Origin: Impatiens glandulifera
Taxonomy: Eukaryota > Streptophyta > Magnoliopsida > Ericales > Balsaminaceae
DNA: 64,000 nt
Reading direction: 5' to 3'
Assembly (NCBI RefSeq): GCF_907164915.1
Contig: NC_061866.1
Location: forward strand, 42,596,320 to 42,660,319
Shown: positions 1 to 64,000 of the stretch, piece by piece
Layout: every line of letters begins with the position of its first letter
Numbering within the stretch: the first letter of the stretch is position 1
Translations under genes and position numbers: made by a program
The notes under the pieces: generated by a model
What the model saw: only the letters and a program-made list of their open reading frames with translations
Database searches by the model: none
Told to the model about the DNA's origin: nothing

Positions 1-163
1 TATAGGTATATTTCAAACTCGCAACCTAACAAATCAAGTACAACCCTTTAACCAACTAGACTAATAACACTTTATATTTTAAATTCAATACTAAATTTGA
101 TGAACGCGAGACGTTGTAACAATATAATTTTATCCGTGTGCATCGCACGGGGAATCTTCCTAG
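1..163 (+). mobile_element. Helitron-like element, 3' end
   Basis: The element runs in from outside the window and ends in CTAG at 160-163, followed by T. Ten bases before CTAG sits a hairpin (134-150, stem CCGTG/CACGG). This is the usual Helitron 3' end: hairpin, about 10 nt, CTRR, inserted before T. Positions 10-66 are the reverse complement of the tRNA-like module seen at 26870-27830 and 45256-45340, so all three belong to one family. No Rep/helicase coding is seen, so it is non-autonomous if it is a Helitron. The 5' end lies outside the window. Confidence 0.6.
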
Positions 164-479
164 TATATATAGATTCTAATATATATATTATTTAATAGTA
201 GTATATTAGTTGTTATGTCACTTCAAATATTATATCTCACCGTCTGATTAATTGGTCTAATGAACCAATTAGACCAATAATATTCATACTTACATCTGAT
301 CATAGTAGCCCAAAGAGGTGGACTTCGAGAAATATCAATTACCCCATTTCAATAAAAACTTTTGTTAAACGAAGTCAAATCTCGTATATTCAAACTTCAT
401 TGGCCCTTAAACTATAATAGTAAGATGTTATATAAAACTACATATTTTAACTTAAGAAAACATATATAATAATAATAAT
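164..479. other. AT-rich spacer with one hairpin
   Basis: No gene is seen. An 11-bp perfect inverted repeat (ATTGGTCTAAT, 251-261, against its complement at 268-278, 6-nt loop) is the only structure found. It is not placed in any family. Confidence 0.5.
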
Positions 480-750
480 AATTAATATTCTTATTAAAAA
501 ATTTAAATAATTCATATATATTAAAAATGATAAAAATCGTTTAAGCACACCGATAAAATATGACATGAAAAAATAATTATTATAATAATAAAAGTTACAT
601 AAACAAGAAAATAGGAAAATAATATAAACACGTTACCTAATAAATTATCCGGTTCATATATCCTCAAAAAGAACGAATAATTTCTCGACCGACTCCACCG
701 ACTTTCGAGAACAAATAATTCATATTCTGAATAATATAAAACAATATATT
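480..750 (-). mobile_element. LINE 3'-end fragment (5'-truncated)
   Basis: This stretch matches the 3' untranslated part of the LINE copies at about 19900-20080 and 63280-63500. Shared landmarks are the AAAATCGTTT...AGCAC segment, an 'AATAATTTCTCGACC'-like segment, and the block on accessibility of 'CTCCACCGACTTT'. There is no coding left. It looks like a short 5'-truncated copy, or a relic of the same minus-strand LINE family. Confidence 0.55.
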
Positions 751-763
751 ATTAGAGTAAAGA

Positions 764-1300
764 TAGAGAGGGCGACGCTGGTACAACGACCCCTAACGAC
801 CCCCACCTGACAGACACGTGGAAAAAATAAGTCACAGTAATATAAAAATTGATCATGTAAAAAGTTAGAGAAAGAAAAATTATATATGTATAATATTAAA
901 AAACGTTTCCTTTTTTACCTCTCTTTTTTCCTTCCTTTCATTTTCGGAGATTCATTATCTCTCTTTCTTCTCTGGCGATTTCTTGCTCTCTGACTTTAAC
1001 GACTTCTTCTCTTCATCGTCGTCCAATCGAAAATAGTAAGTCTTTTCTTTTTCCTTTGTTTATCTTCCATTTGTTTCGAAAATGGTAAGTCTTTCATATT
1101 TCTTCTCTTCTTTTCAGGCCGGTCCAGGTCCATCGTTCGACAAGACTCCAAGGGCTCCAAAGTAAAATCCCTACACCATTTTATTCATCTTCTTAGAAAC
1201 GAATCTGTTAAGAAATGAATATTTTAGGGATTAGAGTTTAGCGTAGAAAATTATTTTAATATCAATATTTTGTTTAGCGATTATGGTTTAGCTGCACGAA
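764..1300 (+). other. Promoter, leader and first exon of an unidentified gene (fragment)
   Basis: A gene-like 5' end: a G-box core CACGTG at 815-820, a TATA-like run at 881-895, and a pyrimidine-rich leader at 905-1000. Next come two near-identical splice-donor contexts (CGAAAATRGTAAGTCTTT), with GT at 1036 and at 1085, and an acceptor TTTTCAG ending at 1117. Using donor 1036 gives an 82-nt leader intron. Using donor 1085 would give only 33 nt, too short for plants. The ATG at 1082 reads 27 codons unspliced to TAA at 1163-1165, or 16 codons if the 33 nt are removed, since 33 is a multiple of three. The residues after the acceptor are AGPGPSFDKTPRAPK. I do not recognise the gene and no further exons are visible. 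It is most likely a captured or duplicated 5' fragment. Confidence 0.4.
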
Positions 1301-1439
1301 CGATTTCAATTAAGGTCGTAAAAAAAAGTCCCAAAATATCCCTTTCGAGACTGAATTTTTTTTTCTCTCTTGTCCATACTCGTAGAATTTGTGATCTACT
1401 TTCACTGCCTTCACAAGCATCCATTGACTTGTTGATCCT

Positions 1440-1734
1440 TATTCATATATAAGATATTATGTTAATTTATGATATAATATATTAATCTTATAATATAATT
1501 TATTTCAATAGTTTTATATAATTGGTCCTTGGTTATATGTCGCGTGAAGATATTAAATACAAAGAAAACGAAGCATGTCCAATAGTTTGTTACCGTTATA
1601 ACAGAATCTGACAGAGTATATCATAATAAATATTAAATTCAATAAACAATTTATTAAAAGTATTATAATAAATATGTGTAAAAGTAGATAAAAACATATA
1701 AAAAAAATCTTTTAGATAGCTATGTTCATGCATA
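1440..1734. repeat. Upstream module of the peptide-gene block (alpha copy)
   Basis: Positions 1445-1530 match 12525-12607 and 43605-43700 almost word for word (the segment with AAGATATTATGTTAATTT and TATATAATTGGTC). It marks the upstream edge of each block of the array. No gene is seen. Confidence 0.6.
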
Positions 1735-2190
1735 AATTGCAACACCCTAGAACCGGTCATATTACGAACATTGACTTATTAATTTAATTAGTCTTGCTTA
1801 TTTATTTATGGTTGGAAAAATGTCCAAAATTTTCCACAGCCAACAAGTCTGATTGAAAATGATACATTGAAGTTTGAAATATAGGTTATTAATTGATTGG
1901 TTATATTATATATAAGATATATTTCTTCCCCATAATTAAACATATAGTTTGGATTTAAAAATAAAAAAATGGGATACTCAAATTTCCATATATCATTTTC
2001 AATAAGACTTGAATAAAAATATGCTATTTGTAATTCTTGAATAAAAATATGGTACTATATATTGTAATAGAAGAATATTTGCTTTTATTGTTCAAATATT
2101 TAAGTTTGTGGTGCTTGACACAATTCAATATTTTAAAAATTTTATTTCTTATTTTCTTTATAAATATTTTATTAAAAAAAAAGTGTGAAA
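1735..2190 (+). pseudogene. Small secreted-peptide gene, copy alpha (internal deletion)
   Basis: The promoter (1735-1968) aligns with the delta promoter (44520-44781), including the conserved element near 1811-1838 and the CATAATTAAACATATAG segment. The start codon survives at 1969-1971 with the first codons of exon 1 (M-G-Y-S), as in epsilon. The sequence then jumps within about 70 bp to what is 3' flank in gamma (2040-2180 matches 24865-25010). Signal peptide, introns and exons 2-4 are gone. This is a gutted relic left by an internal deletion. Confidence 0.6.
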
Positions 2191-3553
2191 CAAAATATAT
2201 TTAACAAAAATATATTTGGTAGGTGATTTTGTTTTTTGGTAAAATTTCAAAACAAAATATATTTAACCAAAATAAAATATTTGTAACATAATCTAAGATT
2301 TTGTGTAATAAATTATTATTTTTATTCATTTTTCATCAAAAAAAAATATTAATCCATTCTTTAAAAAAGCAAATTAAAACAAAATTATATTTTACCAAAC
2401 TAAAATATTTGTAACATAATTTAAAATTTCGTGCAAGTAATTATGAATTTTTTTATTAATTTTTCATCAAAAAAAAAATAATCTAATCTTTCATAGTAAA
2501 TAAAAAAAATTACTCCACTTTTATTTTGACAATTTTCAAAAATATTTCTAACATAATTGATATAAAATATTCTTGATTTGGGCAACGGCCTGTTGGATTC
2601 AATACCAGTCTTCTTTATGAGTAAAATTTGGGTCCATAGACTTTTAAGTTCTCCATCAGGCCCATAATAAAAGGCCCATCAATGAAAGAGTTCATTAAGC
2701 ATAAATAAGAGATGAAAAAAATAAACCCTCTCTAAAACATAATAATTACATTTAAAATTTAAAAATAAAGCTAATTATTATTTTTGAAAAAGAGAAACAA
2801 AGATATGTTATTGTTAACCCTTATATTTTTTTATATTTTCATGGATCATTTAAAAAAAATACTTTTTATTAAAATCTATTTTAAGTGAGAAACTCAACCA
2901 TTTATCAATCTAGAATTTCATATTGAATTTATTTAAATAAATCAAGAGTTTATTTAACTAAATGTATAGACTTCTAAAAATTAGATTTTTTTCTTTGCAT
3001 TATTTTTAATATTATTTTTGATAAATAATGATTAGTTATTAATTAAGGTCATGTGTACTTGACGAATAATTAATTCTTTTTATTTGGCTTAAAATATTTA
3101 TTCAATGATGAACCAAGCTAATGGATAATGAATTAATTAACACATTTAACAATAAACATAACTTAACATGAAAATTAATGACATGACTACTAGTTAATTG
3201 AAGAACAAATGTTTATTAATTAAGGTTGAAGGAACTTAACAATAAAATGATAAATGTAGGTAATCTATGTTTTTTCATAAATCTTATTTCAATTTTTAAA
3301 TTTTAGTTTACAATAATTAGTGTCTATTTTTTTCATATCCAATCAATCTCTAAAATATATCTCTTATTAACTTTACCTTTAAGTTAAAAAGTGTAACGTT
3401 ATATTTTTTTTATTTTTAATTAAATTGTCATCTATATTTATGTATATTTTATTTTTTTAATCTATAATTTTTTTTCATTTTAGTTCTTTTTTAAAATATT
3501 TCCATTTTTATAACTTCTTTTTTTCTGAACTTTAGTTTCTTTTTACTGATTAT
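2191..3553. repeat. 3' flank of the peptide-gene block (alpha copy)
   Basis: No gene is seen. The stretch is collinear with the gamma flank 25010-28360. Shared landmarks are GGGCAACGGCC (2580), AAATTTGGGTCCATAGACT (2624), the segment with CTTTTTATTTGG (3075), and TTTTTTCATAAATCTTATTT (3270). In gamma the homology is interrupted at 26613 by the Helitron-like array, so this copy supplies the uninterrupted version. Confidence 0.65.
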
Positions 3554-4072
3554 CACTAGTAAAAAATCAATCAATAGCTGACGAAATTATCAGCAGTATG
3601 GTTTTACTGTCGCTATTAGTAAACAATAATAATAGTTACATTAACCATGTATCAACTCGCCACGTTTATTATATCCTGTGGCCAAATAGCCACATTTATT
3701 ATCATCCTGTGGCCAAATTTTATATTTTTTTTACTTTTATTAAAATATCCCTATCACATTTTATGTATAATTATTCAATTATTAAATTTATTAATCAAAC
3801 TACTTTTATTTTATTTTTATTTTTTTTAATTTTATTAAAACTATCCATTGCCATAAATGGATAATCCCTTCATCAAGTAATTAATTATTTATGATTCAAT
3901 CAATTGGAAAAATATACTTTAGAAAAGTGAGAAATTGTTTTTTTTTATTATTTAATTTGAATAATCTTAATTAAAATAAGATGAAATTTGCATTGTGTAA
4001 TCTTACAGATTTATTTTATGTTTACGTATAAGTTTAGGGGGTTATTTGATCTTCTTTAAGAATAAAAACTTC

Positions 4073-4267
4073 AGCCATTTTAGAGGATACAAATCAGTTG
4101 ATGTTCTTCATAAATCGATCTAGCCGTTTTAGAGATACAAATCAGTTGTTGTTCTTAATCGAATCGATCTAGCGTTTTAGAGATACAAATCAGTTTCTGT
4201 TCTTTATCGAATCGAATCTAGCCGTTTTAGAGGATACAAACGGTTGTGTTCTTTATCAAATCGATCT
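4073..4267 (+). repeat. 49-bp minisatellite, four units, inside the CACTA element
   Basis: Four head-to-tail units start at 4073, 4122, 4171 and 4220, with lengths 49, 49, 49 and 48. Each contains AGCCGTTTTAGAG, then GATACAAATCAGTT, then ATCGAATCGATCT. They lie just upstream of the presumed TNP2 leader exon, so a promoter role (repeated protein-binding sites) is possible but unproven. Confidence 0.9.
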
Positions 4268-7200
4268 AGAGTTATGAAGGAAGGCACAGACAGAAATTTC
4301 AAAGCGTTAAAAAAAAGAGTGCGATCTCTTGATTCTCTATCTATCGTTGAATGATCATCGATTTTTTACCTAGTATCGATCTCTTGATTCTCATTCAGTT
4401 TGTTGATTAAACTTTGAAGGTTCGAAGATGCAGTCGAAGCTGGCAACATTCTGTTCAGTTGAGATCGTTCTGTTAGAATAGTTTTTTTCAGCAATACTTC
4501 TACATCTTACGAAGAGATCACTTCGAAGGTATGATAATTAGGTTTGTATCTTCTATCTTCTTGGTATACAAAAATAAAGTCCATCCTGTTTATTTTGTTA
4601 TTTTGTTTGCTTTATACTAGTTTTGATTATTCAGATTCTTCAGTTTCTACCATGGTTGATTTTTCATATTTTTCAATTATAGTTCACAAAGTGTTGACAA
4701 ATGTCCACAAGGTGTTTGACAAAATGTCCACAAGGTGTTCCTATTTGTCCTTATTCAAAAACTATTTTAAACTAATGACAACTAAATAATTAATACAAAT
4801 CACAGCTAAATTCTTATTTATCATATCCAGAAGTAGAAGTATGTGGGAAGTTAAATTTTCCTATTTCCCTAAAATTGGTGAATCTAACATATTTTGGATT
4901 TATGTTTAGTAAAATACATCTATTCATTTATGGTGTTGATTATTGAATAAACTGTAAAACTGAAATCAATTAGTTGTCTCTTCAACTGTTTTGAATGTTC
5001 ATACAAGATATAAAACTATGAGCTAAAGATCATTATAGGTTTGGATATGTCATTTAGATTTCACCAAATTAATAATATAAGTGGGTTGATATTATGAATG
5101 ACTAAATGATTTGTTGTTTCTGATTCTCTATTCGACATATGTGTTTGCTTAATGATTTTTTTCTTTCATGGGAACATATGGTTTATCTAATCGATTTTTG
5201 GATGTTAATACGAACTATTCTTTGTCTTCTGTTAAGGATGCCTTTATGGGTTTGAAATTCAGGTTTGATTTGAAGTTTGGATTTACAGAAAATTGATTCA
5301 TCTTGTCCATTTTGTGAATGGTAGAAATCAGTAAACACTCTTAGTTATCATTACTAAGAGAGTAAGACAGAGAGATGAAAGATTCAGATAGAAGAAATGA
5401 ATTGAATTGAATTGAAAGGAAGAAGAATATCTGAAATTGTTTATCATCAAACCCTACCCCTTCTATGGCTTGTTTCTTATATATTGAACCTTGGCTTATT
5501 TATTAACAATGATGATAAATTTTGAACTTGATAGAGTATAAAGCTGGGTATATATAGGGTTTTGGTATAAACAGTCTTTACTCAATCATATTTGTCTTTC
5601 AGTAGTTCAGTTACACTTAACGATTGTCTATGTATTATTGTTAGTACTGGTAGACTTGATTTCATTAGGGTCTTTGTAAGAACAAAGTTTGTTCAATTTG
5701 AATACTTATTTGAAGATGTTATTTAGTTGGTGTCTATTTACTTGTATGTGTTGTACCCTTGACTAATTCTCAATTTACCTATCATCATCCTATGGTTAGC
5801 ACAATAATTATAGCTTAATATAATATAGAGAGGGTTTAGGATTAGGATTTGTTGTCTTTGTAGCTGTACTTTCTTATTTCAAGTTGTTTTTGATAGACAA
5901 AATGATTATGTACAAAAGATATATTTTCTTAATTAACATAGTATATTATTGTATTATCTTTCAGATTAAATTGGAGGCTTTTAAAATCCAAATTTAGAAT
6001 AACTAAAAATGACCTTTATTTGATAGTAATTTGTTATTTTTATTGTGCTTAATTTCGAACAGTAATTACATTCTTTATATATAGTTGTTAATAATTTTGA
6101 TATGAATTCTTAATCGCTGGTACATTTACAGTTGCATCAAACCATGATGTTATCATTAACTTTTTTATTTATAATTTAGGTTCAATATACTCATTAATAA
6201 TATATACTTCATAGTAACCCTTTCTATACAAATATCATTTCTTTATAGTAAAAATTTAAATTGTCTAAAGTTCTTATTTTAAATTTATTTATAGAAATTT
6301 GATACTGTAATTTATTATTGGAAATATAATTATTGATATAATCTAGGACTAATGAATTGAATTTAGTTGTTGAAATTCTAGGACTAATAGTTATTAATTG
6401 TAACAAACCTACTAAATCATTTATTTCTCTATTATAGCTAATGTTGAGGTTGTGATTAATACAATTAGTTGTGTTATCTAAAAAACTATCTCAATGTTTT
6501 TGTTTTGCATATCCATAAGCTGCAATTGACTGTTGGAACTAAACTCTCAAGTTTCAACAGTCTCATTGGTATTATATTTACTCAAAGGAATCATTGGAAT
6601 TGATATTACCCTGCACACATCCAGTATGTATTTTTTTAATTCTTATTATCTAACTTTTGGTCCATCTTCTCCTTCTCTTTAACATATTGGCTAGCTATTA
6701 TTTTTTTTTATGTGACTTGACTTATTAAACACTCATTAAATTTGATTCATTATTAACTAAGGATTCTTGATTAATGTCAACTAAGACTGTCATTAATAAT
6801 TGAAATAACCAAGATAAAACAATTGCATAATTCGAGACTGATTTGACTAATAATGAATTAAAAGACCTAATTCTGGACTAATTTGATTAATAATGAATTT
6901 AGAGATTTAATTAATTGCAATAGACTAATATTGATGTGTAATTTCTCTTATTTGAGTTAGTAATTAATAATTTTGTTATGTAATGTTGTTTTGTGATCTC
7001 ATTTCCCATCCTCTACAACTATATCTTGAAGGGTCCTCCTTCATTTAAAATTATATTTATTTTGAAATATCTTAATTTATCTTTATTTTTAATGGCTATT
7101 AACTTAGTCATTTCGTATTTTTGAATAGAGATTAACTCACACGTCAATTAGGAATGGTATGACTTATTATTGAATAAGAGTTTTTTTTTGTATTTGATAA

Positions 7201-7412
7201 TCTTTACTTTATAATTTCAAATTAAGTGTCTTTAAAATTCTTTTTTTGTTAATAAAATTAACCAACATGTTTATTCTCTCTAGTTGTATATTCTCTTAAA
7301 TAAATTAATGATACATTTGTTTAGGGATTTTTTACCAACTCCTTTGATTCATATACTAAAAAAGTTGAGTAAATATATATTTTTTTAATCTCACTCATTT
7401 GTTTTCTTAAAG
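4268..7412 (+). other. CACTA leader exon and long leader intron
   Basis: A pyrimidine-poor leader (about 4268-4528) ends in a good donor, CGAAG|GTATGA, with GT at 4529-4530. The next plausible acceptor, TTTCTTAAAG ending at 7412, is one base before the TNP2 start codon. The implied intron is 2884 nt, AT-rich, with no coding that I can support. Minor structures are an imperfect repeat of GACAAAATGTCCACAAG (4694-4733) and an 8-bp hairpin CTCTTAGT/ACTAAGAG (5338-5360). A TNPA gene, expected in complete elements, is not recognisable. Confidence 0.4.
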
Positions 7413-7413
7413 A

Positions 7414-8490
7414 ATGGCACCCGATAAGAAATGGATGGATCTTATCAATGATCGAATTGGTAATGAATATGGAAAAGAGGTTGAAAAGTTTTTTGACTAT
7501 GCTTTTGAGAGATTAGGTCCTACAAATGAAATTCGATGCCCATGTGTTAAATGTGTTAATGTAGATTCTGGGTCGAGAGAATTAGTTCAGATGCACTTGA
7601 TTGTTTATGGAATACTTCAAAATTATAGACTTTGGTATCATCATGGAGAGAGAGGGAAGGTGAGCCTTTAGAGAATGAAGAAGATGATAATGACTTTATG
7701 GAAGATATTTTAAGAGATCTGCATCCTCAATATGGTCAATCATCTTCAAATGCACAAAATCTCAGTTCACCATATCATGTTGAGGAAGCAAATGAGGAAG
7801 CTAAAAAGTTTTATAGGCTACTTGATGATTCTAGACAACATTTGTACCAAGGATCAAGGGTGTCAAAATCATCAGCATTACTGAAGTTACTCCACTTGAA
7901 GAATATAGGACAATGGACAAATGAATCATTTACAATGTTGCTAAAATTATTGAAAGAAGAAATATTACCAGAAAATTCTACTTTGCAGATTCATATTATG
8001 AAGCTACAAAGTTCATTCGAGACATCGGTCTTTCTTATGAAAAGATTGATGCATGTAAAAATGATTGCATGTTATTTTGGAAAGATAGCAAATACTTGGA
8101 CTCGTGTAGAGTATGTGGCCTATCTAGATGGAATGATGGAATAAATACTGGAGAAGCAAGGATTAAAGCTAATGAGAAAAAAATTCCAAATAAAATCTTG
8201 CGTTATTTTCCACTGAGTCCAAGGCTGCAAAGGATGTTCATGTGTTCAAAAACAGCTCCTTATATGAGATGGCATTGTGATGCAAGAATTGACGATGAAG
8301 TGTTGAGGCATCCTACTGATTCTATGGCGTGGAAATCATTTGACAAAGAATATCCAAATTTCTCCTTAGAGTCTCGCAATGTACGACTTGGTCTTGCAAG
8401 TGATGGATTTCAACCATTTGCAAATTCAAAACACCATACAGTATATGGCCTGTGATTCTTATTCCTTATAATTTACCACCATGGATGGTA
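7414..8490 (+). pseudogene. TNP2-type CACTA transposase (truncated, frameshifted)
   Basis: Frame 1 (7414-7660) encodes the transposase-associated N-terminal domain: D-K-K-W-M near the start, an IRCPCVKCVN motif and a final YHHGE. Frame 2 (7655-7985) continues with PNEEAKKFY-like text, QHLYQGS and LLKLLKEE, typical of TNP2. Frame 3 (7985-8490) carries GLSYEKIDACKNDC, MLFWKD, CRVCGLSRW and the RLQRMFMCSKTAPYMRWHC segment, then runs past 8455 in another frame to IPYNLPPWM. There are therefore at least three frameshifts. The catalytic core beyond this point is missing. A 21-bp segment (TTCCTTATAATTTACCACCATG, first 20 bases shared) occurs at about 8461 and again at about 8522, suggesting the deletion end was patched. 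The start follows a splice acceptor. Confidence 0.85.
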
Positions 8491-8644
8491 TGAATCAGTC
8501 TAATTTCTATTATCCATGTTAATTCCTTATAATTTACCACCATGTAATTTTGTTATATTTGTTTGTTTTGATATTATAAATGATCTATTTAGTATTATTT
8601 TTTTTATTCTTATTCAGGTTCATAATAAATTTGTTAAAAAAGAG

Positions 8645-8650
<6 letters not shown>

Positions 8651-8720
<70 letters not shown>
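8651..8720. repeat. (TA)35 microsatellite
   Basis: An uninterrupted TA run inside the CACTA element, between the broken transposase and the 3' subterminal repeats. Confidence 0.98.
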
Positions 8721-8724
<4 letters not shown>

Positions 8725-8734
8725 GGGATGATTC

Positions 8735-8985
8735 TACCCTTTTAGCCACAGTAATTTATGCCCTTAGCCATTTTTTAGCGATAGTAATTTATTCCCTTAG
8801 CCACTTTTAGCCACAGTAATTTATATCTGTGGCCAATCCTTTAGCCACAGTACTAATTCCTGTAGCCATATTTTAGCTACAGAATCAATAGCGACACTTA
8901 GCCATAGGTGCATTTCCTGTGGCTATTGACTTTTAGCGACAGTAATCAAACCAATAGCGACAGTAAATATTGTCGCAATTGCACT
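8735..8985 (+). repeat. CACTA 3' subterminal repeat array
   Basis: Closely packed degenerate copies of TTAGCCACAGTAATTTA and TAGCGACAGTAA (8742, 8776, 8800, 8833, 8870, 8930, 8953), several separated by 'ATTTATGCCC' or similar. Inverted partners lie in 3600-3720 at the 5' end (TGTGGCCAAAT twice and ACTGTCGCTATT). This arrangement is typical of CACTA subterminal regions. Confidence 0.8.
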
Positions 8986-9129
8986 TATTATACTAGTGCA
9001 TCTTTTTAATAAAAAAAATTAATTTAAATTACTTTTTTAAACAACAATTTAACTTTTCTTTTCCTTATCAATCAATTTAATTATTAATTTTGTTCAACAA
9101 ATATTTTGTGACATATATTATTTTAGTGA

Positions 9130-12095
9130 GAAAAAAATCCGGAAGATGGATCAATGGATCGTTAGAGACTTATGTAATTGGAGGTTGTGGGTTGAGAGAC
9201 TCTTGATTCTATTGGGCCGTCAAGGACTCAGGTGGAATTCTTGATGAATGGAATGAAGATATGTATGAGAAAATGAATGTTAATTTTGGTAGATACTCGA
9301 TTAACGTTCAATTAAGAAATTGGGAAGATAGTTTCTGATGAGTAATTTATGCGGTCTATGGATCGATTCTTACACAATTTAAAACCGACTTCTTTAATGA
9401 GATTAAGAATGTGGCTAGTATCTGGGACTTACCAATTGTTTTTGCGGGTGACATAAACGAAGTGAGATTTCCGTCTAAAAGAAATGGAGCCAATAAGCAT
9501 ATATAGTAGTCTAATGCGCGAGTTCTCAAAGACAATTGAAGAACTTGAACTTATTGATTTTCCTTTGGAAGGTGGTTAATTCACTTTCAGGAGAAGTAAT
9601 GGCAATGGGGCTCACATTCATTCTCGTATCGTCAGATTTTTAATTAGTGAATCAATATTTCGATAATTTTTTCTAATATATTTCAAAAGGTCCTTCCATG
9701 GAGTTGATCAGATCACCGACCAATCTTGATAGAACGCCGAAAGATGGAGAGAACATGTCGACCATTAGATTCGAAATTAAATGGTTGATCAAAGAGGAAT
9801 TTATACCGCGTGTACAATCATGGTGGGTGAATAAGTCATCAGTCTCTTTATGAATTTAAGGAATCTACGTAAACTTCTCAAAAGTTGGTTCGTGGGAGAT
9901 TGTGTTTTTGTGCTAAAATCAATGACTTGTGTAATGAAAATAATGTCATTGATAGGAATGAGAAGATTTGTGAACTCTCCGTTGAGGAGGTTACCTTCTT
10001 GTTCTTTAGAATAGAAAATTGTTAGTTCGCGATTTACATTGTTACCAAGTTACTAGATATGTGTGAGGAAAATGAAAATGGGACACACCAGCGAAGTAAA
10101 GCTACATGGTTAAGAGTCGGAGATAGAAACACCAAGTATTTCCATGGGATCTCCGTACAAGCAAGAAATAATGTGATAAATTCTATCTCAAACGAGGGGG
10201 AAGTTATGATAGTGAATCTCGAAATCTCTACGAATATTGTCAAATTTTATAAGAGTTTGTTTAAGGTTCTATTTAAGGTCAGACCTAAATTGATTGGTAT
10301 AAATTTTTTATTCATTAGTACAACGCAAAAAGATATGTTGGAGGCTCATTTTACGTTGGAGTAGGTTGAGGGGGGCATTAAGGGGTGTGGAAGTGATAAA
10401 GCGTGAGGATGCGATGGATTTACTTTTGCTTTTTTAAGAAGGCGTGGCATTTCCTTATAACTGAAATTATGGAAGCAATTGATCATTTTTATCGATTTTT
10501 ATCATTAGATAAAAGTTGTAACACTACTTTGATATGTCTCATTCATAAAACTCCGGGAACTATTGATGTGAAGAATTTTAGGTCTATCAGCGTCGTTTCG
10601 TCATTCTATAAGATTGTCGTAAAATGATTGGCTAACAGGTTGCAAAGGGTGTTAGAGATGGTCATATTTAGTAATCAGATGACGTTCATCAAATGTCGTC
10701 AAATTATGATGTCATATTAATAGCGCATTGACTCAGCTAATTCAAGAGGTAAAAATGTGTTTTGTCAAGTTAGACATCGAAAAAACTTATGATCGTGTCA
10801 ATTGAGAGTTTTTATTTGATGTAATTGATATAATGAGAATGAGTGTGAAATGGATTGGTTGGATTAGATTTGTCTCTCGACGGTTAAATTTTCTGTCATT
10901 GTTAATGGAAGTTCTCAAGGATTTTTCGAGAGCTCTAAAGGGATCATACATGGTGATCCACTCTCTCATTTTTTATTCTTCGTTGTTATGAAAGCTCTCT
11001 AAAAAATATTGGCTTTCACAAAAAACTAGCGACTCATCCGTGGAGTGAGTTGTGGGTCAAGAATATATCATTTATCCATATCACATTTGTTTTCGCTGAT
11101 GACACGCTCTGCATGGTTCAAACTACATATAGGAATTTTAAACACCTTCAAGATATTTTATAGTTATTCGGTGCATATTCCGTTTTTAAGTTAGTGTTAA
11201 CAAATCATACATCTTTTTTTAAAATTATGTTTTGAATAAAAGAAGGATAATGATGTCAAATGTGTTGGAGTTCAGAATTGGTGATCTTCCGTCAACATAT
11301 CTTGGTATGCCATTAGGATCTAAATTGCGATCTAATGTCTCGAAAGGGGGTCGGCAAATCCTCATTAAGAATGTGTTGACATCTATTCACATATATATGA
11401 CGTCTTTATTCATTCTTCCCAAGAGTGTGGTCGATGAAATGGAAAGAATAATGTGTAAATTTCTATGAGAATCTTCTAACTCATCATTTTGTCATCTAAT
11501 TAGTTGGGAGAAGGTTAAATGTTTTAAAGATAAAAAAGTCTAGATATTCGGGATCTTATTCTTTTAGTAAAGATCTTCTATCAAAATGGTGTAGTAGATT
11601 TGTAATGGAGCCAAAAAGTCTTTGAACATCGATAATCAGATGTAAGTATAGTAATGATTGGTCTGGTTAATCACCCAAAATGTTAATTATCCAGCGGGGT
11701 GTAACATTTGGAGGGGAATTTATTATATGTGGAAAAAATTTCGTGAGCAGTCAGATTCATTGTGGGGATGGTTCTTCAATTAGATTTTGGGACGACATTT
11801 GGTATAGTGTCAAAAGTCTAGCTATGACGTATTATGAGCTTGCTTCTATTGTTATATTTAGAAATACCACAGTTAAGGACATGTTAATCATCAGTCTAGT
11901 GGTTTCGCTAACCAAATTAAATATAAAATGAGATTAAATATTATGGAGACTTCGTCCCATAATAAAGTTTTACTTTTGTTAGGACGCAAACAAGTGTCAC
12001 CGTCTGAACAAGACATTTACGTTGACAAGATATGGATAGTTTTCATGTGGGGCATTGCTACACGTTGTTCGCTAAGATGATTCCATATATTTTTT
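9130..12095 (+). pseudogene. L1-type LINE, endonuclease and reverse transcriptase relic
   Basis: A decayed non-LTR retrotransposon in many frames. The endonuclease (9400-9500) shows DLPIVFAGDINEVRFPSKRNG-like text (compare GDFNE). The pre-RT region (10090-10260) shows WLRVGDRNTKYFHG. The reverse transcriptase (10330-11170) shows [39 protein letters not shown] and FADDT, in that order. LPSTYLGMPLGSKL (11285-11340) and SIRFWDDIW (11775-11805) mark the C-terminal part. The end at about 12095 falls inside the zinc-binding domain that the 19860-20935 copy continues, so the 3' UTR has been lost. Many stops make it inactive. Confidence 0.85.
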
Positions 12096-12408
12096 ATTAA
12101 AAAAAATGAGGAGTTAATTAAAGATTTTATTCAAGTTCGATTTTATCATAATTTATTACTCTAATTATACAACCAAAAATAAAATAAAATTAAAGTCTAG
12201 TCTTATGTTTCACTTTCAATTTTGATGCTAATGAGATAACTAAATATATTATCAGAATTAATTACATGTACATGAAATCAAATTAGGAATAAAATATTTT
12301 CTTTTAAAAAAAAAAATACAATTATTCCATAAAATATTGAAACTAGTCTTCTGTAAAATAAAATAATAAATGAAAAGGAATTATGTTTTTTTTTTTTAAA
12401 TTAAAACA
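12096..12408. other. AT-rich spacer
   Basis: No gene is seen. It lies between the LINE relic and the start of the beta block, and resembles the spacer before 29440 only loosely. Confidence 0.5.
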
Positions 12409-12892
12409 GTGGTCGGTGTGATGAGCAATATAAGCTCATTCTTCCTTGTAATGGATACCACGCGGCATATAGAAGAATTTCTAACAGTCATGACTAATTT
12501 GAATATGGAAAATTCTTAATTATATATAAGATATTATGTTGATTTTATGATATAATATATTAATCTTATAATATAATATATTTCAATAGTGTTATATAAT
12601 TGGTCTTTTGAAGGTATTATTGTTTCTGGCCATCATGCATTTCATGACACTAAGTTAGGCATAAAGAGAACTCAGCTTTTTTAAGGAGGTGGTTTTTTTT
12701 GGTTTTGTTTGGGATTCTTAATCAAATTATCCTTATCTCTTTAAATTTTTATTTAATAATTAATTTATATTAAAAAAAGTAAAAGATAATTTTAGTATTT
12801 TAATACATAAATATAAATAGTTGATTAGATTAATAATGTAATAGTTGATTTTTGAAATAAAAACTTGATTTTATCTCAATAATCCATTCATC

Positions 12893-13085
12893 TTTACGCT
12901 GTTATTGATAGTTTGATTTTAGTTGAGTTTTGAAACGATTGAGGAAAGTAATTTCGGAGAACTGAAAAAATAATAAATTTTCTTTCTTCCCACCCTTTAT
13001 CATTTTCTAAACCATTGATGTGGGGACACGTCGTTTCTTTTCTCATTTTCTCTCCCAAATTTATTCTATCACTCCTCATTAATTA
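12893..13085 (-). mobile_element. MITE, family X (reverse copy)
   Basis: The reverse complement reads GAGTGATAG...AATTTGGGAGAGAAAATGAG...AAAATGATAAAGGGTGGGAAG. It aligns with the family X copy at 52165-52355. The ends are weakly inverted (AGTGATAG / purine-rich). There is no coding. Target duplication not resolved. Confidence 0.5.
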
Positions 13086-13365
13086 TTTAAAAAAATAATT
13101 AAAACTAAATAAAAATGTTCAAAGACTTATAATTAGAAATAGTAAAATAATTATTCAATTATATCAATAAATTGGGAATAATATAGAATGATGATTGCAG
13201 ACACATGGATGTATATATATACAGTAGTGTTGTACTAAACTAATCAATAATACATCACTTAACTGGTTTCTATAATTTCATTAATAATAGAATTTAAAAA
13301 TAATAAAAGAAATGTTGGTATTGAAGGATACAAAAGTAAATGATGGGTAATTTCTTTCCACTAAG

Positions 13366-13668
13366 GCCATGTTCGGTAGTGGATTTTTTTTTTTAAATTT
13401 AGAGAGATAAAAATTGAACGATGATTGAATGATTTTGAGAAGGTAATAATTATTTTCAGTAAAAAGTATTGTTACATATAAATAAAATAATTTTAAATAT
13501 ATTATATTTTAGTATTTTTAATAATGAATTAAGTGATGTAATTGATGAGAGAAGAGTGAAATAATGTTTGATTGTATAATTTTTTAATTTTTATTTTAAA
13601 CGGAATGTAAAGAGGACGAAGGATGATCTTATTAGATCACAAATCATTTCCGAACAAAGATGCAAATC
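13366..13668. mobile_element. MITE-like element with ATGTTCGG ends
   Basis: An imperfect terminal inverted repeat pairs GGCCATGTTCGGTAGTGGAT (13366) with CAAATCATTTCCGAACAAAG (13645-13664, reverse complement CTTTGTTCGG...). It encloses about 300 bp of noncoding AT-rich DNA. The shape fits hAT-type MITEs, but the target duplication could not be settled. Confidence 0.4.
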
Positions 13669-14190
13669 CACCTAATTATAATTATATCGAATCTTGGAGC
13701 ACTACATATTATTATGTATTATTTTGACAATAGATAGTAGTAATAATTGTTGTTCCATCATCAACTTGCATTTTTATTATTTTTTTTTAAAATATTTTGT
13801 GGCTGGGGTGAAGTTGCTAATTGACCTGGTCAACCTATACTTTTTTTTTAAGAGGTTTGCACCATCAACACCTGCTTTCTTTCTTTTATTAATGGCAAAA
13901 TCATTTGTTATTAACGAATATATAACATTTTGATATATTATATTATAAGCCAGTTTCAAGTTATATCGAAATATTTTTAAGTTCACCCTATTTCAAAATC
14001 TTGAATTTTTGTATATGGATATCAAACAAAAGTAAGTATTTTAAAAAAGTATATAATTTTGTTATATTAATATAGATTTAAATAAAAATGTATTGACTCA
14101 TCATTTATTTTTTAAACTAAAATATCATTTTTTTTTGTTGTTTCTCTTGAGCAGCTCCAATGCCTACTGGGGTCGCGCGAAATTAAACCT

Positions 14191-16289
14191 GTTATATATT
14201 TTTGCATTTTTATTTTATTTTATTATCAAAAGCCTAAGATTTACTACAAGTTGTTTATTATTGTTTTTTTACTTTTATTAATAAATAAAATAAATAAAGT
14301 CTGTGAACACAAAATATAAATTATTTGTAGTTATGTTTTTTTAAATAAAACTAATTACATATTAAAAACTAAATTATACAACAAAATTAATTAAACAACA
14401 CATTTTTTAAGAGGATTCGTACTGGTTCAATTCAAAATAAAACAATTTATGAGTACCTAGTAACTAATTATTAATATAGAGTAATTCTTAAATTTGAAAT
14501 GATTAAACTTAAAATCTTAGTATATTCTCAAACCTTATCTCCTTCATTTCATTTTTCTTAATTTGTTTTTCATATTAATTAAACTAGATTTTTTAAGTTT
14601 TTTAAGTTTGATGTTTTCATGTTTTTTTGTTATATTGATTCATTAGTTTGAAAAAATATAAAAAATTCTTTATTAATTAAAGCTTCTATCTAATAAACTA
14701 TATATATATTTTCAAAATTAAAAAGTGAACATTAATAATAAAATTGGTAAGCTTTAAATGTTATATTTTGTTTACAAAATTTCAAATTTATAAATAATTT
14801 AAATAAAATTTTTATTTTAGTTTTCATAATAATAATGTCACAAATATATTTTAAAAAAAATTTATTTAAAAAATTTAAAATATTAATTAATTTATATGTT
14901 ATATTATTATAATATTTAAGAAAAAAATAAGATTAACAGAAAATATTTATAATAAATTAGAGAGAGAAAAAAAATTGATTTATAGTTTTAAAGAAATTTA
15001 AAATATATATTATTAAAGAAATTTATATTTTTATTTTTATTATAATATTTGTAAAAATATATATTAGAAATTTTTTAAAATTAAATAAAATTTTGTTTTT
15101 TAATATTCAAAATAATATAAATAAGAATAAAAATAATAATATCAATCAATTTATTAAAATATTATTAACAAATTTGTTTTTTAATATTTAAAATAATAAA
15201 AATAACTATAATAATATTTTATTTTAGTATTTATTATTAGGTTAGTTACGGATTATAAAATTTTAATTAAATTTTAATTTTCATCCTTAAGAAAAATAAA
15301 TTTTATATCTTTAAAAAAATATATTAAAATATTAAAAATATAATTATAAATTTATTTTTTATTATTTAAAATATTACTTTATTATAATATTTGTAAAAAC
15401 TAATATAACTAAAATTAAAAAAAAAATAGAAAAAACTATAATAGTAATATAAATGTTATAATATATAATGTTTTACAACTCTTTTTAATTTATATTTAAA
15501 TTAAAATAATTTTATATAATTTAAATATTAATTTTTTATATTTTTTATTTACATAAATTTATATATTTTAATAAAATAATGATAAATTAAATAAATGATT
15601 AAAATTAATTTTATTTTATTAATAAATAAAGACTTATAATGAAATATAATTTTGATTTTTTAATAAAATGTTTTTAAGAATTAAGTTTTTATAAAAATTG
15701 AAATTTTAATAATTGTTTAAAATATATATATTTAAATGTTTTTTATATAAATTTTAAGTTTTTAATTTTGTTTAAAAGATTAAAACTTTTAAATGGTTAT
15801 TTTTTTCAAGTGTAAATACATTTTTTATTATTAATAAGATAAATTATTTAAAAAAAATTAATATGTTTTAAATAAAACATTTTTTTTAATATTAAAATTT
15901 AAATAATTATTTAAATTTATTAAATAGATAATATGTTGTTTTTAATTATATATGTTATTTTTTATTTATTTAAATAGGGTTATAATTTTCTAAAATATTA
16001 TTTTATTTATATATATATATAAATAAAAAATAGAAAGGGTATTTGAATATTTTGATTAACAATGATGTGATATAACAAATAAGAGAGTACACTAAGTAAT
16101 GTTTGATTATAGTTTGTTGCCTTAATTAATATTCATATAATTTTAAGCCGGTAATTTTAAGCGATTTAAGTTTATGTGTATTAATTTATTCTCACATATA
16201 TATAAAAATTAAAAATTAACCAAATCCCTCAAAAATATATATATATATATATATATAATATCTAATATTAATTAAATTTGGTATTAAAT
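14191..16289. other. AT-rich insertion and intron remnant of copy beta
   Basis: Positions 14480-14600 match 59890-59985 and 24420-24490 (intron with CCTTATCTCC.TCATTTCATTTTTC). From about 14640 to 16290 the DNA is extremely A+T rich with no recognisable coding or ends. The zeta copy lacks it, since homology jumps from 14590 to 16541, so it is an insertion of about 1.9 kb including the next feature. Confidence 0.55.
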
Positions 16290-16520
16290 TTAAAATATAA
16301 AGTTTTATTAGCTTAATTGGTTAGAGAGTTGTATTTGTTTTGAAATGTTGTAAGTACAAAACATACCTATAACAAATTTTAATTTATTTTTTAACCGATT
16401 CAAGTTTATGGGCGAGTCAACCCACGATTCGACCAAAATATTTATTTACTCTAATACATATATTCAAATTAACTATAGCTCTCGATCTGACAAATCAAAC
16501 AAATTCAAATTAAGCATTAT
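16290..16520 (-). mobile_element. Single tRNA-like unit of the Helitron-like family (degraded)
   Basis: The sequence contains TTAGCTTAATTGGTTAGAGAG (A-box-like), GTTGTAAGTACAAAACATACC (mutated B-box region), GGGCGAGTCAACCCACGATT and CTCGATCTGACAA, in the same order as each unit of the 26700-27975 array. No hairpin-CTAG terminus is visible here. Confidence 0.55.
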
Positions 16521-16540
16521 TATTATTATTATATATCATT

Positions 16541-17269
16541 CTTTCAATATTCTCTCCATTGCGAGCATATACTCCTAACTCAATATATTATTTTTTACTC
16601 TTCTTTTTCTTTAGTATTGTAAAGAGGCTTGGTGTTCGAGAATTTCAATCTCGGTTTGCGTGTCAGAAATATTTTGAAAATAAAATATTATTTTATAAAA
16701 AATTTAATAATTCATAACAAATTTTAAAATTAATTAATTTAAGATTAAATTTAAATAGTATTGGGATTTGTTGTAATCAAATTACTTTTTTATTTTTTAG
16801 AAACCCGTTATTTAATTAATTAATTTAAAAGATTATTTATTTGAAAACAGAGTTATCAATTGATTTTTTTAATCAATAAACTGAAATATGTATACACATA
16901 TTTTAATTAGAGTTTCTTTTAGTTCGTAGTTTGGTGATACACGGGAAAAGATTTTCGCGTTTCATCCTTTGTACCCGTTTAAAACGGCATCTTCTTTATA
17001 AAACCTTGGGTTTTGAAAATCGGTTGTATAACATTTTATTTAACCGATTATTCTTCCAGTCCTAGATATGTACATATTTTTGTGTGTTAAAATATGGTAA
17101 CAACAATATTTAAATTACAATATTTGATGTTGGTACTTGTTGCAAATGACGTTGACTATGGAGGAAAATACCTTTAAAATATCAGTACTTTAAAAGCATT
17201 ATAGTTTAAACATAAATCCCAAACATGCATTTATCAAAATATTTTTTTGTGAAAATATTCCAAAAATAT
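16541..17269. other. Beta intron remnant, then LTR-like sequence
   Basis: Positions 16541-16620 match 60935-61018 on the far side of the small CACTA element, and 16544-16552 shows its empty site (TTCAAT-ATT-CTCTCCAT). Positions 16920-17060 (with GATACACGGGAAAAG, GTACCCGTTTAAAACGG) look like a fragment of a long LTR. No gene is seen. Confidence 0.45.
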
Positions 17270-18010
17270 TTTGAAATCATTTTCTAAAGTTTTGGTATTC
17301 TTAGAAAATAGTTTGAGGTTCCAAACTTACAAAAATAATTTTGGAATTTTAAGAGAGGAATCAAACATGCCTTAGGACCGGTGTCATAGGTCCTAAGTTT
17401 GTTTTATCGGTCGGGGCTAAAAATACCTTGGTCTTGGTTAGAAACCCCTCGGTCTAGGTTCGGGATCCACGGTCGGGGTGCGGAAGTCCCTTGGTCGAGG
17501 TGTTAGGGCCTCTCGGGCCTTGACTAGAATTCTTAGTAGGTCCTAGAATTTCGGGTCGAACACCTCGGTCCAGGATGGAAGTCATCGGTCCTAGGTTCAG
17601 GAGTTCTCGGTCAGGTGCGAGACTCCTCGGTCCTAAGTCTGACTTCTCCGTCGGATGCAAAAATTATCGGTCGGACCTCTTGGTCATAAGTAAAGAACAT
17701 TGGTTGGCTTCTCGATCTTAGATGAAGAACATCGATCAGACCTCTCAGTCTTGACTGAAAAGTCTCGGTTGGACTTCTCAATCCTAGCTGAAAAGCTTCG
17801 GTCGATTCTCTCGGTCCTAACTAAAATTGATCGGTCGGACCTCTCGATCCTCAAGAACATTAAAATTGCAGATTTTTCAATTTTGATGGGGGATTGGATT
17901 CTTTGATCCAAGGGCCAGTGTAGCTTCACAAAGCTCCCAAGAACATTATGAACATCATCTCAATGTGTGATTCGGCCTGAATGATGTTCGTTTTCATCAA
18001 AACAGTTTAG
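17270..18010 (-). repeat. TCGGTC-motif tandem region, copy 1
   Basis: From 17376 to 17860 the motif TCGGTC (with variants ACCGGT, TCGGTCGG, TCGATC) recurs roughly every 20-30 bp, often followed by CTAGGTT or CTAAGT. The 100 bp before it (AAAATAATTTTGGAATTTTAAGAG...GGAATCAAACATGCC) match 57490-57545, so it is the same family as 57430-59699. Long open frames here come from the repeat and not from selection on a protein. Probably part of an LTR retrotransposon. Confidence 0.55.
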
Positions 18011-18049
18011 GCTAAAAATCGGGTTTTGTTAGAGAACTTGACTCTTTTC

Positions 18050-19425
18050 TACTTGTCGATGACATATTGCCCACAAAACTTTAATTTGGTAATACTTTGT
18101 CAATCAAAAAGTCTTCGTTTGCTTAATTCGGTCATGTCATTCTCACTCATATGACCAAATCGCATATGCCATAATTTAGTGATATCATCATTAGATAATG
18201 AATATGTATCGATAACAACATCGCCTAAAACGGTAGAGTCTTTCAAACCATATAACATGTTAGATTTTCTTTCAACCTTTATCACGACAAGAACACATCT
18301 ACTAATTTTCGTCACTCCACCTTCAATAGTGTACTTGCATCCTTTTAAATCCAGACTACTAAGAGAAATTAAATTTCTCTTCAAACTAAGAACATGTTTC
18401 ACATCACCAAGTGTCTGAGTCGTTCCATCAAACATCTTGATAATTATTGTTCTTATACTCACGACCTTACATGATGAACTGTTTCTCATCAATACAACAC
18501 ATTTAGAAATTGTATCATATGTTGAAACTAGTCCCGATTGTGACAAATGATATGTACAACCAGAATCGAGTATCCATTCATCTTTCGATATCGCATCGCA
18601 AACAAAAGCCATGAGGAGTTCATTGTTTTCAACTTCAGCAATACTTGTTTCACCGAAATTTTTAGGATTCTTTTTAGTTTGATTGCTACCCTCTTTCTTA
18701 CTTTAATTTTGTAGCTCCAATACTTATATTTTATGTGGTCTCCCTTTTGGTAGTAATTACAAATCCTCCAAGTTGTTTTTGTACTTTAATATATCTCTCT
18801 AATCACTTTTTGAACCCATTTCTTGGGTTTTTTCTCGAACAATAAAATCTTTTGTACTAACAAGATATTTAATCTTCTACTTAGAGAATAATGCATCACA
18901 AACATCATTTGTTGTGACAACATCACGACTAAATAGAATAGTATCACGAAATGTAATATACGACGGGGACAACGAACATAGTATAATCAAACTAAATCTT
19001 TATCATCATATTTGTATTCTAAGACTTCCAAATCAGCAACAGTTTCTTTAAATGTCAATAAATACTCTTGTAGAGACATACCTTCTAGCATACGCTGAAA
19101 ATATAATCGCTCTTTCAAATGCATTTTACTATTAGGATTTTTTTTCCATACATAGTTGCTCTAGCTTCAGCCATAATCCAACATCACTCATCTCCTTTAA
19201 AACATCCTGTAGAATATTGTTCGATAGATGAAGATGTATGTGAGACATAGCATTACGATCCTTTCTCTCTTTCTCTTCTACTGAACGAGCAGAGTTTGCA
19301 GTTTACTGTCATAGAGAAAATCTAGTGTTGCAATCTAACAACGGAATATCGTACTTCATACTCGACATCTTCGATAAACATATATAGTCTTAGAATAAAA
19401 AAAGCTCAAGTCTCGAATACCAATA
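18050..19425 (-). pseudogene. Copia element C: gag, protease and pre-integrase relic
   Basis: The start codon context at about 19370 reads MSSMKYDIPLLDCNTRFSL and then stops, typical of copia gag. A zinc-knuckle relic (YYQKGDHIK) lies near 18740. The open part 18100-18612 has the protease motif WILDSGCTYH and the pre-integrase motif LWHMRFGHMSENDM. The reading breaks off after RRLFD, and integrase, reverse transcriptase and RNase H are absent. The primer-binding site at 19411-19423 is degraded (TTGGTATTCGAGAC on the minus strand). Confidence 0.8.
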
Positions 19426-19851
19426 GTTAAAAACAAAATATGCATCTAAGACTAATCAAGATAAATAAAAGACGAAGTATTAACAAATAAAGCACAATAA
19501 TAATACAAGATTTATGTGGAAATCTAAGACAAAAAAATACGGGCAGAGGGAGACATTTTTCACTATGTTGACAAGAGAAAATTATAACTTAGAGAGAAAA
19601 AAAATATAACAATTATTTTTTAAGATCATATATTTATAAGTTACATAACTTGGTCTAAAGACTCATATATATACACAATTAAGATTTCTTTTATTTCACC
19701 GCGAGCCTAGACACATATCTCGATCAAAAGTCATGAGAGTCCCTGTAACTCTAACAAAAGAGAACAACCAAAATGAGCCAATCAAAATAAAGGGTGTGTA
19801 TGGTTAGCAAGTGTGACTTGATTACTTAACTATTTTGGTCCAACATAATTT
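19426..19851 (-). repeat. 5' LTR of copia element C
   Basis: On the minus strand it starts TGTTGGACC (19851) and ends beside the degraded primer-binding site. The same LTR is found at 62880-63230 and, in part, at 61262-61545. Length about 426 bp. Confidence 0.65.
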
Positions 19852-19864
19852 TTACTTTTCTTCA

Positions 19865-20935
19865 TTAATTAATATGATCTTCAAATTGTTTGTTTTTGAA
19901 TAAGGTTATGTATATTATAAATGATGAAAATCGTTTGAGCACAACGACAAAGGCATAACATAAAAATAAAACAAATAAAAAAATTTACTCAATAGGTTAT
20001 CGAGTTTGTAAGTCTTCAAGAAGAACAATTAACTCCCCGATGGGCTCTACCGACTTTGCGGAATAAATCTCAGAAAGCATCATAATAATAAAGTTATGAT
20101 TGATACGAATTAGACGACTATGATCACTGAAAGTTCGACGATTTCTCTCAAACCAGATAGTACACTAAAAGATAATTGGGATGATAACCCAATTATATAT
20201 AGGTCTTCCATATTAGACACATCAATACAAATTTCCCAAGAACTACCGAAAAACTCGGGCATCACTCAATTAATCCTAGTGATACTCCACAATAGACTCT
20301 AGATACTAGTCACTCATCGACAATGTAAAAGTAAGTGAGTTGCTGATTCAATCTTCTCGTGACACATACGACTAACCACAATATAACTTTTTCTATGCAC
20401 ATATCATCCGTAAGAATTCCACTGTGAATAACGCTCCATCCAAAAAACGAGATCTTGGATCGAATCTTTGACTCCCAAAGTTTCTCCCAACAAAAAATAT
20501 ATGAAATCATCTTAGCGAACAACTTGTAGCAATGCCCCACATGGAACTTATCCATGTCTTGCAAACGTATAAAGTCTTGTTTAGATGGGGATATTTATTT
20601 GCGTCCTACAAAAAGTAAAACTCTATTATGAGACGAATTCTCCATAATATTTAATCTCCTTCTATATTTAATTTGGTTAGAGAAACCACTAGATCGAGGT
20701 TCAAACATGTCATTAACTGTGGTATTTCTACATATAACAATGAAAACAAGTTCATGATACGTCGTAATTAGACTTTTGACACTACACCAAATGTTATCCC
20801 AAAAACTGATCGAGAAATTATCCTCACAATGAATCTAGATTTCTCAGGAAAATTTTCCACCTAAAATAAATTCACCTTAAAATGTTGCTACACCACACTG
20901 GATAATTAGATATTTTTGTGAACCAACTAAATCAA
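19865..20935 (-). pseudogene. LINE 3' half: zinc-binding domain and 3' UTR
   Basis: The reverse complement of 20580-20935 aligns with 11690-11940 of the plus-strand LINE. The open stretch 20310-20564 encodes the zf-RVT region (HVGHCYKLFAKM, KIRSKISFFGW, GILTDDMCIEK). Positions 19865-20300 are the 3' part also present at 480-750 and 63260-64000. The junction with the copia LTR at 19851-19865 is identical in layout to that at 63230-63250. Confidence 0.75.
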
Positions 20936-21466
20936 TCGTAACAATATTTATATTTGATAATCAAATTGTTTGTAACTAATATTAATATTATAATTACAAG
21001 TAAAATATTATTCTTCAATACACAAATATATTATAATTTATATGAATACATTAAAATTATTATGCTTTCAATGGTATTGAGTAATTGTATAGGCCAAATT
21101 ATCACGAATATTAACTAAAGTGGAATTACCAATTGAACTACTTTAGTAAAATAAAAATAATTTAATTAAAATGAGGTGACTATAAAATATTGTACCAGCG
21201 TGCTTAATATATTAATAATAAATAAAAGGTAACATTTTTAATTGAAACAAGTGGAGTAAGATGGAATGTTGACCCAAAATATGAACCAAGGTTGAACTAA
21301 AAGCAAATGTTAATTGCTATTTTCTATTAGGAAATGACCAAAGTTTTCCAAGGCCACAAGTCTTATGGAAGTTTGAAATATTGGTTCATAGTTTGTCCAC
21401 CTTTATTTATATATATATATAGAACTACATTTCATCCCAACATATACTCAAATATTAAAAAATAGA
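20936..21466 (+). promoter_or_regulatory. Gamma promoter, with intron-3 remnant of another copy upstream
   Basis: Positions 21010-21130 resemble epsilon intron 3 (51640-51770, GGCCAAATTATCAC), so a 3' piece of a further copy lies here. The gamma promoter holds TTGACC (21269-21274, a W-box core), the block-conserved AAATGACCAAAGTTTTCC (21332-21349) and a TATA box (21407-21420) about 50 bp before the start codon. The same elements precede epsilon. Confidence 0.55.
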
Positions 21467-24400
21467 ATGAGATTCTCTAAGAATTACATTGATCTTCTTT
21501 TGAAGATCAACTTATTTCTAGCAATGATCATTCTCTTAACAACACTAGGAGAGTCATCAAGAGAACTCACTCAAGTTCATGTTTCTCCCGGTCCATCAAG
21601 TAAGAACATTTATTAATTTATCTCTCATTGTTCTGTAAAATGTGATACTCTAATTTTAAGCATCGTTTTTCAATTTAATATATATTAAACATCCATGTGA
21701 TGAGAGTGTTATATGCATGTTTCGTTTTGGGAGGTTAAAGGGTGTTTTCTTTTCGACTAATCTTTTATTTTAACTTATTTATTTTGTTTTCAAAATAATT
21801 TTACTTAAAGAGACCAAATATCTTAAATTTAACTTTTACTAAAATGTCATAAATTGAAGTGTGATCAATAAGTTAGAGTTGTGCTATTTATATTTTATAA
21901 ATAAAAATAAAAAATTAGTTTTAGGAATGAACTTTTGCCCCCACTAAAATTACCTTTATAAAGTTTGACTAGGAGTAATTAAATATTTGTGTTTTTATAA
22001 ATCAGTAATTTAGTCTCATCTAATACATTTTACTCTTTTAATGTACATTTTCGATAAATTAACATGTTTAATACGATTTGTCTCGCCTAACACATTATAA
22101 CATGTTTAATACGATATGTCTAGTCTAACACATTATAAGACCATCTCCAACCCACAAACCCATTCCTAAACCCAAAATGCAGTAAATGTCACTTCAAACA
22201 GTAAATCATCTCCAACCCAAAAACTCATTTTCAAACTCAAAAGAATATTCTTAGAATATTCTTTTCTTACACTAACTTTTTAACCTTATTAATATTATCT
22301 ATATATTTATTAACTTTACATATTTAACCCTAATTTTTTTTTTTTAATAAAATTAAAATAAAATTAATTATATATCAATAATTCATACTTAACATATAAT
22401 TTAATAATATATTTAAATAAATAAACATATTATACTAAAATTTAAGTTATAGAATATAACATAAAAATATATAATAAAATAAAAAATAAATTAAATAAAA
22501 TTTAAGTATAGTAAAATTTAATATTTAATTATAGAGCAAATGAAATGTTTCAAATAATTCATATAAACAAGTTTAATATTTAAATTAAAGAGTGTATATA
22601 TTTCAAGGGCTTATTTGAAAATTTATAAAAACAATTTGGGAAATGAACAGTAACTACGCATATATGGGTTTTTTTGTTTGGAGAGAGAGTAAATTCTCAT
22701 TCTGGGTATGCGTATGGTGGCCGGTTGGAGAAAAATGGGAATGCGTTTGCGTTTTGGTGTCCGGTTGGAGATGGCCTAACCTGTTTATCATGCATGTTAA
22801 ACATGTTTATTTTGTTTCCTGGTTAAAATAAGTCTTTTCCGAAAGATTTCAATATATTTCGCTATTTATCTGAAAATAGATTAAAGAGCCTATTCGATTT
22901 TTATGTATCCAAGTTGTTGTGAGGCTAATTAGAAGAAATACGATCTATGTTAAAATATTGTTTTTATAATTGATACCGATAGATCTAATCATATTTTTCG
23001 GAAAAGTATACGTCAAAAGATATACATTAATCTTTTGGTATAGGTTATACCGACAAGTTTGCAACCTGTCGGCTTAGACCCTTAACCCTATACCGACAAG
23101 AGCAATACCGACAGTTTCTTGACTTGTCGGCAAATGGATATTACCGACAGTTATAGGGTCTTTACCGACAGTTTATAATGTCGTTAAAAGGTCCGTTTTT
23201 ACTAGTGCTACTTAACACGTTTTTAAACCGATTAACACATTTTAATCAGTATGTTTTCGATTCATTAAACATGTTTTTTTATTACCTGTAGAAAAGTAAA
23301 ATATTAAAACAAATTAATAAGTTAAAAGTGCAACCTCTTCAAAAATATCACATTTATTTTTTTTAATTATAAATCAGTTTATTTTATTTTACATCTTTTT
23401 TAATTTTATTATAATTTAATTAATATTTATTTTAAATTAATGATTAATACTATTTTATAAATTATAAAATTATTTAGGTAGGTTAAAATTATTATTTAAT
23501 ATATATATTATAATTATAAAATAAATCAGAATAAAATATTTGTATCCTGAACAAAATTCCACAAATTTCTAATGTATTTTAAAATTCATTTAAATATTTT
23601 AGATAATCTAAATTTAATCCAACTCCAAACTAATTTTGATAATCTCACATTAGGTTCAAAAATACCTGAATGTAATAATATTTAGCCATACACCTTTATT
23701 AATACAGATTTGAGGCACAATTATTAACATAATTATTTTTTATTCATCATATATAGTCTAAACTATTAATAGTATATAGATCCTTTCATTTCATAATTCT
23801 TCATTTATTTTTTAAACTAAAATATCATTTTTGTTTCTCTTTAGCAGCTCCAAAACTTCCTAGAAAGGCAGAACCCAAAGCAGGTGTGTTCTCTGTATAT
23901 TTTTGCATTTTCTAAGGTTTTTTTTTTCCTTTTCAAATACCTACAATTTGCTACAAATTGTTATTATTTTTTTAGAATTTTTTTTCTTAATAAATAAAAT
24001 TAACAAATGAACAAAAAATATAATTATTAATAGCTATACTTTTTAAATAAAGCAAAATACAATAATTAAAAACTTATGCAATAATATTAAGTTAGATTAT
24101 AATTAAACACCATTTTTAAAACGCAATGTCCTATTTTTGTTTTTCATGAGCATTACATATTTGTTGGCTAGTACAAAATCTATATTATTATGAATTATAT
24201 TTTTTTTTGTAAATAAAACAAACTAAAGTTTTACAACAATATTTTTTAAACATTATATTCAAAATAAATAAATAAAATTATAAATGAAGTTAGTAACTAA
24301 TTAGATCTTTGATGGATCATAAAATATAGTTTCATTGAAATCACTATAACTCTCCTAAATGAAGTTAGTAAAAAAATCATTATAACGTCACATGTAACAA

Positions 24401-24740
24401 TTATTAATAGTAAATGTATTCTTAAATTTCAAATGATTAATCTTAGATCTTATCTCCTTCATTTCATTTCATTCCTCATTTGTTTTTGAAATTTAAATAT
24501 CATTTTTATTTTTCTTAAACAGTTTATCATCATTGTTTAACCGATAAATGTATTGAAGACAATGGATATGACAATGGATATGGTGAAGGTATATTATGTT
24601 TTGCTCTATTTTTATTAAGTATGTCATGATAATTGGTTACTAAATCGGCTATATATAATTCTAACAAAAGTGGAATGTATTTGTGATAAATAGGAAGTGA
24701 TTACCCACCCCGGAAACACATTTACAATCACGGTGGCTAA
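21467..24740 (+). CDS. Small secreted peptide precursor, copy gamma (4 exons, 94 aa)
   Basis: Exons 21467-21599, 23845-23883, 24523-24588 and 24694-24740 join without a stop. All introns are GT-AG in phase 1 (donors CAA|GTAAG, GCAG|GTGTG, GAAG|GTATA). Exon 1 gives a hydrophobic signal peptide (MRFSKNYIDLLLK, then LFLAMIILLTTLG, likely cut near residue 30) and a conserved RELTQV...SPGPS segment. The mature part is basic, with HHCLTDKC, NGYDNGYGEG and a C-terminus SDYPPRKHIYNHGG. The protein is presumably secreted to the apoplast. An Asp-Tyr followed by Pro/His near the C-terminus recalls tyrosine-sulfated plant peptide hormones, but it fits no family I know. Exon 2 could begin 3 nt later (NAGNAG). 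Intron 1 (2245 nt) is swollen by a MITE and a CACTA remnant. Epsilon is the closest intact relative. Confidence 0.72.
22061..22136. repeat. 38-bp tandem duplication
   Basis: Two units (22061-22098, 22099-22136) of AACATGTTTAATACGAT.TGTCT..CTAACACATTAT, inside gamma intron 1. The MITE that follows is inserted at the TAA at the end of unit 2. Confidence 0.8.
22139..22776. mobile_element. Tourist/Harbinger-like MITE in gamma intron 1
   Basis: Terminal inverted repeats GACCATCTCCAACC (22139) and GGTTGGAGATGGCC (ending 22776), flanked by TAA on both sides (22136-22138, 22777-22779). The 638 bp are AT-rich. An apparent open frame at 22643-22831 runs out of the element and is not a gene. Confidence 0.8.
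23036..23217. mobile_element. CACTA terminus, family 2 (remnant)
   Basis: The end TTTTTACTAGTG (23206-23217) is preceded by at least six ACCGACA/TGTCGG subterminal repeats. The same repeats and end occur in the complete small element at 59999-60943. The other terminus is not found nearby, so this is a partly deleted copy lying in gamma intron 1. Confidence 0.7.
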
Positions 24741-26613
24741 AGTTTGAGAGCTGCGTGAAATTTCGTACTCGTAATTCCCGAAAGAAGTTTGTGTGTGTTT
24801 AATTACATATATAATGTATAAGATTTTGCAAACTCTTTTAATTTTAAGTATTTTCTTTGTTGCTGATCAAATACTGGTACTATTGTAATAGAATAATATT
24901 TGTTTACATTGTTCAAATATTTAAGTTTATGGTGCTTAACACAATTCAATATTTTTGTAAATTTATTTCTTATTCTTAGACATAAGGAATATTTTATTAA
25001 AAAAAAAGTGTAAAACTAAAATTAAGCTTTTGTAACATAATCTAAAATTTTGTGCGATAAATTATTATTTTTTTTCATCAAAAAATGATTGTTCTAATCT
25101 TTCATAGTAAATATGAACAAAATCACCCCCACTTTTATTTTGATAATTTTCAAACATAATTCTAATATAATTGTTATAAAATATTATATTGCTTAGATTT
25201 ATGGCTTAAATTTAAAAGTCGGTTATAATTATAAATTTATATTGTATCAACATGTTTAAAATGATTTTCAGAATAACTTAACTAGTTTAATATGAATTTT
25301 GTTTAAATAATTACTATTAACATTTTTTCGGGATAATAAACTCAAAGAAGAAGAAAAAATCATGATCAAGTTACTAACTTTATTAAAGCAAGCTATTTAC
25401 TAATTGAATGACTTCTTTAACTAGTTTTTATTAATCATTTCATGGTTTTTTATATTGTAAATTAAAATAAAAAATTATTGATTTGGGCAACGGCCGATTG
25501 GATTCAATATCCGTTTCTTTTATGAATAAAATTTGGGTCCATAGACTCATGAAAAGAAAGCCCAATAAATTAAATAGCTCCTTCAAACATAATTAGTTAC
25601 ATTAAAATTTTAAAATACAAGCTAATTATTATTTTTTGAAAAGAGAAACAAACTTATATTTTTTTTTTTTATATATTTCGTGAATCGTTCTTAAAAAAAA
25701 TACTTTAAAATAAAATTTAAGTAAGAAAATAAATCATTTACTAATCTAGTTTTGACCTCTTATGAAATTTATTTGAATAAATCAAAAGTTTATTTAAAAA
25801 ATATATAATCTTTTAAAAATTAAAAAAAATGTAAATTTTCTTAAATTATATTAATATTTAATGAAAAATTACTATTATTATGATGTTTTCTGAGATTTAT
25901 TCTGAAAGTCGGTAGCGTTAGTCCGAGAGTTATTCGTGTTCTTCTCGAGTATATACAAGTTCGATCACCTATTGACTAATGTTTTTTATTTTTTATTTTT
26001 TTATTTTTTTTGTTTATTATCATTTCATAAATTTGTCGTTGTATCTAAACGATTTTTATCATATTTAATATATATTGATTTTTTCAAAAAATATATAATA
26101 AAAATTTTATATGTTTTAAATAAAATAAGTGATAGAAAAAAAAAAAAATTGAAAGAGAGAATGACGTCATGTTATTAGTTAGAAATATGAAAATATATAA
26201 GGACAGAGTCCTCACTAATTTCATCTTTCAAAATCACTTTATTAATCATTTCACTAAAATAAATATTAAATATTTTATTATTATTTTTTTTGTTAATAAA
26301 TTGTTAATTAGTTTATTAGAGTTTATTTAAATAAATGATATCACTCTTAGATAAACTACTATATAATTATTCAAATTTCAATTTTTTTCCTCTCTATTTG
26401 TTAATTGATAAAAAAAATGATTTATTTAATTCTGAATATCCACCACTTCACACAATCCAAACCTGCCATAATCATGTAAGGTTGAACATCCTCAAACTAA
26501 CGAATAATTAATACTTTTTATTTAGCTCAAAATATTTAATTAATGATGAATTAAGCTAATGGTTAATGAATTAAACATCATTTAACAATAAAAATAAAGT
26601 AACATTAGTAAAA
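24741..26613. repeat. 3' flank of the peptide-gene block (gamma copy)
   Basis: No gene is seen. The stretch is collinear with 2040-3180 of the alpha block (GGGCAACGGCCGATTGGATT at 25486, AAATTTGGGTCCATAGACTC at 25529). A purine-rich stretch with AGAGAATGACGTCATG (26156-26171) resembles the family X MITE at 47836. Confidence 0.6.
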
Positions 26614-27975
26614 CTAGCATTTAGCCCGTGCAAATGCACGATTAATAATATAAAAAACTGTGAAAAAAAATTACGGATAACATTTTTAATTTTATTTTTA
26701 ACCGTTTAAAGTTTATGGGTGGGTCAACCCACAATCCGACCCAAGTATCCATTTACTCAACATCATTATATATATATATATATATATATTAGTTAGTTAA
26801 AAAATTGAATTTATATTAATGTTAAAACGTCCCGCGTTCATCAAATTTGGTGTTGAATTTAAAATATAAAGTCTTTGTAGCCTAGTTGGTTAAAGAGTTG
26901 TACTTGTTTGGTTAGGTTGTAAGTTCAAAACATACCTCTAGCATTTTTAATTTTATTTTTAAACGTTTTAAATTTAAAGACGGGTCAACCCACAATCCGA
27001 CTCAAGTATCCAACTTAACCACAGCTGTCGACCCGGCAATCCGGACACTTTAAAAATTAAGCATCATTATATATATATATATATATATATTAGTTAGTTA
27101 AAAAGTTGAACTTATATTAATATTAAAACGTCTCGCGTTTATAAAATTTGGTGTTTAATTTAAAATATAAAGTCTTTGTAGCCTAGTTGGTTAAAGAGTT
27201 GTACTTGTTTTGTTAGGTTGCAAGTTTGAAATATGCCTCTAGCATTTTTAATTTTATTTTTAACCGTTTTAAATTTTAAGGCGGGTCAACCCACAATCCG
27301 AGCCAAATATCCAAATTAACCACATCTCTCGACTCGGCAATCCGGACACTTTAAAAATTAAGCATCATTATATATATATAGATTAGTTAGTTAAAAAGTT
27401 GAACTTATATTAATATTAAAACGTCCCGCATTTATCAAATTTGGTGTTGAATTTAAAATATAAAGTCTTTGTAGCCTAGTTGGTTAAAGAGCTGTATTTG
27501 TTTTGTTAGGTTGCAAGTTCGAAACATGCCTCTAGCATTTTTAATTTTATTTTTAACCGTTTTAAATTTAAAGGCGGGTCAACCCACAATCCGACCCAAG
27601 TATTCAAATTAACCACAACTGTCGACCCGACAATCCGGACAATTTAAAAATTAAGCATCATTATATATATAGATTAGTTAGTTAAAAAGTTGAACTTATA
27701 TTAATATTAAAACGTCATGCGTTTATCAAATTTGGTGTTGAATTTAAAATATAAAGTCTTTGTAGCTTAGTTGGTTAGAGAGTTGTACTTGTTTTGTTAG
27801 GTTGCAAGTTACAAACATGTCTCTAACATTTTTAATTTTATTTTTAACCGTTTTAAATTTAAAGACGGGTCAATCCACAATCCAACTCAAATATCCAAAT
27901 TAACCACAGTTGTCGATCCGGCAATCCGGACACTTTAAAAATTAAGCATCATTATATATATATATATATTTAATG
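26614..27975 (-). mobile_element. Helitron-like element with four tandem tRNA-like units
   Basis: On the minus strand the element ends in CTAG (26614-26617), preceded by 9 nt and a perfect hairpin (26627-26640, stem CGTGCA/TGCACG, loop AA), and is followed by T. It contains a tandem array whose units begin at 26877, 27178, 27471 and 27762 (spacing 301, 293, 291). Each unit carries TAGCCTAGTTGG, an exact fit to the Pol III A box, and 45 nt later GTTCGAAAC or a mutated form, the B box. GTAGC.TAGTTGGTTA is plainly tRNA-derived. Each unit then has TTTTTAACCGTTTTAAA, GGGTCAACCCACAATCC, GGCAATCCGGACAC and a short (TA)n. Comparison with 3165-3190 shows the insertion point in the gamma block. The 5' end lacks a clear TC start. 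Confidence 0.65.
26877..27975 (+). repeat. About 300-bp tRNA-like tandem repeat, four units
   Basis: Head-to-tail units with A-box-like starts at 26878, 27179, 27472 and 27763; the B box is exact (GTTCGAAAC, 27517-27525) in unit 3 only. The spacing differences come mostly from the internal (TA)n tract (unit 1 longest). Related 305-bp spaced units are at 45117 and 45422. Confidence 0.85.
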
Positions 27976-29499
27976 AAATGAGAACTAAGTTAATTTATAA
28001 CCAAATGAGATAATTTGATAGAATTTCTTTTTTAAATAGTAGATTAACATACGTTTATTTAATAAAGGTAATCTTTTTTTTTTCATAAATCTTATTTCAA
28101 TTTTTAAAGTTCACTTTACAAATTAGTGTCTCATTTTATTTTTTCATACAATAAAATCTCTAAAATATATCTCTTATTCACTTTAAAATTTAACCCTTTA
28201 AGTTAATTAGTGATATTTTCATTTTGTAATTGAATTGGCATCTATATTTATGTCATGTTTTTATTTTTTTAATCTATATATTTTTTTTTTCATTTCAGTT
28301 CTTTTTTAAAAATAAATCCAATTTTTATAACTTCTAGTTTATTTTAACTGATTTTCTTTTTAATAACAATTTTTTTATTGTTTATATTTTAATTAAAAAA
28401 AATAAACAATAATTTAAAATTTTATTTATTTATTAATAACATTAGTTTTATTTAATAATAATAATAACAAAATATTTTATCATAATAAAACTCAATCAAT
28501 AACCACAATAACATTTAAACCAACCTAGCTTATAAATATTTAGCAACTATTCGTAATATCATAACTAAAATATTAATTTATTTTGCATAACATTTTAAGA
28601 TTAATTATATCTGATTTTATCAAGTCATATTTGAACTAATATTATTGATGTTATGCAACACAGAATAATGTTTTTATTTTGTTGTTTTAAGAGTTGCTAC
28701 ACAATATTTATTATCTTGGGTTATAATAATATTGTAGTTAATTTCTTTACCACAAAATATTAAAATATGACAATTAATGTTATTATTAAATTATTATTTT
28801 GAAAAAGTAATAAATAAATAAAATTATAAAAAAAAAACTGAAACTAATGCTAAGTTAAAAAAATCTTTTTAAAGTTGTGTATAATACGATCTATTTGATA
28901 ACGTATATTTATAATCACTTATTTATATAAATTTAAGTTAAAATAAATTAAAAATAATTAAAATATCGCTTATTTTAAAAGTGAAAAAAATAAACACACT
29001 ACTCTCAATAAATCATTAAAATATCGTTTTATCCTTATAAATTTAATAAATTAAATTGCTGTCATATTCATAATTCTATTATATTTTTTCATTTTTTTCT
29101 TGTATAACCACAATCTTACAAAATTTAATATTACTATATTAATTTTAAATATTATCTAAAAGTAAAAAAAAACGTGATTATAGATAAACTAATTATAAAA
29201 TAAATAAATAAATAAGAGATCTCTTAAATATATCTTAACTCTGTTTTATTTATATTAACAAATTATAAATTAATAATTTAATATATAAATTTAAAAATAT
29301 TAATATTTATTTTGAATAATAAATTATCAACATTTAAAATAGTTAAAACAAACCTTAATTTTTATAACTTTAACCATAAATTACATAGATTTAGAAATAG
29401 AGAAGGATCCTCATCATAATTTTAGCCAATAAAAAATCTACTTGATAAAGGCCATTTTTAAATTGAAATAGATGGTCCACGGTGGTAAGTAATATGCTC
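27976..29499. repeat. Continuation of the gamma block flank
   Basis: No gene is seen. Positions 28020-28360 continue the match to alpha (3230-3553), including the empty site of the large CACTA element near 28350. From 28400 on it is AT-rich, with no clear partner until 29440-29499, which matches 12400-12440. Confidence 0.5.
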
Positions 29500-29504
29500 A
29501 TTCT
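29500..29504. other. Target duplication of copia A, left
   Basis: ATTCT, repeated at 43525-43529 on the other side. The uninterrupted sequence is visible at 12444-12448 (GCTCATTCTTCC). Confidence 0.85.
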
Positions 29505-29878
29505 TGTTAGGATTTGTATCTCCCAAATCACAAATCCGACCTGCTTAAAAACAATCTGTAAAAACACAAGAAAGAAGAACACAAGAACACACAGATTTAT
29601 AGTGGTTCACTTAAATTGAGCTACATCTACTTCAGCCACCACCAGATTTACTATGAAGAATAAGAAGGAATACAGAGTTTTTGCCTCACACTTTATCTCT
29701 CTATAATTCTGTCTTAAAAATATAAACCCTTAATAATCACATATTTATAGGGTAAACATTCAGGTAATAAACCTAAATAACTTTGGTCAGGCCCAAGCCC
29801 AAAACCAAAAAGAAAAACTCAATAAACTCTAATTAACAATATAGAGTTTATTATAAGTGTAGACTCCATAACTCAACA
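29505..29878 (-). repeat. 3' LTR of copia A
   Basis: 374 bp, TGTTAG...CAACA as read on the plus strand. The purine-rich tract AAGTGGGAGAT on the minus strand (29879-29890) adjoins its start. It shares the TGTTAGGATTTGTATCTCCC start and the CAGATTTATAGTGGTTCAC segment with the 5' LTR. Confidence 0.92.
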
Positions 29879-29893
29879 ATCTCCCACTTGAAG
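29879..29893 (-). other. Polypurine tract of copia A
   Basis: Minus-strand CTTCAAGTGGGAGAT lies directly before the 3' LTR, the expected primer for plus-strand cDNA synthesis. Confidence 0.75.
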
Positions 29894-29940
29894 ACTAACT
29901 TCATCATCTCTCGATCGGTAATGGCTTTCCATTCGGTGTC

Positions 29941-30956
29941 TTAACGAAGAAGACCAACTGAAGTTGCACAGAACTTCAGTTTCTCATTTGTCACAACTTT
30001 CGTCAACATATCAGCTGGATTCTCACTCCCGGGAATCTTCTCAAGAGCTAATACTCCATCTTCTAAAGCTGACCGGATGAAATGATAATGAACCTGTATA
30101 TGTTTCGTCCTGCCATGATAAACAGGATTCTTTGCCAAATGAATGGCACTCAGACTGTCGCATCGTAACACACTTCCCTCGTAGTCTTGACCCAATTCTC
30201 GCAAAAAGGGTTGTAACCACATCATCTCCTTAGCAGCTTCTGTCACAGCAACATACTCTGCCTCACAACTAGAAAAAGCAACAATTTTCTGCAATTTTGA
30301 AACCCAACTGATTGCAGTACCTCCTAGAGTATAAATGTACCCTGTTGTGCTCTTCCTACTATCAACATCACCACCATTGTCAGCATCAACATATCCTTCC
30401 AAACTCATATTAGACTTTCGAAAACACAAAGCAAGACCCGTACTTCCTCTTAAGTATCGTAGTATCCACTTTACTACTTCCCAATGTTGTCCACCCGGAT
30501 TGCTCATGAATCTGCTAACAACTCTCACTGCATGTGCTATGTCTGGTCTTGTGCAAACCATCGCATACATAATAAAACCAATGACAGAGGTATACGGAAC
30601 AGTTGCCATGTAATTTTTCTCCTCCTCTGTTGAAGGCAACTGATCTTTAGATAGTCTGAAGTGACTAGCTAAGGGGGTAGTAACTGGTTTTGCATCATAC
30701 AAGTTGAACCCGCTAAGAACTTTCTTCACATATTCTTCTTGTGAAAGCTTGAGAACTTCTTCATCCCAAGGATTTGTTTTGCAGCACCCAAATCCTTCAT
30801 TGCAAACTTTTCAGACAACTCTTTCTTAAGTTTGTTAATCTCATACAAGCTTGCTCCAACAATCAACATGTCATCAACGTAGAGAAGAAGAATAATGTAC
30901 GATTTATCAAACCTCTTGATATAGCAGCAATGATCAGCTTCACACCTCAAAAAGTT
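29941..30956 (-). pseudogene. Copia A pol, C-terminal part: reverse transcriptase end and RNase H
   Basis: Reading away from the B insertion: CEADHCCYIKRF, then the catalytic LLLYVDDMLIVG (30726-30950), a frameshift near 30730, then KPVTTPLASHF, CTRPDIAHAV, and RNase H with acidic residues in GYVDADNGG, SSCEAEYVAV and RCDSLSAIHLA. It ends ENPADMLTKV and stops at 29941. This piece continues the protein interrupted at 40338. It matches the Tork/TNT1-94 type. One frameshift makes it non-functional even without the insertion. Confidence 0.9.
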
Positions 30957-31018
30957 TGTTAGGATCGGGGACGCCCTTGGGGGACCGGGGTGTTTCCGGT
31001 TTTAGGAAGGGTGGCCTC
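30957..31018 (-). repeat. 3' LTR of element B, only the terminal 62 bp kept
   Basis: It is identical to 39026-39087 up to GGTGGCCTC, then departs. The following AAAAAGTTT copies the flank at 30949-30957, giving a 13-bp direct repeat CCTCAAAAAGTTT (30945-30957 and 31015-31027). The rest of the LTR (about 1245 bp) and the polypurine tract are missing. This suggests end-joining at CCTC with templated filler. Confidence 0.85.
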
Positions 31019-31027
31019 AAAAAGTTT

Positions 31028-31271
31028 TTAAATTTTTATTTTGCTTCGAAATTCCGGTTTTATTTGAGGACTTGTTAACCGGAAGTTTAGGTTAACATTA
31101 AGGTTTTGTGTATAAATTTTAAAAACTGGAAGGAAAGATATGAATGAAAACCGGAGACTTTTAAAATTAGATATTTCATAAATAAAAAGAGTGAACATTG
31201 AGCGGTTTTGGTCGTACAACAAAAATGACCAAAAACCGGAAAGAAAAGCAGATAACTTAGTTTTCTTTGAA
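31028..31271 (-). other. 3' untranslated region of accessory gene 2 in element B
   Basis: Noncoding, with several AACCGG/CCGGTT motifs as elsewhere in B. No polypurine tract is recognised. It joins directly to the LTR stub. Confidence 0.5.
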
Positions 31272-32018
31272 CTAGTCCCCTTCCATCATTCTTTCGTACC
31301 ACTTGTCCACGGTGTTTTCAGGTGTCCGTTCCTCAATCCTCGATATCCATCTGTGCATCATGGACATGGTGATAGTGTTGGACGGTCCAACCGGAACACC
31401 GGTTCCAAGGTGACGGCGCTTAGACATCAGAAACCGGGTGATTTGAGGGCCGAAACTGGTCCTTCCTCTTGAAGTTGTCATGATCTGCTTCAGTTTGTTG
31501 AAGAGGTAGGTTGCCCAATTGATCGACGAGTTGCGAATGATGGCTATCATGATGTCGGAAGCCTCCCGGTTGTAGTTCTGATTTGGCATTCGGCCCATGA
31601 TAGACCTTTGAACCAAGTCATGCAGGACTTGGTAGTGAGGAGCAAGTGTCTCTTTCTTCCCAAAGTCCTTGATCGGAGCGTTGGAAGAAGAGAAAATCTG
31701 GAAAAAATCTTCCTTAGCCGGCAGGAATAGCGTCGGGAAGTCTGAAAAGCCTTCGGTTGGAAGGTGAAAGAAGTTGGCGAATTCCTCTTCGGTAAACCGA
31801 AGGAATTGGCCGTCGATGATGGTGCGGATGCTGCCATCATCTAGAACATGACCATTGTTGAAAAATTCACACACCTCCTCCACGAGGATAGTGTCTGAAC
31901 CTTTGAGAAAACCTTGAAGCCCCGATTCTATGATCGGTTGGAAGATGCATTCGTGATATGCGCTATCTTTTACGTCTTCGAAATCGACGATGAGTGTGTT
32001 TCTGAGTTCGGCCGACAT
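31272..32018 (-). CDS. Element B accessory gene 2 (248 aa, unknown function)
   Basis: One open frame starts MSAELRNTLIVDFEDV and ends ERMMEGD. It is a clear paralogue of the gene at 32464-33201. Both have an N-terminal acidic DF/D segment, V-E-E-x-x-x-F-F near residue 47, a GQFLRF-type strand, LPTEGFSDFP (LPTEGVTDL in the other), SIMGR/SILGR, MIAI...INW and FNKLKQIM/FSNLKKML. No signal peptide, transmembrane helix, zinc knuckle or catalytic signature is visible, so it is not an env-like gene. The layout loosely resembles the 'putative plant transposon protein' family of plant repeats; that is from memory. A TATA box lies about 105 bp upstream (32121-32132). It has stayed open while gag-pol decayed. 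It reads in the same sense as pol, which ends 1.9 kb upstream. Confidence 0.8.
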   Translation of the reverse strand: MSAELRNTLIVDFEDVKDSAYHECIFQPIIESGLQGFLKGSDTILVEEVCEFFNNGHVLDDGSIRTIIDGQFLRFTEEEFANFFHLPTEGFSDFPTLFLPAKEDFFQIFSSSNAPIKDFGKKETLAPHYQVLHDLVQRSIMGRMPNQNYNREASDIMIAIIRNSSINWATYLFNKLKQIMTTSRGRTSFGPQITRFLMSKRRHLGTGVPVGPSNTITMSMMHRWISRIEERTPENTVDKWYERMMEGD

Positions 32019-32120
32019 TATGAGGAGGAGTGAGAGAGAAGTTGAGGAGATTTTTGTGATTTTTCAAGCTCTAGAGAGAAGGAAAGCAGGAAGCGTGTTT
32101 TGAAAAATGGAGGGTTGAGT

Positions 32121-32132
32121 CCCCTTTTATAG
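32121..32132 (-). promoter_or_regulatory. TATA box before accessory gene 2
   Basis: Minus-strand CTATAAAAGGGG, about 105 bp before the start codon, with a CT-rich leader between. Upstream lie AACCGTT (about 32141-32147), GCATGCTT (32253-32260) and TACGTCA (32309-32315), all of which recur in the LTR of B around its own CTATAAAAGG. Confidence 0.65.
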
Positions 32133-32463
32133 CTTGAAACGGTTGAGAGCATTTAATGAAGATATTTGAAAAATCTAGCCGTTTATGTCTGGTCATTAAT
32201 GATTTTGTGATTTTTCAAGAGAATAAAGACATGTCTTGTCTAATCAAGTCAGGCATGCTTTTTGAGAATGACGATTCCTATTTCCAAGAGTGATTCGTTT
32301 TGATTTGATACGTCACATTAAATGTTTGATCATTTATGACTTTAGATTTTAGATTAAAAGAGGAAGGAAATCTGCTTCATTGATTAAGGTACAAAGCCGG
32401 TAGTACAGCAAAATTACCGGTTTTGGAAAAACGAAATAAAATAAGACAGAAGGAAAGGACAGG

Positions 32464-33201
32464 CTAGACGTTAGATGACTCAGCCGCTTGATTTCTTCTA
32501 GCCTTCACTGCTTCCCACCGGTCGACCAGCTCTTGTACTCTCTCCTTGGTGAGCACATGTCTTGGATGGAGGGTTACGAACTGTCCGGAGTGGATGTCCA
32601 GACTTGCACAAAAACCGCTCAGCTGAGGAGCGTAGCCGGTTTTATTGGAGAGGAGCATCTTCTTCAGGTTGCTGAAGATGATCCAGGACCAGTTAACCGA
32701 TGTCCCAACCGTTACAGCGATCATCATCTCGAAAAGTCTTTGGGTGTAGTAGTAGTTTTTCTCTCTGCCCAAAATGGACTTTCCCAGGATCTCACAAAGA
32801 AGCTGGTACTTGTGAGAGAGTTGGCTTTTAGCACCCCAGGGTCTAACCGGGATGTCAGATCTTGAGAACCGGCGACACATCTCTTCCATGGTCACCGGGG
32901 AGTATGTTAGGTCGGTTACCCCTTCAGTGGGCAAACCGCAGTATACAGCGAAATCCGTCTCGCTGAATAAGAATTTCTGACCGTAGACTTGTGCAACGAT
33001 TATGTCTCGATGCACTTCCTTTCCGGTCTGGAAGAATTCTTCGACTACTAGGTTGTCGAGAATGAATCCGTTCTCAAGGAAGCTTCTTAGCCCGCTTCTT
33101 TCGACGGCCAAGAACATTTCTTTAACTTCGTGATCTTCATATTGGTAGATTGAGTTAAAATCTGCCAATAGAATCTTCTTTGCTAGAGAGTTGGAATTCA
33201 T
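32464..33201 (-). CDS. Element B accessory gene 1 (245 aa, unknown function)
   Basis: One open frame starts MNSNSLAKKILLADF and ends QAAESSNV. It is paralogous to the gene at 31272-32018 along most of its length: VVEEFF, GQKFLFSETDFA, LPTEGVTDL, KYQLLCEILGKSILGRE, MMIAV...SVNWSWIIFSNLKKML. The C-terminal quarter differs (VQELVDRWEAVKARR, probably helical). No membrane segment or known catalytic motif is seen. It starts about 700 bp beyond the pol stop codon and has its own TATA box 80 bp upstream (33281-33289), so it need not depend on read-through from the LTR. A role in the element's life cycle, or a captured host gene, is possible; neither can be told from the sequence. Confidence 0.8.
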   Translation of the reverse strand: MNSNSLAKKILLADFNSIYQYEDHEVKEMFLAVERSGLRSFLENGFILDNLVVEEFFQTGKEVHRDIIVAQVYGQKFLFSETDFAVYCGLPTEGVTDLTYSPVTMEEMCRRFSRSDIPVRPWGAKSQLSHKYQLLCEILGKSILGREKNYYYTQRLFEMMIAVTVGTSVNWSWIIFSNLKKMLLSNKTGYAPQLSGFCASLDIHSGQFVTLHPRHVLTKERVQELVDRWEAVKARRNQAAESSNV

Positions 33202-33280
33202 GTTCTTGAGAGAGAGGTTAATCTCAAGAATGATACTTGTGAATAGTAATCTTGTGAAGATTTGTGAAGGTTTAAGGGTG

Positions 33281-33289
33281 GTTTATATA
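33281..33289 (-). promoter_or_regulatory. TATA box before accessory gene 1
   Basis: Minus-strand CTATATAAAC, about 80 bp before the start codon, followed by a CT/A-rich leader. GCATGCTT (33321-33328) and the near-palindrome GATGATGTCATC (33329-33340) upstream both have counterparts in the LTR (39894-39901 and 39803-39814). Confidence 0.65.
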
Positions 33290-33340
33290 GTCAGGGGTTC
33301 GGCTAGACTAATAGGCTTAAGCATGCTTGATGATGTCATC

Positions 33341-33897
33341 AGTTATTTAATAGGCTTTAACTTGTTGAAGTAAATAATGTTTATTTCCAAGGCAGAAACT
33401 AATTATTACCAAGATATTAATGATGACAAATATCTATTGACAAGATGTGAGTCTCCCTCTCTTGATGATGGACACATGTCGTCATCTTGATTGTGGTAGA
33501 CTGTTTTTATTTATTACAGACTTCATTTTTCAAAATATGCATGAAAACTTAGTCAGTCATCCCAGGTTAACCGGAGGAGTTCATTCTATCAGACCAGAAT
33601 GCATTTGTACTAAGCGGTTTTCCATGACCGGTTTTAGTAGGATATTTTGTTCCGATTATGAAGAAAAGTTGATTTATGTCAACATTTTTTCAACTTTGGG
33701 TTTATCATATCCACTTCAACCTGGTTATTTCAACCGTATAGTAAATATACATGTGATTTGAAGTTTATGAAGTAATCGGGCATAACCGGAGACTTCCTCC
33801 CGGTTAGCATTTTTGATTTATCAATGGCCTATTTGAGTATGGTTTGAGAAGCAAGAGCTTCTCCCTGAACACATATCCCGGTTTTATACATGCATAA
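33341..33897 (-). other. Element B spacer between pol and accessory gene 1
   Basis: Noncoding. It has several CCGGTT/AACCGG motifs (33570, 33620, 33630, 33787, 33801). It presumably holds the upstream promoter of accessory gene 1 and the end of the pol transcript. Confidence 0.5.
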
Positions 33898-36885
33898 TCA
33901 TGATATGAGTTGATTTAGATTAGTAAGTCCCAAAATATTTCGAAAGTGAGAGAACTTAGCTTCCTGTAGCGGTTTTGTGAATATATCCGCAACTTGTTGC
34001 TCGGTCGAGACATATTCCAGCCGGATGTGTTTCTCCTGAACGTGCTCCCGGATGAAATGGTGTCTTATATCGATATGCTTTGTTCTTGAGTGCAACACCG
34101 GATTGTATGTAATCGCTATAGCGCTGGTGTTGTCACAGAAGATTGGAGATTCCTTGGCTTCTATCCCGAAGTTCCTTAGTTGTTGTTGGATCCAGAGAAG
34201 TTGTGCACAGCAGCTTCCAGCCGCTATGTACTCTGCCTCTGCGGTTGATGTTGCAACAGATGTTTGTTTCTTGCTGCTCCAAGTGACTAGCCGGTCACCT
34301 AGGAACTGGCAGGTTCCACTTGTGCTCTTTCTATCGATTTTGCATCCTGCGTAATCGGCATCTGAGTAGCTTATGAGGTTGAAGCTTGAGTCTTTTGGGT
34401 ACCAAAGTCCCATTTCTTGAGTTCCCTTCAGATATTTTAGGATTCTTTTGGCCGCCGTATAGTGAGATTGCTTTGGATTTGCTTGAAATCTTCCGCACAC
34501 TCCAACCGCAAACAGAATGTCAGGTCGGCTGGCTGTTAGATATAGCAGTGATCCGATCATTCCTCGATATGCTGTGATGTCAACGGCTTGACCGTCATCA
34601 TCTTTGTCCAGCTTTACGGAAGGACTCATTGGCGTAGCCGCTTCAGCGCATGTATCCATTCCAAATTTCTTCAGCAGCTCGGCTGTATACTTCGGTTGAC
34701 TTATGAAGGTTCCGGATTCAATCTGCTTAACCTGAAGTCCTAGAAAGAAACTCAATTCTCCCATCATACTCATTTGAAATCTATCAGTCATCATTTTTGA
34801 AAACTTGTCACATAACTTTGGATCGGTTGATCCAAATATGATATCATCAACATAAATCTGAACAAGTAATATTTGTTCCTTTCTTTCAAATTTGAAAAGT
34901 GTTTTGTCTACCGAACCTATTGTGAATTTGTGAGTAAACAAAAATTGCGTCAATGTATCATACCAAGCTCTTGGAGCTTGTTTCAAACCGTACAGGGCTT
35001 TGTTCAGCCGGTAAACATGATTTTCGTGTTCTGGATTTTTGAAACCTGGAGGTTGATTAACATATATCTCTTCATTTACTTTACCGTTTAGAAAAGCACT
35101 CTTAACATCCATTTGAAAAACTTTGAAGTTTTTAAAAGCTGCGTATGCTAAATATATTCTAATGGCCTCAAGTCTAGCTACAGGGGCAAATGATTCTTCA
35201 AAATCAACGCCTTCTTCCTGTTTATAGCCTTGAGCCACTAACTGGGCTTTGTTCCTCGTAACTAAACCGTCTTCATTGAGTTTATTTCTGAATACCCATC
35301 GTGTTCCTATAACCGGTTTGTTTTTCGGTCTAGGGACTAGGTACCAGACTTTATTTCTCTCAAACTCGTTTAATTCCTCTTGTATTGCTGAGATCCAATC
35401 TGGAACTGACAATGCTTCATTCACCTTTTTCGGCTCAATTTGTGATATGAAAGCTGAGTTTTCATAGTGATCCAAATTTTGTTGCCTAGTTCGGACGGGT
35501 GAGGATATGTTACCTATTACTAGTTCAAGAGGATGATTTTTGTTCCTTCTGAGGTTAATCCGAGACGTGTTTATCAAGCTTTCGGTTGGCTGATCAAGGT
35601 TAGACTGATCGGTAGGTTGAATAGAGTCAGACCGACTGATTTCTTCAGTAGAAACTGAAGTGTCAACTTTCTGCGGTAAAGCAGCTTGATCAGGCTGAGT
35701 TTCAGCATCAACCGCTTGGTCCTTGACGAATCGTCTAAAAACCGGAACCTCGTCTTCATCATCAGAATAGATATTAAAATTTTCCATTCTGTTGTGAAGG
35801 TCGAAGGGTAATGCAGTGTTTCGTTCAACCGATTCATCGAAAACAACGTGTGCGGTTTCTTCAACTGTTAAAGTCCTAGTATTGTATATTCTGTAGGCTT
35901 TACTCACAGCTGAATATCCCAACATTATTCCCTCATCGGATTTAGCATCAAAAGCGGTCAAGTAATTCTTGCCGTTATTGTGAACAAAACATTTGCTACC
36001 AAAAATTCGAAAATACCGTACACTTGGAATTTGATCAAAGTAAATTTCAAAAGGAGTTTTAGAATACCGTTTAGTTACTAAAGATCGATTTTGTGTATAG
36101 CATGCGGTATTGATAGCTTCAGCCCAAAACTTTTGAGCAATACCCGAATCAGCTATCATTGACCTTGCGGCTTCCTTGAGAGTTCGGTTTCTTCTCTCAA
36201 CCAGACCGTTTTGTTGAGGAGTTCTGGAACTAGACAACTCGTGTCTAATACCGGAGTCATCAAGAAAAGTAGTTAAATTACTGTTTATAAACTCAGTTCC
36301 TCTATCACTTTTGATTTTGTTCACTCGAATTGATTTTTCATTTTGTATTCTCAAAATCAGTTTAATCAGGTTTGGAGTTGCTTGGATTTTAGAAGCTAGA
36401 AAAGTAACCCAAGTAAATTTAGAGTAATCATTAATAACTACAATGGTGTAATGCATGCCTCCTAAACTAGTTACTTTAACCGGACCAAACAGATCCATAT
36501 GCAAGAGTTCTAAGCATCGTTCAGATTGATAATTTCCTTTACTTTTGAAAGATGATTTTACTTGTTTGCCCATTTGACATGCAGCACATACTTTATCTTT
36601 TGAAAACTTAACATTTGGAAAACCGTGAACTAGTTCCTTGGAACAAACGAAGTTAATCGTTTTGAAGTTCAAGTGGTTTAACCGTTTATGCCAAAGCCAG
36701 TTTGGATCATTTCCGGCTATCATACACACAAGTTTTTCAAAATCAGTTTTCCAATCAACTTTGTAAATATTTCCCATCCGGTTACCGGTTAAAAGAATGT
36801 CATTATCCTGATTTTTAACTAAACATGAGTTTTTATGAAATTCAACTATGTAACCCACATAACACATTTGACTTATACTTAGCAA
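33898..36885 (-). pseudogene. Element B pol: integrase, reverse transcriptase, RNase H (995-codon open part)
   Basis: The order from the N-terminus is: pre-integrase [11 protein letters not shown] (about residue 64); zinc-binding CAACQMGKQ; integrase core with its acidic residues in [18 protein letters not shown] and [10 protein letters not shown]; reverse transcriptase with [36 protein letters not shown] and [12 protein letters not shown]; then [24 protein letters not shown], and RNase H with [20 protein letters not shown] and CDNTSAIAI. It ends [10 protein letters not shown]...NQLIS. All catalytic residues expected for the family are present. It stays in frame with the protease part (36901-37164) except for a TAA at 36901-36903, so pol as a whole is broken although this part is open. 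Confidence 0.93.
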
Positions 36886-36900
36886 GTTAAAACGCAGTTC

Positions 36901-37164
36901 TTATACCAATAGTACATTGCTTATGGATAGATTATCATGGACAATCTTACCCTTGTCCACGGTTTTACCTTTCGAGTTGTCCCCGAATGTGATGATTGCT
37001 CCGGTTTCGTACTTGATGTCGGTTAGTAGCTCTTTGTTTCCGGTCATATGCCTTGAACATCCGCTGTCCAAGTACCATTCTGAATTCTTTAGCCGGTTGC
37101 TCCTCCTAACCTGCAACAAACAATTATTTACACCTTTTTGGTACCCACATTTAGTTGGGTCCAT
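36901..37164 (-). pseudogene. Element B protease segment
   Basis: It contains WYLDSGCSRHMTG (the DSG catalytic motif of copia proteases) and FGDNSKGKTVDKGKI. It stops at TAA 36901-36903, after which the same frame continues with [14 protein letters not shown] frameshift near 37155 separates it from the upstream part (ending VWIPKGLINHG). Confidence 0.88.
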
Positions 37165-37981
37165 GGTTGATTAGTCCCTTTGGGATCCAAACTTGAATAA
37201 GTCGGATCACTTTCCCGGTATCTGTTTTTATAATATTTGGCTTAACTTCTTGGTTGTTGCTCAAGAATGCCTTATGTTGTGATGAATTTCTTTGAGGTCG
37301 AGTTTTATTTGGTTTATTTGGTTTCCGGTTGTCTTTCCTTCTCTCAGGATGAAGCCATTTTTCTGATTCAGTAGGGCTTACATACTTAAGTGTTTCTTCC
37401 GGTTTGTGAACTCTTGACAAATTTTATAAACGGAAGATTATTTTTCGTGAATTTCATCTCGTTAGGTTGTTTTGATTCGTTTTGTTTATTTGATTCGTAA
37501 CTGATACCATACCTACACTTAGGGTGTCTTTTATAGTTACACATTTGTTTTACAGCTTGACGTGATCTCTCCCACGCAGCCGTGACGTACATTGCTCGTT
37601 CATCGGTTTCGGTTACCGGTTGAACTATCTTCTTATTATCGGAGAATAGTTCATCTGGTTCATGCATTTCGGTTTCACATGTTTTATCATATACATTTTT
37701 TATTTGTTCGTTTTAGATACGAGCGGAGCCGGTATGTACGTAGATATGTTTCTGAACTCAGCAACCATTTCGTTGAGTGCAGAAATCAAATCTTCTTTGG
37801 TAAACTCGTTAGAAGAGAAATCAAATACCTCTTCGTCGTTTGCCATGAAGCAGGTTACTCTCTCTTCACCGTCTTTATTATCGGAGTATGCCCACTCACT
37901 TCCGCCGTCGGATGCAATGAGCGCCTTCTGAATCTCCTTTCCTTCGTCTGTACGCTGATCATCGTTTCTCCGGTAGTCGTT
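37165..37981 (-). pseudogene. Element B gag-protease linker, with stop and frameshifts
   Basis: After the gag stop (TGA 37979-37981) the same frame continues with NDYRRNDDQRTDEGKEIQ, then DGEERVTCFMANDEE and EFTKEDLISALNEMV, the usual text of Sire-type gag-pol. A frameshift near 37700 leads to TCETEMHEPDELFSDN and another near 37400 to PEETLKYVSPTESEKWLHP. The stop therefore looks like a mutation inside a single gag-pol frame, though programmed read-through cannot be excluded. Confidence 0.75.
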
Positions 37982-38980
37982 TCATTGGTTGTCGTTTCTC
38001 CGGTAGTTGTTTCCCTGATAGTTGTTTCCCTGGTACCAGTTGCTTTGATAGTTGTTCCCTTGATAGTTTCCTTCCGGTTTTCTATCGTCTCTCCTTGGTT
38101 TTCTACACTCTGACCTGAAATGTCCAAAACCGTCACAGTTATAGCATCTTTTATTTGATTTATCTACATAGTTATAATTAAAATCATTGTTAGATGGTGG
38201 CTGACTCTTCTTCATGAATTTCCCAAATTTCTGAGCTAGCATCGCCATCACATCTTCAGTGATCTGATCGGTGTTTTTGACTAGAGCCGGAACGGTTGAT
38301 ACTTGGACCGTCGGTTCCACCGATGTAACCAAAGCTCTGGTTGCGGTTGATGTGGATGCTTCGTCTTCGATCCGAGACTTGATCTCGAACTCGTAGGCTT
38401 TTAGATCCTCGAACACATCATGCAACTTCATCTGCCCAAGGGTGCTTGATTCCCTCATTACCATGGTCTTGATATCCCAAGTGCTTGGCAGAGATCTTAA
38501 GGCCTTGATGATTACTTCTCGGTTGTCATACTTCTTTCCGAGTGTTTGAAGCTCGTTGACTACACTGGTGAACCGGTTGCTAAATTCCTTCATGTTTTCC
38601 CCCGGTTTCATCCTGATGTTTTCATATTTCTGTGTAGCCACCAAGATTTTGTTCTCCTTAGTTCTTTTGTTTCCCTCATGGATCTGAATGATCGTTTCCC
38701 AGGCTTCCTTTGCATTTTCACACTCTGATATTTTGTTCAAAGTGTTATCATCTATAGCCTTGTAGATGTGCCTCATGCAATAGTTGTCCAAGTTACTCCG
38801 TCTTCGATCTTCATTCGTCCATAGGTCTGCCTCCTTGTTGATCTTGATCGGTCCCTCTTTCAGGACTCGGCTCATCTCATCATCTAACGTAATCAGATGT
38901 AGGTACATCTGTTTCTTCCAACTGCTAAACGCTTCGCTGTTTAGCATTGGTGGCTTGTCGCTGTGGGTCATGCTTCCCAT
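37982..38980 (-). CDS. Element B gag (332 codons to the stop)
   Basis: UBN2-type copia gag. It starts MGSMTHSDKPPMLNSEAFSS and contains WKKQMYLHLI, AKEAWETIIQIHEGN, ENMKEFSNRFTSVVNELQTL and EVIIKALRSLPSTW. Near residue 283 is a zinc knuckle, CYNCDGFGHFRSEC (CX2CX4HX4C), followed by an unusual NYQGNN-type low-complexity repeat. Gag packages the RNA and builds the particle. It lies 30 bp downstream of the primer-binding site. In an intact element it would be fused to pol; here TGA interrupts it at 37979-37981. Confidence 0.9.
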   Translation of the reverse strand: MGSMTHSDKPPMLNSEAFSSWKKQMYLHLITLDDEMSRVLKEGPIKINKEADLWTNEDRRRSNLDNYCMRHIYKAIDDNTLNKISECENAKEAWETIIQIHEGNKRTKENKILVATQKYENIRMKPGENMKEFSNRFTSVVNELQTLGKKYDNREVIIKALRSLPSTWDIKTMVMRESSTLGQMKLHDVFEDLKAYEFEIKSRIEDEASTSTATRALVTSVEPTVQVSTVPALVKNTDQITEDVMAMLAQKFGKFMKKSQPPSNNDFNYNYVDKSNKRCYNCDGFGHFRSECRKPRRDDRKPEGNYQGNNYQSNWYQGNNYQGNNYRRNDNQ

Positions 38981-39011
38981 CTTCTTCGGTTGCTTGAGTG
39001 CTAAGAACCTC

Positions 39012-39023
39012 GCTCTGATACCA
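39012..39023 (-). other. Primer-binding site of element B
   Basis: Minus-strand TGGTATCAGAGC, two bases inside the 5' LTR, complementary to the 3' end of plant initiator tRNA-Met. Confidence 0.92.
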
Positions 39024-39025
39024 CT

Positions 39026-40332
39026 TGTTAGGATCGGGGACGCCCTTGGGGGACCGGGGTGTTTCCGGTTTTAGGAAGGGTGGCCTCTTACACAACACAC
39101 AACACTCTTTGGAGATAGTCCGGTTAGAGACTATAACCGTTCTCAGCACTACACAAGCTGTTGCAGACTCTTGAACCGGGTTCAAGGGCGGAAATGTCTG
39201 TTTCAGGTTGAAGCAACGTATGCGACTTTAGATGATGTTTTTAGAAGGAGTCGGTTTTATGGATATGAGTGGGCCGGTTTTCGGAGTACGATTGGTTTGA
39301 GGTTAGGTTAAGTAAGCAAGAAATGTAGGCAAAAGAAAGAACACGAGACAAGACTTTTTATGGATGTTCGGAGCAAAATCTCCTACGTCACCCCTTCTTC
39401 TCAGGTTATGAGAAGGATCTCCACTAACTTTTATAGTTACAACAACACTGTCGGTCGAGCCCAACTTCGCTACTCGTCGGTTACACCAACTCACTCTTTG
39501 ATGTAATACAATAACTCAACACAAACACACAGAGAAAGCTTCTGGTTTTAGACACACCGGTTTAGAATATAAGAGTTTATCTCTCTAACTTTATGATTCG
39601 TTTTTCGTGATTTACAACTCAACAACTGCTACTGCATTAAATGAAGACGTTTCATCTTCCTTTTATAGTTGAGAAGAGCCAACGGTTACTTTCTTCTCTC
39701 TCCTCTAGATTGGTTGATCATTATCACGCCGGTGTAGAGAAGTTGCTTGCACGCTTCACCTTCCTCAACACTTGGCAGTCATGCAGGCAGCTCTGAGTGT
39801 AAGATGACATCATCGGTTTTCAGATTTGGACACGTGTTAAATATGCACTTCAGGTTGTCAACATCAGATCAATAAAGCATCATTGCTTTCCTCGCATGCT
39901 TCCGATCGGATCTGATCTTCTTTTATTCTTTCAAGACACGTCTGTTTCGTCATGTTACGTCACTCTTGAAGTTTGAATTTTTTGGTTTTGTCTCTTGTGC
40001 AGTATGATCCGGCTGGTAAGTGAACTTTTGTCTTTGCTGACCGGTCGCTTGAGAGAGTGAAAACCGGTTCCTCTGATCTTTTACTTGATCACTTGGAGCA
40101 GGTTTCTTTGAAATATAACAGCAACCGGTTTATGATGCCCCAACCGGTTCATACGGTTTTGATCTGTATCTGCACATGAAAGTTAACAATTGTTTAGTTC
40201 GTCTGGCCGGTTCCAAAAATTAACTTACTTAATTTTTCTATCAATTTCTCCCTTTTTGATTATTTAGAATAAATATTCAAAACTTGTAATGTGTGGCCGG
40301 TTTGAAAATTAACTTACTTAATTTTTCTATCA
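39026..40332 (-). repeat. 5' LTR of element B (1307 bp)
   Basis: TG...CA ends. It holds a TATA box (minus-strand CTATAAAAGG, 39659-39668) with AACCGTT beside it, TACGTCA (39956-39962), GATGACATCATC (39803-39814) and GCATGCTT (39894-39901) upstream of it in the sense of transcription, and about fourteen CCGG tetramers, mostly as CCGGTT/AACCGG. Transcription would start near 39630. A short repeat, AAATTAACTTACTTAATTTT, occurs twice near its far end (40214 and 40306). Confidence 0.88.
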
Positions 40333-40337
40333 AAATT

Positions 40338-43213
40338 GTTATATTTCATGAAGTTATCAAACTTCTTGTACCATTGCCTTGGAGCCTGTTTCAAACCATA
40401 CAGACTTTTCTGAAGCTTACACACAATCTCATCTTTTCCTTTGATTTCAAATCCTTCTGGTTGTCGCATATAAATCTCTTCATCTAAATCACCATGAAGA
40501 AAAGCAGTTTTGACATCCATTTGTTGAAGATAAAGGTCTTCTTTCACAACCAAACTCAAAATAGTTCTGATTGTCATCAATTTAACTACTAAAGAGAAGA
40601 TTTCATTGTAGTCAATACCTTCTTTCTGTTGAAATCCTTTCACAACCAACCTTGCCTTGTACCTCATGGTTTTATCATGTTCTTCTTTAATCTTGAAGAT
40701 CCATTTGTTGTGAAGTGCTTTCTTTCCCTTTGGTAGCTCAGTGAGCTCCAAAGTCTGATTCAACATCAAAGAATTCATCTCATCTTTCATAGCAGACTCC
40801 CACTTAATCGATTCATCAGATTTTATTGCTTCCTCATAACATTCAGGTTCACCTCTATCTGTCAACAAGATATAGTTTAGAGATGGAGACCACCTCTCAA
40901 CTGGTTTTCGATTCCTTGATGATTTTCTCAACTGTATAACCGTGTTTGCTGATTTACCTCTAGGGCCACGTTCTCAACGATTTCATCTTCAACAACACAT
41001 TGTTCTTTTTCGACAATCGGTATATATTCAACTGAAAATTCTCTCAAATCGACTGTACCAGTCTCTTCCAACTTGGAATCACCATCTGATGTCTTCCCAA
41101 CATAATCTTTGTAGAGAACCTGTTCATTGAAGATAATATTTCTGCTACGAATGATCTTCCGATTTTGATTATCCCAGAAACGATAACCAAACTCGATATC
41201 ACCATAACCAATGAAAAAACATTTATTAGACTTTGGATCAAGCTTGCTCCTATCACATTCATTAATATGAACATATGATAAACAACCAAACACTTTCAAA
41301 TAAGAAAGGTTTACCTTTTTATTGCTCCAAGCTTCTTCAGGAATTCTGAATTCAAGAGGAACAGAGGGTCCCCTGTTTATCAAATAGGCAGTAGTATTAA
41401 TATCTTCTGCCCAGAAGGTTTTAGGCAGTCCTGCATGCAATCTCATGCTTCTAGCACGCTCGTTCAATGTTCGATTCATTCTTTCAGCTACTCCATTCTC
41501 TTGAGGTGTTCGGGGAACAGTCTTCACCATACTGATCCCATTCTCAGCACAATACTCTTTGAAATCTGAATTGATATATTCACCTCCGTTGTCGGATCTC
41601 AAGCACTTAACTTTCTGATTTGTTTCATTTTCAACCAAAGTCTTTCACTTCTTGAAAATAGCAAATACTTCAGACTTGTGCTTCATAAAGTAAACTCATA
41701 CTTTTCTTGTTGAATCATCTATAAAAGTCACATAGTAGTATGATCCGCCAATAGAAGAAACATGTGCAGGTCCCCACACATCAGTGTGTACCAACTCTAG
41801 TCTTTCTTTCTTGAGCTCCTTCCCAGTTTTTAAGAAAGTCACTCGTTTCTGTTTTCCAAGAATGCAGTTTCACATAACTGATGTTCAATAGACTTCAGTT
41901 CTGGAATCTGTCCATTCGTCAAAAGAATTTTCATCCCTTTTTCGCTCATATGGCCCAACCTGCAATGTCATAGCTCACTGTTCTTCGAGTCATCAATTAC
42001 AGCAGCAACTGTTTCTCTTCAAGTTGAAGTCGTGTATAACGTTCCAGTTTTGTGACCTCGAGCAACAACAATTGCTCATTTAGTCACCTTCCATGCACCT
42101 TTTCCACAACTGAAATTGTGACCTTCTTCATCTAGTTGTGTAACAGAAATCAGATTGCGTATTAAACTTGGAATGTGTCTCACCTTATTAATCTTCCAAA
42201 CAGAACCATTTGTCATCTTCAATTTGATGTCCCCCATGCCAACAATATCCAGTGGCTCACCATCTGCGAGATAAACTTTCCCACAGTTTCCACCCACATA
42301 ATTCTCCATTAATTATTTATGGGCAGTGGTGTGGAAAGACGCTCCCGAGTCCAAAACCCATGAATCTATCGGGCTATCAACAGACAGAAGTAACGCATCA
42401 GTGACAGATTCTGTAACAACGTTGGCTGCATCATTTTTATCATCACCATTTTTCTTCAGTGCTTTGTAGTTCCTCTTTAAATGACCATTTTACCACAATT
42501 CCAACACTCAAATGTCTTTCCAGACTTGGACTGACTCCTCCTGCTCCTTGACATAGATCTGCTCTTACCTTGGTTGAAATTTCTATCATTATCTCTACCC
42601 CTGTTTTCCACATTCAGAGCAGAACCTTTGAATGTTTCACCAGAATCAATTTTACGAACCTCTTCAACAAAATACGATCTCTAACTTCAACAAATTTCAG
42701 TTTAGCATTTCCAACTGAATTACTAATTGCTGCCCTCATAGGTTCCCAACTATTTGGTAGAGATGCTAACAAAATCAGGGCACTAACTTCATCCCCAAAA
42801 TCAATCTCAACAGATAGCAATTGATTCACAATTGTATTGAATTCATTCAAATGAGTAGTGACAGAAGTACCATCAACCATTCTTAAGTAAAAGAGTCTTT
42901 TCATTAAGTGTACCTTATTGTTAGCAGATGGTTTCTCATACATATCAGAAAGAGCTTTCATCAGACCCATGGTGGTCTTGTCCTTTGCTACATTGTGAGC
43001 AACTGTCTTGGCTAGCGTCAATCGGACAACTCCCAAAACCTGTCTATCAAGGAGTTTCCATTCAGCTTCATTCATCTTCTCTAGTTTCTCACTCAAAGGA
43101 ACATGAAGCTTCTTTCCATAGAGATAATCTTCAATCTGCATTCTCCAGAAGACTTAATCTGTCCCATCAAATCTTCTAATCCCATGTCCTATACTATTCT
43201 CACTTGCCATCAT
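40338..43213 (-). pseudogene. Copia A gag and pol, N-terminal part
   Basis: Gag starts near 43213 (MMASENSIGHGIRRFDGT, then an in-frame stop) and continues at 42614-43141 with EWKLLDRQVLGVV, MKRLFYLRM and FNTIVNQL. A zinc knuckle starts ECWNCGK. The protease has DSWVLDSGASFHTT, pre-integrase has LWHCRLGHMSEKGM, and integrase (40928-41800) has ELVHTDVWGP, CLRSDNGGEY and QENGVAERMNRT. The reverse transcriptase begins at 40931 with LELTELPKGKKALHNKWIFK and DGDLDEEIYMRQPEG-like text, reaching KQAPRQWYKKFDNFMKYNNF, where B is inserted. At least seven stops or frameshifts. It continues at 30956. Confidence 0.9.
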
Positions 43214-43239
43214 TTCCAATGCTCAGATCTATCCTAGCT

Positions 43240-43251
43240 GCTCTGATACCA
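43240..43251 (-). other. Primer-binding site of copia A
   Basis: Minus-strand TGGTATCAGAGC, two bases inside the 5' LTR; initiator tRNA-Met type. Confidence 0.92.
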
Positions 43252-43253
43252 GT

Positions 43254-43524
43254 TGTTAGGATTTGTATCTCCCAAATCCGACCTGCTTGAAAATAATCTG
43301 TAAAAACACAAGAAAGAAGAACACAAGAACACACAGATTTATAGTGGTTCACTCAAATTGAGCTACATCCATTTCAGCCACCACCAGATTTACTATGAAG
43401 AAGAAGAAGGAATACAGAATTTTTGCCTCACACTTTATCTCTTTAGAATTCTGTCTTAAAAATGTAAATCCTTAATAATCACATATTTCAGGCCCAAGCC
43501 CAAAACCAAAAAGAAAACTCAACC
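43254..43524 (-). repeat. 5' LTR of copia A (partly deleted, 271 bp)
   Basis: It matches the 374-bp 3' LTR except for two missing stretches: one after CACATATTT and one between the two ACTCAA copies near the outer end. The final CA reads CC. It is followed by ATTCT (43525-43529). Confidence 0.88.
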
Positions 43525-44690
43525 ATTCTTCCATGTAATTAATATCAGGTCGCATATTGACGAATTTCAACAATTATGCCTAATTTGTTGAAGATGAAAA
43601 ATTCTTAATTATATATATATATATATAAAAAAGATATTATGTTAATTTTATGATATAATACATTAATCTTATTTCAATAGTTTTATATAATTGGTTCTTT
43701 AATTACATGTGTAACATAGAATAGTTGTATAATAAATATTAATTAAAAGATCAGGTCAAGATTTAAAGAACTTTTTCATTAAAGACTATTAATGAAGGGT
43801 TGAAAGATCTAAACCATATATTAGACAATCTAGAAAATCTCTTCATTACATATCAAAATTCAAAACAAAAATATAAGATCATGCCAAGATTCAAAGAACG
43901 TTTTCATTAAAGATTTATATATGTTTCCGTTATTATTGATAATCTCGATTTATTATTAACATACAAAATTAGAAACAGTGAAACGTAAACAAATAAAAAT
44001 TCAAATAAAAGAAACTAACTTTATATTAAAAGATTAAGGGGCAAAATGAAACCGTGTAATTTAACATAGTTTAACAATAAGGATTTTAATAAATTTTGGT
44101 TGGTTTGTTTTATTTTAATAAGAATTTGTATTATAATACAATTTGTATTGATGCTTATTTAGAAATCTTTTTCATTTTAGGTTCGATTATATGTCTTTGA
44201 ACTTGTCGACTTTGCGAGTTTGATTTATTAGAATAAAAGTTATTTGTAAAAATGAATCGAGAAAAGGTTAGAATCATGACTCGCCCTAAAAAAAGAACAA
44301 ACTTTATCATGTAGAACTAAAAAAAATGCATTTATCTCTAAAATCTAATAACACTTTCCTTAATTATCTATGGTTCCAGTACCACCAATTCAACCTTTTT
44401 CAATATGAAGAAAGTGAATGAGATTCCACATTATTATAACCTTAAAATGGTAGTGAAGAAACATTATATTCTAATCAAAACTTAATTAAACCTAACTTTA
44501 GCTTATGGGTAATTCTATGCTCATGCATAAATTGTAACACCCTAAAACCGGTCATATTACAAACATTGATTTCTTAACTTAATTAGTCTTGACCGCGTAA
44601 CAACCTAGCTATTTCTTATTGGGAAAATGACCCAACTTTTCCACAGCTACAAGTCTTATTGAAAATGATATGTGGAAGTTTGAAATATAG

Positions 44691-44724
<34 letters not shown>

Positions 44725-44781
44725 GATATATTTGTTCTCCATAATTAAACATATAGTTTGAATTTTTTTTTTCTAAAAGGA
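43525..44781 (+). promoter_or_regulatory. Delta block upstream module and promoter
   Basis: Positions 43525-43700 continue the empty-site sequence of 12444-12607. Positions 44520-44781 are the peptide-gene promoter (AACACCCTAAAACCGGTCAT, then AAAATGACCCAACTTTTCC at 44624-44642). A (TA)14 tract at 44694-44721 replaces the TATA region. No gene lies between 43700 and 44520. Confidence 0.55.
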
Positions 44782-46490
44782 ATGAGATACTCCAAGAATA
44801 ATTATATGTATGTTAGTCTTCTTTTGAAGGTCTTGTGTTATGGCAATCATGATCTTCATGACATTAGGTCAGACATCAAGAGAACTAACTGAAACTCTCG
44901 TTTCTCCCACTCCATCAAGTAAAAACCTCTCTCACGTTTTAATATTTTCAATAAAACGTTCTTATTTAAGAAAATATTTGATTCTAGGTTCGATTCCTGA
45001 CACTTATAATTTTTTATTATTTATGAACCGTTTTAAAAAATATAACATGTTCAAAGTTATTTCGTTATTCAATCTAAATCTAGTTCTATTAACAAAATGG
45101 GAATAATATATATTGATGCTTAATTTTTAAAGTGTCTGGATTGCCGGGTCGAGAGCTGTGGTTAATTTGGATATATGTGAGAGTAAATGGATACTTGGGT
45201 CGGATTGTGGGTTGACCCGCCCATAAACTTAAAACAGCTAAAAATAAAATTAAAAATGCTAGGTATGGTTCGAACTTGCAACCTAACAAAAATAAATACA
45301 ACCTTTTAACCAACTAAGCTAATAACACTTTATATTTTAAATTCAACCCAAATTTTGATAAACGCGTGACATTTTAACATTATAAGTTCAACTTTTTAAC
45401 TAAATAATTTATATATAATGATGCTTAATTTTTAAAGTGTCCGGATTGACGGGTCGAGAGCTATGGTTAATTTGGATATATGTGAGAGTAAATGGATACT
45501 TGGATCGGATTGTGGGTTGACCCGCCCATAAAAAATTTACCGTAATATTTTTTCACGATTTTTTATATTATTACTCGTGCAAATGTTTGCACAGGATACA
45601 TGCTAGTTGGTATGAATAGTTATAACTTAAATTCACAATGAAATGTAAAAGGGTTGGCGTCATCAGATTAAAATATAATATATAGTGTTCGATACTAAAA
45701 CTTGTTTATCTGGGGTATTTTGGATTTTTTTTCTTATGAATTTTGTCTAAAATAATAACTTTGTTCGATAAAAAGTGAGTTATTACTTATTAGAGATAAA
45801 TTACTAAAATATTGTTGAATTTTAAATTTTAAATCAATCTAATAAAGTAAATGTATTTTGATATTTTAGTTAATGATTTAAAAAAATGATAGTTGAAAAT
45901 ATATTAATGTGATAGAGAGAAATGTTTTTAAAAAGTAAAAAAAAAAATCTTAAAAATTCATAAAAACCAAAAATCGAATCAGCTCTAGAAGGTATTGTTT
46001 AAATTATTTTTATTTTTATAAATAAAAAGATTGAGAATAGTTGAAGTTACTAAAAAATAATAATTCTTTGGTGATATTGTTCGATCTAGTTTTAAAAAAT
46101 AATTTAATATGATAATTTTTTTTACATAATTGAAATGATGAATAAATTCACTTCTTATATTAGTTATTTTTGTCACTTTATAATTACTTCAACTTAACTA
46201 TTAAATTAATAATTTAGTGTTGCTTCATAGCTGATTTTTTCAAATGACGATTCAATACTATGCAATAAATAAATAAAAATGGTTTAAGTAATAGAATCAT
46301 GCATATTAAGCGATAACTTTATTAATACAGATTTAAAGGTACAATTATTGAATTGATTAATTTTAAATTAGGTAATTCTTCAATTATTTTTAAAATTAAA
46401 ATATCATTTTTTTTTGTTTCTCTTGAGCTGCTCCAATGCCTCCCGGGTCGCCCGAAACTACACTTGGGGCAAGTACATAGTATTGTTTCT
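44782..46490 (+). pseudogene. Small secreted-peptide gene, copy delta (frameshifted)
   Basis: The start codon at 44782 opens MRYSKNNYMYVSLLLKVLC, then a one-base shift; the other frame gives MAIMIFMTLGQTSRELTETL and SPTPS up to the donor CAA|GTAAA (44919). From the gene start the frame hits TGA. Exon 2 (46433-46477) reads APMPPGSPETTLG. Its expected donor is GC instead of GT (GGG|GCAAGT), which would make a rare GC-AG intron. Exons 3 and 4 are not recognised. Intron 1 holds a Helitron-like element. It could yield a shorter protein only if translation began at 44840, which would shorten the signal peptide. Confidence 0.6.
45090..45606 (+). mobile_element. Helitron-like element with tRNA-like units, in delta intron 1
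   Basis: It ends in CTAG (45603-45606), then T; 10 nt before is a perfect hairpin GTGCAAA/TTTGCAC (45577-45592, loop TG). It carries about 1.6 units of the same repeat as 26614-27975 in the opposite orientation, with unit landmarks TGCTTAATTTTTAAAGTG at 45117 and 45422 (spacing 305) and the reverse of the A/B box module at 45260-45335. The 5' boundary is approximate. Confidence 0.6.
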
Positions 46491-47960
46491 CTTTTTCTTA
46501 TATACCTAAAATTTACTACTTATTTTTGTAAAAAAAAAAATAATAATAAAACAATCAAACAAATGCAAAATAAATTATTAATAGTTATATTTTTTAAATA
46601 AAATAAAAATACACTCTAAACTAAACTTTTGCAACAAAGTTAAGTTAAACAATAGTTATAAAACCAATTCAAAACAAATAAAATATTATGTGTAATTAAG
46701 TTAGTAACTTATCTTATCAGATCCTCCAATGGATAATGGTTTAAATGAAATCAGTGAAGTTATTAAAAAAATTCATTATAACGCGTCAACATATATCATT
46801 TTATAAAATATATTAATACTATTCTTTATCAATTTTCAAATAGGTGCAATAATTTACTTATCTTATTATGTGACCCAATTGATCAAATAAGTTAATGGGA
46901 AATATTTGAAAATTAAAATTATACTTACATTTTATTGTAATTTAGATCAGTTAATGTGAAATATTTAAAAAATAAAATCATTTACGTGTTATTGTAATTT
47001 AGATATCATACCATTTTGTTGGGTTTCAATTTTATTTTTAATTATTAACTCAAACATGCTAAAAAATATTAATGTGACAAACATAACACTATTTTTTTTA
47101 TTAATATCTAACACAGTTTCAATTCTCATATAACATTATTTAATTAAGTTAAAGTGAATATGTTATAACTGCGAGATAATACTAGCTTCGAACATTATTT
47201 TAAAAAAAAAAATTATTAATCATTGCATTTTAATGCATTGTGATCAAATTTGTTGATTATAAAGAAAAAATAAAATCAATTAATGCATTGTGATCAATTT
47301 GGTTGATTATAAGGATAAAATAGTAAGTTAATCTTATAGAATGTTTATAGTAAATAATTTATTTATTTTTATTTTTTTTAGTTATGGACAACTTGCATGA
47401 TACCATACCGTTATGTTCTCTATTTTCATTCAAATTCAAAGAGTTTTATTCAGTTTTATAAGAATAAAACGTGACATTTTAGATACAAATGTAGACAAGG
47501 AATTCTTGAATTTGAAATAATTAAACTTAAATTATTAATATAATCTCAAACCTTAATTATATACCCTATTTCATTCTTATTTCTCTTTAGTGATATCCTT
47601 TGAAATTCTCTACAAGAGTATTCTTTTTTTAGATTTTGTCAATTTTCTTAGAAATTTGATTTTTTTAAATATATTTTTTTTATTTTAACAATCAAATTAC
47701 TCATTTATTAATTAAAATATTCTTACTTTATTTTTATTAACTTTAAATTTAAAATACAAAATAATATTTTAGTAACTAAACCAATTAAAAATTCAAATAA
47801 CTTAAAAATGATTGTGAGAGAAAATTTTGGAAAGAGAATGACGTAGCAGATTTTAATTGGCCAAAAAAATAATAAAATTTATCGCTCCTTTATCATTTTT
47901 CCAACAAGTAATATAATGACAAATCATTCCCTTTCCAATCATTTCTCGTAACTTAATTAC

Positions 47961-47965
<5 letters not shown>
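46491..47965. other. Delta block downstream sequence
   Basis: No gene that I can support. Positions 46320-46350 and 47500-47590 match gamma introns. A family X MITE-like segment (AGAGAATGACGTAGCAG...CATTTTTCCAACAAG) lies at 47836-47950. A possible exon 3 near 47590 lacks a usable donor. Confidence 0.45.

Positions 47966-48024
<59 letters not shown>
47966..48024. repeat. (AT) microsatellite, about 59 bp
   Basis: Uninterrupted AT run followed by a T run, at the boundary between the delta and epsilon blocks. Confidence 0.97.
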
Positions 48025-48032
<8 letters not shown>

Positions 48033-48850
48033 TTTTGAAGACAAGATATCTAACCAAAAAATAACATCAGTAAAAATTAATAATTACTGGAGGATGGGTT
48101 AAATTAAAATATATTGAGATAATTATATGAAAATGCTCATTTTTACTTAATAAAAGAATAAATGTGTAGTATAGACTCATACCTTTTTGTAGAGTATATA
48201 AATTTGTCTCCTAAAAGTCTTAATTTTGAGTCAATTAAAATGGAAGGTACTAAGTATAATGGCTGCACGATGAATTAAAGTAGAAAGTCTTGACTATAAC
48301 AAAAATTAATAATAAATAAAAGATGTAATAATATTTTTAAATTGAAAGGAGTGGTCTATATGCCAAGCAAAATCTTTTTTATTTCTTGTAACTAATATAT
48401 ATCTTCACGCGGTTATAGCAAAATTTCAACATTCATAGCAATTATTGAAGATGGAAAGTTGACCCAAATTATGAACTAAAAGCAAAATTTCAAAAGTTAT
48501 ATACTTATATTTAGTTTTATTTTCCGAAGTGCAAATGTTAATAGGGTGGTCTATATATTCCTTCAAGCTGCCTTAATTGATGGAATTCGACCAACACATC
48601 GAATTATTGAAAATATGTCGATTGCATTCGAGCAAGATTATGCACACAAAAAATAACATGGATGAAGTATCTTTGTTATTCAAACCGGCCACAACCAAAA
48701 ACCTCTGAGGGTGCCCGACATAACCCAATGAATGCCGAAAATACTCTATAACATGTTTTAGATCTTATACGCAACCCTGCAATGCAAGAGAAAATTGGAG
48801 GTCGACACCTCTTCCACACAACACATACCGTAACAACTAACCACCACAAT
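48025..48850. other. Epsilon distal promoter and unclassified insertion
   Basis: Positions 48290-48540 match the gamma distal promoter (21200-21310), including TTGACC at 48459-48464. From about 48545 the sequence departs. The insertion runs to about 49930, where homology to gamma resumes. Its first 300 bp read ALIDGIRPTHRII and IAFEQDYAHKK on the plus strand before a stop, but I do not recognise a family. Confidence 0.45.
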
Positions 48851-48996
48851 GCCTCACAAAGGTAGTCTAGTGGTAAAAGTCGGTTTAAAATATCAAAAAG
48901 TCACGGGTTCAATTTATCTGAAAATATTTTGAGTTTAAACTAGAAGTCATGGTTGTGGGGTGTCAGGCTAGTTCTATTTTAATTCAAAAAAAAAAA
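48851..48996 (+). mobile_element. tRNA-derived SINE
   Basis: A box TAGTCTAGTGG (48863-48873), B box GGGTTCAAT (48904-48912), a 3' tail of A residues (48986-48996), and a 12-bp target duplication AACCACCACAAT (48839-48850) / AACCACCACGAT (48997-49008). The body GGGGTGTCAGGCTAG recalls common lamiid/Solanaceae SINEs. About 146 bp. Confidence 0.85.
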
Positions 48997-49008
48997 AACC
49001 ACCACGAT

Positions 49009-49930
49009 AACCTTGGTGGTTGTGTTTAAATAAATTTTGACAAATTTTGTAACAACCAAGTCTGTAAATTTTAATTTTGTTTTAAAAAAATATATGATAT
49101 TTTTTTTTTATTGAGACACGTCTGGGGAAGAGTTTTTAAACTATAATCAGTTTGCATTAAGAAATATTTTATAAAAGAGTTATTTACAATGGATGGTTTT
49201 GCAACAAAAAAAATAGAAGCACACCTTATAAATTAGGTAATAGAATCATGAAAGGATTATTTAAAATGTGTTTTAGGAGGAAACGTATAGTTTTGTACGG
49301 GATTAACTTTCAAACCTTAATTGGTTTCCATAAATAAATAATTTGATGTTTGATTTTTAATGATAGTTTGACGATTTTTTTTGTACGATGAAAATGTAAT
49401 TGTTTTTCTATGGATTTGTGACGGCCATGCATTAAACCTTAATTAGTTTAAAAATTTGGAATTGTTCCTTTCACGATCAACCACTCCGAAAAGTATCTGT
49501 GACCTATACACTTCATCACAACGCGTTTGTGATGGATTTTACAAAGACATAGTTTATTATTTTCTACTAATTGTGTTGTGTGACAGCCTTGTTCTTAAAC
49601 CTTAATTAGTTTGCATAAGTAAATATTTCACATATATATATATATATTAAATTATTTGCTATGCGCCCCAAGGGTGTATTAGTTTTGACCAAATTTGTGA
49701 AGGAAATGCCATTCAACCATAATTAGTTTGAATACAAAATATATTAAAGGTTATTTGCTATTGGTTTTACGACAACTTATTAAATTTGGATCACAAAAAA
49801 AAAAATACACTCATCAAGATAATTCAAATGATAATGTGTCAATTTTGTAAACCAAAAGTCTAAAATTTAAAAAGAGATCATGACGATGGATTGTGTTACG
49901 TCGACATCCAAATAATTCAATTAAGTGCAT
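49009..49930 (+). repeat. Spaced repeat region, five AAACCTTAATTAGTTT modules
   Basis: Degenerate modules at about 49141, 49314, 49435, 49597 and 49718, spaced 173, 121, 162 and 121 bp. Each has AAACCTTAATTAGTTTGCAT or a variant followed by AT-rich sequence, and several are preceded by GTGACGGCC-like text. No coding. It could be the internal part of a noncoding transposon. Confidence 0.5.
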
Positions 49931-50122
49931 GACTTTGACTTGTGAAATTAATTTGTCTAGAAGTCAACTATTTTAAGTTGGGAAATGACCAAAGTTTTCC
50001 ACAAGCATGAAAATGATGAAAGTTGACATATTGGTTTTGAGTTTGTCCACCTTTATATATATAGAACTACATTTCATTAATCTCCATAAACAAACATACA
50101 CTTTGGAATATTAAAAAATAGA
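49931..50122 (+). promoter_or_regulatory. Epsilon proximal promoter
   Basis: AAATGACCAAAGTTTTCC (49983-50000), TTGACATATTGG, then a TATA run (50053-50064, CTTTATATATATAGAAC) about 60 bp before the ATG. It is nearly identical in layout to gamma. The distal part was pushed 1.4 kb away by the insertion at 48545-49930. Confidence 0.65.
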
Positions 50123-51821
50123 ATGGGATACTATAAGAATTGCATTGATCTTCATATGAAGATCACCTTATTTCTAGCATTGATCATTCTCTTAACAACA
50201 CTAGGAGATGCATCGAGAGAACTCACTGAAGTTATTATTTCTCCCGATCCATTAAGTAAGAATCTCTTTCAAATTTATCTTTCATTAGATCTATAAAATA
50301 GGATACTCTAAGTTTAAGCATCCTTTTAAATATAATATATACTAAACTTTCGAGTGAGGAGAGTGTTTGATACATGCTTTGTTTTGGGAGGTAAAGGGTG
50401 TTTTCTTTTTGAATAATCATTTTTTTAACTTATTCATTTAGTTTGAATATTTGTTACTTAAGAAACCAAATATCTTATATTCGATTATCACTTACAAAAA
50501 CAAATAAATGGTAAACTCTTATGATTTTAAATTTACGATAATATGATTTTATGATTTTACGAGTATATAAATAATTTCGATTTATACGACTTACTTTTAA
50601 AAATCAAATTTATATTTAAAAATAAATTATTATATTTTTAAATTAATTAATTAATATAATTAATTTTGTAAGTATAATTTTTTATAAGATTAATTACTTA
50701 TTATTATTTATAAATAATAATAATATAATTGTTTTTTAAAATTAAATTTTTACGATTTTACATAAACTTTTACTTTAAAATTGACCGTCTTAATCCTAAA
50801 CTAACGTTATTTATTTTTTTAAAATTAAATATCAATTTTGTTTCTTTTGATCAGATCCAACTTCTCCTGAATGGGCCAAAACTATACCATCATTACCAGG
50901 TATTTTTTTCTTCTCTTACAAACTAATTAATTAGGTCTTATATTTTTATCATAATTTAAATGTCATACCATTTTATTAAGCTAAATTTTTTATATATACA
51001 AATTATAACCTTAAGAATGTTTCTTAAGATCATAAACCCTAATATAATATCATTACATTTTAATGTCTTGTGTATCGAAACATGTTGATAATTATAAGGA
51101 TAAAATAGCAACTTACTAGCAGTTTATATTCAAATATAACTTTAATTTGTTTTTGAATTTAAAAAATTAAGACAATATTTTTTTTCCATTTGAATTACCC
51201 TAATAACACTTGATAATAATAAAAATCTTAAATTTAAATTAATATAATCTCAAACATTATTTCTCTATTTCATTTTATTCCTCATTTGATTTTTGTAACT
51301 AATTAAAAATCATTTTTATTTTAATAGTTCGAAGTCCTCCAATATTCCATATAGGCCAACCAGGTATTTATTTACTCTTTTTTTTATGTCATATCAATTC
51401 TTATTAAATCGTATTATTTTTAATAGAAAGTAAAATATATATATCATTGATCTCCAATAAATGCGAATCAAGAAACATGTAACAAATTAATAAATAAATA
51501 AAAATCAAATTAAGAAAACAGTTAAAGTTAGAGGTTTATGGATTGATATCAATGTGAATATGAGTTGACCTAGAAATCTTCATTAATAGTGTCATCTCTA
51601 CTTCAAATTATTTTTTTAATGAGATTGATATTATAACAAATATATGTATATATATATTACAATTTATATTAATTCATTAAAAAATTATGATGATTTCATT
51701 TTCTAATGAGTACTCATTTAGGCCAAATTATCACAATATTAATACTCACTAAAGTGTAATGTCTTTTTGATAAATAGGTAAAAATGATTATGCTCATCCA
51801 CATGGTTACCATTGTTGTTAA
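50123..51821 (+). CDS. Small secreted peptide precursor, copy epsilon (4 exons, 85 aa)
   Basis: Exons 50123-50255, 50855-50899, 51328-51363 and 51778-51821 join in frame, with all introns GT-AG in phase 1, exactly as in gamma; exon 1 is 133 nt in both. The signal peptide (MGYYKNCIDLHMK, then LFLALIILLTTLG) and RELTEV...SPDPL are well conserved. Exons 2 and 3 are not: PTSPEWAKTIPSLP and VRSPPIFHIGQP share no clear residues with gamma beyond Pro. The C-terminus is KNDYAHPHGYHCC, keeping Asp-Tyr at the same place in exon 4. It is probably secreted. Conserved signal peptide with a divergent mature part suggests fast evolution. Function unknown; a processed, perhaps Tyr-sulfated, signal is one idea. 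Confidence 0.72.
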
Positions 51822-52164
51822 AGTTGACGAGTTGCGTGAGCTTTTCGTATGTGTCGGATGAATTCTTATAACTATATGTTTAACTATTTAAGATTGTGTA
51901 TTTGTTTTTATTGTTCAAATAATGGGATTGCAATTAATAATGTTTATCACATGACATTGTATTGTCAGTAAAAAACAATTACTTACTATAATTACATTTA
52001 CATCCCAAACAATTTGAGATATACCCATGTGATAAAAATGTGTTATTCATAGTATATTTGCATTACAAAAAGGTTTTTTCCATAGTTTATTAGAAATTTG
52101 CATTGTTTTTACTTTGATAATTTTCAGATACTCAATTTCAGAATAATTTACCCTATATATAATA
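51822..52164. other. Epsilon 3' flank
   Basis: No gene is seen. It resembles the gamma 3' region loosely (GAGTTGCGTGAG...TTCGTA, then TTGTTCAAAT). A T-rich stretch near 52070 could serve a downstream terminator or polyadenylation region. Confidence 0.4.
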
Positions 52165-52355
52165 TGAAGAGTGATAGGGAGGAAATTTGAGAGAGTGAAT
52201 GAGAGAGGGAATGATGGGTCACTATATCATTTGTTGGAAAAATGATAAAAGGTGAGGAGAAAGAAGAGAAAATTTTGTTATTTTTTTGGCTAATCAAATT
52301 GCGGCACATGATTCCCTCCCTCAAATTCCCTCTCCTAATCATTTCTCATCTCATA
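52165..52355. mobile_element. MITE, family X
   Basis: Imperfect inverted ends: GATAGGGAGGAAATTTGAGAG at the start (20 of these bases pair imperfectly) with the complement of CCCTCAAATTCCCTCTCCTAATC at the end. The middle has ATTTGTTGGAAAAATGATAA. Relatives are at 12893-13085 and 47836-47950. Confidence 0.6.
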
Positions 52356-52402
52356 TAATATATGTATATAGACGAATTTATGTAGGGGCTCGGGTAGGCT
52401 GA

Positions 52403-53929
52403 GAGCATCAGCAACGCATAAGAGCATCAGCAGCGCACAAGACCTCTGCCCTCTTATTTTGTCAAATCAATATTCAACCTCACCAGAAAGCGGGCACATG
52501 TTGTACTTGGGCAAAACACTCTAATGGTTCCGTCCGCCCCCTTATCTAAATAATTTAAATGTGAATTTTATTTATACTATTTTAAATAAATAACTAATTT
52601 ATACCATTATAACTAATATTTCTATATTATAGGAAAATTTGAGAATTTAAACCTTTAAAACTTAAAACGTGTTAATATAATTAATAAAAAAATATTAATT
52701 TATTTAAAATATATATATAACTAATATTAAATAAATTAAAATATAAAATATTTTTATAATTAAAAATATATTATAATATTAAAAATATTACAAGAATAAA
52801 TTTGAGAATATATAATTAATATTCCTATATTATAGGAAAATTTTGAGAATATATAACTAATATTTTAATATTATAATAAAATATAAAATATTTTTATAAT
52901 TTAAAATATATTAAAATATTTTTATAATTAAATATATAATTAATATTCTATATTATATTATAGTAAAATTTTAGAATATATATTTATTTAATGTTATCAT
53001 AACGTTATTAAAAATAGTATAATTAAATATATAACTAATATTTTACTATAATATAAGAATATTAATTATATAATAATGAAAATGTAAGAGTTGGGCATGA
53101 CCGGCATAAAGGGCACTGCCCTCCTTTTGCTTTCACATGCAAAAAATGAAAAAAAGCAATGACCTGCCATTTTCCAGCTGTTCCATGCGGGCATAGGTCA
53201 TGTGTGCGCTGTAGATGCTCTAAGACCTCTGCCCTCTTATTTTGTCAAATCAATATTCCACCTCAACAAAAAGCGGTATATGTTGTACTTGGGCAAAACA
53301 CTCCAATGCTACTCTCTTATCTAAATAATTTAAATGTGAATTTTATTTATATTATTTTAAATAAATAACTAATTTATATTATTATAACTAATATTACTAT
53401 ATTAAGAAAATTTGAGAATTTAAACTTTTAAAACGCGTTAATATAATTAATAAAAAAATATATTAATTTATTTAAAATATATATTTATTAATTAAATATA
53501 TAAATAATATTATATATTATATATATTATAGGAAAATTTGAAAATTTCACCCTTAAAACATGTTAATTTATTTATAACTTAAAATATTTTTATAATTTAA
53601 AATATATTATAATATTTTTATAATTAAATATATAATTAATATTCTTATATTATAGTAAAATTTTAAAATATATATTTATTTAATGTTATTATAATGTTAC
53701 TTAAAAATAAAAATAATAGTATAATTAAATATATAACTAATATTCCTATAGTATAGAGTATATTATATTATATAATAATGAAAAATGTCAAAGTTGGGCA
53801 TGACCGGCATAGAGGGTACTGTCCTCCTTTTGCTTTTACCTACAATGCAAAAAATGAAAAAAACAATGAACTGCCCTTTTTCAAGCTGTCCGATACGATA
53901 CGGGCACATGTCATACGCTGGAGATGCTC
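52403..53929. mobile_element. Harbinger/Tourist-like MITE (outer), split by a copy of its own family
   Basis: The outer element runs 52403-52421 plus 53224-53929. Ends are GAGCATCAGCAACGC and GCTGGAGATGCTC; the flanking repeat is TGA (52400-52402, 53930-53932). Removing the inner element restores GCATAAGACCTCTGCCCTC, the same order as in the inner copy. AT-rich, noncoding. Confidence 0.85.
52422..53220. mobile_element. Harbinger/Tourist-like MITE (inner)
   Basis: 799 bp. Ends GAGCATCAGCAGCGCACA and TGTGCGCTGTAGATGCTC, with target duplication TAA (52419-52421, 53221-53223). The interior closely follows the outer copy (GACCTCTGCCCTCTTATTTT; GTTGGGCATGACCGGCAT). Confidence 0.9.
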
Positions 53930-54941
53930 TGAAGCCCATCCCGAAAAAAAATATTTGTTTTTGTACTATAAAAATATGACATTACTTTATAAATTTTTAG
54001 TTTTTTTTAATATAGTTCATTATTTTGTTTATCTAATTATTAAACAATAGTAAAACTTATTTTTATTCATTAGTTTTATCTAAAACAAATTCGTTATTTA
54101 TTTAAGTTTATCCTAAATTTGGTTTCAAGCCCACCCCACTTTCGAATCCTGTATCCGTCGCTATATATACCATCAAATGAGTTCGGAACAAATCAAATAG
54201 AATGAAAACATAAGGAACATAAAATTAGAACTAAAACAAAAAAAACAAAAAACAGCAAATAGACAAGTCTTATACATGCTTTCTAATGTTACCTGCGATT
54301 TCAAGCATGCTCTCTGCGATTTGAAAAAGGGTCCGACAAAATAGGAAACCATTATCGGTTTAAGCATACCGGTTTATCGGTTTTCTGATAGGTGCGGGAA
54401 GTGTTGTCTTTTGTGATCATTGTCATTTTTTTTTTTTTGTTGGTAACGCAAATATTAGTGATAGTTTTTGTGTTTAAATAATTTTTTAAAAAAAATTATG
54501 ACAAAATTTTATAACTTAAATTCATACAAGTATCACTGTTTGATTGAAATGTTTGCTATATAATGGATTAATCAAATATGTTATTGTTTAGAAAGAATAA
54601 TTTTCTTTTATTATGTCAAATTATAATTTTTTACAGCTTAGTTCATAAACTCTTTTTTATGGTTGTTTTCAGTTTTCACACCATTATTTTAGATGTACTT
54701 AGAATTCTAAATTAACAAAATTTTTGCAAATTATTTGGGTGGCCATAATTATTTCAATAGCATACTTTTATTCTCAATTTTTTAAACAAATCACTCATCT
54801 AACTTATTTTTTTAAACAAATCACTCATCTAACTTTTAAAAAAGATCATCAATGTCTGCTCTACCTAAATATTATATATATATTATTATCTTAAATCGTT
54901 CATATTTATATTTATATTAATATATATAGTTATTAAATCTC

Positions 54942-55023
<82 letters not shown>

Positions 55024-56439
55024 CAAATAGAAATTTTGAGTGACTTTCAATTATTCACTAACTTTTATTTTATTTCAAATTATTTTTAAAAATATATATT
55101 ATATAAATATTATATATATATATATAATATTTAATAATATTTATAAAATATAAAAGCCAGTGATTAAAGATAATATATATAAATTATATATATATATATT
55201 ATAAATTATTTTTAAACTTTATTTTATATATATATATATATAGATAAAATTAAATAATATATATATTTATATATAAATATTTTATGTAAATATACCAGAG
55301 ATTTAATAATTATATAAATATAAAAATTAATGATAGAAGATAATATATATTATAATATATATTATTATATAAATATTATATATATATATAAGAAATTTAA
55401 TATTTATATATATAAATATAAGATTGAATGGTTAAAAGATAATATATATAAAATAATAGACTTTATTTTTAACCATAAATTGACATACTTTATGAAAGTT
55501 TAAGGGTCATTTTATTTTAAAATATAATTTAAGAACCATATTTGATAAAAACTTTCCAACCAATATCGTATATTACTTGTTTATCCCAAATGCATAATGC
55601 TAACCGGAACCAGAACTAAGTGGGCTCCAATCCTAGTCAAATAAAAAAAAATGGGACAATTATCCTTTTCTCTCTCCTTTACTATTAAATTATCTTATAA
55701 TTCCATTTAGTAAAACTTCTTTTTACTTTTTATTTTTATAAATAAAATTAAATTAGCACTTTATATTTTTTATGTTCAAATAAGTCCTTGTAAAAATTAA
55801 TTTTACATTTTTAATATAATTTAGTGATAATGATTCATAAGAAAGTAGTTTTTTTTTTTTTTTTTTAAAAACATTTGTTTTTGAAATATTTGATTAATTT
55901 TTTTTAATATGAATAAAAAAGGCTTTTTATCTTTACCTAACTTAATTATAATATTATTTATTAGTCAAATAATTAATGGATATTTTCTAAGTCATTGATA
56001 ATTTAATTATTTGTTTTTTTAATTATTAAATATAAGTGATTTGAGTTAAAAAAATATTAAAAGTATAAATATATAATAAAAAATAACTATAAAAAATTTT
56101 AATAATTTAATTTTTTTAGTTAATTCAATAAATAACTGGTAATAATTTAATAATGTGTATGTTAAATGTTTGGAATGTATTATTTTATTTAATAAAACAA
56201 ATGTTAATACCTCTTTTATTTTATATGTCTGAATTAATTAATTTATTTTATCAATTACATGAAAAAAAAATAAATAAAAAAAAAACAAAAAAAAAACCAT
56301 AAAGTTAAATCTGACATGTTGAGGATTTAGTTTGCGAAAAAAACTCCAGTAATTTTTCATACTGCTCGCCCCGTTTTAAACCAGATTGAAATCAGGAAAT
56401 CGGACAATAATAATTTGGGGATTCCGTCTCCTTCTTCAT
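53930..56439. other. AT-rich intergenic stretch
   Basis: No gene is seen. It contains a 30-bp tandem duplication (54781-54810, 54811-54840, TTTAAACAAATCACTCATCT), a long TA tract (54947-55021), and many short TA runs up to 55450. Positions 54120-54170 and 52370-52402 flank the nested MITE and read GGGCT...CCC; a related piece is at 59830-59870. Confidence 0.55.
54947..55021. repeat. (TA) microsatellite, 75 bp
   Basis: Uninterrupted TA run. Confidence 0.98.
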
Positions 56440-56711
56440 CTCTGTGCTAAATGTCGAGAATCTACAGTTGATCCGTCGCTATATCTCTATCTATAACCCC
56501 CTCCGGCAAATCGGACGAACTACGGGAAGAAGAAGATTAACAAGTACAAGCTTCTCATTTCTCGTTTTACCAATCGGAGATCTCTACGGTAAATTCGTCT
56601 AGAGAAGAGAAGAGAAGAGAAGAATATATTTCGATTAGCCGGTGATATGACTCATCTTGCCAGTGTTCTCGTCTTACTTCTTAAGATCCACACCATCAAA
56701 TCTTGTGCTGG
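56440..56711 (+). pseudogene. ERD2: KDEL receptor (ERD2-type) first exon fragment, start codon lost
   Basis: A GC-richer leader (56440-56600) leads into a frame reading NIFRLAGDMTHLASVL (56623-56670) and then LLLKIHTIKSCAG, ending at a phase-1 donor GCTG|GTTTGT (56711). This matches the N-terminus of plant ER-lumen retention receptors, which begin M-N-I-F-R and have KSCAG at the end of the first helix. The receptor returns HDEL/KDEL proteins from the Golgi to the ER. The codon where Met1 should be is AAG (56620-56622), in a (GAGAA)n run, and the frame is closed upstream by TAA (56590-56592). Met10 is the next start. The next exon (ISLKTQELYALVF in relatives) is not found before the window ends. 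So it is a gene fragment, or a gene whose first intron exceeds 7 kb. Confidence 0.8.
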
Positions 56712-57429
56712 TTTGTAGACATTACACATTCACTCTTTTTCTTTTTCGGATTCTTTATCGCATTGCTCGTTTAAGCTGAATCTCAAGCTTTCACTGACTT
56801 GTGTATCCGAAATGCTGAGTTTTAGGCGAATATTTTTCTATTTTATGTTATCTTCTTTTTGAATGGTTAATGGATTAAAGACTTGTAGGCATAAGAATCT
56901 GTAACTAGTTTTCCTTTTATCATCTTCAATTGATTTTTAGTTGCAACTTTAAGGTTGACAGACATTTATGACTTGTTGATAGTTCTAGAAATATATATAC
57001 ATCACTATAGAAAAAGTTCATTTGTAAGACTGGCTAATGCTCACATTATGTGATGTGATATGAATATGAACACAATTTAGCTGTATATGGTATTCAATTC
57101 TTTGCTGTATAATATTAAATACTAAAGGAAGACTACATTCCTAGTGTTTAAACATCTCCTTGTATGCTAATTAATGGTAGACATCTCCTTGTATGCTAAT
57201 TAATGTCTACCATAGTGTTAACTTTTCCTTCTATATGAATATGGCATTTTTCATTTGTATTACTCTAATAACACTTAATAATAATAAAAATCTTAAATTT
57301 AAAATAAACTAAATTTAAATTAGTATACATTTAAGTGGTTATCTGAGGAATATTAGAAGATATCATGTTAAGGTTTAGAAATAAACGCCAAACGGAGCTA
57401 TATTCAAAATATTTGTTTGAGAGACATCT
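56712..57429 (+). other. ERD2 intron-1-like sequence
   Basis: Intron-like T-rich DNA after the ERD2 exon. It contains a 29-bp tandem duplication (57152-57180, 57181-57209; ACATCTCCTTGTATGCTAAT). From 57240 it resembles sequence near 51185-51245 (ATTACCCTAATAACACTT). Confidence 0.5.
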
Positions 57430-59699
57430 TGGAAATATTTGAAAATCATTTTCGTACCTCGGAATTATTCGAAAACGTGTAGAGGGTACCAAAATTATAA
57501 AAATAATTTTGAGTTTTGAAAAGAGGAACCAAACAAGCCCTAGGTATCGGTCGAGGGTCATTGTCAAGGGACTGGAGATCATCGATCCTTTGACATGAGG
57601 ATCGGTCTTAAGGTTTAGATGATCGGTCCTAAGTATCGATTCTAGGTTAGAAACATCGGTCATAGGTCCTTTAGGAAACTCGGTCTTAAGTTTTAAAAAA
57701 CTCGGTTCTGGGGGTTTTAGAAAACTCGGTCCTATGTTAGAAACATCGGTCTGAGGGTTCGGTCCTAGGGTTAGAAACATCGATCATAGGTTGAAGAACA
57801 TCGGTCCTAGGGTTCGGTCCTGACTCAAGAACATTGGTACTTAGTCATGGACCTAGGTGAAATTCTATCGATCCTCGGTATCGATCAGGACCAAAGACGC
57901 TCGGTCCTGGATCTCGGTCTTTGCTCAAGAACATCGGTCTTACATGATCGAGGTGTTCTTTAATTGGTCAAGAATTGCATAAGCTGTAACTTTTGATCTA
58001 GATCATGGAATCATGATCTATAAGCTACAGATAATTCATATAATCATCAAGAACAAAATCCCTAACATAAAACACGATTTCTAGATCTCTACAAAAGTCA
58101 AATTTGAAAACCCCTTTTTAGGTCAAATTTTAATGATCTTTTAAATTAGGCCATAACAAGGCCGATTTTTGTTCCATTAACTTTGAAATGATGAATATAG
58201 TTGAACACAACCAAAACAAGAACATCATTCAAACATTAAAACAGTTTTCGAAGATTGAATCAAAATCTAAAAATTTCAAAAACACAAATTTGATCAAATA
58301 TGATTAAAACGATGTTACAGTTGCTTGGATTTCATCATAACATATCAAAAAACATGTATAACAACTAACTGAATAAAAAAATCCAAAGTAAAACCAAGAA
58401 CACAAAATTTTTGAAAATCCAATTTTCAAGCTTAAATTTTCGATAATTTTATTTAAGTTGATTTGATATGATCTATTTCAATAGAAAATTCATATATGAT
58501 CTAGGGAATGATTCTTTACAAAGAAATCACATGAACAAGTCCTAGAACAGATCCAACATGATCAAACTAGAAAATTTGAAAACATTCAAATTTTCAATTA
58601 TACAAACGTTTGTAAGCATACTAACACTTGGAGAACACTCATTGAAGGAGCTGGAAGCTATCTAGAAGCCTAGATCGAAACAGGAGTCGCCAGAGAAGGT
58701 TTTGACAAAATCTAGTTCTTCGATGACTTTGATTCCTTTAATTTGGGGTGTTGTAAGGTGTAATTAATTGATGTTGTTAGATGGTTTGCATCACAAACTA
58801 TTGGGAAGTATTTATAGTAGAGGTAGGTCGGCTTAAGGAGGTCGAATTCAAGTTGAAATTAAATTCCGGCGAGTTTATCCCTAATTCGTGGCAACATTAT
58901 CTAGGGCAGGATAAGATTTTTGGATAAGGGCATTTTGTAGGCGTGGTTTAGGGAGCACGTGGCCGAAGTTTAAAGAGATAAGATCGTGTGTGGATGAAGC
59001 TACGACTTCTAGAAGAATTGCGCGCATGCGAGTCGCGTTTCCAGCAAGGTCACGAGTTCAGCGAAGTAGAAGCTCGAAACGACATCATTTCGTCAAACGT
59101 CGTTCGTGTTCCGTCTACGGTCAGCGGTCTTGAATAACGGGGTTAGTCCATCCCGTTAGTTAATCGGGTGTGGGCGAGTGCGCGCGGGGATGTATGGCGC
59201 GTTCTGGGCTGTTGGATGAGATTTGAGCGTTAATCTAATGGTCCAGAATCATGTTGCAGAGATTAAAATTAATTTCTGCTACACCCGATTATCAATTTTT
59301 ATTTAAAATGTTATTAAAAATTGATTTTTAATTCTTTTTTCACTCATTTCTTCACCAAAAATTCCACAAAAAATATTTTTATCAACATCTAATAATTATG
59401 TTCATATTTTATTTTTTTGGATTTTTTGGATTTTAGGGTATTTTATTTAATTGTTTTAAGTCACAAATTAAACACAATTAAATATTTTTAACATCTTTTT
59501 TGGTTTAATTTGGGTAAAATAAATATAAGATTTTAACCTCAAATTATTTTTGGATTTTCGAATAATTTTCCTAATTAAGAATTAATTATAACAATAATTA
59601 ACCTATAATTACTCTTTATAGTTATTTTGAATTAAAAAAATTCAAAATAATATTTTAAAATTATCTTAATTTAGGTTATGTCAAAATTTTATGTCTACA
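57430..59699 (-). mobile_element. LTR-like region with TCGGTC repeats, copy 2
   Basis: On the minus strand it begins TGTAGACATAAAATTTTGAC (59699), a typical start for a long Ty3/gypsy LTR. It continues through a moderately GC-rich upstream region with CACGTG (58959-58964) and a TATA-like TATAAATAC (58808-58816), and reaches TCGGTC-type repeats at 57545-57960. The last 110 bp before 57545 match 17270-17380. No gag-pol coding is seen, so it is a lone LTR or a noncoding derivative. The inner boundary is not resolved. Confidence 0.5.
57545..57960 (-). repeat. TCGGTC-motif tandem region, copy 2
   Basis: About twenty TCGGTC(C/T) motifs, commonly as AGAAACATCGGTCCTAGGT, spaced 15-30 bp. The open frame across it (149 codons, minus strand) is a product of the repeat. 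Confidence 0.8.
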
Positions 59700-59727
59700 A
59701 GTATATTGAAAGTTTATAGAAATTAAC

Positions 59728-59829
<102 letters not shown>

Positions 59830-59879
59830 GAGTGAACTTCAGCCCACCCGAACTCATACATAGATCCGTCCTTGTCTAG

Positions 59880-61060
59880 TAACTTATTTATATAAAGAAA
59901 TTTTTAAACTTAAATTCTTAGTATGTAAACCTTATCTCCTTAATTTCATTTTTCTTCCTTTGTTTTCCATATTAATTAAATATCATTATTTCAATATTGA
60001 CTAGTAAAAATTGAATTTTTACCGACAGATATATAAATCTGTCGGTATAAATACCAAAATAAAGAAATCTATCGTAAATAAAAACATATACTGACAAATG
60101 CACAAAATATGTCGGTATTGTTATGAAATGTTTACAAATTGAGACTAAATCTATTGGCTTTGGCTCTTTCCATAAACCGCATAAAAATTGGAGGGGAAAT
60201 GCCAAAAGATTTGGACTAATTCTTTCAGTTTTAGCCCCTTTCAAAAAACAAGAAATTTTTTCTAAGTGTTAGATTTTTTCTAGAGGGATGTTCCTACATA
60301 TTAAACCAAAATCTGTCGATTTTGGCCCTTCCAAAAAACAGGAAAAAATTCTAAGTGTTGGGTTTTTCTAGAGGGGAAATTCCGACATATTTAGTCTAAA
60401 TCTGTCGGTTTTGGCCCTTCCAAAAAATAGGATAAAAATTCTAAGTATTGGGTTTTTTCTGGAGGGGATATGCCGACAGACTTAGACTAAATCTGACGGT
60501 TTTGACCTTCTTCACTATTTTTTTTTCCTTTTCTAAGTTGTGTTTTAGTTTCTAAGTATATGAATCTTGTTTAATTTTCTAAGCATGTTAATTATGTGTC
60601 AATTTTCAAGTATAGAGATTGTGATTGATTTTTCAAGTATAAGTTTGTGTTTGATTATAAAATGATGTATAAATTAAGGTTTGTGTTTGATTATAAATAA
60701 GATGTGTGTATATGGTTTGTGTTTGGATGTGTAGGGGTTGTGTATAATTTTTAAGTATATGATTATTTTTAGTTTCTTAAGGATAAAATATAATTAGGTT
60801 TAAATCTAATTAATTATTAAATTTTAAGGATGAAATATCGATAGATTTAAATTAAATCTTTTGGTATTTAAGGATGATGACGAGAGAATTACTCAATTCT
60901 TTCTATATTAAGCCTTGTCAACACTTAGAAAATTTTACTAGTGATTCTCTCCATGGCCAGCAGATACTCCAAAATCACTAGATGTACTATGTTTTACTCT
61001 TCTTTTTCTTTAGTATTTATAACAATTAGTTACTAAATTGATATTATTTTTATTTACCCA
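59880..61060 (+). pseudogene. Peptide-gene block, copy zeta (intron remnant)
   Basis: Positions 59890-59985 match beta 14480-14590, and 60944-61020 match beta 16548-16620. Positions 61020-61045 (AATTAGTTACTAAATTGATA) match gamma intron 3 (24632-24650). No coding exon is identified. The small CACTA element interrupts it. Confidence 0.5.
59999..60943. mobile_element. Small non-autonomous CACTA element, family 2
   Basis: Ends GACTAGTAAAA (first base changed from C) and TTTTACTAGTG, with target duplication ATT on both sides (59996-59998, 60944-60946). Subterminal CTGTCGGT/ACCGACAG repeats. Three interior tandem segments share 'TTCTAAGT.TTGGGTTTTTTCT' and 'TTTTGGCCCTTCC' (about 60230-60500, spacing about 90-115 bp). 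The empty site is preserved in beta at 16544-16552. Confidence 0.85.
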
Positions 61061-61259
61061 CCTTTAATTATTTTAATTTATATTATCTTTATATATATTT
61101 ATGATGTGAATAATGATTAAATAAAAGTTATTATAATCTAAATTAGTCATCATTTCAACAAATAATTTAAAGTTAATCAACCAAACACTTAAAACGAAAA
61201 AACAGTGTAACATTATGATACAAAATAAAAATAAAAAAATAATAGGAGAGATGTTGAAA
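61061..61259. other. AT-rich spacer
   Basis: Nothing recognisable. Confidence 0.5.
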
Positions 61260-63230
61260 AATAGGATATGGATAATAGACTAATCAAGATAAATAATAGA
61301 TAGGGTATCAACAAATAAAGCACGATAATAACACAAGATTTACGTTAAAATTTAAAACGTGAAAAACAATAGGCATATGAGAAACTTTTCACTATTTTGA
61401 CAAGCGGAGATTACAACTTAGAAAAATAATAATAATGACAAATATTTTGTGTGTAATGAAACCATAGCTAAAACCATTTATTTATAGGTCACATAATTGG
61501 ACCTAAATGTACAAATATCAAATAATTAAGATTTGTTTTATTTTGTCATAAGATTATAAATCTCTCAAGTTGATGCATATAAATGTTCTCATCTAGAATC
61601 TCGTGTAAAAACATGGTTTTCACATCTAGTTGTTCGTCATGATGTCAAGTAATACTTGAAACGAAGCATGCTTCACAACCGGAGAAAATACGCTAGTAAA
61701 ATCAATCCTCGGAATTTGACTGTAACCTTTCGCAAATAGTTTCGCTTGAAATCTTGCATCTTCAATTCCAGGTGTACATTCTTTTATTTTATACACTTCT
61801 TTACAACAAATAGTCTTCTTTCCTATAAGTAATTTATCGAGGTTACACGTACTATTCTTATGAAGAGATTACATCTCTTCTTGCATGACAATCATCCACT
61901 TGTCAGAGTCATCACAAGTCATCACAAGTGACTGTATCAGAATATGAAGAAGGTTCTTCATAAGAATTAATATCTTTTGATACACCGAATGCATTAATAA
62001 ACAAATTAGTTTCAATGAGTATTGTGGTAGTACAGATAGTGATGAAATATCAAACAGCTCTATTGTACATCACTATCGTGATCTAAATTTAGATTCAGAT
62101 TTGCTCTTAAACTCTAGATTTTTGTTTAATCTTATTACTAGAAATGTGTAATTCTTGTTGAACCTTATCATTAAAAGTGTTAGATTCTTGTTGAATTTTA
62201 TCATAATAAGATATAGAGAATGTATCAGGTAACATATGTGTTTTATCGAAAATAACATCTCGACTAATTATTATATTTTTAGTTTCTGGACACCATAAAA
62301 AAACTTGTAATCATGACCACCGGATTTTCAACTAATGAAAACACACTTCACAGATAGAGCCTCCAATTTAATTGATTAACATTAGCATACGTAGAACAAC
62401 TTTCAACTAATGAAAACACACTTCATAGATAGAGCCTCCAATTTAATTGATTAACATTAGCATACGTAGAACAACTAAAACTTCTCAAGTCATAATAATT
62501 AGAGGGATTACCATAACATACTTTTTGCGGAGTCTTGTTTATTAATTTCAGTCAATGTAGAAGTCAACGTAGAACAGTTCATGATGAAACCCAAAAAGAT
62601 TTTGACAAATCACTATTAAGGAGCATAAAACACACATTCTCCATTAAAGTTATATTTATTCCTTTTACCACACCATTCAGTTGTAGATTTTCAGGAAGTG
62701 TGTGGTGTCTTACGATTCCTTCAATAATGCATATAGCATTTAACTCTTCATAATAGAACTTCAAACCATAATTAGTACGCAAACGTTTAATTGGTTTTCA
62801 TGTTATTTTTTCAATCCTAATCTTCCACTCTTTAAAGTTAGAGAACACGTCATATTTTTCTTAAAAAAGAAAGCACAAACGAGAACAACCAAGATTTACG
62901 TAATATCAAAGGCAGAAAAACCACAGACAGAGGAAGACACTTTTTATTATGTTGAAAAGATAAAATTACAGTTTAGAGAGAGAATTTTTTTTTGACAAAT
63001 ATTATTTAAGGTCATAGTTTTATAAGTCACATAACTGGGTCTAAAAGTTCATATATACCCCCATTAAGATTTCTTTTATTTCACCGTGAACTTAGGCACA
63101 TGCCTCGATCAAAAGGCATCATAGTTCCTGTAACTCTAACAAAAGAGAACAACCAAAATGAGCAAATCAAAATAAATGGTGGGTATTGGTAGCAAGTGTG
63201 ACTTGATCACTTAGCTATTTTGGCACAACA
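61260..63230 (-). pseudogene. Copia element C, second copy (3' LTR part, RT, integrase, 5' LTR)
   Basis: Positions 61262-61545 match the inner LTR of the first copy (19440-19690). Then come reverse transcriptase relics on the minus strand (NIYMHQLE near 61580; KKCTPGIEDARFQ near 61760) and integrase relics (62579-62782: RTNYGLKFYYEELN, GIVRHHTLPEN, LNGVVKG, SKSFWVSS, a decayed D-N-G and QQNGVAER region). Positions 62880-63230 are the other LTR, starting TGTTGTGCC on the minus strand. Gag, protease and RNase H are missing. The first copy keeps gag-protease and lacks the rest, so the two are complementary deletions. Confidence 0.75.
62327..62476. repeat. 75-bp tandem duplication
   Basis: Units 62327-62401 and 62402-62476 differ by one visible base (CTTCACAG / CTTCATAG) although the surrounding element is badly decayed, so the duplication is recent. 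Confidence 0.95.
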
Positions 63231-63244
63231 TAATTTTTACTTTT

Positions 63245-64000
63245 CTTCATTAATTAATAATATCTTTAAATTGTTTGTTTTTGAAAAATATTTATATATA
63301 TAAAAAATAATGAAAAATTGTTTGAGCAAAACGACAAAAAAATTACATGAAAAGAAAACAAATAAAAATAGAAAATAGAATACTAAAACAAAAAAAACCA
63401 AAAACCAAAAACGTTACTCAATAGGTTATCGAGCTCGTAAGTCCTCGAGAAAAATGATTAACTCTCCAACGAAATCTACTAACTTTTCGGAATGAATCTT
63501 AAAAAACATCGTAATAATAGAATTAATTATGAATGATATGGATCAGACGCCTATGATTATTGAAAGATTGATGATATCTCTCAAACCAGATAGTCACCAA
63601 AAGATAATTGAGATGGTAACCTAGTTATGTAGATCTCACATATTAACCGCATCAATTCAAATTTCTCTACAAATACCCAAAAACTCATGCATCAACCAAT
63701 TAAACCTAGTGATACTCCACAAAAGACTCTAGATAGTAGTCACCCTTTGATAATGCAAAAGTAAGTGAGTTGTCAATTCAATCTCCTCATGACACATAAG
63801 ACAACGACTAACCATAATACAATTTTTTTTTCATGCACATATCATTCGTAAGAATTTCAATGTGAATAACGTTCTATCCAAAAAAACAAGATCTTAGATG
63901 AAATTATTGACTATCAAAATTTATTCCAACAAAAATTATATGAAAATTAATAACAACTAAAGTGCATGAAATGGTTTTTTTTATGATAAATAAATCTACG
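63245..64000 (-). pseudogene. LINE 3' end, second copy, running off the window
   Basis: Collinear with 19865-20520: the segment with CGTTTGAGC, ACTCAATAGGTTATCGAG, the GATACTCCACAA segment and CCAAAAAA.C.AGATCTT. It is joined to the copia C LTR at the same point as in the first copy. It continues beyond 64000. Confidence 0.75.

Follow-up and report, generated by a model that had tools for sequence, protein, structure and literature searches.

Three tandem paralogous genes downstream of pol in a SIRE-type copia retrotransposon family of Impatiens glandulifera: candidate self-promoted regulators of their own element

Introduction

Extra open reading frames (ORFs) in SIRE retrotransposons are genes of an already known kind. 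In the available part of a survey of these elements, 74% of them carried such an ORF, and a BLAST comparison divided the ORFs into 19 groups that resembled one another little or not at all (PMC6317226). Sirevirus lengths of up to 14.4 kb, in Maximus, are given in the accessible text of a second paper (PMC2829016), and the role of the gene that follows pol in SIRE elements is called controversial in the accessible portions of two papers (PMC2829016, PMC3414828). Genes between pol and the 3' LTR are also present in Grande, whose gene23 has its own promoter and, by a cited title, a nuclear product (PMC7264820, available in part), and in Retand, for whose TRP28 DNA binding is suggested in the available text (PMC11963269).

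The DNA analyzed here, referred to as the window, is a stretch of 64,000 nucleotides from Impatiens glandulifera, and the original prediction made from it was that extra genes follow pol in a SIRE-type copia element. This was upheld. The genes described below as A, B, and C occupy, in a copia element, the position and strand of the SIRE eORF-3'F or "ENV-like" gene, with the difference that the SIRE extra ORF is one gene and here there are three tandem paralogues. According to the portion of the literature at hand, ENV-like genes share membrane and coiled-coil domains (PMC3414828), whereas A, B, and C have no membrane segment. An internal promoter for the Sirevirus ENV gene has been proposed and, in the available text, not conclusively identified (PMC2829016), whereas in this element a TATA box precedes each gene. 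A literature search, with subscription journals mostly outside its range, returned no account of three tandem paralogues downstream of pol in copia, of TATA boxes before such genes, or of the accumulation of AACCGR.

Results

Structure of the Element in the Window

The window contains a damaged copy of a large SIRE-type copia retrotransposon family, the lineage label being assigned by eye. The 5' LTR (39026..40332, minus strand; 1307 bp, TGATAG...CTAACA) was matched over its length by the 3' LTRs of three sibling copies, at 92–93% identity, and was followed by the primer binding site TGGTATCAGAGC (39012..39023, minus strand), which was read from the sequence and which we take to be of the tRNA-Met type. 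From the ORF list and a Pfam scan, gag (37982..38980, minus strand) was found to encode a Retrotran_gag_2 domain and a CCHC knuckle scoring 19.6 bits, just below the cut-off of 20.8. Between gag and pol lay a broken stretch of short frames 2, 0, and 1 (36901..37667, minus strand). The same sources placed gag_pre-integrs, rve, and then RVT_2 in the open stretch of pol (33898..36885, minus strand), that is, the copia order with integrase before reverse transcriptase (RT), and a Sirevirus-type extra forward ORF was present between pol and the 3' LTR. The prediction that gag-pol is broken was borne out, as gag, the three short frames, and pol occupied frames 0, 2, 0, 1, and 1 with an in-frame stop (36901–36903) before pol.

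This copy has been shortened by a deletion (junction at 31018..31019) that took gene C and left only a 62-bp remnant of the 3' LTR (30957..31018, minus strand), with the same sequence as the corresponding end of the 5' LTR. The left target-site duplication, AAGTT (30952..30956), and the right one, AAATT (40333..40337), were alike at four of five positions. The element was inserted in the reverse transcriptase of an outer copia, and joining the flanks restored an open outer RT frame; the LTRs of this outer element (29504–29746 and 43253–43488) were 92.6% alike. By arithmetic, the full element would measure about 14 kb.

A Sirevirus feature of the polypurine tract (PPT) is an octamer, AGGGGGAG, that occurs in several copies, lies 10 bp upstream of the 3' LTR, and is followed by AT. 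At this position, AGGGAGAA was found in siblings L016 and L020 and AGGGAAAA in L009, each followed by AT, and the exact AGGGGGAG in none of the three. Extra copies of AAGGGAG were located before the LTR in L020 (one) and earlier in L009 (one).

Several other observations were made around the element. The outer copia (29504–43488) looks Tork-like by eye; the studied element interrupts it, and its reading frames are disrupted. The 13-mer CCTCAAAAAGTTT occurs on either side of the 62-bp LTR remnant (30944–31028), with one copy at the deletion junction and the other in the flank, an arrangement that resembles templated end-joining. A 44-bp stretch at the LTR start (40291–40333) recurs about 90 bp inward (40201–40244) with a PPT-like tract between, and similar repeats also border the start of the 3' LTR in siblings. 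Tandem repeats of about 300 bp lie to the left of the outer copia (26612–27975), with inverted copies, 71–81% alike, on the right (45106–45608). The G+C content of 14001–16000 is merely 11.5%, and a 170-aa frame on the minus strand (18100–18612) looks by eye like a copia-type protease/pre-integrase.

A Third Paralogue in Sibling Insertions

Both predicted ORFs were recovered on the minus strand: accessory gene A, of 245 codons (32464..33201), and accessory gene B, of 248 codons (31272..32018). The two are paralogous as claimed, with 70 of 230 residues identical (30%, E 7e-35), and the short motifs on which their relationship had been proposed, such as S-I-(M/L)-G-R, are invariant columns of their alignment. 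Gene B has 253 codons in 26 of 30 loci; the window copy ends five codons short of this common end, which is also that of the public Impatiens protein.

The 654 Mb genome of Impatiens glandulifera was the search space for siblings. Gene B gave at least 150 matches (150 of 150 scored, the best of 18,674 first-look candidates), 84–100% identical and 116 of them without a stop, and gene A also gave at least 150 (150 of 150 scored, the best of 19,290 first-look candidates). The A–B order was constant in all 30 loci obtained from the B search, window locus included, and A was a single nearly full-length match in 27 of them. Insertions lacking both genes were not found, A and B being present together in each of the 29 siblings examined.

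The sequence of a third, larger paralogue, C, was present downstream of B in 28 of the 29 siblings and absent in L015. In L015, the start of C is missing, and the 3' LTR begins about 880 bp past B, preceded by a frame that looks like the end of C. In the three siblings read through, gene C comprised 976 (L009) to 986 (L016) codons and was followed by a full-length 3' LTR; its residues 11–230 matched A (26%, E 5e-23) and B (28%, E 7e-23). Hence, the prediction of two genes described the window copy correctly and the family incompletely: the family has three, the window copy has lost C, and its "two genes" are the remnant of three.

Gene C was broken in all three copies read to the end, by one stop each in L009 and L016 and by a frameshift in L020. 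A genome scan with the Pfam family PF20167 revealed stop-free frames of about 970–1037 codons, and at least two of these (C3:9791061-9791501 and C2:34290752-34291192) sit at the C position beside a listed B. Since such stop-free frames adjoin listed B genes, copies with an open C exist. The LTR pairs differed by K2P distances of 0.020 in L016 and 0.023 in L009. At the expected place of the 5' LTR of L020 (L084), pieces of LTR were observed in opposite orientations, as a result of either a rearrangement or a nested insertion.

Purifying Selection on the Accessory Genes

Ratios of dN/dS were calculated by the Nei-Gojobori method, pooled over pairs, with codon bootstrap intervals. The values were 0.127 (0.094–0.173) for A and 0.146 (0.107–0.202) for B, with 30 sequences each, the B value being biased downwards because the loci were ranked on similarity to B. 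For pol, where 15 stretches were fetched and L032 gave no match, they were 0.185 (0.138–0.237) for the integrase piece and 0.111 (0.086–0.145) for the RT/RNase H piece, with 15 sequences each. The C domain (0.159, 0.123–0.212) and the basic linker of C (0.284, 0.199–0.389) were analyzed in 28 sequences. Values near 1 were not found, and A, B, and the C domain were constrained to a degree comparable to pol. Additionally, variants common to at least five copies were more often synonymous than private ones, with nonsynonymous to synonymous ratios per site of 0.07 vs. 0.38 in A, 0.14 vs. 0.39 in B, and 0.13 vs. 0.59 in the C domain.

The open state of A and B beside a broken gag-pol, pointed out in the original prediction, is no sign of special constraint, as stops per codon were similar in A and pol. 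In 29 copies of A, with 245 codons, 19 internal stops were counted, and the 14 copies each of the integrase piece (321 codons) and the RT/RNase H piece (480 codons) had 13 and 22, respectively; the low count of eight in B (29 copies) is to be read with B having been the query that ranked the loci. Such lesions in single copies, with those 19 stops in A and the early end of B in the window, are what remnants or chance ORFs without function would show. This explanation is hardly credible against dN/dS values of 0.13–0.16 with upper limits near 0.2 and against orthologues, described below, in a family with saturated synonymous sites. Because both genes are present in 29 of 29 sibling loci with dN/dS of 0.13–0.15, A and B are not chance frames.

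A Diverged Family and the Age of the Triplication

The same genome contains a diverged family (L081 with L079) with the same pol-A-B-C order, one copy of which was read upstream of C. Its RT/RNase H protein was 84–86% identical to that of the window family, with saturated synonymous sites (pS 0.79), and its three genes shared 33%, 39%, and 41% identity with A, B, and C, respectively; the diverged A and B carry stops in the copy read. A seven-sequence tree grouped each gene with its counterpart or counterparts from the diverged family, with support of 82 for A, 90 for B, and 100 for C. The two genes had rightly been proposed to be paralogous, a relationship that extends to C, and the duplication proved to be old, each gene pairing with its diverged-family counterpart. 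This pairing of sequences indicates that the triplication predates the split of the two families.

Nonsynonymous divergence between the families was 0.086 for RT/RNase H, 0.69 for A, 0.54 for B, and 0.58 for the C domain, so that the accessory proteins diverged six to eight times as much as RT/RNase H. The three genes are, then, constrained inside a family and fast-changing between families. Module exchange with another element was considered as the cause of this fast divergence and dropped: it is not needed, because the synonymous sites of RT are saturated too (pS 0.79) and faster protein evolution suffices.

Domain Content and Relatives of the Proteins

The domain common to A, B, and C is predicted to be Pfam Transposase_32 (PF20167), whose curated cut-off was passed solely by the diverged C. 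Two matches of the diverged C scored 51.4 and 48.4 bits, with the cut-off at 45; in the window family, C (34.1 bits) and B (15–19 bits) remained below it, and A had no match. Both A and B matched the diverged C with E values of 4e-25 to 1e-29. The plant mobile domain (PF10536) presumably has an "LP..G" look similar to that of the accessory proteins, and PF10536 was not listed in any Pfam scan of A, B, or C.

The long tail of C appeared coiled and charged by eye, which would suit a scaffold, and the purifying selection comparable to pol would likewise suit proteins that help to build or package the virus-like particle. This role is considered improbable, since the Pfam scans reported no gag similarity of the accessory proteins and a six- to eightfold higher protein divergence than in RT/RNase H is unlike a core part.

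The predicted lack of a membrane segment was confirmed, the top 19-residue Kyte-Doolittle mean being 1.32 in A and 0.79 in B; no membrane-helix-like stretch was found in four pieces of C (top 19-residue hydropathy 0.94–1.25), and C had the basic clusters KKPKRK, KKSTARK, and KKKRK. These features speak against envelope-like or movement proteins aiding particle exit from the cell, a role once proposed for SIRE1. The position after pol is that of the Sirevirus ENV-like gene, and the envelope role itself is called unproven and controversial in the available text of the same papers (PMC2829016, PMC3414828), so that this role is judged very improbable for A, B, and C.

Structure models of A and B (two sequences each) were too poor to use, with mean pLDDT of 38.1 and 40.6, and nothing meaningful was matched among solved structures. 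In a database of 5.8 billion proteins, searched for relatives sharing exact words, B had one match, an Impatiens glandulifera drug-resistance transporter gene model (P0001), A had no match, and a profile of A and B retrieved the same single match. P0001 is publicly recorded as "pleiotropic drug resistance protein 1-like" and has the tail of gene B as its end; it is either a chimeric gene model or contains a transposon exon. No relative was found in viral contigs with A and B together, nor with A, B, C, or the diverged C.

TATA Boxes Before Each Gene

A TATA box lay about 88 bases before gene A (33282..33289, minus strand) and another about 113 bases before gene B (32125..32131, minus strand). 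Among the siblings, a TATAWA box was present upstream of A in 25 of 25 testable loci, of B in 30 of 30, and of C in 24 of 26, counts that measure persistence among related loci and not independent events. By dinucleotide shuffling, the chance of a box in the stretch from -125 to -85 was 0.063 for A, 0.021 for B, and 0.006 for C. In the diverged family, boxes preceded A (chance 0.169) and C (0.014), and no TATAWA box was found in the tested stretch before B (chance value 0.066). With chance values of 0.063 and, in the diverged family, 0.169, the box before A alone could be due to chance. Furthermore, AACCGTT was located shortly upstream of the TATA box in the LTR and likewise before the boxes of B and C.

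Accumulation and Turnover of the AACCGR Motif

The most enriched 6-mer of the element was AACCGG, with 54 occurrences vs. 3.9 in dinucleotide shuffles; 13 were in the LTR (0.3 expected), which also holds three AACCGGTT palindromes. The motif was scattered over coding and noncoding parts with irregular spacing and formed no dense noncoding tandem arrays. Coding DNA contained 26 occurrences vs. 6.9 under synonymous-codon shuffles (maximum of 1000 shuffles, 15); of the individual parts, gag, pol, B, and the initial part of C showed this excess, which did not reach significance in A (p 0.07) or in the second part of C (p 0.12). A palindromic CGG-CCG repeated motif in at least eight copies has been described, in the available text, for 13 elements (PMC2829016); the studied element has one such box, in the LTR, and does not reach that number.

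The top 6-mers of the diverged family were AACCGA (14 vs. 1.9) and AACCGG (10 vs. 1.2). Its coding excess was significant in RT/RNase H only, A being without an AACCG site and B and C not significant. In the aligned coding DNA of the two families, with 26 and 11 AACCG sites, one position was in common. Since synonymous sites are saturated and the density was kept while the sites turned over, this sequence pattern is indicative of a reader acting in trans. The confinement of the diverged-family coding excess to RT/RNase H speaks against such a reader, as does the conservation of the motif's CG pairs, which is not significantly above that of other CG pairs.

A mutational or reverse-transcription bias, leaving AACCGR as a functionless by-product, would explain an excess that is alike in coding and noncoding DNA and a conservation among copies that is not significantly raised (0.950 for CG pairs inside the motif vs. 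0.921 for other CG pairs, p 0.31, 27 loci). Nevertheless, the excess is specific to AACCG words and recurs at other positions in the diverged family, and the neighboring copia of the same genome has none. Moreover, the motif contains CG and CHG sites, which decay in methylated plant DNA. Bias alone is for these reasons thought to have little likelihood.

The main rival to an element-encoded reader is a host transcription factor, e.g., a MYB-type activator, that uses AACCGR, with the accessory proteins serving in particle assembly, nuclear import of cDNA, or target choice. Mitosis-specific activator sites have AACGG as their core, and the AACCGTT close upstream of the TATA boxes of the LTR, B, and C would fit such a factor, as would the fact that the motif is tied to the proteins by analogy only. 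Against it, two host stretches were near background (AACCGG 4 vs. 2.9 and 5 vs. 2.5) and the outer copia had no AACCGG at all, and AACCGR occurs throughout the coding DNA of gag, pol, and the accessory genes, far from any promoter. The host factor is thus regarded as unlikely, less so than the packaging role.

Discussion

The reading preferred here, by analogy with a described system and with a probability of roughly 40%, is that A, B, and C are self-promoted nuclear regulators acting on the AACCGR DNA of their own element, perhaps against silencing. Each accessory gene would be transcribed from its own internal promoter, and the proteins would act in the nucleus, where one or more of them may bind the many AACCGR sites of the element. 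Binding could raise transcription of the element or counter host silencing, as VANC does for VANDAL DNA transposons. With its domain, basic linker, and long tail, C would be the main effector, and the single-domain paralogues A and B may be its partners or competitors. Against this reading stand the dispersed arrangement of the motif, the CG-pair conservation and the limited coding excess of the diverged family described above, the missing TATAWA box of the diverged B, and the chance origin that the box before A alone could have. A wider version seems doubtful at present: that in SIRE-type elements a tandem array of PF20167 genes with their own promoters reads selection-renewed AACCGR sites over the whole element, coding DNA included, and so stays active against silencing.

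The three paralogues under constraint, the TATA box preceding each of them, and the dominant self-motif yield testable predictions on transcription starts, nuclear location, and the binding site, so that a long-debated class of plant transposon genes becomes testable. If this wider version is true, plant copia "envelope" genes would be regulators of chromatin or transcription.

Among known systems, the 3' ORF of sunflower Athila matches PF20167 in the available text (PMC11728184), as does the diverged C; Athila is a Ty3/gypsy element and the studied element a copia, whose window-family A, B, and C are below the PF20167 cut-off or unmatched. The profile matches would assign the extra genes of SIRE elements and the Athila 3' ORF to one Pfam superfamily, whereas the BLAST survey separated SIRE extra ORFs into 19 groups (PMC6317226). 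Grande gene23 and Retand TRP28 are located between pol and the 3' LTR, as are A, B, and C, and differ from them in being antisense to gag-pol, in belonging to Ty3/gypsy elements, and in their domain. The Sirevirus RM boxes are comparable to AACCGG in that, according to the available text, they contain CCGG, are repeated, and occur both in the LTR and upstream of the extra gene (PMC2829016); they have a CGG-CCG core, whereas the studied element has single AACCGR words, also in coding DNA.

In VANDAL, VANC is an element-encoded extra protein accompanied by a short motif over-represented in its own element, according to the accessible part of that work (PMC5735166), and the studied element presents the same combination. 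VANDAL elements are DNA transposons, whereas this is an LTR retrotransposon with, by the Pfam scans, another protein family. The VANC motif lies, in that text, in noncoding tandem repeats (PMC5735166), whereas AACCGR is spread over coding and noncoding DNA; protein binding and demethylation are described for VANC, and for the present family the over-representation of a motif was read from sequence alone. The likeness to VANC is therefore one of analogy and not of membership.
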